A stretch of DNA of 64,000 nucleotides from Pseudoscleropodium purum (Eukaryota; Streptophyta; Bryopsida; Hypnales; Brachytheciaceae): positions 7,938,501-8,002,500 of the forward strand of contig OZ017799.1 of assembly GCA_963969395.1 (NCBI GenBank), read 5' to 3'. Both the position numbers and the translations under genes were made by a program. The number at the start of each line of letters is the position of its first letter. The first letter of the stretch is position 1. Below, piece by piece: positions 1 through 64,000 of this stretch. The notes under the pieces are model-generated. The model saw only the letters and a program-made list of their open reading frames with translations. It was not told the DNA's origin and did no database searches.

Positions 1-1092
1 AATTGACCATTTGAGAAGGCTTAATGGTGAAGAGATTTCACCAAAAGAATGATCTTAAAACCATTTTCAATGTTCAGAATTGTGCACACAAGGGAGTCCT
101 ATGTGCATGAATGTAGAGGATATAAAATAATGTTTAAAGTTCTTTATGTAGGCATGCTTCTCTAATGTAAGAATAGCCTATACAAATTTCAGCTTTAGAT
201 CATTAATTTTGGTTAGTCTCCTATACTAAAATCCTCTAAATCACAAAATGTGACAAATTAGCTAAATTTAAATTTAAATATAAAAAGATTTTTGAAAATT
301 TCTGAAAAATAAGAACTCTAATTATTGTCTAGATTTTTTACCTTCAAAAATAAATTTGAGTACATCAACTTCAATCTACAAAGTTATGGCCAATGACAAT
401 CCAACGACTTTAAGGCTGATACAAAATAGTATTGGTTTTTCTTGCATTCACCCTTCTTTTCATTATGAATGACAACCAATTTCTTTGTTTTTATTTTTGA
501 AATGGTAAAGTCTAACTTGAATCCCTTATCAAATTAATAAATTAGAAAACTTATCAAATTTTCAAATATCAATTTTCAAATTAAAAGTTATAAATTTATT
601 GTTTGTAATTTTTATAATTTACTATTTGCATTAGCTTCGAGATTTTAAGAAAAGTTGAATTTTTTATCTTAAAATATTTTATAATGAAAGTGCAAAAACT
701 AAAAGGATCTACCTCTTCAAATAGATGGTATTCTAATGCATTGTAGATGACATGGAATATAAAAACATAGTTAAATGGCTTAAAAACATAAGAGTTTTGT
801 ATCTCTATATCTTCTTTAGAAGAATCCAATACATTACCTAGAATTTGACAAGCAAATCATATATATATATATAAAACAATGCAATCTCAACCATAACTTT
901 GAATGGGGGTAATATATTAGGTAGCCATTTGTCTACCTATGTTAGTCAAACTACATTAAACAACCTCTTCATTCACAATGGTCTTTTAGATCAACATTAT
1001 TATTATAACAATGCATAAACCATCTCTCACTTGACCATAAAATCATTATTAATATAGAATTATTTTTTCTATCTTTGAATACAAATAATAAT

Positions 1093-1128
<36 letters not shown>

Positions 1129-4100
1129 TTTTAAAATTAAATCATGTTTATAACCTCATATAAACTTTGTCATAGATTTAGTATTCATATCAAACTTCAT
1201 ATACTTAAAATACAAAATATTTTTTTCATGAATTTTCAAAGTTAATTTCTTCAAAATTGATTGGATTAGCTTTGTAAAGAAAATTCCAAGATGGATTGTA
1301 CAAATAATCTTTCAAATTCATGCCAAACAATCACCTTTTGCATACAAACTTCACACGTCATGTACTAATCCCTTAACCCCTCAAGGACTAAGGAGACACA
1401 ATGTGTCCTCTTCATATTTTCAATGGAAAATTCCCAATAGAATGAAACAAATCTTAATATTGTGTAAACTAGAAATTTGTAGATTAACAAGTTCACATAC
1501 TTGTTGCATTCTTCAATTTTCAAAATCTCAATGTGGGAAGTATTTAAAAATTTATTATGGAAATGTAGTCTAATAGAAAAAGGGAGCAAATAGAATTTGT
1601 TTACAATGAAAGAAATAGTAGGGATGGAAAAAAACATTTTCTTGGACATTTCTAGTCTTTAATTTGCACAATTGAACTAGCTCTTGAGAAAAAAATTCAA
1701 ATTTTTATTTTTACCAATTTAAAAAATACAAAATCCAATTTGGTGTGCTTAAAAATACAAAAATAATTAGAATGATTCCAAAATTTTGGAGATGTTCCAA
1801 ACAATATGCTAATGATATCAACTGTTAAATTTCAAAAAATGATATATATATCATTTTTTTTAAAAATTTGTAGGATCTAATTTGGTCAGTTTTGGCTTTC
1901 TAATCCTTTTGTTTGAAAATGTCTACAAATTTGGGAGAGTTTATAACTTTTTAAATAAAAAAATAATACATTTGCCTTAGATTCTAATACAATTTTTTTG
2001 GAGGGCAAAAAAGCATTATTCATCTTCTTATAATTTTTCTTCTCCAAAAGATGCATTTTTTGCCTACAAAGTTGATCATCCAAAATTGTTATAATCTAAA
2101 AATCCAACAGTCAATATTTTCCACAATTAATTCCATGCATACTAGACAAAGTATGCTTCACTTTTATACAGTTAAAATTAAAATTTTCAAACACATCCAT
2201 TTGCAAAAAAAAATCAAAATGGGGCAATTTATTGAAAACCTCGATTGTGAAAACATTATTAGGCCTTGAGGAGTTAAGGGAACCAAGGGGGAGTCTAAAT
2301 TTCCAAAATTGTGAAGATATATTATTAAATTGTACTTAGAATAATAATAAAATTGATGACATTCAATCAAAAGTTGTAATATATGATCTATAGATCATTT
2401 CCTTATGGTTAGATCAACTATTAGACTAGGGCATCTAATTATAATAGTTACTTGAGATTTTTTATTTTATTTATTTATTCAAATTGTTTTAGATGGGTTA
2501 GTTTTTGAATTAGAAAGTCATTTTTTGAAGTCAACTATATCTATACTTCCTGAAGTATAGAATATTTGCAAAGAAAAGTTTTGAAAATCTATATTGTATA
2601 AATGTAAAAGAACTAACATAAGAATCTACAAACATTTAGATGATGAGATACTCCACAATTTTTGAATGTGAATAACGTGCAAGATTTAATCGCAAGATCT
2701 ATATTATTTAAAGCTAATCACTAAGACTTAGTCAATTACAAAAAAAATTACAATTGTCTAAATTTGACCAAAAAAATAGGATTCAATTGTAGAGAACTTT
2801 AATGTTTGAAAAAATCTCACTCAAATGTTTTTGTAGGAATCAATCTTTCCTGAATTCAAGAATTTAACCTATAACAATGGGATACATATGTCCTTAATTG
2901 TCCCTACGAATCATTATTCAAGTTCCTAAGACTAATACAACACGCTTAAACTTGTATTCTACTACTCTATTATAATATATTTATAACATAGGCTTCCTCT
3001 CAATAATGATAAGATTTCAAAGTATCATTATACTAGGCTATGCATCTTGATACACAAAGGCCAAAAGTACATCTCCAAGTGAAAGGTGCATTGTACTACT
3101 GCTGACTACAAAAGGTGAACTCCTTTTTGTGAATGCAACAAATGTCCATCAATATGTGGGCTACCATTTTGCAAATATATATGAATGAAATTTTTTATTT
3201 TCAATGGATTAAGTCTCATGACTACAATAAGTAAAAGAATCTATAATTTCAGGAAAATATTTGAAATTCTATGAATTTTTATCTAAGAAAATTAAATAAT
3301 TTAATAGCCAAAAATAATAAACCTCTAAAAAACTAAAATTTTCACCACTTAGGTTATTTTCTTTTTATATAATAATAGTATAGAACTGAATGAATGTGCC
3401 TCTCTAAAATAAAAAAATAAAAAAATAAAAGTTATAAGTCCAAATTTCATATTGCTATAGAACATTTGAATTTACTAGTTATTTGATATTGTAAATTGGA
3501 GTAGAATGTATACTTCAAAAGTTGTTTTGAATTGCATGTGTTTTGAATTCAAAACATACGTGTTTTTAACAGCTAAAATTGTCATGAAGAGTGAACAATA
3601 AAAAAATTATCCAAAAACACTAAGAGCATGATGAAAAGATTCAATGTCTTAAAAAAGATAGAAAAAAGTTTTTTTTTTCATTTTGCAGTTGTAGTTGAAG
3701 TCGTGTTGACAACATTTTGTATCATAAATAACAATTCCAGGTTTAGGGATTTTGATTGTACTATTCCGATTACCAAATTGAATCCCAACAATTCCTTTGT
3801 CCCTTCAAGGGACAATAGAATTTGATTTGGCTACTATAGTCTCAATTTTCATTGTGATTTTTTTTCAATTTGGAAGATAGAAAAGCACATTAGCTTCTTG
3901 GAATTATAATTTTGATTTCAATCATTGCCAAAAAGCAAAACTTATGCCATCCTAAACCCAAAATAGTGTTTGTCAGGCAACACAAAAAAATCACAAGAAG
4001 TGAGATTACAATTTCAAAATTTTTTTCTCATAGAAAATTTTTCTGTCTTTATATATAGATTTGGGTCATTCTATTTAGACTATGGTTGAAAAAATTATGG

Positions 4101-7100
4101 AAAATCTTGTTTTTTAGGCAATCTAAGCATCTTCATAAAAAATATAACTTGTAGGATTTATTTCTAATTTTTTCATTTCAATCTTGAACCTACTTTTATT
4201 AAACAACTTTTTAAAGAATGGAAATTATTGATTTGTTTTCTTTGAAATTTTTTCTTTAGACTTTCAACTCAATTATTCAACATAAATTTCTCTACATTTA
4301 ACATTTATATTGCAAAAAAATCCAACAAAAAAGATTCAAAGCCTTAAAATGGAAGCAAAGAAGGTGCCAAAAAAATGGTTTTCATTACTTCAAATCTAAA
4401 TATCTTGAAATCCACGTGGTCAAAGTGTATGAAAATTCTTCTATGCATTTTTATACTAGTGTGGTGCTAGATCCTATAGTCGGATCTAGCAATTTGTTTT
4501 AAAAAAAAAGAATTTCTAAAGTTCTTACAATTTGCATTTAGAAATAGTAGTTTTTCATTGGATTTTATGTGAAAAGGCCCTAGGACTTTAAAAAAGCCTC
4601 GTACATTATTTTATGGGCACCAAGAGTCTCCATTTTTGGATGATTTATTTTATTATTTGAATCAATATTTGGAATAATCACCACTTAGTTCATAAGTATC
4701 CAATAGAGTTGGAAAAAAAATGGATTGCAATTTGAAAACAATAGAAATAAATCAATAAAAACATCTATAAATTTTCTATTTAAGGTTAAAACATTCAAAA
4801 TCGTTCATGTACCTATTCTTGACAAAAACATTACCATTGGCAATGTCCTTGAAAGTGCCATTAACTCCTAAAGGACCAAACAATGCTTTTTTGGCAATAT
4901 AGATTTTTTTAGCAGTTCACTGCAAACAAAAAAATTCACTATATATTTTGAATTTTTGGGATGTGGGGAAAAGGGTTACTTTACCACTCCACTAAATTTT
5001 TTTACAATTTGACGTATCCATGAAGGGTTGTAGGGGAAATGCTATTTTACATGGATAAGGGTAGCATGGCATGGTAGTTTACACTATAGTGAAATTTATA
5101 TTGCAATGCAATCTCAAAGAGCTTAGTTAGGGCCTTAGGTAGCCTTTTGCCCTAAATTCAGATAGCCAAGTACTTCTCTGACATATTTTTTGAACTAATA
5201 AATTTGACATAGTGCACAAGGAGGTAATGGCAAGGAGGTAATTGCTCTATAGCTTCCTTTGGCCTACCAATGAGGTTACTCCTAATTGCCACATTTGAAA
5301 ACAAAAAAAATACCTAAAGAATCCATCACCATTTTGTCATTTGTCAAACTACCATCCAAAAAATTTTAATAGTAAAATGAAACAATTGCTTCTTTAACCC
5401 CTAAAGGACTAAGACCCTTTTTTTGCCAAAAGACATTCAATATTGCCATTTCTAGTGCAAAGAGTAAAAAAATTTCAATTCTTTTTTTGCACATCTAACT
5501 ATAGGATCTTATACCTAACTAGTATGAGAATATACGGAATAAATTTCAATAATTTTGACTTAGTAGATTGTAAGATACTTATGTTTGAAGCAAAGAGAAC
5601 AAATTTTTTGCACATCGTGGGACTAGATTATTTGACTTTGAACCTTCTTAACTTATAGTTTTGCACTACGGAGTTTGAGGTTTAATACCTAAAGGACTAA
5701 ACCATGTTAATTGGCTATATAGAGATTTTGGGCCAACTCACTACAAAATGAATTAAAAAAATTTTGGTTGAAATTTTTACACAATATTTTCCTACAGAGT
5801 AGCTTCAGCACCTAACAATTTTCATAACTTTTGACTACATGGTTAAAAAGTTATTGCATGATATGTCATTTCATTGCTTGGAGGGTAGTTCAAAAAATTC
5901 TTAAAAAGTCACTTTTTTGAAAAAAAAATGAAATTTTTTTTTCTCTTTCTCTCTTAATAAAGCTTTGAATCATTCCATTTTAATTAATGAGATGAAACTT
6001 ATGAGGAGTTTTAGTTTGAGGGCAGTTATGGAATTTCTACTTTAAAATAAACTCTGAAGTCCTTTATTTAATTTAATTTTCAATATATAAACAAATAAAT
6101 AAAAATATTGATTGTAGATTGTTTATTACAACATTACAACCATTGGATTGGAATTTTTCAATTTCATGATTAAATTATTGTCAATTTAGTGTTTTGAATC
6201 ATTTTCTACTTCTTTCTACTTACGATTTTTTTCCTATATGTTGTACAATTCCAAATTATTTGAAAATTTTCAAGCATGTAACCAACTTGCCTTAAAGAAT
6301 GAATGCAAAGAGTAACCACCATCTTGGACAATTTTTCATACAAATGTGACCTTATAAAGTGCAATTGCCCGATTTTTTGCAGGGCCCAAAAAATAAATTT
6401 TGTCAATTCAAATGCTAATATCTTGCCATCTACACAGTGGAAAATTCTGAAAATTTTTCACATCTTTTCAAACCAATGCACAACAAGATTCTATGGTTGT
6501 ATGTGTTCAAAACATTTTTTTTCTAATATTTGATACTTGTATAAGAAATGGCAATTTTTGAGCGGTTTTGGTGAAAATACATAGTCAAAAACCTTTACGA
6601 GTTAAAATTTACAATGTGGAATTGAGTTAAAAGTCTAGAAAAAATTCAAAAAGACTTAATTTTCATTCTTAAAAAAATTACTATGTAGAAGTAAGTATAA
6701 TGTAGAAGGAAAATCTAAGTTGTTAATATTTCTAAGATGAAATTAAAATACACTAATTCCAATGGTGAGATTGTTCTAGCAAAATACCATACGTGAAGGT
6801 CTTATTTGGTAGGTGAGTGTCAAAATAGTTTCTTTTTCGCGAGCGAAGGGGTTTCAGATAGTCAAAACTATTGGTGGTGGTGTATTAATTGTTGGTAATT
6901 ATGGTCTAGATTTCGCCATCTTACAAAACCCAGGAAAATAGTATAGAGGTTCTTGAAATTTTGGGAATGGTCAAATAGTCTAACGTATTGTAGCTAAAGT
7001 CACTTGTTTTCTAGAATAAAAAGAAATTTAATATGAATTATCATACAATTCTTAATAAACAATTTATCTTATACACTCTTATACCCAAAGGAATAATTTG

Positions 7101-7140
7101 TTGGCCAATCCATTAAATAATGCTATTGGACACATGATTG
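1..7140. other. AT-rich intergenic DNA, no gene seen
   Basis: No reading frame here exceeds about 95 codons and none resembles a known protein. The sequence is rich in A and T runs and looks like long-decayed repeat DNA. A short motif close to CCTAAAGGACTAA recurs near 1,376, 4,867, 5,398 and 5,686, and inverted near 2,262, so the stretch may derive from one old repeat family. No LTR, TIR or RNA gene could be recognised. Confidence 0.7.
1096..1126. repeat. (AT)n microsatellite
   Basis: An uninterrupted run of about 15 AT dinucleotides. A shorter AT run lies near 860-875 and another near 11,676. Confidence 0.95.
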
Positions 7141-9070
7141 TTGTCTCGGTCCTGCCTAGTGTTCTAGGGGTATTTCAAAGACAATTTGTCAGGTTATTCA
7201 ACAATTTGTCATGCATGATCTAGACTTTTAAGTGCAACAATTTGCATATACATTTATATATAATATATAGGTTCTTTAATTACCATGAAGTTTTTTACCA
7301 TAACAATTTGTCCAGTCACTATTTAGCTAGCCAAATTACTAATTTTATATGAGTATCAAAACAGTCCCAGTCCTCTACAACAAATTGTCCCTATACTAAT
7401 GTAGGGGGAATGAGTGTATAATGCAATTTCAGCTTCCAGCTTCTCTGCACATTATCACAACTTGTCAAAACCAAACAATTAATCTCAGACTAAATTCTAT
7501 GAGCTTACTGGTCCATAGTTGTCCTTCATTCCACAGTCAAGGCAAATTGTCTTCAATGTCAGTTTCCGATCAAACAAATTGTCACTACCCTACTCAACCT
7601 CTTGTGGCTTTTGGCAATTAATTTATTAAAGGTTATAAATTCCGATTTATATTATTTTATTAATTTACAATATCAACACAAGTAGTGAACAAATTGTCTC
7701 ATCACAACACAACAAAACTCTTTCATATCAACTTGTGTAATTTTTCTACATATTTCAAAAAGACAATTCATGTTCAATTCAATAGTTCATTTATTCATAA
7801 TAATTTTAATTTTCATTCATATTCCGATAACAATTTAATTTTATTGACAATTCATCAAAGATAAAATTATTTTGCATCAAAACAAACATTCAACAATTTG
7901 TTTCACATTGACATGTTACATTATCAAAACAGTTTTGAATAAATTATTCAATTACATTGTATCATACAAATTGTCGTTTAGGAATTTTTAAATTCATAAT
8001 TCATAATCAGAAATATAATAATTATTAATTAAAGCGATTCTTAATTTCCTCACTCCAGTAATTATAATAAATTAATTAGAATCATTCTACTAATTTCAAT
8101 TAACCAACAAATTGATCACTGCATATTCAATCGATAACACACATAAATTCAATCAATTTACAAACAATTTGTCGGAATCTACATTACCAAACAGGAGTCT
8201 TGATGAACAAGTTGTTTCTTATTCGATTTGGACTGCCGCTCCATTCACTTGCCATCGCTGCTGCCTCCGAACAAATTGTCTTGCGATTCTTTCTTTGTGC
8301 GCATCATTATTAATGCACTCACATATTCGCTCAGACAAATCGTTCTCTAAATTCTCATTGGATTATCAATATAAAGACTTAGATTCACTCACTGAGAATT
8401 CACTCAACAACTTGACAAATTGTCTTAAGATCACACATACAAGAAATACAGTTTACCCCCATTACTACTATTGAGCCTCAAACAATTTGTCTAAAACAAC
8501 TCAGTCATTCCAATCACTGGAAACAGATTAACTCACAATTACAATTACACCATTCATTCACAAGTTTACAATCAAGAAATCCAATCATTGGATACAAATT
8601 TTACACAACAATGTAATGCCCAATTCAAACTCTCACAAAGTAGTCCACCTGGACTTTCCTTCCAACAACAAATTGTCTAACTCAAAATTCACAATCTCCA
8701 CAATACTATTCCAATCCTTGGAAATACAAGAGACTCAAGTGAATGAGCACAAAGACAAATGTTTACAAAATTATATTAACAAAGCACATCCTGTGCTGAA
8801 ACAGACAAATTGTTTATAAAAGTACGCTACTAAAGACCGAGAGAGTGGGGGGTGAAGAATGACAAATTGTCTAAGGCTATACTATCTCAAGTGGTACCAA
8901 ACCACAAATTGGAATTGCTGCCAAGACAACTTGTCCTACTTCATATCTTGCCTATTACATCCTTCAAAATCTAAAGTCAATTTGTCTATCTTTTTCTACA
9001 TAATGTGAAACTGCACTTACAAATTGTCTTTGTTTACACTATAAAAGGCAAATTGACTGAAAAATCAAAA
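7141..9070. repeat. Region saturated with GACAAWTTGTC near-palindromes
   Basis: About twenty copies of CAAATTGTC or its complement GACAATTTG occur in under 2 kb, in both orientations. Many are the complete 11-base near-palindrome GACAA(A/T)TTGTC, for example at 7,180-7,190 and near 8,414 and 8,862; GACAACTTGTC near 8,925 is a variant. Spacing is irregular, so this is not a tandem array. The bases between copies are AT-rich and unrelated. A 120-codon open frame at 8,112-8,474 lies inside but looks like chance. The zone may be the non-coding or LTR part of an unrecognised element whose protein binds this motif; that is inference. Confidence 0.7.
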
Positions 9071-12000
9071 AATTGCAAGTCCTTAAGTTGGAACTTAAAA
9101 CTCTAGGTTTATTTTTCACAAATGTTTTACAACATTTAGCAAATATGCATAAATTATAGTATTTAAGTGAAAATTGTAGCATTCCCTACCAATGGAGTTA
9201 GGAGTCTTTTTAAGAGTAGGAAATGTGCTTTTCAACATGTTTCTACACTTCTAAGTATTAGTTGAAAGATTTTGAGGCTAAAATAGCATGTTTGAGTGAA
9301 AGTGAGGATATGAGAGTTAATCAAACTTAATGTCTTGTCTATGACCACTAAAGTGCATGTAACAATTTGGCTAAGTATAATAATCTATTTTAGGTTTAGA
9401 GAGTCCAATAGATTATAAAATTCAATTCTTAGAGAGTTTGAATTCTTTATGTCGATCTTGCAAGAAATTGCTAAATATCAACCAAAATTAAGAGAAGATA
9501 GATGGAAAGGAAATTGGAACTTACAGAGAAGTGCTTTTAGAGAAAAAACATGTTAGGAAATCAATAGAGGAGTCAGTCATTTACAACAAATTTTGGTACC
9601 AGAATAATTTTCTTCCCAAGTGAAAATTATTAAAGAATTTCTACTTTTAACATCTTCATGAATAGTGCAATTGGAGATTTGGTTTTATTCTATCAACCGT
9701 ATTTGAAGTTGTTGGTAAATTTATAAAAATTACTTAGAATGTAGTAAAATTTAATTAAAAATTATGTTAATGTTTTACATGCTAAATAAGTGTCTCGTCA
9801 AGTTTGAAGAGTTTTTTTATAAGTACAAGTACTAGAATCAATAATGACATTGAATTTTTCAAGAAATTACAATATGGCAACGGATTGAGTAGTGAACTAG
9901 GAGCTAACAATGTCCGATTTGTGGAAAAAAGGGGTCTTTTCTTAATCCCTTATACCTTCTAAACCTTCCAAGCCTAACCACTCAGTTTCTTCAAAGACTA
10001 TGAATTCTAAAAGTTAGAATTTTCACTTTTTTTTGGAATTACCTTGAGTGATTTTTACATCAAAAAATGACTTAGAGAAAAAGGGAAGGGGATTCATTTA
10101 ACTAATTTAAAGCTTTAAAACGCGATAGAGCATTTTATTTTGTGTTTGGAGTTCTTCCTTAAAAGATAGGGAGGGTTAGTTCATAGTTTGACTTTTTTAG
10201 TGTAAATTGTAGTAAATTAAAGTCAAATTCCTAAATATCTTGAAGAAAATCTAAGATTTGATTTGATTAGATTTCCAAATCTTTTCTTAAAAAGTGAATT
10301 TAGACTTATAAGGGTTATTAGAAGTTGACTTTAGATTAAATACAAAATATTTAGAGTTAATTAAGATTTGATTCCATAAAATCTTTCAAAAATCAACGGA
10401 TTTGATTTAAGCATTATTCTTGGGGCTAATTAAGGCTTTTCAAAATTTTGCTTAAAAACCTTCTTATTGATTGAAAAAGATTTGTTGGACAATTATCTTA
10501 GAGTAGTTTAGAAAGTTATTCTAGGTAGTAAACAAAATATCTCTTAGTAAATGAGGAGTTAGACTTTTTTCCATAAGTATATATAGACCTTTTCTTCTTG
10601 TTTTTAAAAACCCATTCTTGCAACTTATTCTCGATACCAATTCTATACTTATTTTCTTAGTATCAAGGCTTTGGCATTGTAAGTGTTTCGATCTCCACTT
10701 GAGAGACCGGACATATACAACTAAGTTTTGTGGTTCTAACAACTATAGGTGATTTGGTTGTAGTAAATGAGTTGCTTTTCAAGCAATGAAGCCTTTTTAC
10801 TAGATCCTATTTCAATTTTCGAATTAGCAAATGATTACTTAGACTTACTCAATTGATTTCTTAAACCAAGAATTGGCAACCACAACCAACATGCAAAGTT
10901 GAGTGAGTCATTCAATTAAAAAATTAAGTGTGGTAGAATTTATTTTTTCCCTTTTCCCAATGATAAAGAACTTTGAAATTGAATTAAATTCCTAAGGAAC
11001 ATTTATGGATGAAGTTTGGTCCTAAATTAGTATCTAAAGTTCCTCCACCAATTGTTGAATTTCAATGAGGGTGTTTGATTCTTTCCTATTTTTTATCTTT
11101 TTTAAAATTTTTGACCTTCCAATGGAGTGTGTCAATCTTAGTTGACTTTTTCCAATTTCCTTTAATTTTATTTGTTATATTCTACTTTTACTATTACTAA
11201 TGATAGATAATTTTGTTAACTTAATTGTATTAATAAATTTTACTATTACTAAGTGGACCTAGGGTAATTAACTCTTATTTAAAGGTTTTCGATTTTTCTG
11301 CTTTGAGGTAAAAAAAAGTTACTTTTAAATTTTTATGATTTCTTTTCTATAGTAATTTTGATGATTATCAATTTACTACAATTCTACTATAAATTGGCAA
11401 GTTTACTTCCCAATTTTAATTTAAGCTTCTATATTTTATTTAGAGTTTATTAATTATTTCCTAGATGAAATAAAAATTCTTCTTAAGTAATTTTTATAGG
11501 TCATAAACCTAATTCAATGGAACTTTGAATAATAAAAGTAAGGAGGAATTTCACAAGTTTACCTTCATGCTGGCTTCTTCTACATTTTCATGAACTTCCA
11601 CTACGTCTTTGCAATGCCCAATTTCTATGATTGGTAATTTAATAATTTGTGGAGTTGTAATATCGCGCTTGTGGAATATATATATATATATTTATTTTAA
11701 AATTTTTTTTTTCTTCCAAGAAAATCCTTAAGAATAAAATTTATCAAATTCAATTGACCTCACTATTGCCAAATGCTTCTAATTTGTTTGGGAATCAAAT
11801 AAAACATGTGGAGACAAAAGTCTTTGACATTTTCTAACTTATAACTAATTTAGGAAATGTTTGCAAATCAACTATGCTTGATTATATTGGTATCTTTTTG
11901 TTTTAATTCAAGTCAAAACTTTATTTAATGGGTTCAAAATATTCTCTTACGAATAGATCTCTTATAATCTAAGCTACCTTATACAAGGTTTGGATCCTTC

Positions 12001-12229
12001 ACTTCTTGATGCTCTAGTAGTAACTCCCTTTTCAACTGAAGTTTGTGTCAATGATTAGGATCAATCCAAACTTGCACTTGCTTTGATAATTGAACTCTGA
12101 AAGTATCCTATTTTGTAGGGAATGAATTTTCTTGTTTAGCTACAGCCTCTAGAGTACTATAAGCTTAATTAGCTCAAGTTGAGCTTCATTTTAGAATTAT
12201 AACATGCAAGGTTTAGAGTTTGAAGTTTT
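9071..12229. other. AT-rich intergenic DNA, nothing recognised
   Basis: No coding region, RNA gene or element end could be supported here. There is a short AT run near 11,676-11,690. Confidence 0.6.
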
Positions 12230-13560
12230 GGTAGCCTCCTCCTCTGGTAAGCTTTAATTTGTTGAAGTGACTCTATATGCAAAAAATTTGAATTTTTGAG
12301 GATCTTTCCCTTCTAGCTCACTTTGCTTGAGTTGAAACAACCTAGTCTTTAAAGAAAACTTTGAAATTTTAATGACCCACTCTAAATTTTGTTTTATCTA
12401 ATGGCGTGTCACAAGATGCAAGGGAAATTTGAATTTTTAAGAGTCTTTCTCTTCTAACTGACTCTATCTAAATTAGAACAACCTTGTTTTTAAAGAAAAT
12501 TCTAAAATTTTGATGATTCACTTTTGGGCTTTGTTTTGTCTAATAGGATGCCTTGGTATGTAAGGAAAATCTGAAATTTTCCATGATTAAATTGTAGCTT
12601 AAATTTAACTCATTTGGTGGCTCTACATTAAGGAAAAATCTGAATTTTTTGAATGGCTACCTTTTGATTCACTTCAACTAGTTTGATTGTCTTCGATTTT
12701 AAATGAAAATCTTAAATTTGGTGGCCTTAATTTTGAACTAAATCTGACTTGATTGGGTGATTTTGGTTCCTGAAGAAAATCTGAAATTTCAATAACCTTG
12801 CCTCCGGTTCATTCTAATGAGGTGTGTGAGTCTGTAATCTAAAAGAAAAATTGAAATTTTTTATGATCTTATCTCTGACTGAGCTCTGGCTTGTTGAAGG
12901 ACTCAGGTTCTAATGGAAATTTGAAATGTGGATGGTTCTAGCTTCTGGTTCACTTTAATTGATTAGAAAGTCTTAGGATTAAAGATAAAAATCTGAATGT
13001 GAATGTTTTTCCTCTTGGTTTTATTGTGGCCTAGTTAGTTGGCTTAATTAGGGGAAATCTGAAATTGGGAAGGTCCTACCTTTTTGGCCCATTCTATCGA
13101 CTATGTGGCTATATAATTCAAGAGGAATTTGAAATTTTAAAAGTTTTAGCTCTCTAGTTCACCTTGACTTTCAAAATGACCCTATTTAAAAAAAAAATCT
13201 GAATTTTTAGAGACCTATTCTTGTTAACACACTCTAGTTTGGTTGAATGCTCTTTACGTTAAAGGAAAAAAATCTGAATTTTGAATGGTCAACCTTCTGG
13301 TTCATTCTAATTGAATTGAATATGGTAATCAAATGAAATTTGGATGTTTGATGGTTCTAACCCTAGCTAACTATGATTCAATGGGTTGGGTTCGATTTTT
13401 AAGTGAATTAAAATTTTTTGATAGATAACTTAAGTTGACTCTAGCTTAATGATCAATTTTGAATTTTTAAAAGAAATTTAAATTCTTTAGAGGCCCTATC
13501 TTCTAATTTACTTTGACTAGTCAAATGACTATACTTCAAAATAAATTTTAATTTCTCCTT
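12230..13560. repeat. Degenerate tandem repeat, unit about 80-100 bp
   Basis: A block containing AAATCTGAAATTT-like cores, followed by CT-rich text (CTTCTAGCTCACTTTG-like) and TTGANTTG-like words, recurs roughly fifteen times. Examples of the core lie near 12,575, 12,640, 12,776, 13,060 and 13,195. Unit length varies and copies are strongly diverged, so the array is old. No coding potential is evident. Confidence 0.6.
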
Positions 13561-15850
13561 ATGGTTGTTTTGAACTTGAGGTAATCAGAAATTAAAAAGA
13601 TTGGGATCTTTGCGGCATCATTTTAAGTTATCAGCAGATGTATGTGAATTGATTAACCAATTGGGTATGTACTTACTGGTATATGGGTTGGCTCATTTGA
13701 CAGCTTATTAGTTAGGTTTGACAATCGAGTGAACCCAACCTCATTGGTTGGAGATTTGGCCTTTAGTTGAAATACTAGCCTTTGGATTTAATTTAATTCA
13801 ATCCAATATTTGAGATTTTATAACCTTGGCTGTTGTTTGCTATACTTTGAATCTCTTTTGAAATCCCTTAATACAAACCAAACATGAAAAATAAGACAAG
13901 GTAATAAGTGATAACTGCGTTGTATTAGAGGTTTCAATTTCAAATTCTTAAACAACTATTGAAAGGTTAGTTGACACATGGAATGTTTGAAATTTTTGGT
14001 TCCCACCCAAGATATTTTTAATGACTATAAGTTGATACAAAAAAATTCACAATTCCCAAATCAAGGTTTCAGAGGAGATTTTTTACATATAAATATATAA
14101 AATTCCTCTTCCAAAGTCAATGGTTGAAGAATATGAATTTGCAATACTATGGTTAGTATTTCATCTCAATGATCAAGGTGATTTTCAACAATGGATTGTG
14201 AAATTGAACTCATGACGAATTAAATGAAGGTTATTAAGCACCGTACAAAAAACACAAGAAGATTCATTAGTCAAAACATAAAGAATTAACAATCTTTTAA
14301 AAGAACCCCTGAGTCTTTTGAAATGGCTTTAAAACACCAAGAATTTTTAATGAAAGATAATAGCTTGTATAATCACCAAACTTCACAATAACGTGATTTC
14401 ATATGGTCTACAACAAAAAATGATTTGAAAGTTTTATATTAGTGAATCTCAAACTACCGTAGAAAATTGATCTCGAGCGACTAAAGAATACAAAACAATC
14501 AAGGGATGCATAGGGAGTCAATGAGAGCCTTTTTTTATACGTTTTCGAGGCTCCCACTTACCTTCTTTTATGTTAAAAACAACTTAAGTAAACTAAAATC
14601 TACTAAAAATCATAATTACTAGGCCTAATCGCCTAATTCTATCCTACTATTAAATATCCTATAACATTTGGAGAAAAACTCCAAATGAGAAATGAACTGC
14701 ATCATTGGTTTCAAAAGATTTTTTTTAATTAAAGTTTTTCCAACCTCCAACTTCCAAATCAAAATTCTCACAAAAGACAACGATTCCTAATTTGGTGAAA
14801 AAGGTGAAAAAACTAACTTTTGGAGTTTGTAGATTTTGTTAATTTTGACTAGATAGAGTTGTCTAAAAGGTCTGAGAATGTAAAAAAAGAGTCCAAGATG
14901 ACTTAATTTGGACTTGGTATGATTGTAGTTTACTGGTCAACTATAGAATGTTTTTGGAATTTTGTTAAAATCTATTAATGTTGCCAGTTCAAGTAGTTAC
15001 CTATGTCGGAATGTTGTGAAACTTCATTAGGTTCTTATTTAAACTAAAATACACTATCCTAATTTTTAGTAAAATTTTACCATCACTAGATGTATTTCTA
15101 TGAATTATTCCAATTTCAATGTGTTTGGGTGACTTTTCATAGAGTTATGTTTTGCAATTCAAAAAATTACAAAACTTTTTGAGTAACTTCTAGAAAATCT
15201 TCAAATCTTTTGTACAAATTTTGGAGTTCAACTTGCACTTTGTTTAAGAGAAAGAATTTATCCCTTCTTAGTTTTAATTCCTCCAAGGAGAAATCATTTC
15301 TGTATTAAAAAATCTTGACAATTTGGCTTCACCGTAATGCTCTTGGCATGTTTTTAAGCAAGAAACACCTCTTTTCTTGTAACAATTGTCTATTAATAGT
15401 CTTTGTGGATTTTGACCTATAAAATTGTACATAATGGTCTTTTCTACATTTCACCTTTCCTTCGTGATTTCCACCTAGCTCCTCATTGTGGATTTTTTAA
15501 CTTACAAGGAGAATTAGAACGACTCTAACTCTACTAATTTTAACCATTTTTTGTTGTATGCCTTTTATGATCAAAACTTCAAATAATATCTTACTAAGTG
15601 TTTTATTTTTGTATATTGATCAGAATTAGGACTGTTTCTAATCCATAATTTAACATTTAAGCACTTATTTATTGCTTAATATTCACAAAAAGCATGTTTA
15701 GAACATTTTCACTACTTCTAGGTGTTAACCCTATTACATGTGATTTTATCCCAATTTTTTGTAAAGTCACTAAAATGGCCAACTTGACTATAATTTACTT
15801 ATAAAAATAAGAAAAAATTGCAAAAAATAGACCTTAAATTTCTAGTAACA
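13561..15850. other. AT-rich intergenic DNA, nothing recognised
   Basis: No gene or element structure was recognised. The right edge is set only by the change in sequence style where the LTR of gypsy element 1 seems to begin. Confidence 0.5.
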
Positions 15851-16234
15851 TCTTTAGGGCTCATAGATTGTAGATAACCGACTTGGATTGTAAAGCTGCC
15901 AATTTTTGTTTTTATTTTTGAAGTAAAGTGAGGGTCTTTTTGATGTGAATGGTGAGTTTGGGAACCAATTTGGGTGTTTTTGCGTGTTGTTGTGTCCAAG
16001 TTGTCTAGGTTTGGAGTATGTCTTGTCAATGGCTGGTTGTATGTGTGAATCCAAATTGGAGGTGGTTGAGTCAATTGAATGTGATTTGTTTTACCAAATT
16101 GGAAGTCAGGTCAGTGAATGTTTTAAAAGTAGTTCAAAATTCCAATTAGGAGAATGGTTGATTGGTGAATTGTTAGGTGTGTCAGCCGAGTTGGATGAAA
16201 GCAAGTGAGTGATGTTGTCCTTGGGATGTGATCT

Positions 16235-19200
16235 TGTCGCAGCACAAGGCAGGTCAATTCCCCATTATACTCACAAAAATCGCTCTAGAGTATAACTAAG
16301 TGACTCTAAAGATCGAACCCACGAGATCCTGTGAAGTATCTAGCTCTATTAAGCAGTTAAGCTCAGTCGGTATCCCAATCTTACTTTCCGGTCCTAGATC
16401 TAGAACCAGAAATACCACCACACCGGATAACTATAGACCGGATTTCCCCTTCTTCCGGTCCTACTAACTATCCGGTCCATACAAATATCCAAATCCCAGG
16501 ATCTCACAACTTCCGATCCTGGAAATCCGTCCTGACCAATCCGGTCGGGATGGTCATCCTGTATCCGTAATCCTATCCAGTTTAGTTTTGCCTCTGTTTC
16601 ACCATCAGAGGGGTCGCCGCTTACATTTGAGAGTGGTAGGCCCACCACTCCTTCGGTGACTTATAGTGGCTGAAGACCCACTGTCCTACTTCCTAAACTC
16701 CTAAGCTAATCCGGATCCGGTTTGGTCCTTCACAACAACCCAGATAGCAATCCGGGTTGTAGGTCACACAAAGACCCCACACTCGACCCTCTCGTACTAC
16801 AACGACCTTGATGCTACTTCCAATCCGTGCGAAGACAGGTGGTTACAAGTGCACCCGTCCGTTCCAACATCAACTAAAGTTCTTCCGTTACCCATACGGG
16901 TGGTGAGACCTCACAGGAGATCGGACACTCAACCGGATTTCCCACCCGGGAGTTCTAGCGCAGCTAAGGAATCCCTCCCTACCCGCCTAGCCTAACAACG
17001 ACTTTCTCACCCGGAATCTCAAACTCTAGACGTGCTGAGGAACTAAGTTCACTCCCAACTCTTCAATACCTACTCACATGCACCTAGGATCGGAAATAAA
17101 ACACCAAGGGGAGAAATCACTCGCAAACCGGCTCGTACTATCCTAACTCCACATCATACAATCTTGTCGCGTTGGAGAGAGACACACAATGAGGAGAAGA
17201 GAAAGGTACAAGAAGTTTGCAAAATGAAAAACTCCCAGTTCCCATCTCAGGAACCGATTTATATACAAAGGGTAAAAACCCTAAAAGCACAAAAAGGAGC
17301 GGAAAACCCGTGGGGGTCCGCCGCCATCCTAATCTAACTTCCGGTCTAACCTAATACTGTTGAGCCGGATCCGGATCCGGATCCGCTCCTACTCCTAACT
17401 GAAATCAAAATCCTATCTACTCTACAACTCTAGAGCCTATTGTCGGGCTTCCGACCTCCGGAACCAGCTCCTCGAAGACTTCACTCAAGTTCCGGATCCG
17501 TTCCCCCTCCGCAGGGTTAGATTCGGGTGAAGACTCCAGGTCGATTGTGATATCCGGTCTCCTGCCCGGAGTCTCAGCCCGTGTAGATTTCTTGGACTCG
17601 GGAGTCCAATCCTTCCTATCCTTCGCAATAGTCGCGTCCGGAAAGATATCCGGTAGCGAGATATCCGAAAGATGAATCCCCTTAGAGCACGTCGCTCCAG
17701 TCAGCTTCCGGCTGCTTTCCTCGATCCGGTCCGCAGCCTTCCGCCCCTCCACCATTAGCGTCTCCACCTGCTCAGCGAAGTCGGCGAGAATCCAGACCAT
17801 CCGGGAACCGGATAGTTTCTTCTCTTCGTGGATCTTCTCGTCGAAGAGCTTCGCTTTGGCGGCGGCCGTTCCGGTTTCTCCCAGGGTCGCCTTGATTCGC
17901 TCGGCTATCTTCCGAGTTTCCTCCGCCATCTCCTGGGTGGCCGTCACGTCTTCCCGATAGGCAAAAAGAGTTGCCTTCAGGTTATCCACCTCCTCCTGCA
18001 ACCGGCGGATCTCTGCTTCCTGTTTCCGGGTCTCTTCCGGATTGGTGATGCACTCCGCCACTTGTTCTGCCAACTTGCTGTCCGATGGCGCACCTACCAA
18101 CTTTCCGATCGCCGCAAGCGTCCTGTGCTTGACCTCCCAATCCGCCCTGATGTTGCAGAGGACGTTCATAAGACCGTTGAACGGATCTTGCATTTCCGGG
18201 TCTCCCCCGGAAACGGTCTTCTCGGCTTCCAGTTTCTCTTCCGGGGCCGGTCTGTCTTGACCGGGAGGCGTCCCGCGCTTGTGTGGAGGCGTCAACTTCT
18301 GTCGCTTGATGGGCGGCATCGGCTCCTCCTCTTCCTCGCTCGACTCCCGTTCTGACCCGGAATCGGATTCGGCCTCGTCATCCGTTTCCGACTCCCCATA
18401 CTTCAGGAGGACTTCCTGAGTCTTCCACACCTTCTCCTCCGTGTCGGTGAGGACTTGGTGTTCTCGATAGAGGTGGAAGAGGTAAGGGCACACTGGAGTG
18501 GCCCTTTTCTTCCCAACCCTACTAACGAGCTGGGCCACGAGATCGGAAATGATCCATGCCCAGTCCACTTTCCGGGTACCACTGAGGGCACCGAAAATGG
18601 TGTTGCCGAGGGTGATCGTCACCCTGGTCGGCTTTTCCGGGTGAAGAACCAGAACCAGGAATTGTAGGAGCCGACGGTGTCGGTCATCCACGCAATCCTC
18701 GACCGCGTATCCGTCCTTCGGGTTGACAGCCCCCTGGAACTTCCCTCGGACAAACTCATCCTTCCGGTTCGCCATCCCTAAACCTCCTGCCCGGAAACCG
18801 TAAACCCCTCTCTACATTCCCTCGTTCCAGCTGACGGGAGTTCCTCTCACGGTGTTGTCAAACTGGTTGGACAGCTTTCCGAGGAGCTCCTTGACCATTC
18901 TCTCCTTCCTAAAACCCCAGGGTTTCTCGGCAAACCCGAGGCAACCCATGGATTTGAGATCATCCATGAGTTGAGACTTTTCCGGCTCTGTGGAGGGAAT
19001 AACCGGAATGACTTTTCGGAGCTTCACCTCGCCTCCAGAGGGACTCGCTGGTCTCGACCTACGTAGCGGCGGCATTCCCACTCCAATCTATCTCACTCTC
19101 TCCTAGCCGCATGTCCCGTTCCTCACGTTCTCTCTCCGATCTCAACCGGAATCAAAACAAACAGAACACAAACGCACAAACGCCAAAAACTCAACCGCGC

Positions 19201-19532
19201 ACGCTCAAGGTCGAGTTTCTAAAAGGGGGGTGCAATAGTGAAAGCTCCTCCTTTTATAGTCCCTGGACCCTTTCCGGTTTGGTCATCATGAATCCGGTTT
19301 ACCATCATATTCCGGTTCGCCATCATAATCCGGTCCTAGACCTAATCCGTGTTGCATTCATTTTCCGTCGTTAGTTACTCCTGACCGGATTAGATCCAAG
19401 AGGCCCACTACTTCACGTTCCATGCTAATTTTGAGTTTTCCTTCTCCACCTAATCGGATCCAGTTCCCTAATGACTAGTTTCCGTTCCTATTTTGGTGTA
19501 TACTAAGAAAATCAAAATTTTAAGCTGCGACA
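16235..19532 (-). mobile_element. 3.3-kb TG...CA element, copy 1
   Basis: The ends are TGTCGCAGC and GCTGCGACA, flanked by GATCT (16,230-16,234) and GATCC (19,533-19,537), a 5-bp target duplication with one change. Length is 3,298 bp. The copy is reversed relative to copy 2 at 24,832. It carries one long ORF on the minus strand and is dense in CCGG. TG...CA ends with a 5-bp duplication fit an LTR; since no retroviral genes lie inside, the unit behaves like a solo LTR that contains a gene. A DNA transposon with 9-bp inverted ends is the alternative. Confidence 0.85.
17417..19075 (-). pseudogene. Accessory ORF of 3.3-kb element, copy 1 (one nonsense codon)
   Basis: This is the same protein as the intact ORF at 25,295-26,953. 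The frame runs from ATG at 19,073-19,075 to 17,417 and is broken once, by TAG at 18,812-18,814, where copy 2 has TGG (Trp). The remaining 452-codon stretch is open and contains the conserved block with VDWAWIISDLV and PYLFHLY, an acidic/serine-rich linker and a coiled-coil region. The change is a single transition, so the copy is recently dead or could restart at the internal ATG at 18,773-18,775 just after the stop. Function is unknown; see copy 2. Confidence 0.8.
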
Positions 19533-21223
19533 GATCCAAATCGGTGACTGTTTTCAGTTGGCCTTCTCTACCGAATTGGTAACTGTCTGCAGGCTGTTCG
19601 GGAGTTTCTCTTAAGTCCGATTTGGAGTTCATTTTCTTTTACCCATTGTCGAGTGAAGTCCAGTGCGAGTCCCAGTCAGTGCAGGCTGTGTATTTTCGTT
19701 TTCTTTGCATTGTCTGATCGTCTTCTTGTGTTCGTGTATGTGATTCCAAGTCGGGAATTGTGTGTGTGTGGTCCACGGTCGGATCAATGTGTCAAGTTTG
19801 TGTCCTAGTCGGGATGTTTATCGGCCAGTGAATGGCGATGTGGTGTGCAGAATTGTGAAGATTTGATGAAGAATTCTAAGTTGAGAATTGATTTAGAGGA
19901 ATGTGTGTTAAAAGTTAAATCTGTGAAAGTCTATTTTTAATGTGAATGAGAAGCAATGAATGTGTGTAGAAATTCCAAGTTGAAACAAATTGTTGAATTT
20001 TTAGATTGTGAACTTGGAGTATTAGTGGTGCAGATTGAAGATATCAATTGGGTGTTTAGTTTCAGGCTAGTTTGAGCCAATGATTAAAAGTAGAATGATT
20101 AGATTATAATATTTTTAATGAGAGACTAGTTGGAGAAGCTTAACTGATAAACTTGTGTTGGTGATTTGATCACCAATTCGGAAATAAGAAAAATATTTTG
20201 CAATTAAATTGGTATTTGTCTGTGTGTATTTATACTAATGAGAGATGGAGTTAATGATTTTAGATGCTGTGGATGTGGGAGTCTTCAAAATATTTGAAGT
20301 GCCTATTTGAAAAATTATGATGGTGTGATGGTGTGCTTAGTGTATTCCTAATTGGATGTTTTATTTGTGGAAGCATATCAAATTAATTAATTATTTGTTG
20401 AAAATCCAAGTCAGAATATTAGTGTCGTTGTAGTAATGTATGTCTAAATCCCAAGTCGGACCAATGAGCAAAGTTGAGTGTTGAGTGCCTTATTTGAGTG
20501 GTGAAAGAAATTAAAGTTATATTATAATTATTTTGAACTAGCTATGAGAATGTTATTTCAAATTGGAATTGCATGGTGGTTGTCAATTTTTACAATCCTA
20601 ATTGGAGTTGATGAGCTTGAGTGTTGCCATGTCTAGTTTCCACTTTGGTTTTGCATATGTGTGAAGTTCTAAGATTTTAAAACTTACTTGTTGACAATGG
20701 AAGATATACTATCTGTCAATCCAGTAGTTTTCTTCAACCGAGTTGTAATTCGGAAGTTGTAAAGCCCAAGTTGGTAGAAAAGGCTGTTTACAAGTTGGAA
20801 GACAAAATTAATTTGGTGGAAAAGTGATCTTTTCCAAGTTGTACCTATGGAGCTTGGCCTGAGTTGGAGAAAGATTGTGATTTGATTTGGTTGGCTAAAT
20901 ATCCAAGTTGCATGATGAAAAGTTGAAAGAATAAAAAAGATTAAAGATTAAAGTTTAAAAAGATAATTTTATTTTTTGGGAGATTTCTTAACCTTTGTGG
21001 CCTTTAAAAGGGGAGTGACAAATTTAGCAATTAGTATTTTTGTGTGAGAAAAACAACTTGTGATGTGGATTAAGGAACATTTTTCTTATTTAATTCTATA
21101 ATTGCAATGACTTATTAGAAACCAAATTAGAAGTAAACCTATTATATTAAGCCTCCCTTGGAACGAATTCTATCTATTGCTTGGGTATTTAAATTCCTAT
21201 TTGGAACCCAAGTTAATCTACAT

Positions 21224-21243
21224 TTTGACGCTACTGCCGGGGA
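21224..21243 (+). promoter_or_regulatory. Primer-binding site of gypsy element 1
   Basis: The sequence TTGACGCTACTGCCGGGGA-like resembles the TGGCGCCGTTGCCGGGGA site, complementary to the 3' end of tRNA-Asp, used by many Athila/Tat/Ogre elements. The differences are C/G to T/A transitions. It starts two bases after the LTR-terminal CA. Confidence 0.7.
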
Positions 21244-21312
21244 GGTGGCCTAATAGGTTGATTTTCTTTTCTTTTTGATTTTGTCCCTAAGGTATAGGCA
21301 TGTTGCACTGTA

Positions 21313-24300
21313 ATGAGCAACACGTCTGTACCGGCGGAATCTAGTAAACACGCTAGAGACGAAAGAGCGAAGAAAAGAGAAGCGTATAAGAAACGCAAAT
21401 TTACTTCTAAATCGGATTCAAAGCTTGCCTCACCAAGTTGGAGAGATTCGTTTCAATTGAAACGCTATTTATGATATAGGCATGGCCGTCATGTAGTTGT
21501 AGGAAGTGATGTTAATAATGAAAATTTACTAGAAGAGGAATTAAGTGAGGTTGAATTTGAGAAGAAAAAGAAATTAATTTTAGAAGAAGGATTTAAAGAG
21601 CAGCATACTTTGTGTGAGCCAATTTGTGTTTCAAATACACCCTCACTGGAAGACTCTGAAGAAGAGCAAAGTGAGGACAAGTTTTTGGAACAAACCAAAT
21701 TGGAAGAAGTAGGAGAAAATAATTTTCAAATTAATGATCTACCATTAATTGAATCCCCATTAGGGTCTTTCCGAGGTAGATCCACTCCACCTGGTCCTAG
21801 TCAGGATAAACCAAATTGGTATGAAAATCCGACTTGGAGTTATGACAGGAAGAAAATCAAAATCCCATTTGTTTTTCGGCAGGAAGAGGATTTAGATACA
21901 ATTGCACGCAATTTGGATGAGACCGAATTTTTTGATTTTGGTGAGTCTTCTAAAGTTAGTAATTCTTCCCATTCTAGTGAAGAAAGTTTAATACTTGAGG
22001 TTATTAGCAATATGGTAGCTCCTCAACAAATACCTGTAGTAATGCGGCCAGGTAATGAAGAAGACTGACCGTATTCATTAATCCCATTTCCTATGTTTCA
22101 TAGCTGAATGGGTGATGATCCCGTTAGTCATATTTACCAATTCCTTACCTGTTGTAATTCTAATAATGCTAGAACAGAAGCTCATTTTTTGAGCATTTTT
22201 CCTAGTACATTGCATAGCCAAGCGAATAATTGGTTACAGAGACAACCAGTGGGGCATTTTACGACTTGGGTTCAATTGTGAGCAAGGTTGACAAGACGGT
22301 CGGATGTCTGGGACGTCCGGACGCGGACGCTGTGTCCGCAGCGTCCGCTGACATTCGCGGTCCCGACGGATGAAGCGTCCGCCGGGACCGCCCCGTTCGC
22401 CCCGTCCGTCCGCCTCCCGCGGCGAGAGGGACGCTGCATCCGCTGGTGTCCGTGAGGACGGACGTCTGGGTTACGGACGCTATTTTGGGGCGGACATACT
22501 GATTTGTCAACCCTGATTGTGAGATGCATTTTTAGCTTATTTTCGCCCAGCAGTTTACCAAGAAAAATTATTCGAAAAATTAGCTGAGTTACATATGGCT
22601 AGTGGGGAGCGTATCGATAGTTATTATGGTAGACTAGAAGAAATAATGCTTAGATTACCTAATCATAATTATCCCGATGCTCATTTTATGCGTCAGTTTA
22701 TTAATGGGCTATATCCACCTAAATTAAAAACTTTTGTAAAGGAAGTTAGTCTAAGAGATTTACCAACCGCATATGAGAGAGCAAAGTTGTAGGAAGAGGT
22801 CCATTTAGGTGAAACCTATTTAAGCCCTAATTTAGGACAACAAAGTTATATTGACCAAGTGAGAGTGAAAAGAGAGGATTTATCAACTAGTAATTTTCCT
22901 ATTTATTTACCACCAAATTATGTCAATATCCTACCTATGGCCCCAGCACAAGTGGCCCCGGTTCTTTCTGTAGATCCTAATAAAGTCAACCAAATTGGAA
23001 TCATTTTTCAACAGGTGCAACCAGTAATAAAGGATTCCAATGTGGCATTAGAAGCCCAAGTAGTAGAGTTAGCAAAACAATTGGGTAGTTTGCAAGTGAA
23101 TATGGCTAAATCATCAGAAAAGAAGGGTCAACCAAACAATGACCGCGCTCATATTTGGTGCACAAATTGTAGAGGTCACGGGCATTTGTTGCTGGATTGT
23201 CCATCACCACCTAATGAGATAATAAAATGCCAATTTTGTGGCGGCAAACATGAAACAGTTTCATGTAGGAATTTACAAGCTAGTTTGCTAAATCATGCAA
23301 ATATTCAGAATAAAAATAGCCAAGTCTACCAAGTAGATTCAACCCCAAATAATAATCCAATTTGGAGTGGTAATTCCACTTGGAACAATAATAATAATCG
23401 GCCACAAAGACGCAATTTTTACCCCAATTATAATCAAGGGCAAAATTTTAATGCAAACGCAAATTATGTGAATCCCAATTTTATCCCGGATAATTTTAAT
23501 AATGGAGGCTATAGTAATAATCCTAATAGGAATGTTGCTCAAATGCCGTCCAATAATAACCAAGGTTGGTCTCAAATGCCATTTGGAAATGTTAACCAAG
23601 GTCCACCCACTTATGGTGGACAAACACCTAGTTGGAGCCAAAACCGGACGGTGATATGTTTTCATTGTTGCCAACCTGGTCATATTAAGGCTAATTGCCC
23701 TAATGCTAAAGCAAGTGAGCAATATGCTCCCTTGTGTGGAAATTGTAAGCAAGTTGGCCATACGGCTACTGAATGCAATGGCCCATGCAAAAATGAGACT
23801 CAAGAGGGGTACAATAATAAACGTAGAGATAGTAGTCCAAAAATAATATTTGTGGAAGAAAATAATTCTTCTCAATCGAACCAAGATCGTACGTCTTACC
23901 TTGTCCAAATTGAATATAAAGATCAACCTAATGTGGGGTCAAAAGATAAATTAGTACAAAAAATTTCTACTAGGGTTCAAATTATTAAAGAAAATCCTCA
24001 AGGGAATTTAGAAATTTTAAGGGAAAAGGAAATTATGAGGAAGGAAGCTCAACAAATTTTAGAGCAACAAAATCAATTGGGGTTAGAAAATAATTCCAAG
24101 TTGAATCAAGTTCCAACTAGAATAGGAGAAGAACCGAATAGTGATGATTTATTGTTATCTCATCTGAAGTTAGATCCCAATGGGAGTAATTTAGTACCTA
24201 TGCCAAATGGGAAATCAGTTCAATTTAGTCCTATGGTTACAGTTACCAAACCAAATGGGCAAATGCAGCCAAGTAGGAAAGTAATCCCTAATAGTAAATC

Positions 24301-24831
24301 ATTACCAAATGGGAATGATCCAACCAGTCAGAGTGACCAGGAGTCACTGGTCATTCCACCAATTTGGATGGAGCTGGATGGCCCAATTGAATCTTTTAAA
24401 AATAAATTGGATAAAGTAGGACAAATTAAAAATGGAAACCAAATGGAAACTAAGGTGAAGGCACCCAATAGGAAAAGAAAAGTTAATAATGACCAAGTAG
24501 GAATTATGGATGGGGCTGAAACTTATGACTTGATGGACAATTTGGGCCATGTCAAGGCAGATATTTCAATTAGGCAATTGTTGAGCATTGCTCCAAGTTG
24601 TAGAGCTGTATTGAAATCCAAATTGGTGAGGAAGAGTTATAGACCGGTTCATGAGGTGGCATTAAGCCCTGATCCTGGCGCTCTGGTGATAGATGTAGAA
24701 ATTGATGGATTAATTGTTTCTGGTGTCCAAGTAGATGGGGGTTCTAGTGTTAATTTAATGAATTATGAAACTATGTTGGGACTACATTTGATTGGACTAC
24801 AGGAAACTAAATTGGTTTTACGTATGGCAGA
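21313..24831 (+). pseudogene. gag and protease of gypsy element 1
   Basis: The frame starts at ATG 21,313 and continues through the hAT-type insertion at 22,283-22,515 to the 3.3-kb insertion at 24,832. In-frame stops include TGA near 21,473, TGA at 22,066, one near 22,115, TGA at the 22,280/22,522 target site and TAG at 22,790. The capsid-like gag part lies at about 22,120-22,800. The last 660 codons (22,859 onward) carry four zinc knuckles: WCTNCRGHGH..C, KCQFCGGKH..C, ICFHCCQPGH..C and LCGNCKQVGH..C. A long Asn/Gln-rich linker sits between the second and third. The protease begins near 24,650 with the active-site-like VDGGSSVN. Gag packages element RNA; the protease would cut the polyprotein. 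Stops show the copy is dead. Confidence 0.85.
22283..22515. mobile_element. hAT-type miniature element in gag
   Basis: The 233-bp element starts CAAGGTTGACAAG and ends TTTGTCAACCCTG. It is flanked by a perfect 8-bp duplication, ATTGTGAG, at 22,275-22,282 and 22,516-22,523. The 8-bp duplication and CARGG-starting inverted ends fit the hAT superfamily. The interior is GC-rich and packed with CGGACG/CGTCCG words. It encodes no transposase. Confidence 0.9.
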
Positions 24832-25104
24832 TGTCGCAGCTTAGAATTTTGATTTTCTTAGTATACACCAAAATAGGAACGGAAACTAGTCATTAGCTAA
24901 CCGGATCCGATTAGGTGGGGAAGGAAAACTCAGAATTAGTACGGAACGTGAAGTAGTGGGCTTCTTGGATCTAATCCGGTCAGGAGTAACTAACGACGGA
25001 AACGGAATGTAACACGGATTAGGTCTAGGACCGGATGATGATGATAAACCGGATTATGATGGTAAACCGGATTCATGATGACAAACCGGAAAGGGTCCAG
25101 GGAC

Positions 25105-25112
25105 TATAAAAG
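25105..25112 (+). promoter_or_regulatory. TATA box upstream of the accessory ORF
   Basis: TATAAAAG lies about 190 bp before the ORF start and is preserved in copy 1 (near 19,250-19,258, reverse strand) and as TTTATATAG in the deleted copy 3. It is placed to drive the ORF. Confidence 0.65.
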
Positions 25113-25294
25113 GAGGAGCTTTCACTGTTGCACCCCCTTTTAGAAACTCGACCTTGAGCATGCGCGGTTGAGTTTTTGTCGTTTGTGCGTCTGAGCGTTT
25201 GTGTTTTGTCTGTTCTGCTTCCGGTTGAGATCGGAGAGAGGAAGTGAGGAACGGGACGTGCGGCGAGGAGAGAGTGAGGTAGATGTGAGTGGGA

Positions 25295-26953
25295 ATGCCT
25301 CAGCTACGTAGGTCGAGGCAAGCGAGTCCCTCTGGAGGCGAGGTGAAGCTCCGGAAAGTCATTCCGGTTATTCCCTCCACAGAGCCGGAAAAGGCTGAAC
25401 TCATGGATGATCTCAGATCCATGGGTTGCGTAGGGTTTGCCGAGAAACCTTGGGGTTTTAGGGAGGAGAGAATGGTCAAGGAGCTCCTCGGAAAGTTGTC
25501 CAACCAGTTTGACAACACCGTGAGGGGAGCTCCCGTCAGCTGGAACGAGGGGATGTGGAGAGCGGTTTACGGTTTCCGGGCAGGAGGTTTGGGAATGGCG
25601 AGCCGGAAGGATGAGTTTGTCCGAGGGAAGTTCAAGGGAGCCGTCAACCCAAAGGACGGATACGCGGTCGAGGATTGCTTGGACGACCGACACCGTCGGC
25701 TCCTGCAATTCCTGGTTCCGGTTCTTCACCCGGAAAAGCCGACCAGGGTGACGATCACCCTCGGCAACACCATTTTCGGTGCCCTCAGTGGTACCCGGAA
25801 AGTGGACTGGGCATGGATCATTTCCGATCTCGTGGCCCAGCTCGTTAGTAGGGTTGGGAAGAAAAGGGCCACTCCAGTGTGCTCTTACCTCTTCCACCTC
25901 TATCGGGAGAACCAAGTCCTCACCAACATAGAGGAGAAGGCGTGGAAGACGCAGGAAGTGCTCCTGAAGTATGGGGAGTCGGAGACGGATGACGAAGCGG
26001 AATCCGATTCCGAGTCAGACCGGGAGTCCAGCGAGGAAGAGGAGGAGCCGATGCCGCCGATCAAGCGACAGAAGCTGACGCCTCCACACAAGCGCGGGAC
26101 GCCTCCCGGTCAAGACAAACCGGCCCCGGAGGAGAAACCGGAAGCCGAGAAGACCAATTCCGGGGGAGATCCGGATATGCAAGATCCGTTCAACGGTCTG
26201 ATCAACGTCCTCTGCAACATCAGGGCGGATTGGGAGGTCAAGCACAGGACGCTTGCGGCAATCGGCAAGTTGGTGGGTGCTGCACCGGACAGCAACTTGG
26301 CGGAACAAGTGGCGCAATGCATCACGAATCCGGAAGAGACCCGGAAGCAGGAAGCCGAGATCCGCCGGTTGCAGGAGGAGGTAGATAAACTGAAGGCAAC
26401 ACTTTTCGCCTATCAGGAAGACGTGACGGCCGCTCGGGAGATGGCGGAGGAGACTCGGAAGGTGGCCGAGCAGATCAAGACGGTCCTGGGAGAGACCGGA
26501 ACGGCAGCGGCCAAGGCGAAGCTCTTCGACGAGAAGATCCACGAAGAGAAGAAACTATCCGGTTCCCGGATGGTCCGGATTCTCGCGGACTTCGCCGAGC
26601 AGGTGGAGACGGCAATGGTGGAGGGGCGGAAGGCAGCGGACCGGATCGAGGAGAGCAGCCGGAAGCTGACGGGAGCGACGTGCGACAAAGGTATTCACCT
26701 TTCGGACATCTCTCTACCGGACCTCTTTCCGGATGCAACTATGGCGAAGGACAGGAAGGATTGGACTCCTGAGTCCAAGAAGTCTGCACGGACTGGGACT
26801 CCGGGCACGAGACCGGATATCACCATCGACCTGGAGTCTCCACCCGGACCGAATCCTGCTGAGGGGGAACGGGTCCGGAATTTGAGTGAAGTCTTCGAGG
26901 AGCTAGTCCCGGAGGTCGGAAGCCCGACGATAGGATCTAGAGTTGTAGGGTAG
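25295..26953 (+). CDS. Accessory protein of the 3.3-kb element
   Basis: An intact ORF; the ATG at 25,295 is chosen because the upstream in-frame codons are GTG GGA. The N-terminal half has a compact domain with LLQFLVPVLHPEKPTRVT, NTIFGALSG, KVDWAWIISDLV and SYLFHLY. This pattern resembles the 'putative plant transposon protein' domain found in accessory ORFs of plant LTR elements (similarity by eye). A low-complexity acidic/Ser stretch (SESDRESSEEEEE) and a basic KRQK segment, possibly a nuclear signal, follow at about residues 230-270. The C-terminal half is rich in Glu, Lys and Ala heptads, a likely coiled coil. There is no RT, integrase or transposase catalytic motif. It could be a DNA-binding or chromatin-acting element protein; the function is unknown. 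Confidence 0.8.
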   Translation: MPQLRRSRQASPSGGEVKLRKVIPVIPSTEPEKAELMDDLRSMGCVGFAEKPWGFREERMVKELLGKLSNQFDNTVRGAPVSWNEGMWRAVYGFRAGGLGMASRKDEFVRGKFKGAVNPKDGYAVEDCLDDRHRRLLQFLVPVLHPEKPTRVTITLGNTIFGALSGTRKVDWAWIISDLVAQLVSRVGKKRATPVCSYLFHLYRENQVLTNIEEKAWKTQEVLLKYGESETDDEAESDSESDRESSEEEEEPMPPIKRQKLTPPHKRGTPPGQDKPAPEEKPEAEKTNSGGDPDMQDPFNGLINVLCNIRADWEVKHRTLAAIGKLVGAAPDSNLAEQVAQCITNPEETRKQEAEIRRLQEEVDKLKATLFAYQEDVTAAREMAEETRKVAEQIKTVLGETGTAAAKAKLFDEKIHEEKKLSGSRMVRILADFAEQVETAMVEGRKAADRIEESSRKLTGATCDKGIHLSDISLPDLFPDATMAKDRKDWTPESKKSARTGTPGTRPDITIDLESPPGPNPAEGERVRNLSEVFEELVPEVGSPTIGSRVVG

Positions 26954-26984
26954 ATAGGATTTTAATTTCAGTTAGGAGTAGGAG

Positions 26985-27005
26985 CGGATCCGGATCCGGA
27001 TCCGG
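26985..27005. repeat. (GGATCC) palindromic tandem repeat
   Basis: Three overlapping GGATCC/TCCGGA units form a self-complementary block just after the ORF stop. It is present at the corresponding place in copy 1 (near 17,371) and copy 3 (near 41,081), so it is a conserved part of the element. Confidence 0.85.
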
Positions 27006-27104
27006 CTCAATAGTATTAGGTTAGACCGGAAGTTAGATTTAGGTGGCGGCGGACCCCCACGGGTTTTCCGCTCCTTTTTGTGCTTTTAGGGTTTTGACCC
27101 TTTG

Positions 27105-27113
27105 TATATAAAT
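27105..27113 (+). promoter_or_regulatory. Second TATA box of the 3.3-kb element
   Basis: TATATAAAT lies about 150 bp after the ORF stop and about 1,030 bp before the right end, and is conserved in copies 1 and 3. Its position fits the main promoter of an LTR, with the ORF then inside U3. Confidence 0.55.
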
Positions 27114-28135
27114 CGGTTCCTGAGATGGGAATTGGGAGTTGTTCATTTTGCAAATTTCTTGTACCTTTCTATTCTCTTCGTTGTGTATCTCTCTCCAGCG
27201 CGACAGGATTGTATGATGTGGAGTTAGGATAGTACGAGTTAGTTTGTAAGTGATTTCTCCCCTTGGTGTTTATTTTCCGATCCTAGGTGCATGTGAGTAG
27301 GTACCGAAGAGTTGGGAGTGAACTTAGTTCCTCAGCACATCTAGAGTTTGAGATTCCGGGTGAGAAAGCCGTTGTTAGGCTAGGCGGGTAGGGAGGGATT
27401 CCCTAGCTGCGCTAGAACTCCCGGGTGGGAAATCCGGTCGAGTGTCCGATCTCCTGTGAGGTCTCACCACCCGTATGGGTAACGGAAGAACTTTAGTTGA
27501 TGTTGGAACGGACGGGTGCACTTGTAACCACCTGTCTTCGCACGGATCGGAAGTAGCATCAAGGTCGTTGTAGTACGAGAGGGTCGAGTGTGGGGTCTTT
27601 GTGTGACCTACGACCTGGATTGCTATCTGGGTTGTTGTGAAGGACCAAACCGGATCCGGATTAGCTTAGGAGTCTAGAAGGTAGGACAGTGGGTCTTCAG
27701 CCACTATAAGTCACGGAAGGAGTGGTGGGCCTACCACTCTCAAAATTAAGCGGCGACCCCTCTGATGGTGAAACAGAGGCAAAACCAAACCGGATAGGAT
27801 TACGAGTACAGGATGACCATCCCGACCGGATTGGTCAGGACGGATTTCCAGGATCGGAAGTTGTGAGATCCTGGGATTTGGGTGTTTGTACGGACCGGAT
27901 AGTTAGTAGGACCGGAAGAAGGAGTAATCCGGTCTGTAGTTACCCGGTGTGGTAGTATTTCTGGTTCTAGATCTAGGACCGGAAAGTAAGATTGGCATAC
28001 TGACTGAGCTTAACTGCTTAATAGAGCTAGATACTTCACAGGATCTCGTGGGTTCGATCTTTAGAGTCACTTAGTTATACTCTAGAGCGATTTTTGTGAG
28101 TATAATGGGGAATTGACCTGCCCTGTGCTGCGACA

Positions 28136-31100
28136 GCAGACCAAAGTAGGATGAAGCCTCTGGGTATATTATCAAAAATAAAAACAAAAATCGCGGGGTT
28201 AACATTTTTAATTGATTATATTGTTTTTCAACCACATACACCTAATGCATCTTATCCTATCCTATTAGGTAGACCATGGCTCTATCAAGCCAAAGTTAAA
28301 GATAATTGGGGTAAGGGAGTGATGAAAATTTTTCAAGGAAATCATGTTGTAAACATGAACATGTATCCTTCTAAGTATTTGGGTGAGACTCAATGGGAAT
28401 CACTACGAAATACGAGTGATTTTGGTTATGATTCCGAATTAGATGAAATGTCTACAAATAGGGTTAATACAAAAATTAGGGGAAGGGAACAAATTGAATC
28501 AATTATAATAAATTATAAAGAGATTGGCCCTGGTGAATATATTATCCCATGTGAGGATGATGATAATTCAGACAAGGCCATCCAAAATTGGTTAACGGAT
28601 TCCTCAGTGAATTGTATTGAGTTCGATTGGGAATTAAGTGGGGATACGGAAGAGGACTATGGAAGCCAAATGTCAGATACTCCTGTTCGGTCTTATGTTT
28701 CTAAAAGCCATTGTAAAACAATTAACATAGGGTCTGAGAGTGATCAAAGAAATATTCAAATATCTAATAAGTTAAGCTTCTTGGAATTGAAGCCATGGAT
28801 AAAATTTTTTAGGGACAATTCTAAAACCTTTGCTTGGTCATACAAGGATTTAAGGGGAGTTTCTCCTCAAATTTGTGAACACCATATTGATTTAGAAGAG
28901 GGTGCTAAACCTATTAGGCAAAGACCACATAGGTTAAATCCTAAATATTCCCTATTAGTGAAAGTGGAAATTGAAAAATTAATAAATATAGGATTTATAT
29001 ATCCGGCTCCAAATAGTGAATGGGTAAGTCCTATAATGATTGTGCCTAAGAAAGATGGCCGAATTAGAATTTGCCAAGACTTTAGAAAATTAAATGCAGT
29101 AACTAAAAAAGACGGATTTCTATTATCATTTATTGATAGCATTCTTGATACCGTAGCCGTTCATGAATGCTATTCGTTCATGGATGGCTTTTCCGGTTAC
29201 AATTAGGTCCAAATTGCAAAAAAGGACCAAGCTAAAACGGCCTTTGTTACCGATTTGGGAATTTTTGCAAGTAGGGTTATGTTATTTGGTCTTTGTAATG
29301 GAGCAACCACGTTTCAACGTGTAGAAACTTTAGCCTTCCAAGATTTTTTCCGTAAATTTATGGAGATTTTCTTGGATGACTTTTGTGTGTTTGGTACCAA
29401 ATTGGAACACCTTGCCCAATTAAAAAAGTTGTTTTGATAAATGTTTTGAATATGGCATTTCATTAAATGCGGCCAAGTGCCAATTTATTGTGCCTTATGG
29501 GAAATTATTAGGTCATATAGTTAGTAAAAAGGGGATTTGTACAGATCGAGATAAAATAGCTAAAATTGCTAAATTGCCTATGCCGTCTTCTATTACTCAA
29601 GTTAGGGGTTTTCTTGGGCATGTGAGTTATTATCGCTGTTTTATAAAAAATTATGTCCGAATTGCATCCCCTTTGGCAATCCTTGTAAAGAAATTAGAGG
29701 TAGGAACTAATCCAATTTGGACACTAGAGTGTGATAGAGCATTTTTAGAATTGAAAGAAAAATTAGTCACTGCTCTAGTGTTAGTGTCACTAAATTGGGA
29801 TGAGCCCTTCTATGTATATGTAGATGCAAGTAATGTAGCAATGGGTTGTATCTTAAGTCAGAAAGATATAAATGGCAAAGATCATTTTATATACTATGCT
29901 AGTCGCCAATTAATTCCCGCTGAAAAGAATTATTCTACTATAGAGCAAGAAGCTTTGGGCATGGTTTATGCGGTTCAAAAGTTCCGCCATTACCTATTAG
30001 GATATAAGTTTACATTTTACGTAGACCATGATGCGTTCAAGTATGTGGTTAATAAACCACAATTGAGTGGTAGATTAGCCCATTGGGTGTTATTGTTGCA
30101 GGAATTTAATTTTGATATTGTGGTTCGGCTTGGGAAGCAATACTCCAATGCCGATTTTTTATCCCGTATGGAACCAACTTCCAGTTCAAGTGGGTCACCA
30201 CTTGAGGATGATATTCCTGATGCGAATCTGTTTGAAGTAGATGTTATCCATACAAAGTATGCGGACATTTTGAATTATTTATCTACTAGAACATTTCTTA
30301 GGAATTATAACTTGAAACAAAAGCAAGCTTTAATTAGGAAGAGTGCCCCTTATACCCTTTTGGATAAAATTTTATACAAGTTGGGGCATGATGGTGTGCT
30401 TAGGCGTTGTATTTATAAAAGTGAAATAAAGTATGTACTTCAAGGGTGCCACTCTAATGCTTGTGGCAGGCATTTTGCGAGTATTTCTACTGCCCAAAAA
30501 GTCTTATTGGTTGGTTCTTGGTGGCCGTTCTTATTTAAAGATGCTCATCAATTTGCAAAAACCTGTGATCCATGTCAACGAATAGGGAAACCGTCACCCT
30601 CTAAGGCAATGCCGTTGATATCCCTTATGGCATTAGCCCCATTCGAAAAATGGGGAATTGATTTCGTGGGACCTATTGCTCTAGCTACAAAATATGGGCG
30701 CAACGGATATATTTTAGTTGCTACCGATTATGCGACCAAGTGGGCTGAGGCCTTAGCTACATGTTATGATGATGCCAAAACGGTAGCCAAATTTTTATAT
30801 GAAAATGTAATTTCTAGATTTGGGTGCCCAAAAGAATTAATTAGTGATCGGGGCACGCATTTCTTGAATTCTACAATTGAGGAATTAACAAATAGGTTTT
30901 TAATAAAACATAGGAAATCGGCACCTTACCATCCTAGGGCCAATGGGCAAACCGAGAAAACAAATGGCATCCTTTGCAAAATCTTGACTAAAACTATAAG
31001 TGGTGCTTCTACCGATTGGGATGAAAAATTGTGGAGTGCCTTGTGGGCATATAGAACCACTTACAAGGGCACTACGGGTTTTTCTCCATTCCAATTAGTA

Positions 31101-31951
31101 TATGGCCAAGAAGCCATATTGCCAATAGAATTTGAAATTCCTAATTTACGAGTTGCTATAAAGCACCGAGTGGGTGATTATGAGAGTTTGAGGGCAAGAT
31201 TAATCCAATTAGAGGCGTTGGATGAGAAATGGAGAGAGGCATATTTGAATACTTTAGCAACCCAAAATAGGAGAAAATCTTATTATGATTCTAAATTACG
31301 CCCTAAGGAATTTAAAGTTGGCAATTTGGTTTTGTTATATGATAGTCGGTTCTTTAAATTTCCTGGAAAATTGCAAATGCATTGGTTGGGTCCCTATAAA
31401 GTCATTGATGTCAAGGTTGACAAATCAGTACGTCCGCCCCAAAATAGCATCCGTAACCCGGACGTCCGTCCTTACAGAAGCCAGCGGACGCAGCGTCCCT
31501 CCCGCTGTCGGAAGGCGGACGGGCGGGGCGGGGCGGACGGACGGAGCGGAGGGGGCGGTTCTCGTCTACTTTGAATTAGTAGGGTTACATTTCCCAAAAA
31601 ATTAATATAACTCATGAAAATGGTTTCTTTTCCTTTTAATTCTAAGGAAACATTTAAAAAAAAATTTTATAACAAATTGCGAACCATTGCACTTCATTTA
31701 ATATTTAATTGTTTAAGGATTAAGGGAGTGACTGCGGACGGGGGGACAAGCGGACGCTGCATCCGCCGGGATCGCGAATGTCAGCAGACGCTGTGGACAC
31801 AGCGTCCGCGTCCGGACGTCCCGGACGTCCAACCGTCCTGTCAACCTTGATTGATGTTAATCCTAATGGGTCATTGCAATTAAAGGATTTTGAAAGAAAT
31901 GTGCTTCCTACTAGGATTAATGGATACTGGCTTAAGCCATATTTTGTATAA
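28136..31951 (+). pseudogene. pol of gypsy element 1: protease end, RT, RNase H, integrase
   Basis: The frame resumes after the 3.3-kb insertion with the protease C-terminus (ILLGRPWL near 28,262). RT spans about 28,780-29,560, with IMIVPKKDGRIRICQDFRKLN and the catalytic LDDF (variant of YxDD) near 29,375. RNase H (YVDASN...; TIEQEA; FYVDHDA) follows at 29,810-30,160. Integrase has the zinc-binding C..C near 30,566 and the catalytic Asp-Asp-Glu in GIDFVGP, SDRGTHF and NGQTEKTN. Breaks: TAG at 29,204; a one-base insertion and stop near 29,425-29,437; and the hAT-type insertion at 31,412-31,849, after which the frame resumes and ends with TAA at 31,949-31,951. The sequence clusters by eye with Athila/Tat-type pol. 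Confidence 0.9.
31412..31849. mobile_element. hAT-type element, 438 bp, near the end of pol
   Basis: It has CAAGGTTGACAAATC and GTCAACCTTG ends and a perfect 8-bp duplication, ATTGATGT (31,404-31,411 and 31,850-31,857). Both ends are GC-rich with CGGACG words; about 165 bp of AT-rich DNA lies between them. The AT-rich part next to the right end, read in reverse (GTCACTCCCTTAATCCTTAAAC), matches DNA next to the left end of the kinase-bearing element at 61,072. This copy therefore looks like a deletion derivative of a larger element of that kind. Confidence 0.92.
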
Positions 31952-32878
31952 TGCCGGGGGTAGCATTTTTATTTTGGAGGGTAGTTTTGTTTTTATAATA
32001 TAAAAAAAAAAAAGAATAATAATTAAACAAACAAATAAAATAAAAGGATAAGTAATTACCTTAAGTAGTGTAAGTATGATAGTATAGATTTGTTATAAGA
32101 GTGTAAAATAATAATAATAATAAAACTTATTAAGACTTAAAACAAATAAATAAAAATAAAAATGATGACGACGATGTGACGAATTGGGCAACGTGTGACA
32201 ACTTGGTGATTTCCGACTTGGAAGTGAGGTGGCAAGTCAAAGAATATCATTTCAAAGAGAAATGATTCCAAGCCGCCAAATTCCAAACCGATTTGGAGAA
32301 CAACTCCAATAAGCAAAAGGAAGGAAACCAAATGGGAATTCTTGCAAGGTTGTGGCAAGATTGGGCCAAGTAGTTGCAATTCCGAGTAGGAATTAGGGTT
32401 GTTGAGTGTGGTGGAGGTGTCTGTGTGCGTACCGAATTGGGGAGTTGGTGAGAGCCTGTGAGTGCAAAAATTCTGAGTGTGTTCTGAGCGAATTGTATGT
32501 CAGATTGTGGAATTGAGAGATCATTGTGAGTTTGCAAGCGCTGCGAGCGGTGGGTCAGTGGTTTCCAATTTGAGAGTAAATCCAAATTGTATTGAGGTGA
32601 GCCACATTGAATGTTTTGAGCTCCGATTTGCATGTTTGGGTTTCAATTCGAATAATTGAGTTCTGAGTTGTGAAGAATTGTATCCTGTGCAATGTCAATG
32701 TCAATTTCGTGTTTTTGTGTTCTAATTTGGAAAGGGTTTTTGCCTGTTGGTTGGAACGAGCGAAATTTTATGCCAAATTGTGATGCGAAGAGGAGCTTGC
32801 GCCAAGTGTTAGTGAGGTATTTTCTTTCCAATTTGGAGCATTTGCCAAGAGATTGTGAGCTTGTGTTGCGTAGGTTTG
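31952..32878 (+). other. Post-pol spacer of gypsy element 1
   Basis: Non-coding DNA between the pol stop and the accessory ORF. It begins with TGCCGGGGGTAGC, then an A-rich stretch (32,000-32,170), then sequence rich in CCAATTTGG/CCAAATTGG-like words. No LTR was identified in it. Confidence 0.5.
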
Positions 32879-35094
32879 ATGTTAGACAAGGGTGAGGAAG
32901 AAATTGATACGATGGAGCAAGAAATCCAAGTGGTGGAACCAGAAACACATTTGGAGAAGAAGCCAAGGTTGGGAGATGAGAAGTAGGCACCAATTGCTTT
33001 GCCCAATGAGGAGTTCACGGTGGAAGTGGTTGCGGTAGGGAGATTACCAACTTGGAGTGAGGAGGAGTAGAGGAAGCTTCAGCGAGTCGATTTGTGGGAG
33101 TATTTTCATGAGTTGGAAAGTATAGCTGAGGAGGACCTCAACAAGTTGGAAATTTTCACAATGTCGTATGTCATTCCACAACGACAGGGAACAATGCATG
33201 GTGAGTCGGTGGAGTTGCACCCGACTCGCATTGCTCAAGTGTTTCAATTGCCAAATTCGTGGTTGTTTGTGCGAGCCATGCAGGAGGAAAGTACCAATTC
33301 GGTTATGGACTGTTTGATTGAAGTGCTTCCAATTGGGCAGTTGGAGCGTGACGAGTGGGAATTGCAGCTGATCAAACCTAATTGGCACCCCTAGATTCAA
33401 GTGGTAATGACCAATTTGCTGTTGGAGCGGATGGAGGGAGTGACTTCTAAGGCAAATCTTCAAATGGTAATGGTTGTGCGGACTGGTGTGAAGATCAATT
33501 GGGCGGTGTTTGTTTAGCGGAAATTACATACAATAGTAGTGAATTTTAAGAAGACACCTGGTGAGACTCTGAAGGGCGCCAAACTGTTATCTTATTTGGT
33601 GGAGGAGAGTTGCAAGTACCTACCCGAGACGCAAGCGGTTCCAAAGCAAGAAGAGGGGCAGCCCAGTCAAGTTGTACCTCTGAAGACCGTTGGACAATTC
33701 AAGTCCCAGTTGGAATTGGTGTTATCCAATTTGGATCAATTTGATCCTACGAGGATGGAGCAGTTGACAAAGTGAAATTCTGAATTGGAGATGCAAGTGA
33801 CCCAACTAAAGGCCAAATTGGAGATAGCCAAGGAGGAGGGGGTGCAGTATGAAATCCATGTGGTAGTAGAGCAGCAAGTGATGCTGGACCAAACTGAAGA
33901 ATTTTGTTTGAAGGCTAAGCATTTTATACAAAAGGCTGAGGCTAAGCATGACACCAAATTAGAGCAGGAAAGCCAAGTCAAGGGTATGGAGTGTGATATG
34001 GAGGAATGGGGTGTTAAATTGCAGAAGATTATTGCCAATTCAGAGTCTGAGGCCGAAGAGGAGATCGTTAAACTAGACTAGTCCAAGTTAGTGGGACTTG
34101 AGGCGGAGATGCAGCGGGTGGAAAAGTGGCATCAAGACTTTCAAGCTGCCACGAGTATGGGAAACAAGGCGAAGCCCAATCCAAGTCGAAAGCACCAGTG
34201 AGTTATGCATGTGGATGATTTGGCAACATTGGCTTTACGGATGCCACCAACTGCCAACTTGGAGTATGTGTACGTTTGGGAGCGGAAAGTGTTCTTTCTT
34301 CACACAAGGTTGAAATTTTCTGAAAGCTTGTCTAAGACACGTTTCAAAACAATTTGGAACCAAGCGTTGCAATTGAAGAGTGAGAACTTGTTCTCGGAAA
34401 TTGTAGCAAGAAGAGAAATTGTACCTAATGACAAGTTGGTTGCACTTGCATTGGTGGGAGATTACGGCGCTAGGAGTTTACTTTTCTACTCCGAGTTGGA
34501 AGCTGCCCTTGCCCAGCGTCGAAGAATGGCTGCCACCTATTCGAAAAAGAAGCGCATTTATGTTGGTTCCAAATTGTTGGATGGTGTGGCGGGCGCTTAG
34601 GTAGTAGCAGGTGCATCTCTACAGGCTGCGGATTCCAATTGGGTGAAGACTATTGGGGAGTTGGATGAATTGTTCAAGACTTCTGATTGGATGCATGAGT
34701 TGGTGGCAAATGTCCAAGATCGCTGTCTCTAGAGCAATGTGGTGGATGTGCACCCTGCGACGTATGTGTCCAAATTTGGGAGTATTTGTTCGAGATTGGA
34801 AATCAAGATAAAGGCAGGTGTTATGAAGAGGTGCCAATTTGGGATGTAGCTGCGGAGTTGGGTTTTATTCGTCCCCAAGTTGGTGAGCCTCTCAAGTTGC
34901 TCCCGAGTATGTTGGATATTTTGATTACCTGGAAGTTACTGAATTCTTGCGCCTCGGAGGTGCAAGAGCGATTTCTTAGGTGTTATGAAAGCCTTTTCGA
35001 CAAACCTTCACATGTCCCTTTTCCTAGTTGGAGTGCGGTGACTTGGCTGGGTCATGATCACAGTGAGGTGCATCGGGCACCACTTGTGGCTTAA
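32879..35094 (+). pseudogene. Post-pol accessory ORF of gypsy element 1
   Basis: One frame from ATG 32,879 to 34,600 is broken by about ten point stops, mostly TAG and TGA (for example 33,392, 33,773, 34,079, 34,598). A frame change near 34,750 leads into the C-terminal 102 codons (34,786-35,094). The middle (about 33,200-33,640) has PNWHP, ANLQMVMVVRTGVKINWA and GAKLLSYLVEESCKYL. This has the same layout as the VDWAWIISDLV domain of the 3.3-kb element protein, and a Gln/Glu/Lys-rich coiled-coil region (33,785-34,080) follows as it does there. Position after pol is typical of Athila/Tat accessory or env-like ORFs. No signal peptide or membrane segment is evident, so I do not call it env. Confidence 0.6.
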
Positions 35095-35320
35095 GACAAG
35101 TTGAATCATATGGACTGGGCGTCCAGAGTGAGTGAGCTACCCCAATCGATTGTTTCTGACCCACGGTTTTATCCTTATTAATCTACATAGACACATTCTT
35201 GTATTGATTAATTATTAAACAAATTTGTTTGGTGTACCAACATTTTGTGAGATACAATTCTCTCTTGGTACACCACCACTGTTGGAATGACCAACTTTTT
35301 ATTATAATTTTTGTTTTGTG

Positions 35321-35489
35321 CAGGGTTGATAGGACGGTCGGACATCCGGAACGTCCGAACGTGGACGCTATGTCCGCAGCGTCCGCCTTCTGACGGCGGG
35401 AGGGACGCTGCGTCTGCTGGCGTCCGTGCGGACGGACGTCCAGGTTATGGACGCCTTTTTCGGGCAGACGTTGAGATTCGTCAACCCTG
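35321..35489. mobile_element. hAT-type miniature element, 169 bp
   Basis: It starts CAGGGTTGATAGG and ends TTCGTCAACCCTG with a perfect 8-bp duplication, GTTTTGTG (35,313-35,320 and 35,490-35,497). The interior is GC-rich with GGACG/CGTCC words. It is the shortest complete copy here. Confidence 0.92.
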
Positions 35490-36600
35490 GTTTTGTGTTA
35501 GCGAAGAGATTTAAAGACTTAAGGTTCCTTTAAAATTATTTAACCTTTGTTAATATGTTCATGAGGTTTTCAAGTTCTTGATTACTGGGTTTTTTTACAA
35601 TATTAAAAGTTGAATTTCCAAGCTCACAAATTTTAGCATTGAATAGGTACTTATTTTAAAACTCTTAAGGCGGTAAAAATTAGACTTTGTCAAAAAATTT
35701 TAAAATAAAACATTGACCAAACTCGCATTGTTTAATGAGGTTGGTTCAAATTATTTTTTAGAGGTTGGTTTAAATAATAACATGCGTATTTTTTTTATAA
35801 ACTAAGAACTTGATATTTATAATTTAAAGTTTAAATTTAAAGTTCAGTTTAAACGTTGTTGTGCGTACCTCCTTTAAAATTTGAAACTAAATACTGACGT
35901 ATTTGACTTAAACTTTAAAATTCGATTTAAATATTATCATGCGTACCCCATTTAAGCTTTAAAATTAAAAACTAGCATATAACTTAAATGTTGAAGTTTG
36001 TTTTAAACATTGTTATACGTACTTCCTTTGGTATTTAAAACTAAACTCTTACAACTTGGGGTTGCTTTCATATGACGAAGCTTTGACTTTTCAATAATTT
36101 GATTACTTGTGATTTTTATAAGAAACCTTAAAGAACTAATTAAATTATATAATACTTTTTCATTAAAGGCGAAATAAAAATTCATTCGAACCTTCAAATT
36201 ATTGCATTGATCTTGAAAACTTCAATTAGTGAGTTTTTATTCAAAATTCAAGAGTTAAGGTATTTAAACTAAAAATTCTTTGATTTTTAATGTGATGTGA
36301 AGTTAAATTTATTTAGCGAAGAAAACTTTAATCAAGGTTCTTCATTAAAACATTTATTTTTCTGTTTTGATTAATTTAGTAAGGTTGATATTTTTATCAA
36401 AATCTTGTATTAAAAATATTTAATTTTTAACTTCATTGAAGGGGTTTAATTTAAGTATGTTAGGTTTAAACCCTAACTAGTAAAAATCATGATTATAATA
36501 TTAACCAATGTTGTTTGCTTTCATTAAAAGAATTTAATTTAAATTATTTGGCTTATTTTGAACCAGCAATAATTAACGTATTCTCTCGTTTCTGAACTTT
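35490..36600. other. AT-rich non-coding DNA with a short tandem repeat
   Basis: No gene is seen. The only structure recognised is the repeat at 35,765-36,060, listed separately. Confidence 0.6.
35765..36060. repeat. Tandem repeat, about four units of 76-78 bp
   Basis: Units share AAAC(G/A)TTGTTGTGCGTAC-like text followed by CTTTAAAATT..AAACTAA..TTTAAA. The GCGTAC/ACGTAC-like core occurs near 35,785, 35,864, 35,942 and 36,018. The copies are diverged. Confidence 0.7.
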
Positions 36601-36805
36601 TCTGGTTCCTGTGCTTCCGTTCCAGGGTTTATGTTTTTGGTTTACTCCACGGCTTGTGATTTCCGCAACAAGCCTCGGATTGCACCGCCCCGCATCGAAC
36701 TGCACTGCTCAGCACCGCACCGGATTGCACCCAACTGCACCACAGCGGTCCGCTCCGGACTTAGGTCTTGGAATTCTTAAATTCGTGTTGCCGAGCTCCT
36801 CGCTG

Positions 36806-37260
36806 CGCCGGTCCACTCTGCCGGTGCCTTCTCTGATCAACTCTACGGTGCGCTCTGCGATGCACTCTGTGGTTCACTGTGAGTTCACGGTCTGGGAATT
36901 TCGATTGTGCACTCAGCTTCTTTTTTTTAAATTCTTCATTTGAAGAATCTGTTTTTGCTTTGCAGATGGGTTTCAAAGGAGATCGCCTGTATATATCTCC
37001 AGATCCTGGAAGCTCTCGAAATAGTCCTCGACAGGACTAGTGCCGGTCCACTCCGTGAGTGCCTTCTGCGATCAACTCTGCGGTGCGCTCTGCGGTCCAC
37101 TGTGAATTTACGGTCTGGGAATTTCGATTGTGCACTCAACTTTTTTTTTTTTAAATTCTTCATTTTAAGAATGTGTTTTTTCTTTGCAAATGGGTTCCAA
37201 AGGAGATCGCTTATGTATTTCTCCAGATCCTGGAAGCTCTCCAGGTTACTTTACAGCTCC
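36806..37260 (+). repeat. Direct duplication of an exon-like segment, period about 225-235 bp
   Basis: Two adjacent copies share GATCAACTCT(A/G)CGGTGCGCTCTGCG (36,835 and 37,070), a T-run plus AAATTCTTCATTT, then TTTGCA(G/A)ATGGG and GGAGATCGC..TCTCCAGATCCTGG. The upstream 36,610-36,780 is locally GC-rich with CTGCAC/GCACCG words. Confidence 0.8.
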
Positions 37261-37504
37261 AAACAGTCCCCAACAGGAGCAGTCTTTGGCAAAATCCATG
37301 TGCAGTATTTTTGGTTCAAAGCCATTTTTACATGCGTTTCTTAGGAGACGTGCACGTGATGGGAGTTGGAAGTCATGCAAGTTTGAGAAGTGGAAGTTTG
37401 AACTCATAGAAGTAGAAGCTGCTAGCACTGGATTTTCTTCTCTGTTAGGAAATAAAAGAATTAAGTTTGAAATATCAAATCTTTGCCGGAGTTTGATATT
37501 CTAA
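37190..37504 (+). CDS. Exon-like ORF of unknown family
   Basis: An open stretch of about 104 codons starting MGSKGDRLCISPDPGSS. A diverged partial duplicate starts at 36,966 (MGFKGDRLYISPDPGSS) and stops after about 25 codons. Both ATGs follow a pyrimidine tract; the first has a TTTGCAG acceptor-like junction, the second TTTGCAA. The protein is Ser- and basic-residue-rich with no motif I recognise. It could be a fragment of a host gene captured in repeat DNA. Codon use and GC content are higher than the surroundings. Confidence 0.35.
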   Translation: MGSKGDRLCISPDPGSSPGYFTAPNSPQQEQSLAKSMCSIFGSKPFLHAFLRRRARDGSWKSCKFEKWKFELIEVEAASTGFSSLLGNKRIKFEISNLCRSLIF

Positions 37505-39947
37505 TAATTCAAATTTTATCATGCAGTACAGATCCTGAGGGAGGATATCAGGGGCTTTGAAGTGCTATTCAATATTATTGAGAGGCTTTAGATTGTTGTT
37601 CAAGGTAATTGGGAGACTCTGAAGTGGTGAAAGGAGGCTAATTGAAGGCTATAAACTAACTAAAATTCAATTAAAACATTAAAAATTAAGAGGTCAGTCG
37701 TTGCTTGCGACTACCAACAAATCTTTTGAAATTTTGTATTGATATATGAATTCATGTAAAGCCTTTCTTTGCATTCGAATGTTACTCGTTTTCATTTCAT
37801 CTTTTCATCTCTACAACAACTAATAACAAATGATGAGAGCTAGGTAAAAGAGACTAAAAAGAGATTAGAATCATGAAACCATTATCAAGCAATAAAAAAT
37901 TATTAAAATAAGTATCTTACTATTTCGACATAGCATCATCTAATAGTTTTTTATTCCTTTCCTATTCATTATTATTCATTAGGGAATTTCATTAAATTTT
38001 ATTCCTTTTACTATTAAAGAATTTGCTTATTTGCAATTATTGATGATTCCAATTGAAATTAGTTGGTCAAATGTTTATTTTATTTTATTAGGCCTAATAA
38101 GAAAAATAAATAAAATAAAACCCCAACTAATACATTCAAAAGAATCAAATGAAATAACAATTAATTTAAAAATTCACCTAACCATTACAATTGATTTGAT
38201 TTAGCAAATTTAGTTGTTTCAAAAATTAAAATAATTTTCTAAATAAAATTAGGATTTATTGAAAACAATATAAAACCATTGTTAAATCAAGTTTAATTAC
38301 AATAAAGTACTAAAATCAAAACTAATGATATACCCAATCATGGATGGCAACAAATATTATGAAACAATTCACTTAACGGTTTGTAAAGACGAAATGATAA
38401 GTTTTTTTTAAAAGAGAAATATATTGATTTCCTTTTATATTAATTGCAATTGATTTTAAAATTTTAAATTTAAGTCAATATAGAACTTAGTGAATGAAAA
38501 TTGCGGTAGTTAGAATTAATAACAAAGTAATTATAGAATTATTAAAAGGAACCTAAAAATTAAAAGAAATTCAAATATTACAGAAATTAGGTTGAAATGT
38601 AACGCAATAAATTTAAGAATAAACGTTTTAAAAAATAATTTAAAAAATTCTTAAAAATTCATTAAAGAATCTTTTTAAAAAAGAATTAAATTAAGAATCT
38701 TTAATAGGTTTCAAATCTATCTTTATTTTGAAAATTACTTAATTTTTAAGAGAATAAAAGGTGGATGAAATTTGGCTTTATTTTAGATGAACTTTTTTTA
38801 AATAGGTCAAAATTGAGATTTCTCTTAAAAAATTATTAAATTAACTAATAACTAATTATACTTTAAAACTTAGAATCAATTAGAAGAAGATTTATTATTT
38901 TTACATAGTAAATGAAATTTAAAATAGTATTAACAATAATTTTCATTACGAATTGAAAAACTTAAATTGCTTTATCATTTGGGAAGGATAAATCATCTTC
39001 TAATATTTAGTTTAATCAGTTACTAAAGTAAATTAGATTTCAATTCATAATTAGAATAAAACTTTTAAACAAGTTAGGTTGGTTGAGAGCAATTAATTAA
39101 ACTTAAAAAATCATAAGTACAAAGTATTCATTGCTTGAAAAGTTAAAAAACACTAAATTTGCAAAACCATCTTGGAATGTATTGAGATTGCTGCTAAAAC
39201 TTATGTGCACGTTTCTACTCTAAAGTTGAAATAAAAAACACTTACATAAGCCAATGAGGAAGAGGTTGAAGAATTTAAATCAAAGATTAAAAATTAAATG
39301 ATTCAACTAAATTTCATAGTAAGCTATTCTTAGTTGTAGTCAGAGTTCTCATGATTTCTCAAAGTAAACTCATTTTTTACGATAAGGTTTAATTTATGTT
39401 TCTCAATTTATAAAGATTTTGTATATTTTTGAATTGAATGTAAAAAATTTTTATATAAATTCAACGCTTCAAAAAAATACATGGGCGTTACCATACAATG
39501 GCCGAATGACCCAAATTAAAAAATATAATTAAGAATTTGGTGTAAATTATCTATACTCATTATTTGGATAGTGAAAGTTTAAATGTTCATGTAATCAAAA
39601 TGCCTATCTTGTAAAAATACTAAAAATTAGACTAGCTTGTTTTATGTTAATAATGCAAAATTCCTCTTTTTTAGCTCTCAAAATTGAATATGAGTAATGC
39701 AAACTTTTAAACTTTTTTTTTAATGTTTGATTAAATTACTATTAGCGAAATATAGTCAAAATGTTTGCCTAATGAAAGTGTTCAAAAATTATAAATGCAT
39801 TTAGTAACTAACTTGCTCTTGGATTGAAAATGCTCATATAGTCAAAATGCCCACCTCATGAAAATAATCGAAAATTTCAAAATAAAAAATGCCCCTCATT
39901 TTACTAAAATTTGAATATACAAAGTGCCCTTGAAATACAAATGTTAT
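37505..39947. other. AT-rich intergenic DNA, nothing recognised
   Basis: No ORF, RNA gene or element end could be supported in this very AT-rich stretch. Confidence 0.7.
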
Positions 39948-41484
39948 TGTCGCAGCACAGGGCAGGTAAATTCCCCATTATACTCACAAAAATCGCTCTA
40001 GAGTATAACTAAGTGACTCTAAAGATCGAACCCACGAGATCCTGTGAAGTATCTAGCTCTATTAAGCAGTTAAGCTCAGTCAGTATCCCAATCTTACTTT
40101 CCGGTCCTAGATCTAGAACTAGAAATACCACCACACCGGATAACTATAGACCGGATTACTCCTTCTTCCGATCCTACTAACTATCCGGTCTGTGCAAATA
40201 TCCAAATCCCAGGATCTTACAACTTCCGGTCCTAGAAATCCGTCCTGACCAATCCGGTCCGGATGGTCATCATGTATCCATAATCCTATCTGGTTTGGTT
40301 TTGCCTCTGTTTCACCATCAGAGGGGTCGCCGCTTACATTTGAGAGTGGTAGGCCCACCACTCCTTCCGTGACTTATAGTGGCTGAAGACTCACTGTCCT
40401 ACTTCCTAAACTCCTAAACTAATCCGGATCCGATTTGGTCCTTCACAACAACCTAGATAGCAATCCGGGTTGTAGGTCACACAAAGACCCCATACTCGAC
40501 CCTCTCATACTACAACGACCTTGATGCTACTTCCGATCCGTGCGAAGATAGGTGGTTACAAGTGTACCCGTCCGTTCCAACATCAACTAAAGTTCTTCCG
40601 CTTACCCACACGGGTGGTGAGACCTCACAGGAGATCGAACACTCGACCGGATTTCCCACCCGGGAGTTCTAGCGTAGCTAAGGAATCCCTCCCTACCCGC
40701 CTAGCCTAACAACGGCTTTCTCACCCGGAATCTCAAACTCTAGACGTGCTGAGGAACTAAGTTCACTCCCAACTCTTCAATACCTACTCACATGCACCTA
40801 AGATCGGAAATAAAACACCAAGGGGAGAAATCACTCACAAACCGGCTCACACCATCCTAACTCCACATCATACAACCATGTCGCGCTGGAGAGAGACACA
40901 CAATGAGGAGAAGAGGAAGGCACAAGAAATTTGCAAAATGAAGACTCCCAGTTCCCATCGCAGGAACCGATTTATATACAAAGGGTAAAAACCCTAAAAG
41001 TACAAAGCGGAGCGGAAAACCCGTGGGGGTCCGCCGCCACCCTAATTCAACTTCCGGTTTAACCTAATACTGTTGAGCCGGATCCGGATCCGGATCCGCT
41101 CCTACTCCTAACTGAAATCAAAATCCTATCTACTCTACAACTCTAGATCCTACTGTCGGGCTTCTGCTCTACAGATACAGCTGTTCAAAGACTTCACTCA
41201 AGTTCCGGTTCCATTCCCCTTCTTTATATAGTTTCTGGACCATTTCCGGTTTGGTCGTCTTGAATCCGGTTCACCCATAATCCGGTCCTAGACCTAATCC
41301 GTGTTGCATTCCGTTTCTGTCGATAGTTACTCCTGATCGGATTAGATCTAAGAGGCCCACTACTTCATGTTCTGTGCTAGTTTTGAGTTTTCCTTCTTCA
41401 CCTAATCGGATTCGGTTCACTGATGGCTAGTTTCCGTTCCTATTTTGGTGCATGCTAAGAAAACCAAAATTTTAAGCTGCAACA
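39948..41484 (-). mobile_element. 3.3-kb TG...CA element, copy 3, internally deleted
   Basis: Ends are TGTCGCAGC and GCTGCAACA with a perfect 5-bp duplication, GTTAT (39,943-39,947 and 41,485-41,489). Length is 1,537 bp. It matches copy 1 except for a deletion of roughly 1.75 kb near 41,165-41,225 that removes nearly all of the accessory ORF. Both TATA boxes and the GGATCC palindrome remain. It shows that copies without the protein gene were still mobile, or that the deletion came later. Confidence 0.9.
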
Positions 41485-41763
41485 GTTATATTTCTCTATA
41501 TCTATACATGTATAAATATATTTTTATAATAATTAAATAATATGATTTTTTCACAAGACCTAACTTTGTGGTGCCACAAGATTTTTATTTTGTTTAAATT
41601 TTATTTATTTAAGCCATAGAAAACATGTCGATTATTTCCTCTTTGTAATAGAATTCATGAATATTTGCCTCACAATTTTGAATTTTTAAACTTTGATTGT
41701 TTTATTTCTCAGAATTGCATATAATTACTTGTAATTGAAATCATGAATATTTGCCTTTTTTTT

Positions 41764-41850
41764 ATACTTAATATTCTTCATTAATCATTTTTGATACTTA
41801 ATATTCTTCATTAATCATTTTTGATACTTAATGTTCTTCTTTTAATGTTT
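41764..41850. repeat. 30-bp tandem repeat, about three units
   Basis: Three adjacent copies of a unit reading GATACTTAATATTCTTCATT plus AATCATTTTT, the last one diverged. Confidence 0.9.
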
Positions 41851-41929
41851 TTTTTAAATCATTTGTTTTTTTCTAAATTCTTGTTCAAAATTTCTAGGAG
41901 GGAAGTAGCCCTCATTATAAACTTGCTCT

Positions 41930-42105
41930 CGCAGTAAAAATCCCTTTGTATTAAAAAGGCCTTTGCATTGAAATGTACTTGTAGTAAATTTGCCTTTGTA
42001 ATACAATATTGGCTTTTTCAATGTGTGGATATTCTCAATACGAGGGCTTCTTTGATACAAATGCATTTTCATTGTAAGGGCATTTTCTCTACAAGAGTAA
42101 TTTGA
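41930..42105. repeat. Block of ACTACAAGGGCATTTTC-type short repeats
   Basis: Words such as TTGTAGTAAATTTGCCTTTGTA and AAGGGCATTTTC recur. It belongs to the same family as the large array at 54,840-60,640. Confidence 0.6.
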
Positions 42106-42429
42106 CTACACATGCAATTCATGGACAGTTGAGTTTGTCAATTTCACAACTGTCTCGATTATATGTCCAACATTCTGGGGTTGATTGGGCGAAAGAGAAA
42201 TAGCACGATTGGGGTCATTCTTTCCCTCTATTTCTTCATGGTAGTCAACGAACTGAACGGAGAGCTTGAGAAGATTTTCTAATTCTTTTGGATCGGGCAT
42301 GTCATACAAGATGTGATGCATGGGACTCCTCAAAGACGTTGTATATGGAAACTCCTGCTCCAAACGTCTTCTACGCTCGGAACTTAATCTTAAAGACATA
42401 TTATCTACTTGCACGCTGTCGTGCTGCAA
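42106..42429 (-). pseudogene. Exon-like fragment of unknown gene
   Basis: A 107-codon open frame on the minus strand. The likely exon begins after a TTTTGCAG acceptor-like site near 42,422 and ends at a stop next to the short-repeat block. It is rich in charged residues (SSERRRRLEQEF; DPKELENLLKLSVQF) and looks like real coding sequence rather than chance, but I do not recognise the family. Confidence 0.35.
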
Positions 42430-42594
42430 AACACTGCATTATGTAAAAATGCGTGTTTATTTAGATTTGATTTGATTTGAATTTGCGGTTAATTGTTTAA
42501 AAATTTAAATGACCAAGTAAAAGGTGGGGTTGTGGTGAGAACCACGGTTTTGGGGTCAATGCGGGAGCTTGTTAACGATCTTGAGGTGCCTGCA

Positions 42595-42725
42595 TCTTGT
42601 CACTATAGCTCAGGGGTAGGGTAGCGGGTCGGCTGTATTTTCCTGCCTCACTAGTAGTGCCAAGCCGCGGGTTACCCGGACCAGTCGACGAGCCCGACGG
42701 GGATCGAAACCCGGACCGGTCGGTT
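42595..42725 (+). other. tRNA-like segment with A-box and B-box (possible SINE head)
   Basis: TATAGCTCAGGGGTAGG near 42,604 resembles a tRNA A box, and GGGATCGAAACCC near 42,699 fits the B-box pattern GWTCRANNC. They are about 95 bp apart, too far for an ordinary intronless tRNA, and I cannot fold a cloverleaf. A tRNA-derived SINE or chance are both possible. Confidence 0.25.
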
Positions 42726-43254
42726 AACCATCGACGACTTTAACTAGCCGACCAAGTCCACGACTTGGCGACTGGTTTCGACTATCGAACGGTTTTGTTA
42801 CCTCCATCGACCTGTCACTTCACCATTTGGCGTTTATTTTTCCATCTAACTAGTTCCGTTACTTATTTTACCCTTATTAGAATTTTACTAAGTATTTGAG
42901 TTGATTTGGCCTTGTTACATAGTTGGAAGGTGAAGACTGTTTCACCTTCTTTCTTAAGTTTTACTTCTAGTTAGAAAAATAAAAACCAAGCCATTTGGCT
43001 AAGGTTTGGAGGTCCACCCATGTGAAAGTGGTATGGGCTGGTCCATGTGGGACTTTGGCATCTAGGAAAAGACTTGGGAAGTTTCCCGAAGTCGGTTTGG
43101 TAGTGTGGAGTTGGAGTTTTGGGGGAGATTTGGGAACCGAATGTTTGGAGGGGGAGATCGCAGTGTGTGTGGAGAATTTTGTAATGAAATTTGGAGCTTT
43201 TGTGTATCATGTTGTGATGTTTCCGAAAAGTCCTTGCTTGATTGATTTGAAGTA
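42726..43254. other. Non-coding DNA, nothing firm
   Basis: The stretch becomes less AT-rich and G-rich on the plus strand after 43,000, like the LTR-style DNA further right. Open frames here overlap on both strands without protein similarity. Confidence 0.4.
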
Positions 43255-43612
43255 TGCATTTGAGAGTTGTGCTTGTTTGAGTGGAAGAGGGTCTGCTGCC
43301 TCCCATTTGAAGGGGCAAAGACTTCGATCGACCAAAGAAGACGGACAGGTCTCTTGTTTGCTTTGAGATTTTGAGGAAGTGTAGAAGAATTTGTTAGCTT
43401 TCTAAAAAGCTATCATTTGAGTTATTTGGAGCATTTATGAGTGAGTTGTGAGTGTCGAAGTGAGGAAGGGTCTGCTGCCCTTGATTTTAAGGGCCAAAAC
43501 TTCGGGATTCCATGGAGGTTGGACAGAGTGTTAGATTGAATTGAAATTTGGAGGGAGAGTAGAAGTTTGTGTTAGCTTTCCAAAAAGCTATCACTCACCT
43601 GATTCGGACCTT
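43255..43612. repeat. Direct duplication, period about 170 bp
   Basis: Two copies share GGGTCTGCTGCC..TTTGAAGGGGCAAAGACTTCG and, later, GTTAGCTTTC(T/C)AAAAAGCTATCA (near 43,397 and 43,578). The sequence may be LTR material related to gypsy element 2. Confidence 0.65.
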
Positions 43613-43654
43613 TGGAGTGACGGTGGTGCATGATCGAAGTTCAGCCAAAACACT

Positions 43655-44050
43655 GAAGATTTGAAGATAGAAGAATCGTGTGTTGTGGCTTGTGGCTTGT
43701 CATTCCTAGCCGGATTTGGAGGCTTGCTGTTTTCAAATTTGCATTGTAAACCTGTTGCGAGCCGTGGTTATCCAATAAGCGCTCCATTTTGTGTTTGTGG
43801 CGGCGAAGTGGGGTTAATGGCCCACATGGTCGATTTTATTTGTTGTTCCCAGTGGTGAAAGGCGCTTCCTGGTTACCGTGGGTTTGAAGTTTAGGATCCT
43901 TTCCCCCAGATAGCTCAGCTCGTGGTCTGGCTGTCCCGTTTTTCCCGTCCGAAGCCATGGTTTCTTATCACATTCCCTAATCCCTGACCCATTTAGAGCC
44001 ATCACAGGATAGGCCAATGGGGAGCAGTTCCGAGACGGCAAAGAAGATTC
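43655..44050 (+). repeat. Relict copy of the gypsy element 2 leader
   Basis: This stretch is collinear with 46,575-46,950, just upstream of the gag of gypsy element 2. Shared anchors are GAAGTTTAGGATCC (43,885; 46,774), GTGGTTTCTTATC-like text, and AGGATAGGCCAAYGGGGAGC (44,005; 46,891), followed by AGAAGATTC. It is probably the remnant of an older related insertion. Confidence 0.6.
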
Positions 44051-44183
44051 AACGACCAAATTCACGAACATTTACGACAGTGTTTCACTGCGACAGCGTT
44101 TTGTTCAGACAGTGTTACGATCATTCCTGCGCAAATTCTAACCGCAGCCAGAATCCCCGTGATTTCCTGAGGCAGATCGCTCT

Positions 44184-44471
44184 CTACCCGACAACGCCTT
44201 GTCCGCGAGGCGTATGTACTTCCTCTTGTAAACTTAATGTTGGACTCGATTTGTTGTCCTCATACAAACGCGGAGATTTATAAACCAGACTATCAAAACA
44301 ATTGTTGTCTAGAAGACTATCAATTGTAGCATTAGCCTTTGCCACTTTCCTCGCAAGCACTTCGTCTTCTTTAATTTTCGAAGTTTCTCCATGTTCTATG
44401 CAAACACAACAATCGCTTGGAGGATTCATTTGCTTTCGGGCAGGAACATTTGGTGTGAATGTCAAACGCAT
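44184..44471 (-). pseudogene. Coding fragment next to kinesin exon
   Basis: A 95-codon open stretch (starting MRLTFTPNVPARKQ) just downstream of the kinesin motor fragment on the same strand. It has a Cys pair (DCCVC) and a Lys/Glu segment and could be another part of the same kinesin, but I cannot confirm this. It ends in TAG with no splice donor that I trust. Confidence 0.3.
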
Positions 44472-44513
44472 TGGAGCAGTTAAAAAGACCTCAAAATTTC
44501 AGTTGCTAAATGC

Positions 44514-44790
44514 TTACCGCTCAGAACCTGCTAAGTCAACGAGGTTCAATTTCGCATGTCGGGTGGTTACGGTCGAATCATATTGCCAGCTGCTTTTGAT
44601 GATGCAGAAGAAAACGGAGTGAGAGTGGCTCAACTTTCGATTCATTTTCGTCTTTGCCACTTTCATGTTCGCCGATCTCTGCGATACGGTGGATCTCCAA
44701 GAGTAAAGACAATCAGATTCAACCAAAACTACCTTCGCACAACAGATCCTGGAAAAGAGGTGGTGGGAAAGACCGTGTGAAGCAAAGCGA
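44514..44790 (-). pseudogene. Kinesin motor-domain fragment, kinesin-12-like
   Basis: The translation contains VAKTKMNRKLSHSHSVF and HAKLNLVDLAGSER, matching the switch I (NxxSSRSHS) and switch II (DLAGSE) regions of kinesin motors. The spacing and wording are closest to plant kinesin-12 (phragmoplast kinesins). The conserved SSRSHS reads LSHSHS here. A GTAAGC donor-like site follows directly after LAGSER, as at an exon end. The rest of the motor is absent in this window, so this is a captured or degenerate exon, not a working gene. Confidence 0.75.
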
Positions 44791-44814
44791 TCGGAGAAAA
44801 ATTACCCTCGTAGT

Positions 44815-45335
44815 CAAAGTGCTTTTGTGTGGAAAGTGCCCATGTAGTCAAATTGCTTTTGCGTAGAAAATGCCCTCGTAGTCAAATTGCTTTAGGAAGT
44901 TGGCCACAAAAGAGGAAATCCTTCGTGTAACTAGTTAGTAGGCTGAGGTCTCGTTAGTTAATGGAATTAACCAGACAAATCACATTTTCATTATAAAGTC
45001 ATTTTCACTTCAAGGCCATTTTCACCATAACAGAAATTTTAGTACTTTGTCCATCAATTTGTTCTACAAATTAGAAAGCCCTGGGATTGAGGCCTAGGCA
45101 ACAATGTTTCATTTTTTTAGTGGAGGAACAACATTGGTATCACTCAAATATCATGCAGTGGAAAGTAGCAATTTGACTACTAGGGCAAATTCACCCCTAG
45201 AAATTTTTATTACAAAAGCACTTTTCTTATAAGGAAATTTTGAATACGAAGGCATTGTTATTGCAAAGACATTCTCAATACAAAGACCCTTTCACTCCTA
45301 AAATGTCTTATGACGAGGGCTATTTCACTATAAGG
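44815..45335. repeat. Block of ACTACAAGGGCATTTTC-type short repeats
   Basis: GTAGTCAAATTGCTTTTGCGTAGAAAATGCCC-like units occur at the left, and inverted forms (ACTACTAGGGCAAATTCAC, AAGGCCATTTTCACC) follow. It adjoins the apparent left end of gypsy element 2. Confidence 0.65.
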
Positions 45336-46954
45336 GTGTCATATTAATCAATGGCGGGTGGTTGGTAGGCTCTGTAGAGCATGTCGTAGGCTTAGTATTG
45401 TCCAAATGGCCATGTATTGGTCAGTGGGGGCCTATACTAGAGTTTTGAGACTGAAGGAGGTGTGAACGGAGCTATTTGGGGGCTTCTTTGGGGTGGTTGT
45501 AACCCTAGGCCGCCCCTTTGCTCCTTCACTCTCTTCAAGTCTTGCATATGTGTGTAGTTTATGAGTTGATAGGAATTGGAGCATGGATGTAATGATGATT
45601 GGTTGTTATACCAATCTTTACTAGTGTTATTCCTTGATTCATCTCGTTTTGCAAGACTAATCCAATTGAGACAAAGAAGAAGCTATCTTGGAGTGTTAGG
45701 AAAGCTTATTACTTGAAGAGAGTGAAGGAGGTGCTGATGTGAGAGCACTAGAGTTGTTAGAGAGGTTTGAATTGCTGTATTAGGGTTGCTGGCATTGGTG
45801 GTAACGTACGGAAACGCTGGTAAAATCAAATCTTGGAGCTTTGGTGTTGGAGGTGCTGATGTTGAGGTGGAGGGTGTTGGAGAGCTTCCAAGGGTAACAA
45901 GAAGATCTAAGAAGAAGCTCTTTGATGTAAGAATTCTATAGAAACAAGTTTCAAGTAATTCCGACACTTTTTGCAAAAGTTGTGTGAGTTTGAGTAGAGT
46001 GGTGAAAACCCTCATGTGTGTTGGACCAAACATGCAAAAGTGCTGATTTGGGGTTTGAGGGCCATTAGGGTGACTTGTTAGTGTTATAAACACTAGAAGT
46101 TGTTGAAGTATTCCAAAAAACTGTAAAATTGTCGAAAACTGTCAATTTTTGAAGAAGTTATGGCAGTTTGAAGTTTTGGAGTTGAAGCCTTGTTTTGAGA
46201 GGTGTTTTGTGAGGTTTGTTGACGTTGTTCAAGCTTTGATAGCTTCGAAGAACGAGAGAGACGAAGACCGGTTGACTTTTGATAGTTACCGGACCATTTA
46301 CTAGAGTAATTTTGAATATTACTGGATCAATTATCGGGGTAACTTTTGGAAGTTACTAGGGTAGTTACTGGGGTAATTTTGAAAGTTACCAAGGTAATTT
46401 CTTGGATAACTTTTGAGTAATTTTTGAAAATTATCACAAATTATTTTAAAAAATAAAAAAATAAAAAATAGTGGTAATTTCCTATTATACTAGGGGCTGA
46501 TTTTAGTTTGGAGGTGTAGAAGGAGGCCATTTAGAGGGGTTTGAAGGGCTATTAGTGGGTACAAATTTATTGTTTGTAATTGTGATGCCCTAGCCTATTT
46601 TGGAGGCTTTCTTTTATGCTTTGTGCATCATTGTTGTTGCGGGCAGCGTGGGTTACACCATTGCTTAGCTCCATTTCTTGTTGTGGTGACGAAGTGGGAG
46701 TTGTGACCCCATAGTCGAGACTTGCTTGTTCTCATGGTAAGGTTGGAGTTATGACCAGCAGACCGTGATTTTGAAGTTTAGGATCCATTTTCACTGACGG
46801 TATCTCGTGGAATGCCGTCGGTTCCACCCGTCCCATATCCCGTGGTTTTCTTATCCCTACCTGGATACTTAAACTAATCTAGAGCCTCAACAGGATAGGC
46901 CAACGGGGAGCAGTTTGACGGTGGTATAGAAGATTCGACATTTGAAGGTCGTTT
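45336..46954 (+). repeat. 5' LTR/leader region of gypsy element 2
   Basis: Non-coding DNA between the short-repeat block and the gag start. It contains a palindromic GTAACTTTTG-type repeat (46,270-46,440) and the leader with AGGATAGGCCAACGGGGAGC shared with 43,655-44,050. No standard tRNA primer site could be recognised. Confidence 0.45.
46270..46440. repeat. Short repeats of GTAAYTTTTGAAAGTTAC type
   Basis: Five or six imperfect, often palindromic units such as GTAACTTTTGGAAGTTAC and GTAATTTTGAAAGTTACC follow one another at about 25-40 bp intervals. Confidence 0.7.
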
Positions 46955-49525
46955 ATGGTTCAAACATGGACGTGTGACTACGCTGCAGAGGAAGACCAGG
47001 AGGTCGCAGTTCACGTTGAGGAGGACAGAGAGGAGCCAGCTCTACCCTCTATGAGAGTTGATCCCCTTAAGAGTTGGAGAATTAGCGTTTTTGACGACAT
47101 GGAAGACCATAATGGTGGATCCATGGTTCGTGACCGCTACTCCGGAAGAGCTGAGGGCGTGGCCTTCAATGATTGGAAGACCAAGTTTCGATCCTGGCAA
47201 CGCACACAAAGACAACGCAATGCTCTTTTCAATGATTGGTGGGCTTTTGAGCAGCTACCCACCCATCTTGAGTTTGAGGCGTTGCAAGCCTATGATTCTT
47301 GGTTTGAGGATCATAGGGTTGAGCTTGAGGAGGTGAAAGACTATTGGGCTCGAAGGGTGGAGTTAGTCACAGCGTTGAAAGAGGGAGCTGCATTCTCAGC
47401 AACTCAAGCTTCAAAGACTAGTGATGGAGATGAAGAGAAGGGCGAGGAAGCTACCTCGGGCCCTGATGCAGCACGAGCTGCGCAGTTGCTTTCTAAAGCT
47501 GCTACGAGTGGCGCTAGTGGGACTGCAACTACATTCATCTCTCGGTTGGCTCGAGCTTCAAATGAGGCAATAGCCACGATGGGCCCTCCTCCTCAGTTTG
47601 ATCCACTCCGATTGTTTTTTGAACATTTGGAGATGGAGTTTGGAGGCATTCGCCGTGATCGCATGCGCCACATCCAAGATTTCAAGAAAGAGACTGGAGA
47701 CACTCCCCGCATTATGTATGCAAGACTCTTCAAGTTTGCTCGTGAAAGCGGAGATGCATTCACGGAACGCTAGTTGGTGGAGCTTTATATGGGGAAGCAA
47801 GACAAGAAGATTCGTGATATGGCATACCCTTACATGTTGTTGGCATATGGAGGTCGAGCTACTTTAGCTCAAGCTTTTGCTATTGTGGAGCAATTGGATC
47901 GAGGGCTATGTGTAGAGGAGGCTGGAAGATTGTCATCCATTATGACTTCAACACCCAGTCAGACCAAGATTGTTGTTAGTAGTTCTAGCAAGAGCCAAGG
48001 GAACCCCAAGGCCTCCAAGCAAATTGCTATGGCAGCTGAAGTGGAAGTGACAACCAATTCTCGTATGCGGTGTTGGAATTGTGGATTGCTAGGCCACGGA
48101 AAGAGAGATTGTCCTATAGATACATCATCTGAGGGTAAGAATGGTGGGCAATCAGTTACCAACAAGAGCAATGCAACCACAACAAATAGAGGCCCACAAA
48201 AGAAAGTACAAGGTGGAGGAACACCTCCAAAGTGCACTTATGCACCTTGTGGTCGGGTTGGTCATACGGAGGACAAATGTTGGGTGAAGAACCTGCAGTT
48301 GAGGCCTCTATCTTTCACCCTACAAGGTGCTCAAGGGGGTGGATCAAATTTTAAGGGCAACAATCTTGAGGCACGCATGGGAGAGTTGCAAAATACCCTA
48401 GCATTGCTCGTTGCAGCGACAACAAAGATCACACCAGTTCCTTCTAATTCAAAGCCTGGACTAGATAGGTTTGAATATGGAGCACTTGGTGAGGTGGTTG
48501 CAGCGGTGGCTACGAGATCAGAAGCCAATTCTTTGCCAGTTGCACCCATGGTGGAAGGAAACTCAACTACTCCAGGTGGGCTTCATGTGCGTTACCAAGG
48601 GCCTCCTGATAGTATTCGGCAATCAAGATTGCCAATGACATTTGGCTTGGCAGATGTGGTAACTAGTCCATCACTTGGAGCTAGCCTTGATGGAAGAAAT
48701 TTTCCGGTAGAAAAAGACATGATGGTGAAGAGTTTGGTTGTTAAACTCTTGGAAGTTCTATTGTTTTCAGGGGTTCAGTTGCAGAGCGACAACTTTGATG
48801 CAGCTGCCGTATATCATATGGCAGGGAAAATAATGCAAGGAACGGTCCAGATGCCTGCCAATGTAGCCATGAGGGAGATGGAAGAGTCTTCTTTGGTTGA
48901 GGGTGATATGTGCACAAGGAAGGATGCTGCTAAAGAAGCAGCGAATGCCTTGCGATGTTGGAAGGGGTGGCTAAAAGAACCTCCTTCGCAAGTAGAGTTT
49001 GATAGCCACTTGAATTCAAGTGGAGAAGCTGTTGAAGTTGCCACAAGCTATTTGGCAATGGTACCAGCTCGTGCAACTCGTGAACGCTTGCAAGTCAAGC
49101 CTGGAGTGGTGCGTTTGGCCAATTCTAGCCATGTCTTTTCTGTGGCTCGAGGTGAAGCACCTCAAGTGTTTCCACAAAAAAAATTGCTTGATACGGGAGC
49201 CCAACCAGTCATGCTAGGCAAGTTGCTAGCTCAGAGTTTGGGGCTTCTTGCTAGTGACTTGGAGCCATGTCCTTTCACCATAGCAACATCGCTAGGGGGC
49301 ACAGAGCAGCCTACGGGGATGACAAAAGAGCCCCTATGACTTCAGTTCAAGGTGGGCACTGATGCGTACACTCACATCTCTGTGAGGTGTGTTGTAACAA
49401 GTGCTACGAGCTATGACATTCTTTTGGGGCAGCAAGTTTTGTACCCCATTGGTTTTGGTCATGATTCTTGGACTGAGGAGGCATGTTTTTGACTAAGGTG
49501 GTCACAAGGAGATGGATGGAAGGAG
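46955..49525 (+). pseudogene. gag and protease of gypsy element 2
   Basis: The frame begins at ATG 46,955. The N-terminal 270 codons are acidic, followed by a gag capsid-like part (FFEHLEMEFGG; MYARLFKFARESGDAF). After TAG at 47,771-47,773 the same frame continues (YMGKQDKKIRDMA...). A zinc knuckle CWNCGLLGHGKRDC lies at about residue 373, and a second CAPCGRVGHTEDKC-like one near residue 430. The protease motif LDTGAQPVML is at about residue 746 and DILLGQQVL follows near 49,420. Further in-frame stops are TGA at 49,337 and 49,490. Gag would form the particle and bind element RNA. The stops are point changes with no frame shift. Confidence 0.88.
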
Positions 49526-51256
49526 GTGATTCCCGTCATCTTTGGAGCTTTTGCTGGCGTGGTTGAGGGATTGGTGGCAGTGTATGGGTGTGGTGCAGAG
49601 TGGTTAGCAACCAGAGATTTTCTACTGGAGGGCAATATGTTTGCTATAGACTCGCCTCTAGAGTTAGATACGCCAACACAAGGCAAAATCAACTCCTTTG
49701 TAAGACATCCCAAGGATCCCATACCACCATGGATTTCACCAAAAGCTTTGGCTGAGAAATGCCATGAATTAGTGGAGAAAGTAAACCAGCAGCTATGGCA
49801 ACCACAACACACACTACCACCTCTACAACAACTGGTAGATCTTTCTGATGATCCTAAGGGCATGGTTCTTGTGGAACTATTTGCTGGACTTGGTATTGGT
49901 TTGGCTGCAATTTTGGAGGCAGGATTGTCTATACAAAGTTATACTTATGTGGACAACAACATAGTGGTGAGTAGAGCTGCAAAACATCATTTGGACCAAT
50001 TAAGAATGAAATATCCAAAGCAACTACCTGCAAGCGCTATTCAAGGTTGTATGTCTCGAGTTCCTTCAGACATTGCCTTGATTGGAGAAAATGATCTTTT
50101 GAGGTTGGGCCAAGTGGACCTTATGATGGCTGGATGGCCTTGCCAAGGGCATTCCCGGGCTGGTTCTCGCCAAGGACTCCAAGACCCACGATCAAGTTTA
50201 TTTTGGGAGCTCTTACGGTTGTTGCATTGGTGGCAATGTAGACAAGCTACAAGTGTGGCTTATATTCTTGAGAATGTGCCTCCATTGGGAGATGTTGGAG
50301 CTCAAGTTCATGAGGATGCACGATTGGTATGTCAACACCTTGGTCAGCCAGTGGCAGTGGATGTTGCAGCCCTTAGTTCTTACGCCCATCGTTTACAATG
50401 GAAGTGGACCAATTTGGCTCATATGGGAGGGATTTCTGCGGCAGTACATCGCATTAGTCGTCCCGAGGGTAGACATCTTGATGACATCTTGGAAGAGGGG
50501 CGATCGGCCCAAACAATGGTGCAAGAAGATCAACCACCGTTAGCTATAATCAACCGTATAGGAATGCCTCGATTGGCATTTCCTACTTTGATGAGTTATC
50601 CTCGGTCTTTTGCTTTATGCAATGGCGGACCGGGCTTGGTATTTGACAACACTTCTATGAGATTGGAGGAGCCGAGTGCTACTAAGCGGGAACGTGCTAT
50701 GGGTTTCCATACCGACACCACTTCTGGGCTTGGATTGACAGAGTCTCAGTGGCGTCATTGTCTTGGACAAGCCATGGACTTGACATCCATGGTTTGGTTT
50801 CTTGGGATATGCCTAGCAGCTCAACGGCACAAGAAACTTGGCCTTGAAAGCCATCTGGGGGCAGATGTTTCAGGCCAGGGGGCAAAGGGTGTTGTGCCTC
50901 TAGTAGTGGAGAAGATGGCTACTCTAAATGCTAAGGCATGGCATGATAGTGAACAGGCTTGCAGTCAAATACTTGAAAAGAAGAGAGACCAAGACGTTGT
51001 GGAGTGGCTTGTAGAAGATGAATTGCGAGGACAACGTGTATTGGCAGCATTGGCTCAAGATTTGGGAATGGAAGATGCCAAAGAGAAGTTCAAGAGGGTT
51101 TTTCTTACAAAAGAAAATCCATTTCTTGTCACATCACCTCACTTTGTAGTTGGTGCTAATGTTGGCATTAATGGAGGTGATTCGGTTGGAATGATTGAGA
51201 GTGATGATGCATCTATTGTCCTGCAAAAGGGCAATGGTGTAAGCTCTTCCAACTAG
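49526..51256 (+). CDS. Cytosine-5 DNA methyltransferase domain, DNMT3-like, inside the retrotransposon polyprotein
   Basis: This open stretch of 576 codons lies in the same frame as protease before and RT after. It has the ordered motifs of C5 DNA methyltransferases: motif I ELFAGLGIGL (SAM binding, 49,874), YVDNN (motif II), motif IV AGWPCQGHSRAG with the catalytic Cys at 50,141 and G..D.RS.LF after it, motif VI ILENVPPL (50,264), an AHR...W.NL segment like motif VIII of DNMT3, ERAMGF (motif IX-like, near 50,690) and LGQAMDL (motif X). Wording after motif IV (LFWELLRLLH) and at motifs VIII-X resembles DNMT3 enzymes; PCQ replaces their PCN. All core catalytic residues are present. It would methylate cytosine in DNA using SAM. 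The stretch ends at TAG 51,254, and RT continues after it in frame. The residues before motif I (about 110) are of unknown role. Confidence 0.92.
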   Translation: MIPVIFGAFAGVVEGLVAVYGCGAEWLATRDFLLEGNMFAIDSPLELDTPTQGKINSFVRHPKDPIPPWISPKALAEKCHELVEKVNQQLWQPQHTLPPLQQLVDLSDDPKGMVLVELFAGLGIGLAAILEAGLSIQSYTYVDNNIVVSRAAKHHLDQLRMKYPKQLPASAIQGCMSRVPSDIALIGENDLLRLGQVDLMMAGWPCQGHSRAGSRQGLQDPRSSLFWELLRLLHWWQCRQATSVAYILENVPPLGDVGAQVHEDARLVCQHLGQPVAVDVAALSSYAHRLQWKWTNLAHMGGISAAVHRISRPEGRHLDDILEEGRSAQTMVQEDQPPLAIINRIGMPRLAFPTLMSYPRSFALCNGGPGLVFDNTSMRLEEPSATKRERAMGFHTDTTSGLGLTESQWRHCLGQAMDLTSMVWFLGICLAAQRHKKLGLESHLGADVSGQGAKGVVPLVVEKMATLNAKAWHDSEQACSQILEKKRDQDVVEWLVEDELRGQRVLAALAQDLGMEDAKEKFKRVFLTKENPFLVTSPHFVVGANVGINGGDSVGMIESDDASIVLQKGNGVSSSN

Positions 51257-53227
51257 CAACCAAAGGTGGTGTCAGCACCATTAAAGGGGTCCCTAAAGGA
51301 GGAAGTAATCTTGCCAATTTACAAAGATTGGGAGATGGACATAGGCATGGAACTCACTGGTGCAGAGGCATGGAAGGTGCGAGCATTCATACACTCATAC
51401 AGGGCTTGCTTTGCTTTTAAACTCACTGACTTGGAGGGTTATAAAGGCAAGCATGTGAGAATTCAACTAGAAGATGATCATCCAGTGTTTAAACGCCCGT
51501 ATAGGTTTAGCCTTTCAGAAAAAGACGGGGTGAAATTGAGGTGCAAAGAACTTTTGGATGCCGGATTGATAGAACTTTCAGATGGAGAGTATGCATGTGC
51601 TATAGTGATGCCAGCAAAAAAAGATGTTCTTGGAAATTGGACGGAGAAGAGGATATGTGGAGATTACCGTCATGTTAACAAGAAAACAAAATCCGATCGC
51701 TATCCCATGCCAACACCTGAGGAGTTATTTGATGCAATTGGAAGGGCAAAAGTCTTTAGCACTTTGGACTTGAGGTTTGGATACCATCAATTGCCATTGA
51801 GACTTGAAGATAGGGTGAAGACAGCATTTTGGGGAGTAGATGAGGATGGAAGAGATATGCTTTTCCATTGGAAGTTCTTACCTTTTGGCTTGAAGAATGC
51901 CCCAGCAGAGTTCCAACGTGTTATGGATCAAGTCTTGAAGGGGTTGCCATTTGCTCGGTGTTACATAGATGATGTGATTATGTTTAGTGATACACCGAAG
52001 GAGTATGTACAACACTTGCAGCAAGTTTTTGAGAGGCTGCAAGCTTGGGATCTTCGCTTACATCATGGGAAGTGTAAATTCTTCCATAATCAGTTGCCTT
52101 ACTTGGGACATATGATTACACCAAGAGGCTTGGGAGTACAAGAGGCGAAGGTGGAAGCCTTGAAGAGGATCCCAATTCCTAGAGATGTATCAAGGTTGAG
52201 AGCCTTTATGGGACTAGCAAACTATTATCGACGATTTGTTCGTGGGTTCAGTCTCTTGGCAAAACCTTTGACTCGATTGACTCGGGTTGATCAAGAGTGG
52301 ATGTGGGGACCTGATCAAGAGAAGGCATTTGAGGCTTTGAAAGGAGCACTTGGTTCAGCACCAGTGTTGAGGCGGACTGATGCTCGACGACCTTTTCAAC
52401 TCCACACAGATTGGAGTATGTTGGGGATTGGAGTTGTATTGACGCAGAAGGATGATAATGGCAAAGAATATGTTATTGCGTATGCTTCACGAAGCAACAA
52501 TGATGCGGAGGCCAAATATTCATCTTATGAGGGGGAGTGCCTAGCTGTGGTGTGGGCAGTTGCACATTTCCGTCCATACCTCTATGGCCAGAGCTTTACA
52601 CTTGTGACTGATCATCAACCTCTAAAATGGTTGATGGAGTCTGATAAATTCACAAGGAAGCTTGCTAGGTGGGCCTTATTATTGCAAGAGTATGATTTTG
52701 AAGTAGTCCACAAGGCGGGGTTGCAAAACTTGGATGCTGATGGCTTGAGCCGCAATCCAAGTCCCTTAGAGGAAGATTTGACTGGTGCTCAGTGGCATGG
52801 CTCATGTGATCAAGAGGCAGTGCCAGGGTGGCATGCTTCATCTTATTTGGCTTGGATGGAGGGAAGATCCAACCAAGATTTAGGAAAGACTCAATTGAAT
52901 GTTGTTGATGAGGACTTGGATGAAAGAGGACCTCAAGTTACCACTGATGTGTGGAAAGACCAAGGGGTTCTACATCGTCTTCAACATGGGGAGTTTTTGC
53001 CTAATACTATATCTCAAGAAAGGGACCGGATAGTCCATCGTTTGGCTAGGTTTCATTGGGAGGGTGGCCTTATATTTCGTCGATGGCCGGATGGAACAAG
53101 GAGGATTGTTCCTAGGCCTAACCAACGTCTTCAACTGATACGTCAAGTTCATGAAGAGTTGGGTCATTTTGGAGTGCTTTGTATGTATTCCATGTTACGT
53201 GGTTTGTATAGGTGGATGGGCATGTGA
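51257..53227 (+). CDS. Reverse transcriptase and RNase H of gypsy element 2
   Basis: The stretch is in frame with the methyltransferase. RT has VMPAKKD..G, RICGDYRHVNKKT, FSTLDLRFGYHQ, FGLKNAPAEFQRVMD and the catalytic YIDD (51,962-51,973). LGHMITPRGL and the RNase H linker follow. RNase H has LHTDWS, the YEGECLAVVWA glutamate and VTDHQPLKWL. The segment then enters the integrase zinc-binding region (HEELGHFG, 53,140-53,165) and ends at TGA 53,225-53,227. RT copies element RNA into DNA and RNase H removes the RNA strand. All core catalytic residues appear intact over 650 codons, so decay of this part is limited. Confidence 0.95.
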   Translation, partial: QPKVVSAPLKGSLKEEVILPIYKDWEMDIGMELTGAEAWKVRAFIHSYRACFAFKLTDLEGYKGKHVRIQLEDDHPVFKRPYRFSLSEKDGVKLRCKELLDAGLIELSDGEYACAIVMPAKKDVLGNWTEKRICGDYRHVNKKTKSDRYPMPTPEELFDAIGRAKVFSTLDLRFGYHQLPLRLEDRVKTAFWGVDEDGRDMLFHWKFLPFGLKNAPAEFQRVMDQVLKGLPFARCYIDDVIMFSDTPKEYVQHLQQVFERLQAWDLRLHHGKCKFFHNQLPYLGHMITPRGLGVQEAKVEALKRIPIPRDVSRLRAFMGLANYYRRFVRGFSLLAKPLTRLTRVDQEWMWGPDQEKAFEALKGALGSAPVLRRTDARRPFQLHTDWSMLGIGVVLTQKDDNGKEYVIAYASRSNNDAEAKYSSYEGECLAVVWAVAHFRPYLYGQSFTLVTDHQPLKWLMESDKFTRKLARWALLLQEYDFEVVHKAGLQNLDADGLSRNPSPLEEDLTGAQWHGSCDQEAVPGWHASSYLAWMEGRSNQDLGKTQLNVVDEDLDERGPQVTTDVWKDQGVLHRLQHGEFLPNTISQERDRIVHRLARFHWEGGLIFRRWPDGTRRIVPRPNQRLQLIRQVHEELGHFGVLCMYSMLRGLYRWMGM

Positions 53228-54388
53228 CAAGAGGTAGCAACCTATGTAGGGAGGTGTGAAGTTTGCGATTGAGTTAGATCAAGCTTCAACACTCTAACTC
53301 CCCAATTACAACCTTTGCCAATCATGGGTTTGGGCTATAGGTGGAGTCTTGATTTTACCGGGCCATTGATGACTACATCACGAGGTGCTAAGTATGTACT
53401 TGTGATGGTAGAGCATTTCAGCAAGTGGATTGAGTTGGTGGCACTACCACAAAATTCCACGGAGTTAGCAGCAGCGGCCTTCCTTGACCGTGTATTGGCT
53501 AGATTTGGAGCTCCAGCTGAAGTGTTAACTGTCCAAGGAAGAGAGTTTCTTGGGGCATTTGAAGAGCTTTGCACTAAAGCTCTAATTGATCACCGTACAA
53601 CATCAAAAAACCACCCAGAGGCTGATGGATTAGCAGAGAGGGTGGTTCAGACGGTGAAGCGCGGTTTGCGCAAGTACGAGTTGTTGGCAGGCAATCACCG
53701 AGATTGGGATTTGAAGTTGCCATGGATAGCAATGGGTTATCGTTTCAGTCGACAGGCATCTCTTGCATCTTATAGTCCTTATCAGCTATTGTATGGCAGA
53801 AAGCCAATGTTACCGTTGGCTTTGAGGGAGAAATTAGATCCAGTTGTAGATTTGGATGACCCAAGAATTTGGACACAAGTACTACATGATCGAGCTGAGT
53901 ATTTTCAAAGGGCCATGCCAATGGCTATGGAAAATTTGGCAATAGCGCAACACAGAGATACTCTCAGATATGCGCGCATTAGAAGTGGGACTTATAGGCC
54001 TCAACTTCGACGGTTCAAAGTTGGAGATTACATGTATTTACAACGTGAGGCACCAACAACCTTGGATGTACGGGCCGGACGGACCATTTTGAGGGTCAAG
54101 GCAATTTTGCCTAATGGAGTTCTTCTTTTGGAGGGGAAGGATGGACAAGAGTGTAGAGACAACACAAAAAACTGCGCTCCTTGTCATTTGCCAATTGAAG
54201 GGACTGTGGATCCAGAGTTGGCAGTGGTTCCACTTGGATTTAAATGTTTTGTATGTGGTGAGAGCAAGGGTGCTACAACCATGTTATTGTGTGATTCATG
54301 TCAACGAGGTTGGCACATGGCATGTCTTCGACCACCATTGATTGCTCTTTCTGTTAGATGTTGAACTTGTCCTCGTTGTAGAAAGTGA
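53228..54388 (+). pseudogene. Integrase with C-terminal PHD finger, gypsy element 2
   Basis: The frame continues from RT with CEVCD (zinc-binding Cys pair), then TGA at 53,270. The catalytic core starts with SLDFTGP (first Asp). The second catalytic Asp is missing: the expected TDQG reads TVQG, codon GTC at 53,531. The Glu is kept in ADGLAERVVQ. A C-terminal RRFKVGDYMYL (GPY/F-like region) follows. From 54,245 there is a PHD finger: CFVCGES, LLCDSCQRGWHMACL and CPRCRK give the Cys4-His-Cys3 pattern; TGA at 54,362 stands where a Trp is usual just before the last Cys pair. The frame ends with TGA at 54,386-54,388. PHD fingers bind histone H3 tails, so this end could steer integration, the role a chromodomain has in chromoviruses. 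That role is inferred. Confidence 0.88.
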
Positions 54389-54839
54389 TTAGCTAGTACT
54401 ACTTTTTCAAGTGGTTGCTGATTACTTTTTTCATTGACGGAAGATTTACTCATTTTATAACATTTAATGTTGGAGTATGAGCGGTGGTTCTTGATATTGA
54501 AACTTGGATGGAGATTTCATGGAGTCCAACTACAATATTGGAAGCGATTGAGGATGGGGCTCAATTGTACCCAGCTTACCCCTTCACTTATGATTGATTC
54601 AAGCTCAGCAATGGATGGGGGCCTTTCGTCTATCTTCTTCAACATATTGATTACATAGTGAGTGTAGGGAAGTTTATTTCATTGGACTTCTGTTGCTAGC
54701 TGAGTTGCGAGGGCGCTTTACTCAGCTAGGGGGGCAATTGAATGGTTGTTCATTCATGCTTTGTTGTAGTGTGGATTTGCATGTGGGCATGTGTGTATGT
54801 AGTAGTACATGTAGTTTACGACACTTACTGTTAGCGATA
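54389..54839 (+). other. 3' untranslated part of gypsy element 2
   Basis: No coding sequence is evident. A purine tract (AGGGGGGCAA, 54,728-54,737) is followed by TTGAATGG, a possible 3' LTR start. The expected LTR copy does not follow; short repeats begin after about 100 bp, so the element seems cut off here. Confidence 0.45.
54728..54737 (+). promoter_or_regulatory. Candidate polypurine tract
   Basis: AGGGGGGCAA precedes a TG start and lies about 340 bp after the pol stop, as expected for the plus-strand primer of an LTR element. It cannot be confirmed without the 3' LTR. Confidence 0.4.
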
Positions 54840-55024
54840 CGGAGTGATACGACAAGGGCTTTCTCAATATGTGGGCATTCTCATTACAAGGGCATTTTGA
54901 AACAAAATTCATTAAATGTATTGTTGCAATTTGAGGCACTCTTGTAACATCCATTGAAAACTTAAAGGCACACCACGCAAGCAATATTACAACATAGGCA
55001 ATTTACCATGAAGGGCCTTTTCTC

Positions 55025-55354
55025 CAGGGTTGACAGGACATCCGGACGCGGACGCTGTGTCCGCAGCGTCCGCTGACATTCGCGTCCCGGCGAACGCAAC
55101 GTCCGCTTGTCCGTCCGCTGACATTCGCGTCCCGGCGAATGCAACGTCCGCTTGTCCGTCCGCCCGATTACGGCCGTCCGATCGACGCACGGACTGATCT
55201 GGTCCGCACGATCTGGGCGTCCGCCTCGGGCGGTCCATTCGTCCGCCCCGCCCGTCCGCTTTCCAACGGCGGTCAGGACGCTGTGTCCACTAGTGTCCGG
55301 ACGTCCGGAAAACGGACGCTCTTTTGGGGCGGATGTTGAAATTCGTCAACCCTG
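55025..55354. mobile_element. hAT-type miniature element, 330 bp
   Basis: It starts CAGGGTTGACAGGAC and ends TTCGTCAACCCTG, with a perfect 8-bp duplication, CTTTTCTC (55,017-55,024 and 55,355-55,362). The interior is GC-rich with many CGTCCGC words, and it contains an internal direct repeat (GACATTCGCGTCCCGGCGAA at 55,075 and 55,120). Confidence 0.92.
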
Positions 55355-55543
55355 CTTTTCTCTACGATGGAATTTTCACTATAAGAGCAAATTGACTACA
55401 AGGGCAATGTTACTACAAGGGAATGTTGAATTCAAGGGCATTTGTACTACAAGGGCTTTTTCAATATGCTCACATGGTGAAAATTTCCTTGTATTAAAGA
55501 TGTTTTGGTATGGAAAATGCTTGTAGTGATAATGCCTATATAA

Positions 55544-55606
55544 TGGGCGTGATCAGTAATCGCTCCTCCTGATTTTCAAGGGCCGCCGAGGGTGCACCTG
55601 ACATCG
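55544..55606 (-). rRNA. 25S rRNA fragment
   Basis: The reverse strand of GATTTTCAAGGGCCGCCG plus GGGTGCACCTGACA matches a conserved 25S stretch (CGGCGGCCCTTGAAAATC). Identity is imperfect on the left side. It is a short pseudogene piece in the repeat array. Confidence 0.65.
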
Positions 55607-56141
55607 TCATCCAATGAGTAGCTGTGATTCACAAAATGCTCTTGTAGTTATAATGCCCTTATAATAAAAATTTCTAGGAGTGAAATCACCCTTGCAACGA
55701 GGGCGCAATAAAAATCCCCTTGTATTGAAAAGGCCTTTGCATTGAAATGTACTTGTAGTAAATTTGCCTTTGTAATACAATATTGTGTTAAAATTGACCT
55801 TAAAGTATAAAAGCATTATTGCCACGTGGGCATTATCGCCACATGGGCATTTTTAACCTAGGAGCAATTTTACTTCTAGGGCCATTTCACACCTTCAAGG
55901 TCAAAGGGTGGTAATGTGGACCACAATGATGAAGCACAATGCTGAACCCATCGTTGCTCACCTCTTTCACGGTTGCGGACATCCTTATGACATCTTAAGT
56001 CAGGAGCATTGTACCAAAATAGAGGTTTCCGCTTGTGGTGAAAATACCCTTGCAATGAAAATGCTCTTATATTAAAAATGCCATTGAAGTAAAAATGCCC
56101 TCCTATTCAAAATGCCCCTGTAGTGAAATTACCCTTGAATA

Positions 56142-56459
56142 CAGGGTTGACGAATGTCAACGTCCGCCCCAAAATAGCATCCGTTTTCCGGATGTCTGAA
56201 CGTCCGGACGCTAGCGGACGCAGCATCCCGACCGTCGACGGAAAGCGGACGGGCAGGGCAGACGGACAGGGCGAACGGCCCGAGGCGGACGCCCAGATCG
56301 TGCGAACCAAATCAGTCCGCGCGTCGATCGGACGGCCGTAATCAGGCAAACGGGCGGACGGGGCGGACGAGGGACAGGCGGACGTTGTGTCCGCTAGGAC
56401 GCGAATGTCAACAGACGCTGTGGACACAGCGTCCACGTCCGAACGTCGTGTCAACCCTG
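56142..56459. mobile_element. hAT-type miniature element, 318 bp
   Basis: It starts CAGGGTTGACGAATG and ends CGTGTCAACCCTG with a perfect 8-bp duplication, CTTGAATA (56,134-56,141 and 56,460-56,467). It resembles the copy at 55,025 in inverse orientation, sharing CGGCCGTCCGATCGACGC-like text. Confidence 0.92.
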
Positions 56460-58149
56460 CTTGAATACAAGGGCTTTTTCGTCATGCTTGTTGCTTATGG
56501 AATTGTTTAAAGGGAAAAGCCTTAGAGAAATTTCATTAATTCAAAGTATTGATATTGATGGCATATTTGTGAGGAAGGGGTTTCGAAAAGGCCACGCTGA
56601 TCACTCTTTGTACACCTTGCCAAATTGTTGTGGTGGTGAAAACTCCCTAGTAGTGAAAATGCCCTCGTAATCCAAATTGTTTGGTATTGAAATTGCCTTG
56701 TAATAAAAGTTTCTAGGATTGAAATGGCCCTTGTAGTCAAATTGTTGTCATGGTGAAAATGATTAGGCAGTACATTAGATTCATTAGGTCCAAAAAACTT
56801 AGAGCCATTACATGTGGAGTTCAAAATGCCTTTGTAGTAAGCCTCTTTTTGATATGAAGTTGACTTAAGAATAGAAATGCCCTTGTAGTTAAAATTTCTA
56901 GAAGAGAAATAGCCCTCACACTAAACTTGCTCTTGCGGTGAAAATCCCCTTGCATTGAAAATGCCCTTGTATTGAAATACACCGGTAGTGAAATTGCCCT
57001 TGTAATATAAAATTTTGGAAGTAGTTTTTACAACCTTGAACCAAAACGAATGATCGGAAGAGGCTCTTTGGATGAAATAGAATAATTGCATTCATCAATA
57101 CAATTGCATGATGGACCGAAAGTAGATCTTGCTACAATTTTGTCAAATTCAAATGGAACCTAAAATGTCTTATTACAAGGGCAATGTCACTACAAGGGCT
57201 TTTGCAATATGTGGGCATTCTCAAAACGTGGCCATCTTTAATACAAGGCATTTTCATTACAAAGACACTTCTCTACAACGCCATTTTTGCCACGAGAGCA
57301 ATTTGATTACTAGGGCAATTTCACTTCTGGAAATTGTTATTACAAGGCAAATTCAATAAAAGGGAATTTTAAATACAAGGGCACTTTTAATACGAGGGCA
57401 TGTTCAAATTGACCTTGTAATTAAATTGCTCTCATGGTGAAAATGCCCTCTTAGTGAAAATGCCTTTGTAGCAAAATTGCACTTGTTAACAAATAGTCGA
57501 TATACTCAATTTGCTCTTGTAATAAAAATGCCCTCATAGTGAAAATGCCCTCGTTGTGAAAATGTCCTTGACAAAGAATGTCCTTGAAATGAAGTTGACT
57601 TTGGAGTAAGTTTGGCCTCAAAGTGAACTGGACATTAGAGTTAAAATGTCCTTGTAGTAATAATGTCCTTGGAGTGAGGTTGACCTCAGTTAAAATTGAC
57701 CTTAAAGTATAAAAGGCCTTCCTTGGAGTGCCCTCGTTAATAAAATTTCTAGGAGTAAAATGGGCTTCATACTAAACTTGCTCTTGTCTCACTACAAGGG
57801 CATTTTGACCACAAGAGCACTTCAAGATAAAATTTATGATAAACTTACAAATAATTTAGGGATTCATTTAAGAAGAATATTCATTATAAGTCATTTCAAT
57901 AAGCTAAAAATATATAGCATTCAAAAAATCACATGCAATAAAGGGGTTGAGGAATTAGAATCAATAAAAAGTTTTTAGTATACCTTATTCTAGATAGCTG
58001 CAATTTGGATGTTAGATGAAAAATTCAGTGCTAGATGAAGTCTCTCAAGTTTGTTTACTAACATTGTAGTTTCGCTAATGGATCAAGTACTCGTACCATT
58101 CTAAAGCACAAATGAAGAATCTCTTCGACCTTGTATTCTACTTTGTTGT

Positions 58150-58300
58150 CAATTTCAAGTGGAGATCGAGTGATTTCACGCGAGCCTCCTCCGGGAGGGT
58201 CGCCGCAGATTTTTCTAAGTGCGTGGCTGCGTCCCCCAGTTGGTTTCGGTTACCTTGTGCAGGTCGTGCGCGCCCCCGTGGCGCGCTTGGATTCTTAAGT
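58150..58300. other. GC-rich insert of unknown origin
   Basis: A GC-rich island (CCTCCTCCGGGAGGGTCGCC; GCGCGCCCCCGTGGCGCGC) in the short-repeat array. Its look suggests rDNA or spacer sequence, as with the nearby 25S pieces, but I could not match it. Confidence 0.3.
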
Positions 58301-58574
58301 TATAACAATGTTGGATGATCAATTGTGTAGGCCAAAAATGGAGCTTTTGCTACAAGGACAAGTTCACTTCTAAAATGTCTTATTACAAGGGCATTGTCAC
58401 TACAAGGGCATTTTTAATACAAGGCATTTTCATTATAAAGACATATTCACTTCAAGGCCATTTTCACCACAAGAGAAATTTTAACACTTTGGCAATTTAT
58501 CATCAAGGGCATTTTTTCTACAAGAAAATTTTCATTACACGGGCATTTTCACCAAGAGAGCAATTTCAGCATAG

Positions 58575-58723
58575 GCAGGAAGCGAATCCCTGCTCTTGTC
58601 CTGGCGCCGTGGCCCACGCTGACCAGCGCCCCGCGTTGAGCGGCGGACCAGCCGAAGCCGTTCCACATCCAACCGGGGCGCACCCGTAGCTTCCATTCGC
58701 TTCCCTCCCAGCAATTTCAAGGA
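58575..58723 (-). rRNA. 25S rRNA fragment
   Basis: Read in reverse it matches the 5' part of plant 25S rRNA: GAAATTGCTGGGAGGGAAGC, then GCGCCCCGGTTGGATGTGG and CGGTCCGCCGCTC-like text. The copy is diverged and flanked by short-repeat units. Confidence 0.75.
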
Positions 58724-59361
58724 GTGAAATTGCCCTTGTAGTCAAATTGCACTTATGGTGAAAATGTCCACGTACAAAGAATGCCCTTGTTAATAAATTG
58801 CATGTGTAGTCAAATTGCTGTCATAGTGAAAATGTGCTTCTTGTGAAAATGCCCTCATAATGAAAAGTCTTTTTTCTCAAAAATTGCTATTGTATTGAAA
58901 ATGCCCACATATTGAAAAAGTCCTCGTAGTAAAATTGCCCTTGTAATAGGACATTAGCATAGGGAAATTGCTCTCATAGTCAAACCACTCTTGTGGTGGA
59001 AATGTCCTTGTATTAAAAATGCTCTCATAGTGAAATACCCTTGTAGGAAAAAATTGATCTTGTGAAAAAAATACCCTAGTAGTGAAAATGCCTGCTAGAG
59101 ATAATGCCCTCGGAGTGAAATGCCCTCAAACTTAAAAGTGTCCTTGTATTTGAAATTTCCATGAAGTGAATTAGGCCTTGCAACATGAATCTCCAGGAAT
59201 GAAAATGGCCCTTGAAGGCGAACTGGTCGCATGTTGAAAATGTGCTCCTTTGGAAAATGCCCTCATAGAGAAAATGCCCCCTTATTGATGAATTGCGTGT
59301 GTAGTACATATATTTTGGTAGTAAAACTAGCCTTGTTGTGAAAATGCCATTGTAGTGAAAT

Positions 59362-59380
59362 GATAGTAGATAGGGACAGT

Positions 59381-59418
<38 letters not shown>

Positions 59419-59419
59419 A

Positions 59420-59475
<56 letters not shown>

Positions 59476-59497
59476 TGCTTGGTTGAATTTCTTCACT

Positions 59498-59531
<34 letters not shown>

Positions 59532-59750
59532 CGTCAACATCCGTAGGGACCATCGCAATGCTTTGTTTTAATTAAACAGTCGGATTCCCCTTGTCCGTAC
59601 CAGTTCTGAGTCGGTTGTTCACTGCTTAGGGAGAGTCGAGGTCACCCACGACGTTCTACGTCCGTCGCCCGGTCGGCACGCGGGGGTCCGCCCTTGCCGC
59701 GCGAGCAGCTCGGGCAGACCTCCGACAGCCTACGGGGTCTGGGCGCAGAA
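59362..59750 (-). rRNA. 25S rRNA fragment, about 390 bp
   Basis: The reverse strand carries highly conserved central 25S sequence, including GGTAGCCAAATGCCTCGTCA, GTGAAGAAATTCAACCAAGC and AAAGCATTGCGATGGTCCC. The first 250 bp are very close to the plant consensus. The part beyond about 59,620 diverges. There is no 18S, 5.8S or complete 25S nearby, so this is an insertion of an rDNA piece, not a working unit. Confidence 0.92.
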
Positions 59751-59818
59751 ATTTATATATCCTAGTTTACCACTTTTGTAGATTTAATGCTCACCTTAAA
59801 ATAAATCGATATGCTTCC

Positions 59819-60007
59819 TCAAATGTTGGCTTGATTAACAAAACCTTTTAATCCAAATTCAATGACAAATTTTTTGCATCCTTCTTTTAATTCTCTTAAT
59901 ATATCATCTAAAGAGAATATGAAGTCTAGGGTCATCACATACATTAGGAAATCAAGATTTGTAGTGGACACTTTGCATTTTATCTTGTGTAGATAAATCA
60001 TAGCCAT
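59819..60007 (-). other. Short ORF of unknown nature
   Basis: A 62-codon frame with ILRELKEGCKKFVIEFGLKG near its end looks protein-like, and it lies in a patch that lacks the short-repeat unit. It could be a fragment of a transposase or host gene. I do not recognise it. Confidence 0.2.
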
Positions 60008-60431
60008 CTATCTATAGTTCTTGGGGCATTTAGGGATTAAAAGCCCCCCAAAATGAAAATAGGTGACAATACAAGGGCATTTTCAATGCAAGGGGATTTT
60101 CACTGCAAGAGCAAGTTTAGTATGAGGGCTATTTCTCTTCTAGAAATTTTAACTACAAGGGCATTTTTATTCTTAAGTCAACTTCATATCAAAAAGAGGC
60201 TTACTACAAAGGCATTTTGAACACAAGGGCATTTTCAGTGGATTGGGTGTGAGCAAGGTATGATAATGGTCCATTGTAATGTACTTTGTTCATTTGTGTG
60301 AGTGTTCAAGGAATGTCATATTGAAATGTTATTGTTGTACCTTTGATATATGATGTTTTTGTTTAGTTGAATGCATTTCTTAATATGCATGTACATGTGA
60401 TTGAAATTGAAATTGGTTTGTACATGCAGTG

Positions 60432-60620
60432 TCAAGATTTATTGAAACGAGGAAAATCTTTGCTTGCAGAGAGAGCAATGGCTGAGTTTGTGGCAGTAGG
60501 AGTTTTTGCCACTTGCTCTGCAATGAGTTCACAAATCTTCTCTACAGAATCTCTATACATGCCTTTTGCTACTGGGTGAGAGTGATCTCCAAGATGAATT
60601 GTAGCCCTTGTCATTTTAGG
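60432..60620 (-). pseudogene. Transposase-like zinc-finger fragment
   Basis: The translation contains IHLGDHSHPVAKGMYRDS followed by AEQVAKTPTATNSAIALSAS. The HxH in an H-G-x-H-x-H-P setting resembles the end of WRKY/GCM1-type zinc fingers at the front of MULE-like transposases. The frame stops after 60 codons. This is a small relic, and the family assignment is tentative. Confidence 0.35.
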
Positions 60621-60639
60621 AATCTCGTAGTGAAATTGC

Positions 60640-61071
60640 TCATGTAGAAAATATACCCTAGTTTATGAATTGCTTGTGTAGTAAAATTGTGAGTGGAGTT
60701 GTAATAGAAGATTTTTGTTTTTGTGAAATGTGATGTTTATCAACTCTACGTAGAGAAAATATTCAAAACTTTTCAATTAATTAAATGATAAAAAAATCAA
60801 AAAAAAAATTAATTTTAAGATGCCTTTTTAATAAATTTTAGTACAGTGGTATACATCTTATCACTTAAAGTGTAGAATTTCACCATACTTTAGTATAAAG
60901 CATTATTTATTTTTAGAAAATTAATTAATAATTTTTTCTCTTGTTTTTTTAAAATTATTTGTTATAACAAAAAATCCTAATTAGTTAAAATTTCATAAAA
61001 ATTATACATTATGAAAAAAAATTATATAACATGTAAAAAATTAAATGAAATCCAATTTTACTCATTTTTTG
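60640..61071. other. AT-rich DNA, nothing recognised
   Basis: A strongly AT-rich stretch between the short-repeat array and the next transposon end. No gene is seen. Confidence 0.6.
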
Positions 61072-61540
61072 CAGGGTTGACACGACGTCCGGACGCGGAC
61101 GCAGCGTCCGCCAGGACCGCCCCGTCCACCTGTCACCCCGTCCGCCCCGTCCGCTTTGACGGCCCTATTTCCCCCGACCGCCCTACCCAAACTGCTCCGC
61201 GGTCACTCCCTTAATCTTTAAACAATTTAAAAGATTATAAAGTTTGACCATGAGTCCATGATAGTCTTGAAACTATGAAAAAATTCCAATTCATTTTCAG
61301 AAGGCAAACTAAAAAAGTTTGTGACTTCAAATATATATATATACTATTTAAAAAATCGAGATCAACACAAATACAAACATAATCAATATGGACAAAATGT
61401 ATTCAATTTAATATAGAATACCATACATTGTGCACATTTGGCTAATTGCACATATAATTTTTTTCAATCCAACTCTATATTTCTAAACTAATTTTTAATG
61501 CCTATATAACCTATTCAACTACTACTTCTGCACTACCAAT

Positions 61541-63034
61541 CTAATATAAATGGCGAAAATGTTCATCTGGCATCGGCCAACGATATGTATTAGAAAATCG
61601 CGTAATTATATGGGCCAAACTAGTATTTTCATTGTCAGTCTTCGAAGAAATGCGCTTCAAGTAAGCATAAAACACTTTTGCAAAGTCATGAAAGGCAAAT
61701 TGTGTTGCACTAGGTGTTTTAAATAGCACGTTGAAATACGCCTCTGACATGTTGTTTCCATTCATCCGCCGAGCAATTTTTCGAATAGCATACTCTTCCG
61801 ACTTACGTGAATACATCGGAATGATTTCCACATCTGCACCTGCTTTATGCAAATATGCAATACGTGAATCCACCCACCATCTTCTCTGCAAAGTTTGTTT
61901 CATCTCATTTGCTGATGTAAATGTGTACAAAGACTTCATTGGTTGAGAAGCTAAGGTGGTCATGCCCCAATCACAAACTCCAATGTACACACGTGACTCA
62001 TCCTCTGGAAAATGCAACAAGATGTTGTCCGGAGAAAGATCATTGTGCAAATGTCCAGCAAGATGCACTACATACATTATATGCATAAACGCCCATGTCA
62101 ACTCCGTGCGCTTCTTCCGATATCGTCCTAAATGGTGAGCTTTTACAACCTCCTCTTCGGTTGGATTCGTATACATCAAACGGATTTGAATGTTGTTTGG
62201 AAAGTCCTTATCCATATTCAACATTTGTCGAAGAGTTCCACCATTCCACCAATACGCATAACCTTCACACGTCGTTCCGTGCACCGCAGCAAACCGTATC
62301 ACACCCGCGTGTGGAATTCGAACAGCCATTGATTCGTTTTGATGTTCTAACATTGTAAGATCGGATCGAGTTTGGTGGTGAATGGATTTCTTTGCCGCAA
62401 ACTCCCAATGAGGAAGTATTCCTGGACATCCTTCAATACAAACCTTTCGAATCGTTGCATATCCACCTCTCATCGTTCTATCATCAACAGCAATCACGCG
62501 TGCTGTATCTGGAAGTGCTATGAGGTGCCGTTTGTTCCTTTCCGCTTCAGCAACTCCATCATTGCTTTTCCACCAACCAATTGAACCAACTCGATTGTGC
62601 GTTTTGGCGAATGGAGCACATCACCCCCTAAATAAGTCCGCTTTCAGAATCACTTCTTCAAACTGGGCGTCATTGGGTCGATATTCCTTGCCATATTTAA
62701 CCAAAATGACTTTGGAATTCCACAAAGTGTCATGAACCTTGTTCTCCAAACATTTGGTGAAGTATGTTTTATGCATTTCGTCATACCACTTTGCCACATT
62801 CAATGCATCCAACAACATCTGTGTCATGTCTACCTTGAATCTAGACACGCACTCCTCTTGATATCTGAAGTACTTATTGTCTAAAGACAATGTTGTTTCC
62901 GATTCATAAAATTGAACGATGCGCTCAATCATGAATTTTTTGCATTCCTCCGAAGGACTTTGGCGAGCTACCTCCAAGTTTGATGGTCCCTCTCCATGTT
63001 TAAGCTTCGCAACTTTCTTCGTCCCCTTCGTCAT
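61541..63034 (-). pseudogene. Protein kinase of unusual type, one internal stop
   Basis: A single minus-strand frame of about 497 codons from ATG 63,034 to 61,541, interrupted only by TGA at 62,621-62,623. The N-terminal 137 codons have no known domain (basic start MTKGTKKVAKLK). After the stop comes a kinase-like domain: glycine-loop-like RGGYATIRKV, AAKKS with the probable ATP-binding Lys, hinge-like YAYWWNGGTL, catalytic loop HNDLSPDN (Asp and Asn present, HRD reads HND) and DWG for DFG. The sequence resembles eukaryotic protein kinases but is not close to a host family I can name. Its setting between GGACG-rich zones, beside a hAT-type end, suggests it is transposon cargo. It may have been active until recently. 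Confidence 0.75.
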
Positions 63035-63224
63035 CGTAACAAATGAAATTGATATAGATCAAATTTTTTAATTTGAAATTGAATTCACGCGCAAGTGTCC
63101 AAAAAATTGGCAACAAGGAGGCCCCAACAAACCACTCTTGCCTTGCCTCGGAAAAGAGCCAATGGAAGATGAACCACCAAGCTCTCCGCTCCACCTTGCA
63201 TTCACAAGGGGCAAAGCAAAAGTG

Positions 63225-63690
63225 ACAATGCGGACGGCCCGTCCGCCCCATCGGACAGCCCTAAACCGTCCGCCCGATCGGACGGGCCGGAGGTGGCGGA
63301 CGGATCGGCCGTCCGCCTCCTCGAAACACTAGAGCCCCGTCCGCCCGATCGGACGGTCCGGGGGGGCGGACGCATCGCCGTAACGGGGCGGACGGGTATC
63401 GGGGTGAACGGGGCGGTCAGGGCGGACGTCGGATCCGACGGACAAGGCGGACGGGTATCAGGGCGGACGGGGCGGACGCCGGATTTGACGGACAGGGTGG
63501 ACGGGTATCGGGGTGGACGGGGGTCTAGGCGGACGGGGCGGACGGCGGACAGGTATCGGGGCGGACGGGGTCTAGGCGGATGGGGGTCTAGGCGGATGGG
63601 ATGGACGGGTATGAGGGCTGACGAGTTCGAGGGCAGACGGGGTCGGGGCGGATGGGGCGGACGGGTACGAGGGCGGACGGGGCGGTTTGA
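63225..63690. repeat. GGACG-saturated GC-rich region
   Basis: Nearly every 6-10 bases contain CGGACG, GGCGGACGG or the reverse. The sequence GGGCGGACGGGTATCGGGG recurs in tandem several times (63,385-63,600). It is the same motif type as in the hAT-type miniature elements. The open frames in it (for example 63,293-63,727) are low-complexity Arg/Gly/Thr text and are not called as genes. Confidence 0.85.
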
Positions 63691-64000
63691 CCCTAAAGTT
63701 ACCCTAAACCCATATTTTGCGCGATAAATAGAGGTCTTCATGGCACTGTATAGTTCAACTAACTTTTCATTCATTCAATGTAAAATTTGAAATTAAAAAA
63801 GGTAGCCTTCCTTTATGACCAAATTTATGAATTCTTGGTAAATGATATTTTTGTACAAAGATATGAGCTAAAATGTGCAAAAATTCACGAAAGGATTGCG
63901 ACGTTTAATATATGTATCCAAATATTCACGTTGCATTGTGTATAAAGCAATTGTAAGAAGGTAGTTGAATAAAAATTCTACTATTAAATTGAATTAGTTG
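63691..64000 (+). other. AT-rich DNA with a TATA-like site
   Basis: GATAAATAG at 63,723-63,731 follows the GC-rich zone and could be a plus-strand promoter directed out of the window. No coding sequence begins before the window ends. Confidence 0.3.

Follow-up and report, generated by a model that had tools for sequence, protein, structure and literature searches.

Ty3/gypsy-type retrotransposons with a DNMT3-type cytosine methyltransferase ahead of a conserved, predicted readthrough stop and a PHD finger on the integrase

The stretch of Pseudoscleropodium purum DNA analysed here (64,000 nt; hereafter, the window) contains what domain matches and copy comparison identify as a Ty3/gypsy-type retrotransposon copy, now decayed, that carries a DNMT3-type C5 cytosine methyltransferase. 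Judging by sequence identity, the genome holds at least four related families of such methyltransferase-carrying elements. The evidence read from their sequences comprises the domains and their order, a stop codon with the same type of following hexamer in all four families, a PHD finger after the integrase, defined element ends with 4-bp duplications, joint inheritance of methyltransferase and reverse transcriptase (RT), and between-family dN/dS values below 1. We propose, with moderate confidence, that these elements produce a Gag-protease-methyltransferase protein which a leaky UAG-CAA-YYA stop would occasionally extend by RT, RNase H, integrase and PHD finger, and that the enzyme thus made in excess would act on the element's own DNA.

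Pfam scans of the frames returned the order gag(CCHC)-PR-MTase-RT-RH-IN followed by a PHD finger (Table 1). The first-pass annotation had given the same order up to the integrase; both the finger and the element ends were missing from it. Knuckle and protease matches in the window copy lay under the Pfam cut-offs (PF13650 for the protease, E 0.015), while relatives P0001 and P0002 matched the protease profile PF13650 above cut-off. The RT-RNase H-integrase order and the rve-type integrase, found in the window frames and in an intact relative (L013), are those of Ty3/gypsy elements; scans of the same sequences gave no match to tyrosine recombinase (PF00589), with rve in its place. The enzyme had also been described as built into a polyprotein, in the same frame as protease and RT. 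It does lie within the element, and the frame is shared, but that frame is cut by seven stops (47771, 49337, 49490, 51254, 53225, 53270 and 54362), and the enzyme is better viewed as making up the C-terminus of a Gag-protease-methyltransferase ORF, with a conserved stop before RT. Since L013 is stop-free at the other six places (all but 51254), these six look like decay. By its reading frames, the window copy is dead; its integrase has also lost the second catalytic Asp, replaced by V (VQGREF, 53531).

Table 1. Features of the methyltransferase-carrying element, in window coordinates.
Feature	Coordinates	Strand	Evidence and remarks
Whole element, A-coding-B form	45337..54854	+	5′ end TGTCATATTAATC, 3′ end GTGATACGACA; flanked by AGGG 4-bp duplication; similarity among copies stops at these bases
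Terminal part A, 381 bp	45337..45717	+	Present twice in the copy at C45:10.9M
gag, N-terminal part, closed by premature stop 47771	46955..47770	+	Aligns by eye with L013 (from 8612) and P0031, both without that stop
Two CCHC-like zinc knuckles	48071..48280	+	First: sub-cut-off PF15288, PF14392 and PF00098 matches; second: by eye
Aspartic protease region, LLDTGAQ at 49184-49204	49184..49489	+	Weak PF13650 match; broken by stop 49337, closed by stop 49490
Open frame: methyltransferase with N- and C-terminal extensions	49493..51253	+	Frame and PF00145 match
DNMT3-type C5 cytosine methyltransferase domain, motifs I to X in standard order	49880..50782	+	PF00145, PDB profile, predicted fold, motif positions
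TAG-CAA-CCA, conserved stop with CARYYA, predicted readthrough site at the methyltransferase/RT junction	51254..51262	+	Comparison of loci; consensus as given in PMC3542737
Reverse transcriptase and RNase H, beginning of integrase H2C2	51257..53224	+	PF00078, PF17917, PF17919, PF17921
Integrase core and beginning of PHD finger, 3′ of premature stops 53225 and 53270	53273..54361	+	PF00665; alignment
PHD finger, integrase C-terminus, broken by stop 54362	54245..54379	+	PF00628, E 7.1e-8
Polypurine-tract-like CTAGGGGGGCAAT	54726..54738	+	Similar tract in L013 at ~6937; putative role
Terminal part B, 116 bp	54739..54854	+	Copy comparison

Degenerate arrays with a 17-base period (ACAAGGGCATTTTCA and its complement) occupy 41887-42135, 44793-45336 and 54855-60240, on both sides of the element, which seems to have inserted within such an array. 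In the same neighborhood, 43781-44053 shows 68% similarity to the element leader (46668-46939), perhaps as a relic of a related copy, and G+C-rich inverted repeats at 55025-55354 and 56142-56459 (83-91% complementary) resemble a small foldback or MITE-like element. A 3.3-kb sequence is present in inverted copies of 93% identity (16235-19532 and 24832-28135) plus a third, partial copy (39947-41219); these copies lie near a second gypsy element (22793-31571), whose scanned frames gave no methyltransferase match. A lone 428-base piece of large-subunit rRNA is found at 59371-59798 on the minus strand.

The frame encoding the enzyme matched the C5 methylase profile PF00145 with an E value of 5.6e-12 and a score of 46.2 bits, the cut-off being 22. 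In-frame motifs were FAGLG (49880-49894), WPCQGHS (50135-50155), ENVPP (50270-50284), YAHRLQWKWTN (50381-50413), ERAMGF (50690-50707) and GQAMDL (50765-50782), so that a profile match and the ordered motifs I, IV, VI, VIII and X together mark a C5 cytosine DNA methyltransferase. The first-pass annotation had read these motifs as a DNMT3-like enzyme in a Ty3/gypsy element and had named the lack of a significant profile hit as grounds for dropping that reading; motifs, profile match and closest relatives all bear it out. DNMT3A was the best solved relative, and the DNMT3 catalytic domain came closest by sequence profile as well as by predicted fold, which assigns the enzyme to the DNMT3 family on PDB-profile and predicted-fold scores, in place of a DNMT3/DRM/CMT/MET1 tree. 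DNMT1 and CMT chains were not among the 60 PDB-profile matches listed, a list that gives no measure of either. Membership in the DRM group was rejected, as the motif order is not rearranged and motif I precedes motifs IV to X. No Pfam match to ADD or PWWP was obtained in any of five element frames, pointing to a DNMT3-type catalytic domain and not a full DNMT3. The catalytic Cys, EN and AHR were invariant across 14 aligned relatives, proteins from Marchantia, Calypogeia and Closterium included. Among the copies in this genome, the motif IV Cys (27/29), motif VI Glu (26/29) and motif VIII His (31/33) were mostly kept, the motif VIII Arg (21/35) and motif I Gly (21/29) less so. We infer that the methyltransferase is catalytically active.

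Methyltransferase matches in the 313-Mb, 52-contig genome (G000) numbered at least 81, a lower bound with 76 of 193 candidates scored. The enzyme lay upstream of RT in all 48 loci fetched, each of which had been picked for an enzyme match, making the set uninformative on copies without the enzyme; one of them, L053, has a long insertion within the enzyme. By identity to the window enzyme, the loci fell into families 1 to 4, at ~91-94% (13 loci), 60-71% over most segments (8 loci), 41-49% (20 loci) and 33-39% (6 loci), respectively; L062, with 39% identity but an RT and PHD finger like those of family 3, was counted with the latter. Elsewhere, 30 and 89 related proteins were among the matches listed, their named hosts being Marchantia polymorpha, Calypogeia fissa, Sphagnum troendelagicum, Sphagnum fallax and Closterium sp. 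NIES-54. L013, the intact full-length relative, sits on a contig assigned to a cyanobacterial MAG, which we take as eukaryotic contamination; it shares 81-87% identity with 20 fetched family 3 copies over the compared enzyme part, and 86-94% with the family 3 RT in 17 of 18 scored segments. P0009, another homologue, is also assigned to a bacterial MAG. Scanning genome contigs with the enzyme returned seven loci (L013 and six short matches in actinobacteria) and scanning IMG/VR 12 short matches, whereas an IMG/VR scan with the RT-PHD alignment gave no match. One relative with a PHD finger, P0096, carries a Trinity transcript name.

Trees of enzyme and RT for the 12 elements with both parts, Marchantia and Sphagnum copies included, had eight of nine splits in common, and the single differing split was weakly supported (81 and 54). 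The simplest reading is apparently one old capture, followed by joint inheritance of the two parts. Between families 1 and 2, the enzyme had a median NG86 dN/dS of 0.41 (104 pairs) and RT one of 0.31 (91 pairs); comparisons within families gave higher values, 0.57-0.79 for the enzyme (family 3 loci covering only its last ~200 codons) and 0.44-0.76 for RT, the pattern that comparing dead copies should produce. Other arrangements were also seen. In P0029 and P0058, the methyltransferase directly precedes integrase and PHD finger without an intervening RT, and the domain may therefore have changed position inside the element; the Closterium model P0025 fuses a copia-type gag (PF14223) to this type of methyltransferase, which could represent a second class of carrier or a gene-model fusion.

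The methyltransferase evolves faster than RT, as its longer branches and the two dN/dS medians indicate, and it sits with Gag and protease. Both features would suit a structural or nucleic-acid-binding passenger that binds DNA or RNA in the particle, with catalysis secondary, as would the published test of an isolated Klebsormidium nitens enzyme, which gave no methylation in yeast and was judged inconclusive there (PMC5890265). The residues invariant in the 14 relatives and kept in most copies here are, however, not needed for binding alone, and we consider a mere passenger unlikely.

Comparison of copies also revealed how the elements end. Family 1 copies begin with TGTCAT (9 of 11 examined; the pieces L075 and L076 gave no match) and end with GACA, the window copy reading TGTC...GACA. 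A 4-bp target duplication was present in all six copies with both flanks read, as is typical of insertion by an integrase. Searches of the window with 14-base seeds or word size 7 found no LTR pair, which is explained by the A-coding-B form of this copy; terminal direct repeats were absent from it and from the copy at C40:7.58M, outside-array matches apart. One family 1 copy, in contrast, is arranged as A-B-GC-A-coding-B inside a single duplication. The 21 family 3 loci divide into 11 with coding-B-A-B, three with B-A up to the end of the fetched piece, four with one B only and three with no B; in the 11 coding-B-A-B copies, B1 and B2 differ by 1-5%. A second B is also present in the family 4 copy L056. 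In L013, a GC links the B end to the A end at 7051-7060, forming the palindrome GACAGCTGTC; many family 3 copies have this junction or one like it. Many related copies thus combine DIRS-like split repeats with 4-bp integrase-type duplications, raising the question of how copying and insertion proceed without ordinary LTRs.

The window element had a CpG observed/expected ratio of 0.46, the window's other gypsy element 0.79 and the rest 0.76; medians over the selected loci of families 1 to 4 were 0.43, 0.25, 0.73 and 0.40, and L013 had 0.82. The CpG loss of the window element fits methylation of such elements and does not indicate the agent. CpG depletion as proof of self-methylation was rejected, as self and host methylation are not separable in this way. 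Alternatively, the target may be host chromatin or rival elements rather than the element's own cDNA, with excess enzyme entering the nucleus and methylating broadly, much as others have proposed for Symbiodinium. A stop that most ribosomes obey would leave the enzyme free of RT and integrase, and genome-wide effects of retrotransposon enzymes are discussed in PMC5890265. The K. nitens methylome is nevertheless described there as land-plant-like, and costly genome-wide effects would bring an element little. Broad methylation of this kind thus seems rather improbable, and we retain the element's own DNA as the proposed target.

The methyltransferase ORF was closed at its junction with RT by an in-frame stop in 48 of 48 loci (TAG in 45, TAA in three). 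For the six loci whose RT alignment begins off-site (L033, L056, L058, L059, L061 and L062), the in-frame motif served as an aid in locating it. Owing to its conservation, stop 51254 is not regarded as decay. CARYYA followed in 46 of the 48 (exceptions, L055 and L066), in 43 with UAG as the stop; in L058, L059 and L066 another stop lies closer to RT. UAG-CAR-YYA is the type I readthrough consensus known from tobamoviruses (PMC3542737), and by sequence the junction has the makings of such a site, with the motif right after an ORF and an open frame beyond. Elsewhere, stops made up 0.97% of 19,401 enzyme codons and 0.89% of 27,396 RT codons, with no single one shared by more than 10 of 43 loci. 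From 10 codons before to 12 after the stop, TAG and CAA were the only invariant codons in five representatives of the four families. At the third codon of TAG-CAA-YYA, family 1 carries CCA, family 3 and most family 2 copies carry TCA, and family 4 and one family 2 copy carry TTA; this codon thus varies in amino acid (Pro, Ser, Leu) yet keeps YYA. L013 has TAG-CAA-TCA at the same junction.

Were the stop an ordinary gene boundary, RT would be translated from its own start or from a spliced RNA, with CAA-YYA left over by chance. A Met at residue 27 of window ORF2 could serve such a start, and the deposited Marchantia and Sphagnum proteins P0033, P0113 and P0046 join enzyme and RT, perhaps via predicted introns. 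L013, however, runs through 116 RT-side codons without a Met, and the third codon fits YYA in 46 of 48 loci despite its shifts in amino acid, leaving a plain boundary with little to recommend it. Readthrough is the best explanation for RT production that these sequences offer, and remains a prediction; if it holds, the enzyme would be part of the abundant Gag-protease product. The conserved-stop arrangement is not universal, as P0028 and P0183 contain enzyme and RT within one protein. The first-pass annotation had held that a one-off chimera would follow if other copies all lacked the domain, and the window copy is indeed broken by stops; a chimera or an assembly artefact is refuted by the copy number (at least 81 matches in one genome), the stop at the same junction in 48 loci that all have the enzyme upstream of RT, the separate intact contig L013 and the named bryophyte and Closterium relatives.

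The PHD finger profile PF00628 matched L013 and P0093 (E 4.3e-10 and 4.8e-10, respectively) as well as the window copy, the finger being intact in L013, and was matched in 32 of 40 loci. A hand count of the 120 RT relatives listed found it in 33 of 47 with an rve domain, and, among the matches listed, in 28 of 28 rve relatives of at least 1000 aa. The 14 listed rve relatives without PF00628 were 464-980 aa long, Klebsormidium P0155 and Closterium proteins among them. By sequence, the closest solved fingers included those of DPF2, KAT6A, DPF3, ATXR5, UHRF1 and KDM5, several of which read histone H3 unmodified at K4. The finger is a likely histone reader. Pfam scans of the window frames and of L013 gave no chromodomain match, with a PHD finger instead; the element is not a chromovirus.

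Plants silence transposons via cytosine methylation. That a de novo type methyltransferase was kept through the split of at least the Marchantia-, Sphagnum- and window-type lineages argues that methylation can also help an element. In the proposed model, the Gag-protease-methyltransferase product would assemble particles, and a minority of ribosomes would pass the stop, adding RT, RNase H, integrase and PHD finger. The methyltransferase, made in excess and packaged with Gag, could then methylate cDNA in the particle or the fresh insertion, while the PHD finger might guide the integration complex, or anchor it, to nucleosomes whose H3 tails are in a particular state. For the element, the gain would likely be camouflage, as a copy arriving methylated would resemble resident silent DNA. 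A leaky stop would set the amount of enzyme relative to RT and integrase and place it with Gag, and this Gag-side placement gives loosely framed ideas of self-methylation the shape of a testable model, to which the integrase PHD finger adds a likely reader to the writer. More tentatively, and as a possibility we would not yet favor, the model may extend to a whole Ty3/gypsy lineage across bryophytes and streptophyte algae that, after one old capture, combined a Gag-level DNMT3 writer, expressed via a plant-virus-type leaky stop, with an integrase PHD reader; its copies would be methylated in the particle, delivered to matching chromatin and disguised as silent host DNA.

The closest known system is KnitGypsy-Dnmt3 of K. 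nitens, a Gypsy element with DIRS-like repeats and a DNMT3 within its Pol ORF, described in 2018 (PMC5890265). The first-pass annotation had thought a land-plant case notable. The case is real and recurrent, and its notability is reduced by this published element and by deposited Marchantia, Calypogeia, Sphagnum and Closterium relatives. As described in PMC5890265, KnitGypsy-Dnmt3 shares with the elements reported here the Gypsy domains, a DNMT3-type enzyme without motif rearrangement, and multiple copies under purifying selection. Its A-coding-B-A-B repeats are matched by 11 of 21 family 3 copies and one family 4 copy, so that the defining combination of Gypsy domains, DNMT3 and DIRS-like repeats is found in our group, in family 3 above all, the window copy being of the short A-coding-B form. 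The two differ in that the enzyme lies in the Pol ORF of KnitGypsy-Dnmt3 but on the Gag-protease side of the conserved UAG-CAA-YYA stop here, and in the PHD finger, which the main text of PMC5890265 does not mention. Moreover, the named relatives here are mostly bryophytes whereas KnitGypsy-Dnmt3 comes from K. nitens, the enzymes being compared by description only: the K. nitens enzyme was absent among the homologues listed, while P0121 and P0155 were found on the RT side, with 43% and 42% identity to the window RT.

Two Symbiodinium retrotransposons, SymbioDIRS-Dnmt3 and SymbioLINE-Dnmt, likewise carry their own C5 methyltransferase, and the former shares DIRS-like split repeats with our elements; in these two, a tyrosine recombinase or a LINE endonuclease takes the place of the DDE integrase, and by the same account they are unrelated to the Gypsy elements (PMC5890265). 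DNMT3 members are also reported from LTR Copia and DIRS elements (PMC12344493, citing the 2018 paper). DNMT3A and DNMT3B have the catalytic fold (predicted here) and motif order in common with the element enzyme, at ~23% identity, and differ in their ADD and PWWP domains, for which the element frames gave no such matches. Chromoviruses resemble our elements as Ty3/gypsy retrotransposons with a histone-reader-type C-terminus after the integrase, which is a chromodomain where ours have a PHD finger (PMC2864245, PMC3605345). Stop and hexamer are the same as in tobamovirus type I readthrough (PMC3542737), here predicted, in a retrotransposon and between methyltransferase and RT. In VdLTRE5 of Verticillium (PMC3441728) and Tca2 of Candida (PMC2194720), a stop also parts Gag from RT and readthrough has been proposed; these differ as Copia-type elements with UGA and without CARYYA (PMC3441728), and their descriptions, as far as available to us, mention no methyltransferase. 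No earlier report of a PHD-integrase fusion, of readthrough in this lineage or of bryophyte copies was found in the open-access literature searched, and, as far as that literature shows, three things are new: the bryophyte group itself, a methyltransferase placed Gag-side of a conserved stop of the leaky type, and an integrase ending in a PHD finger.
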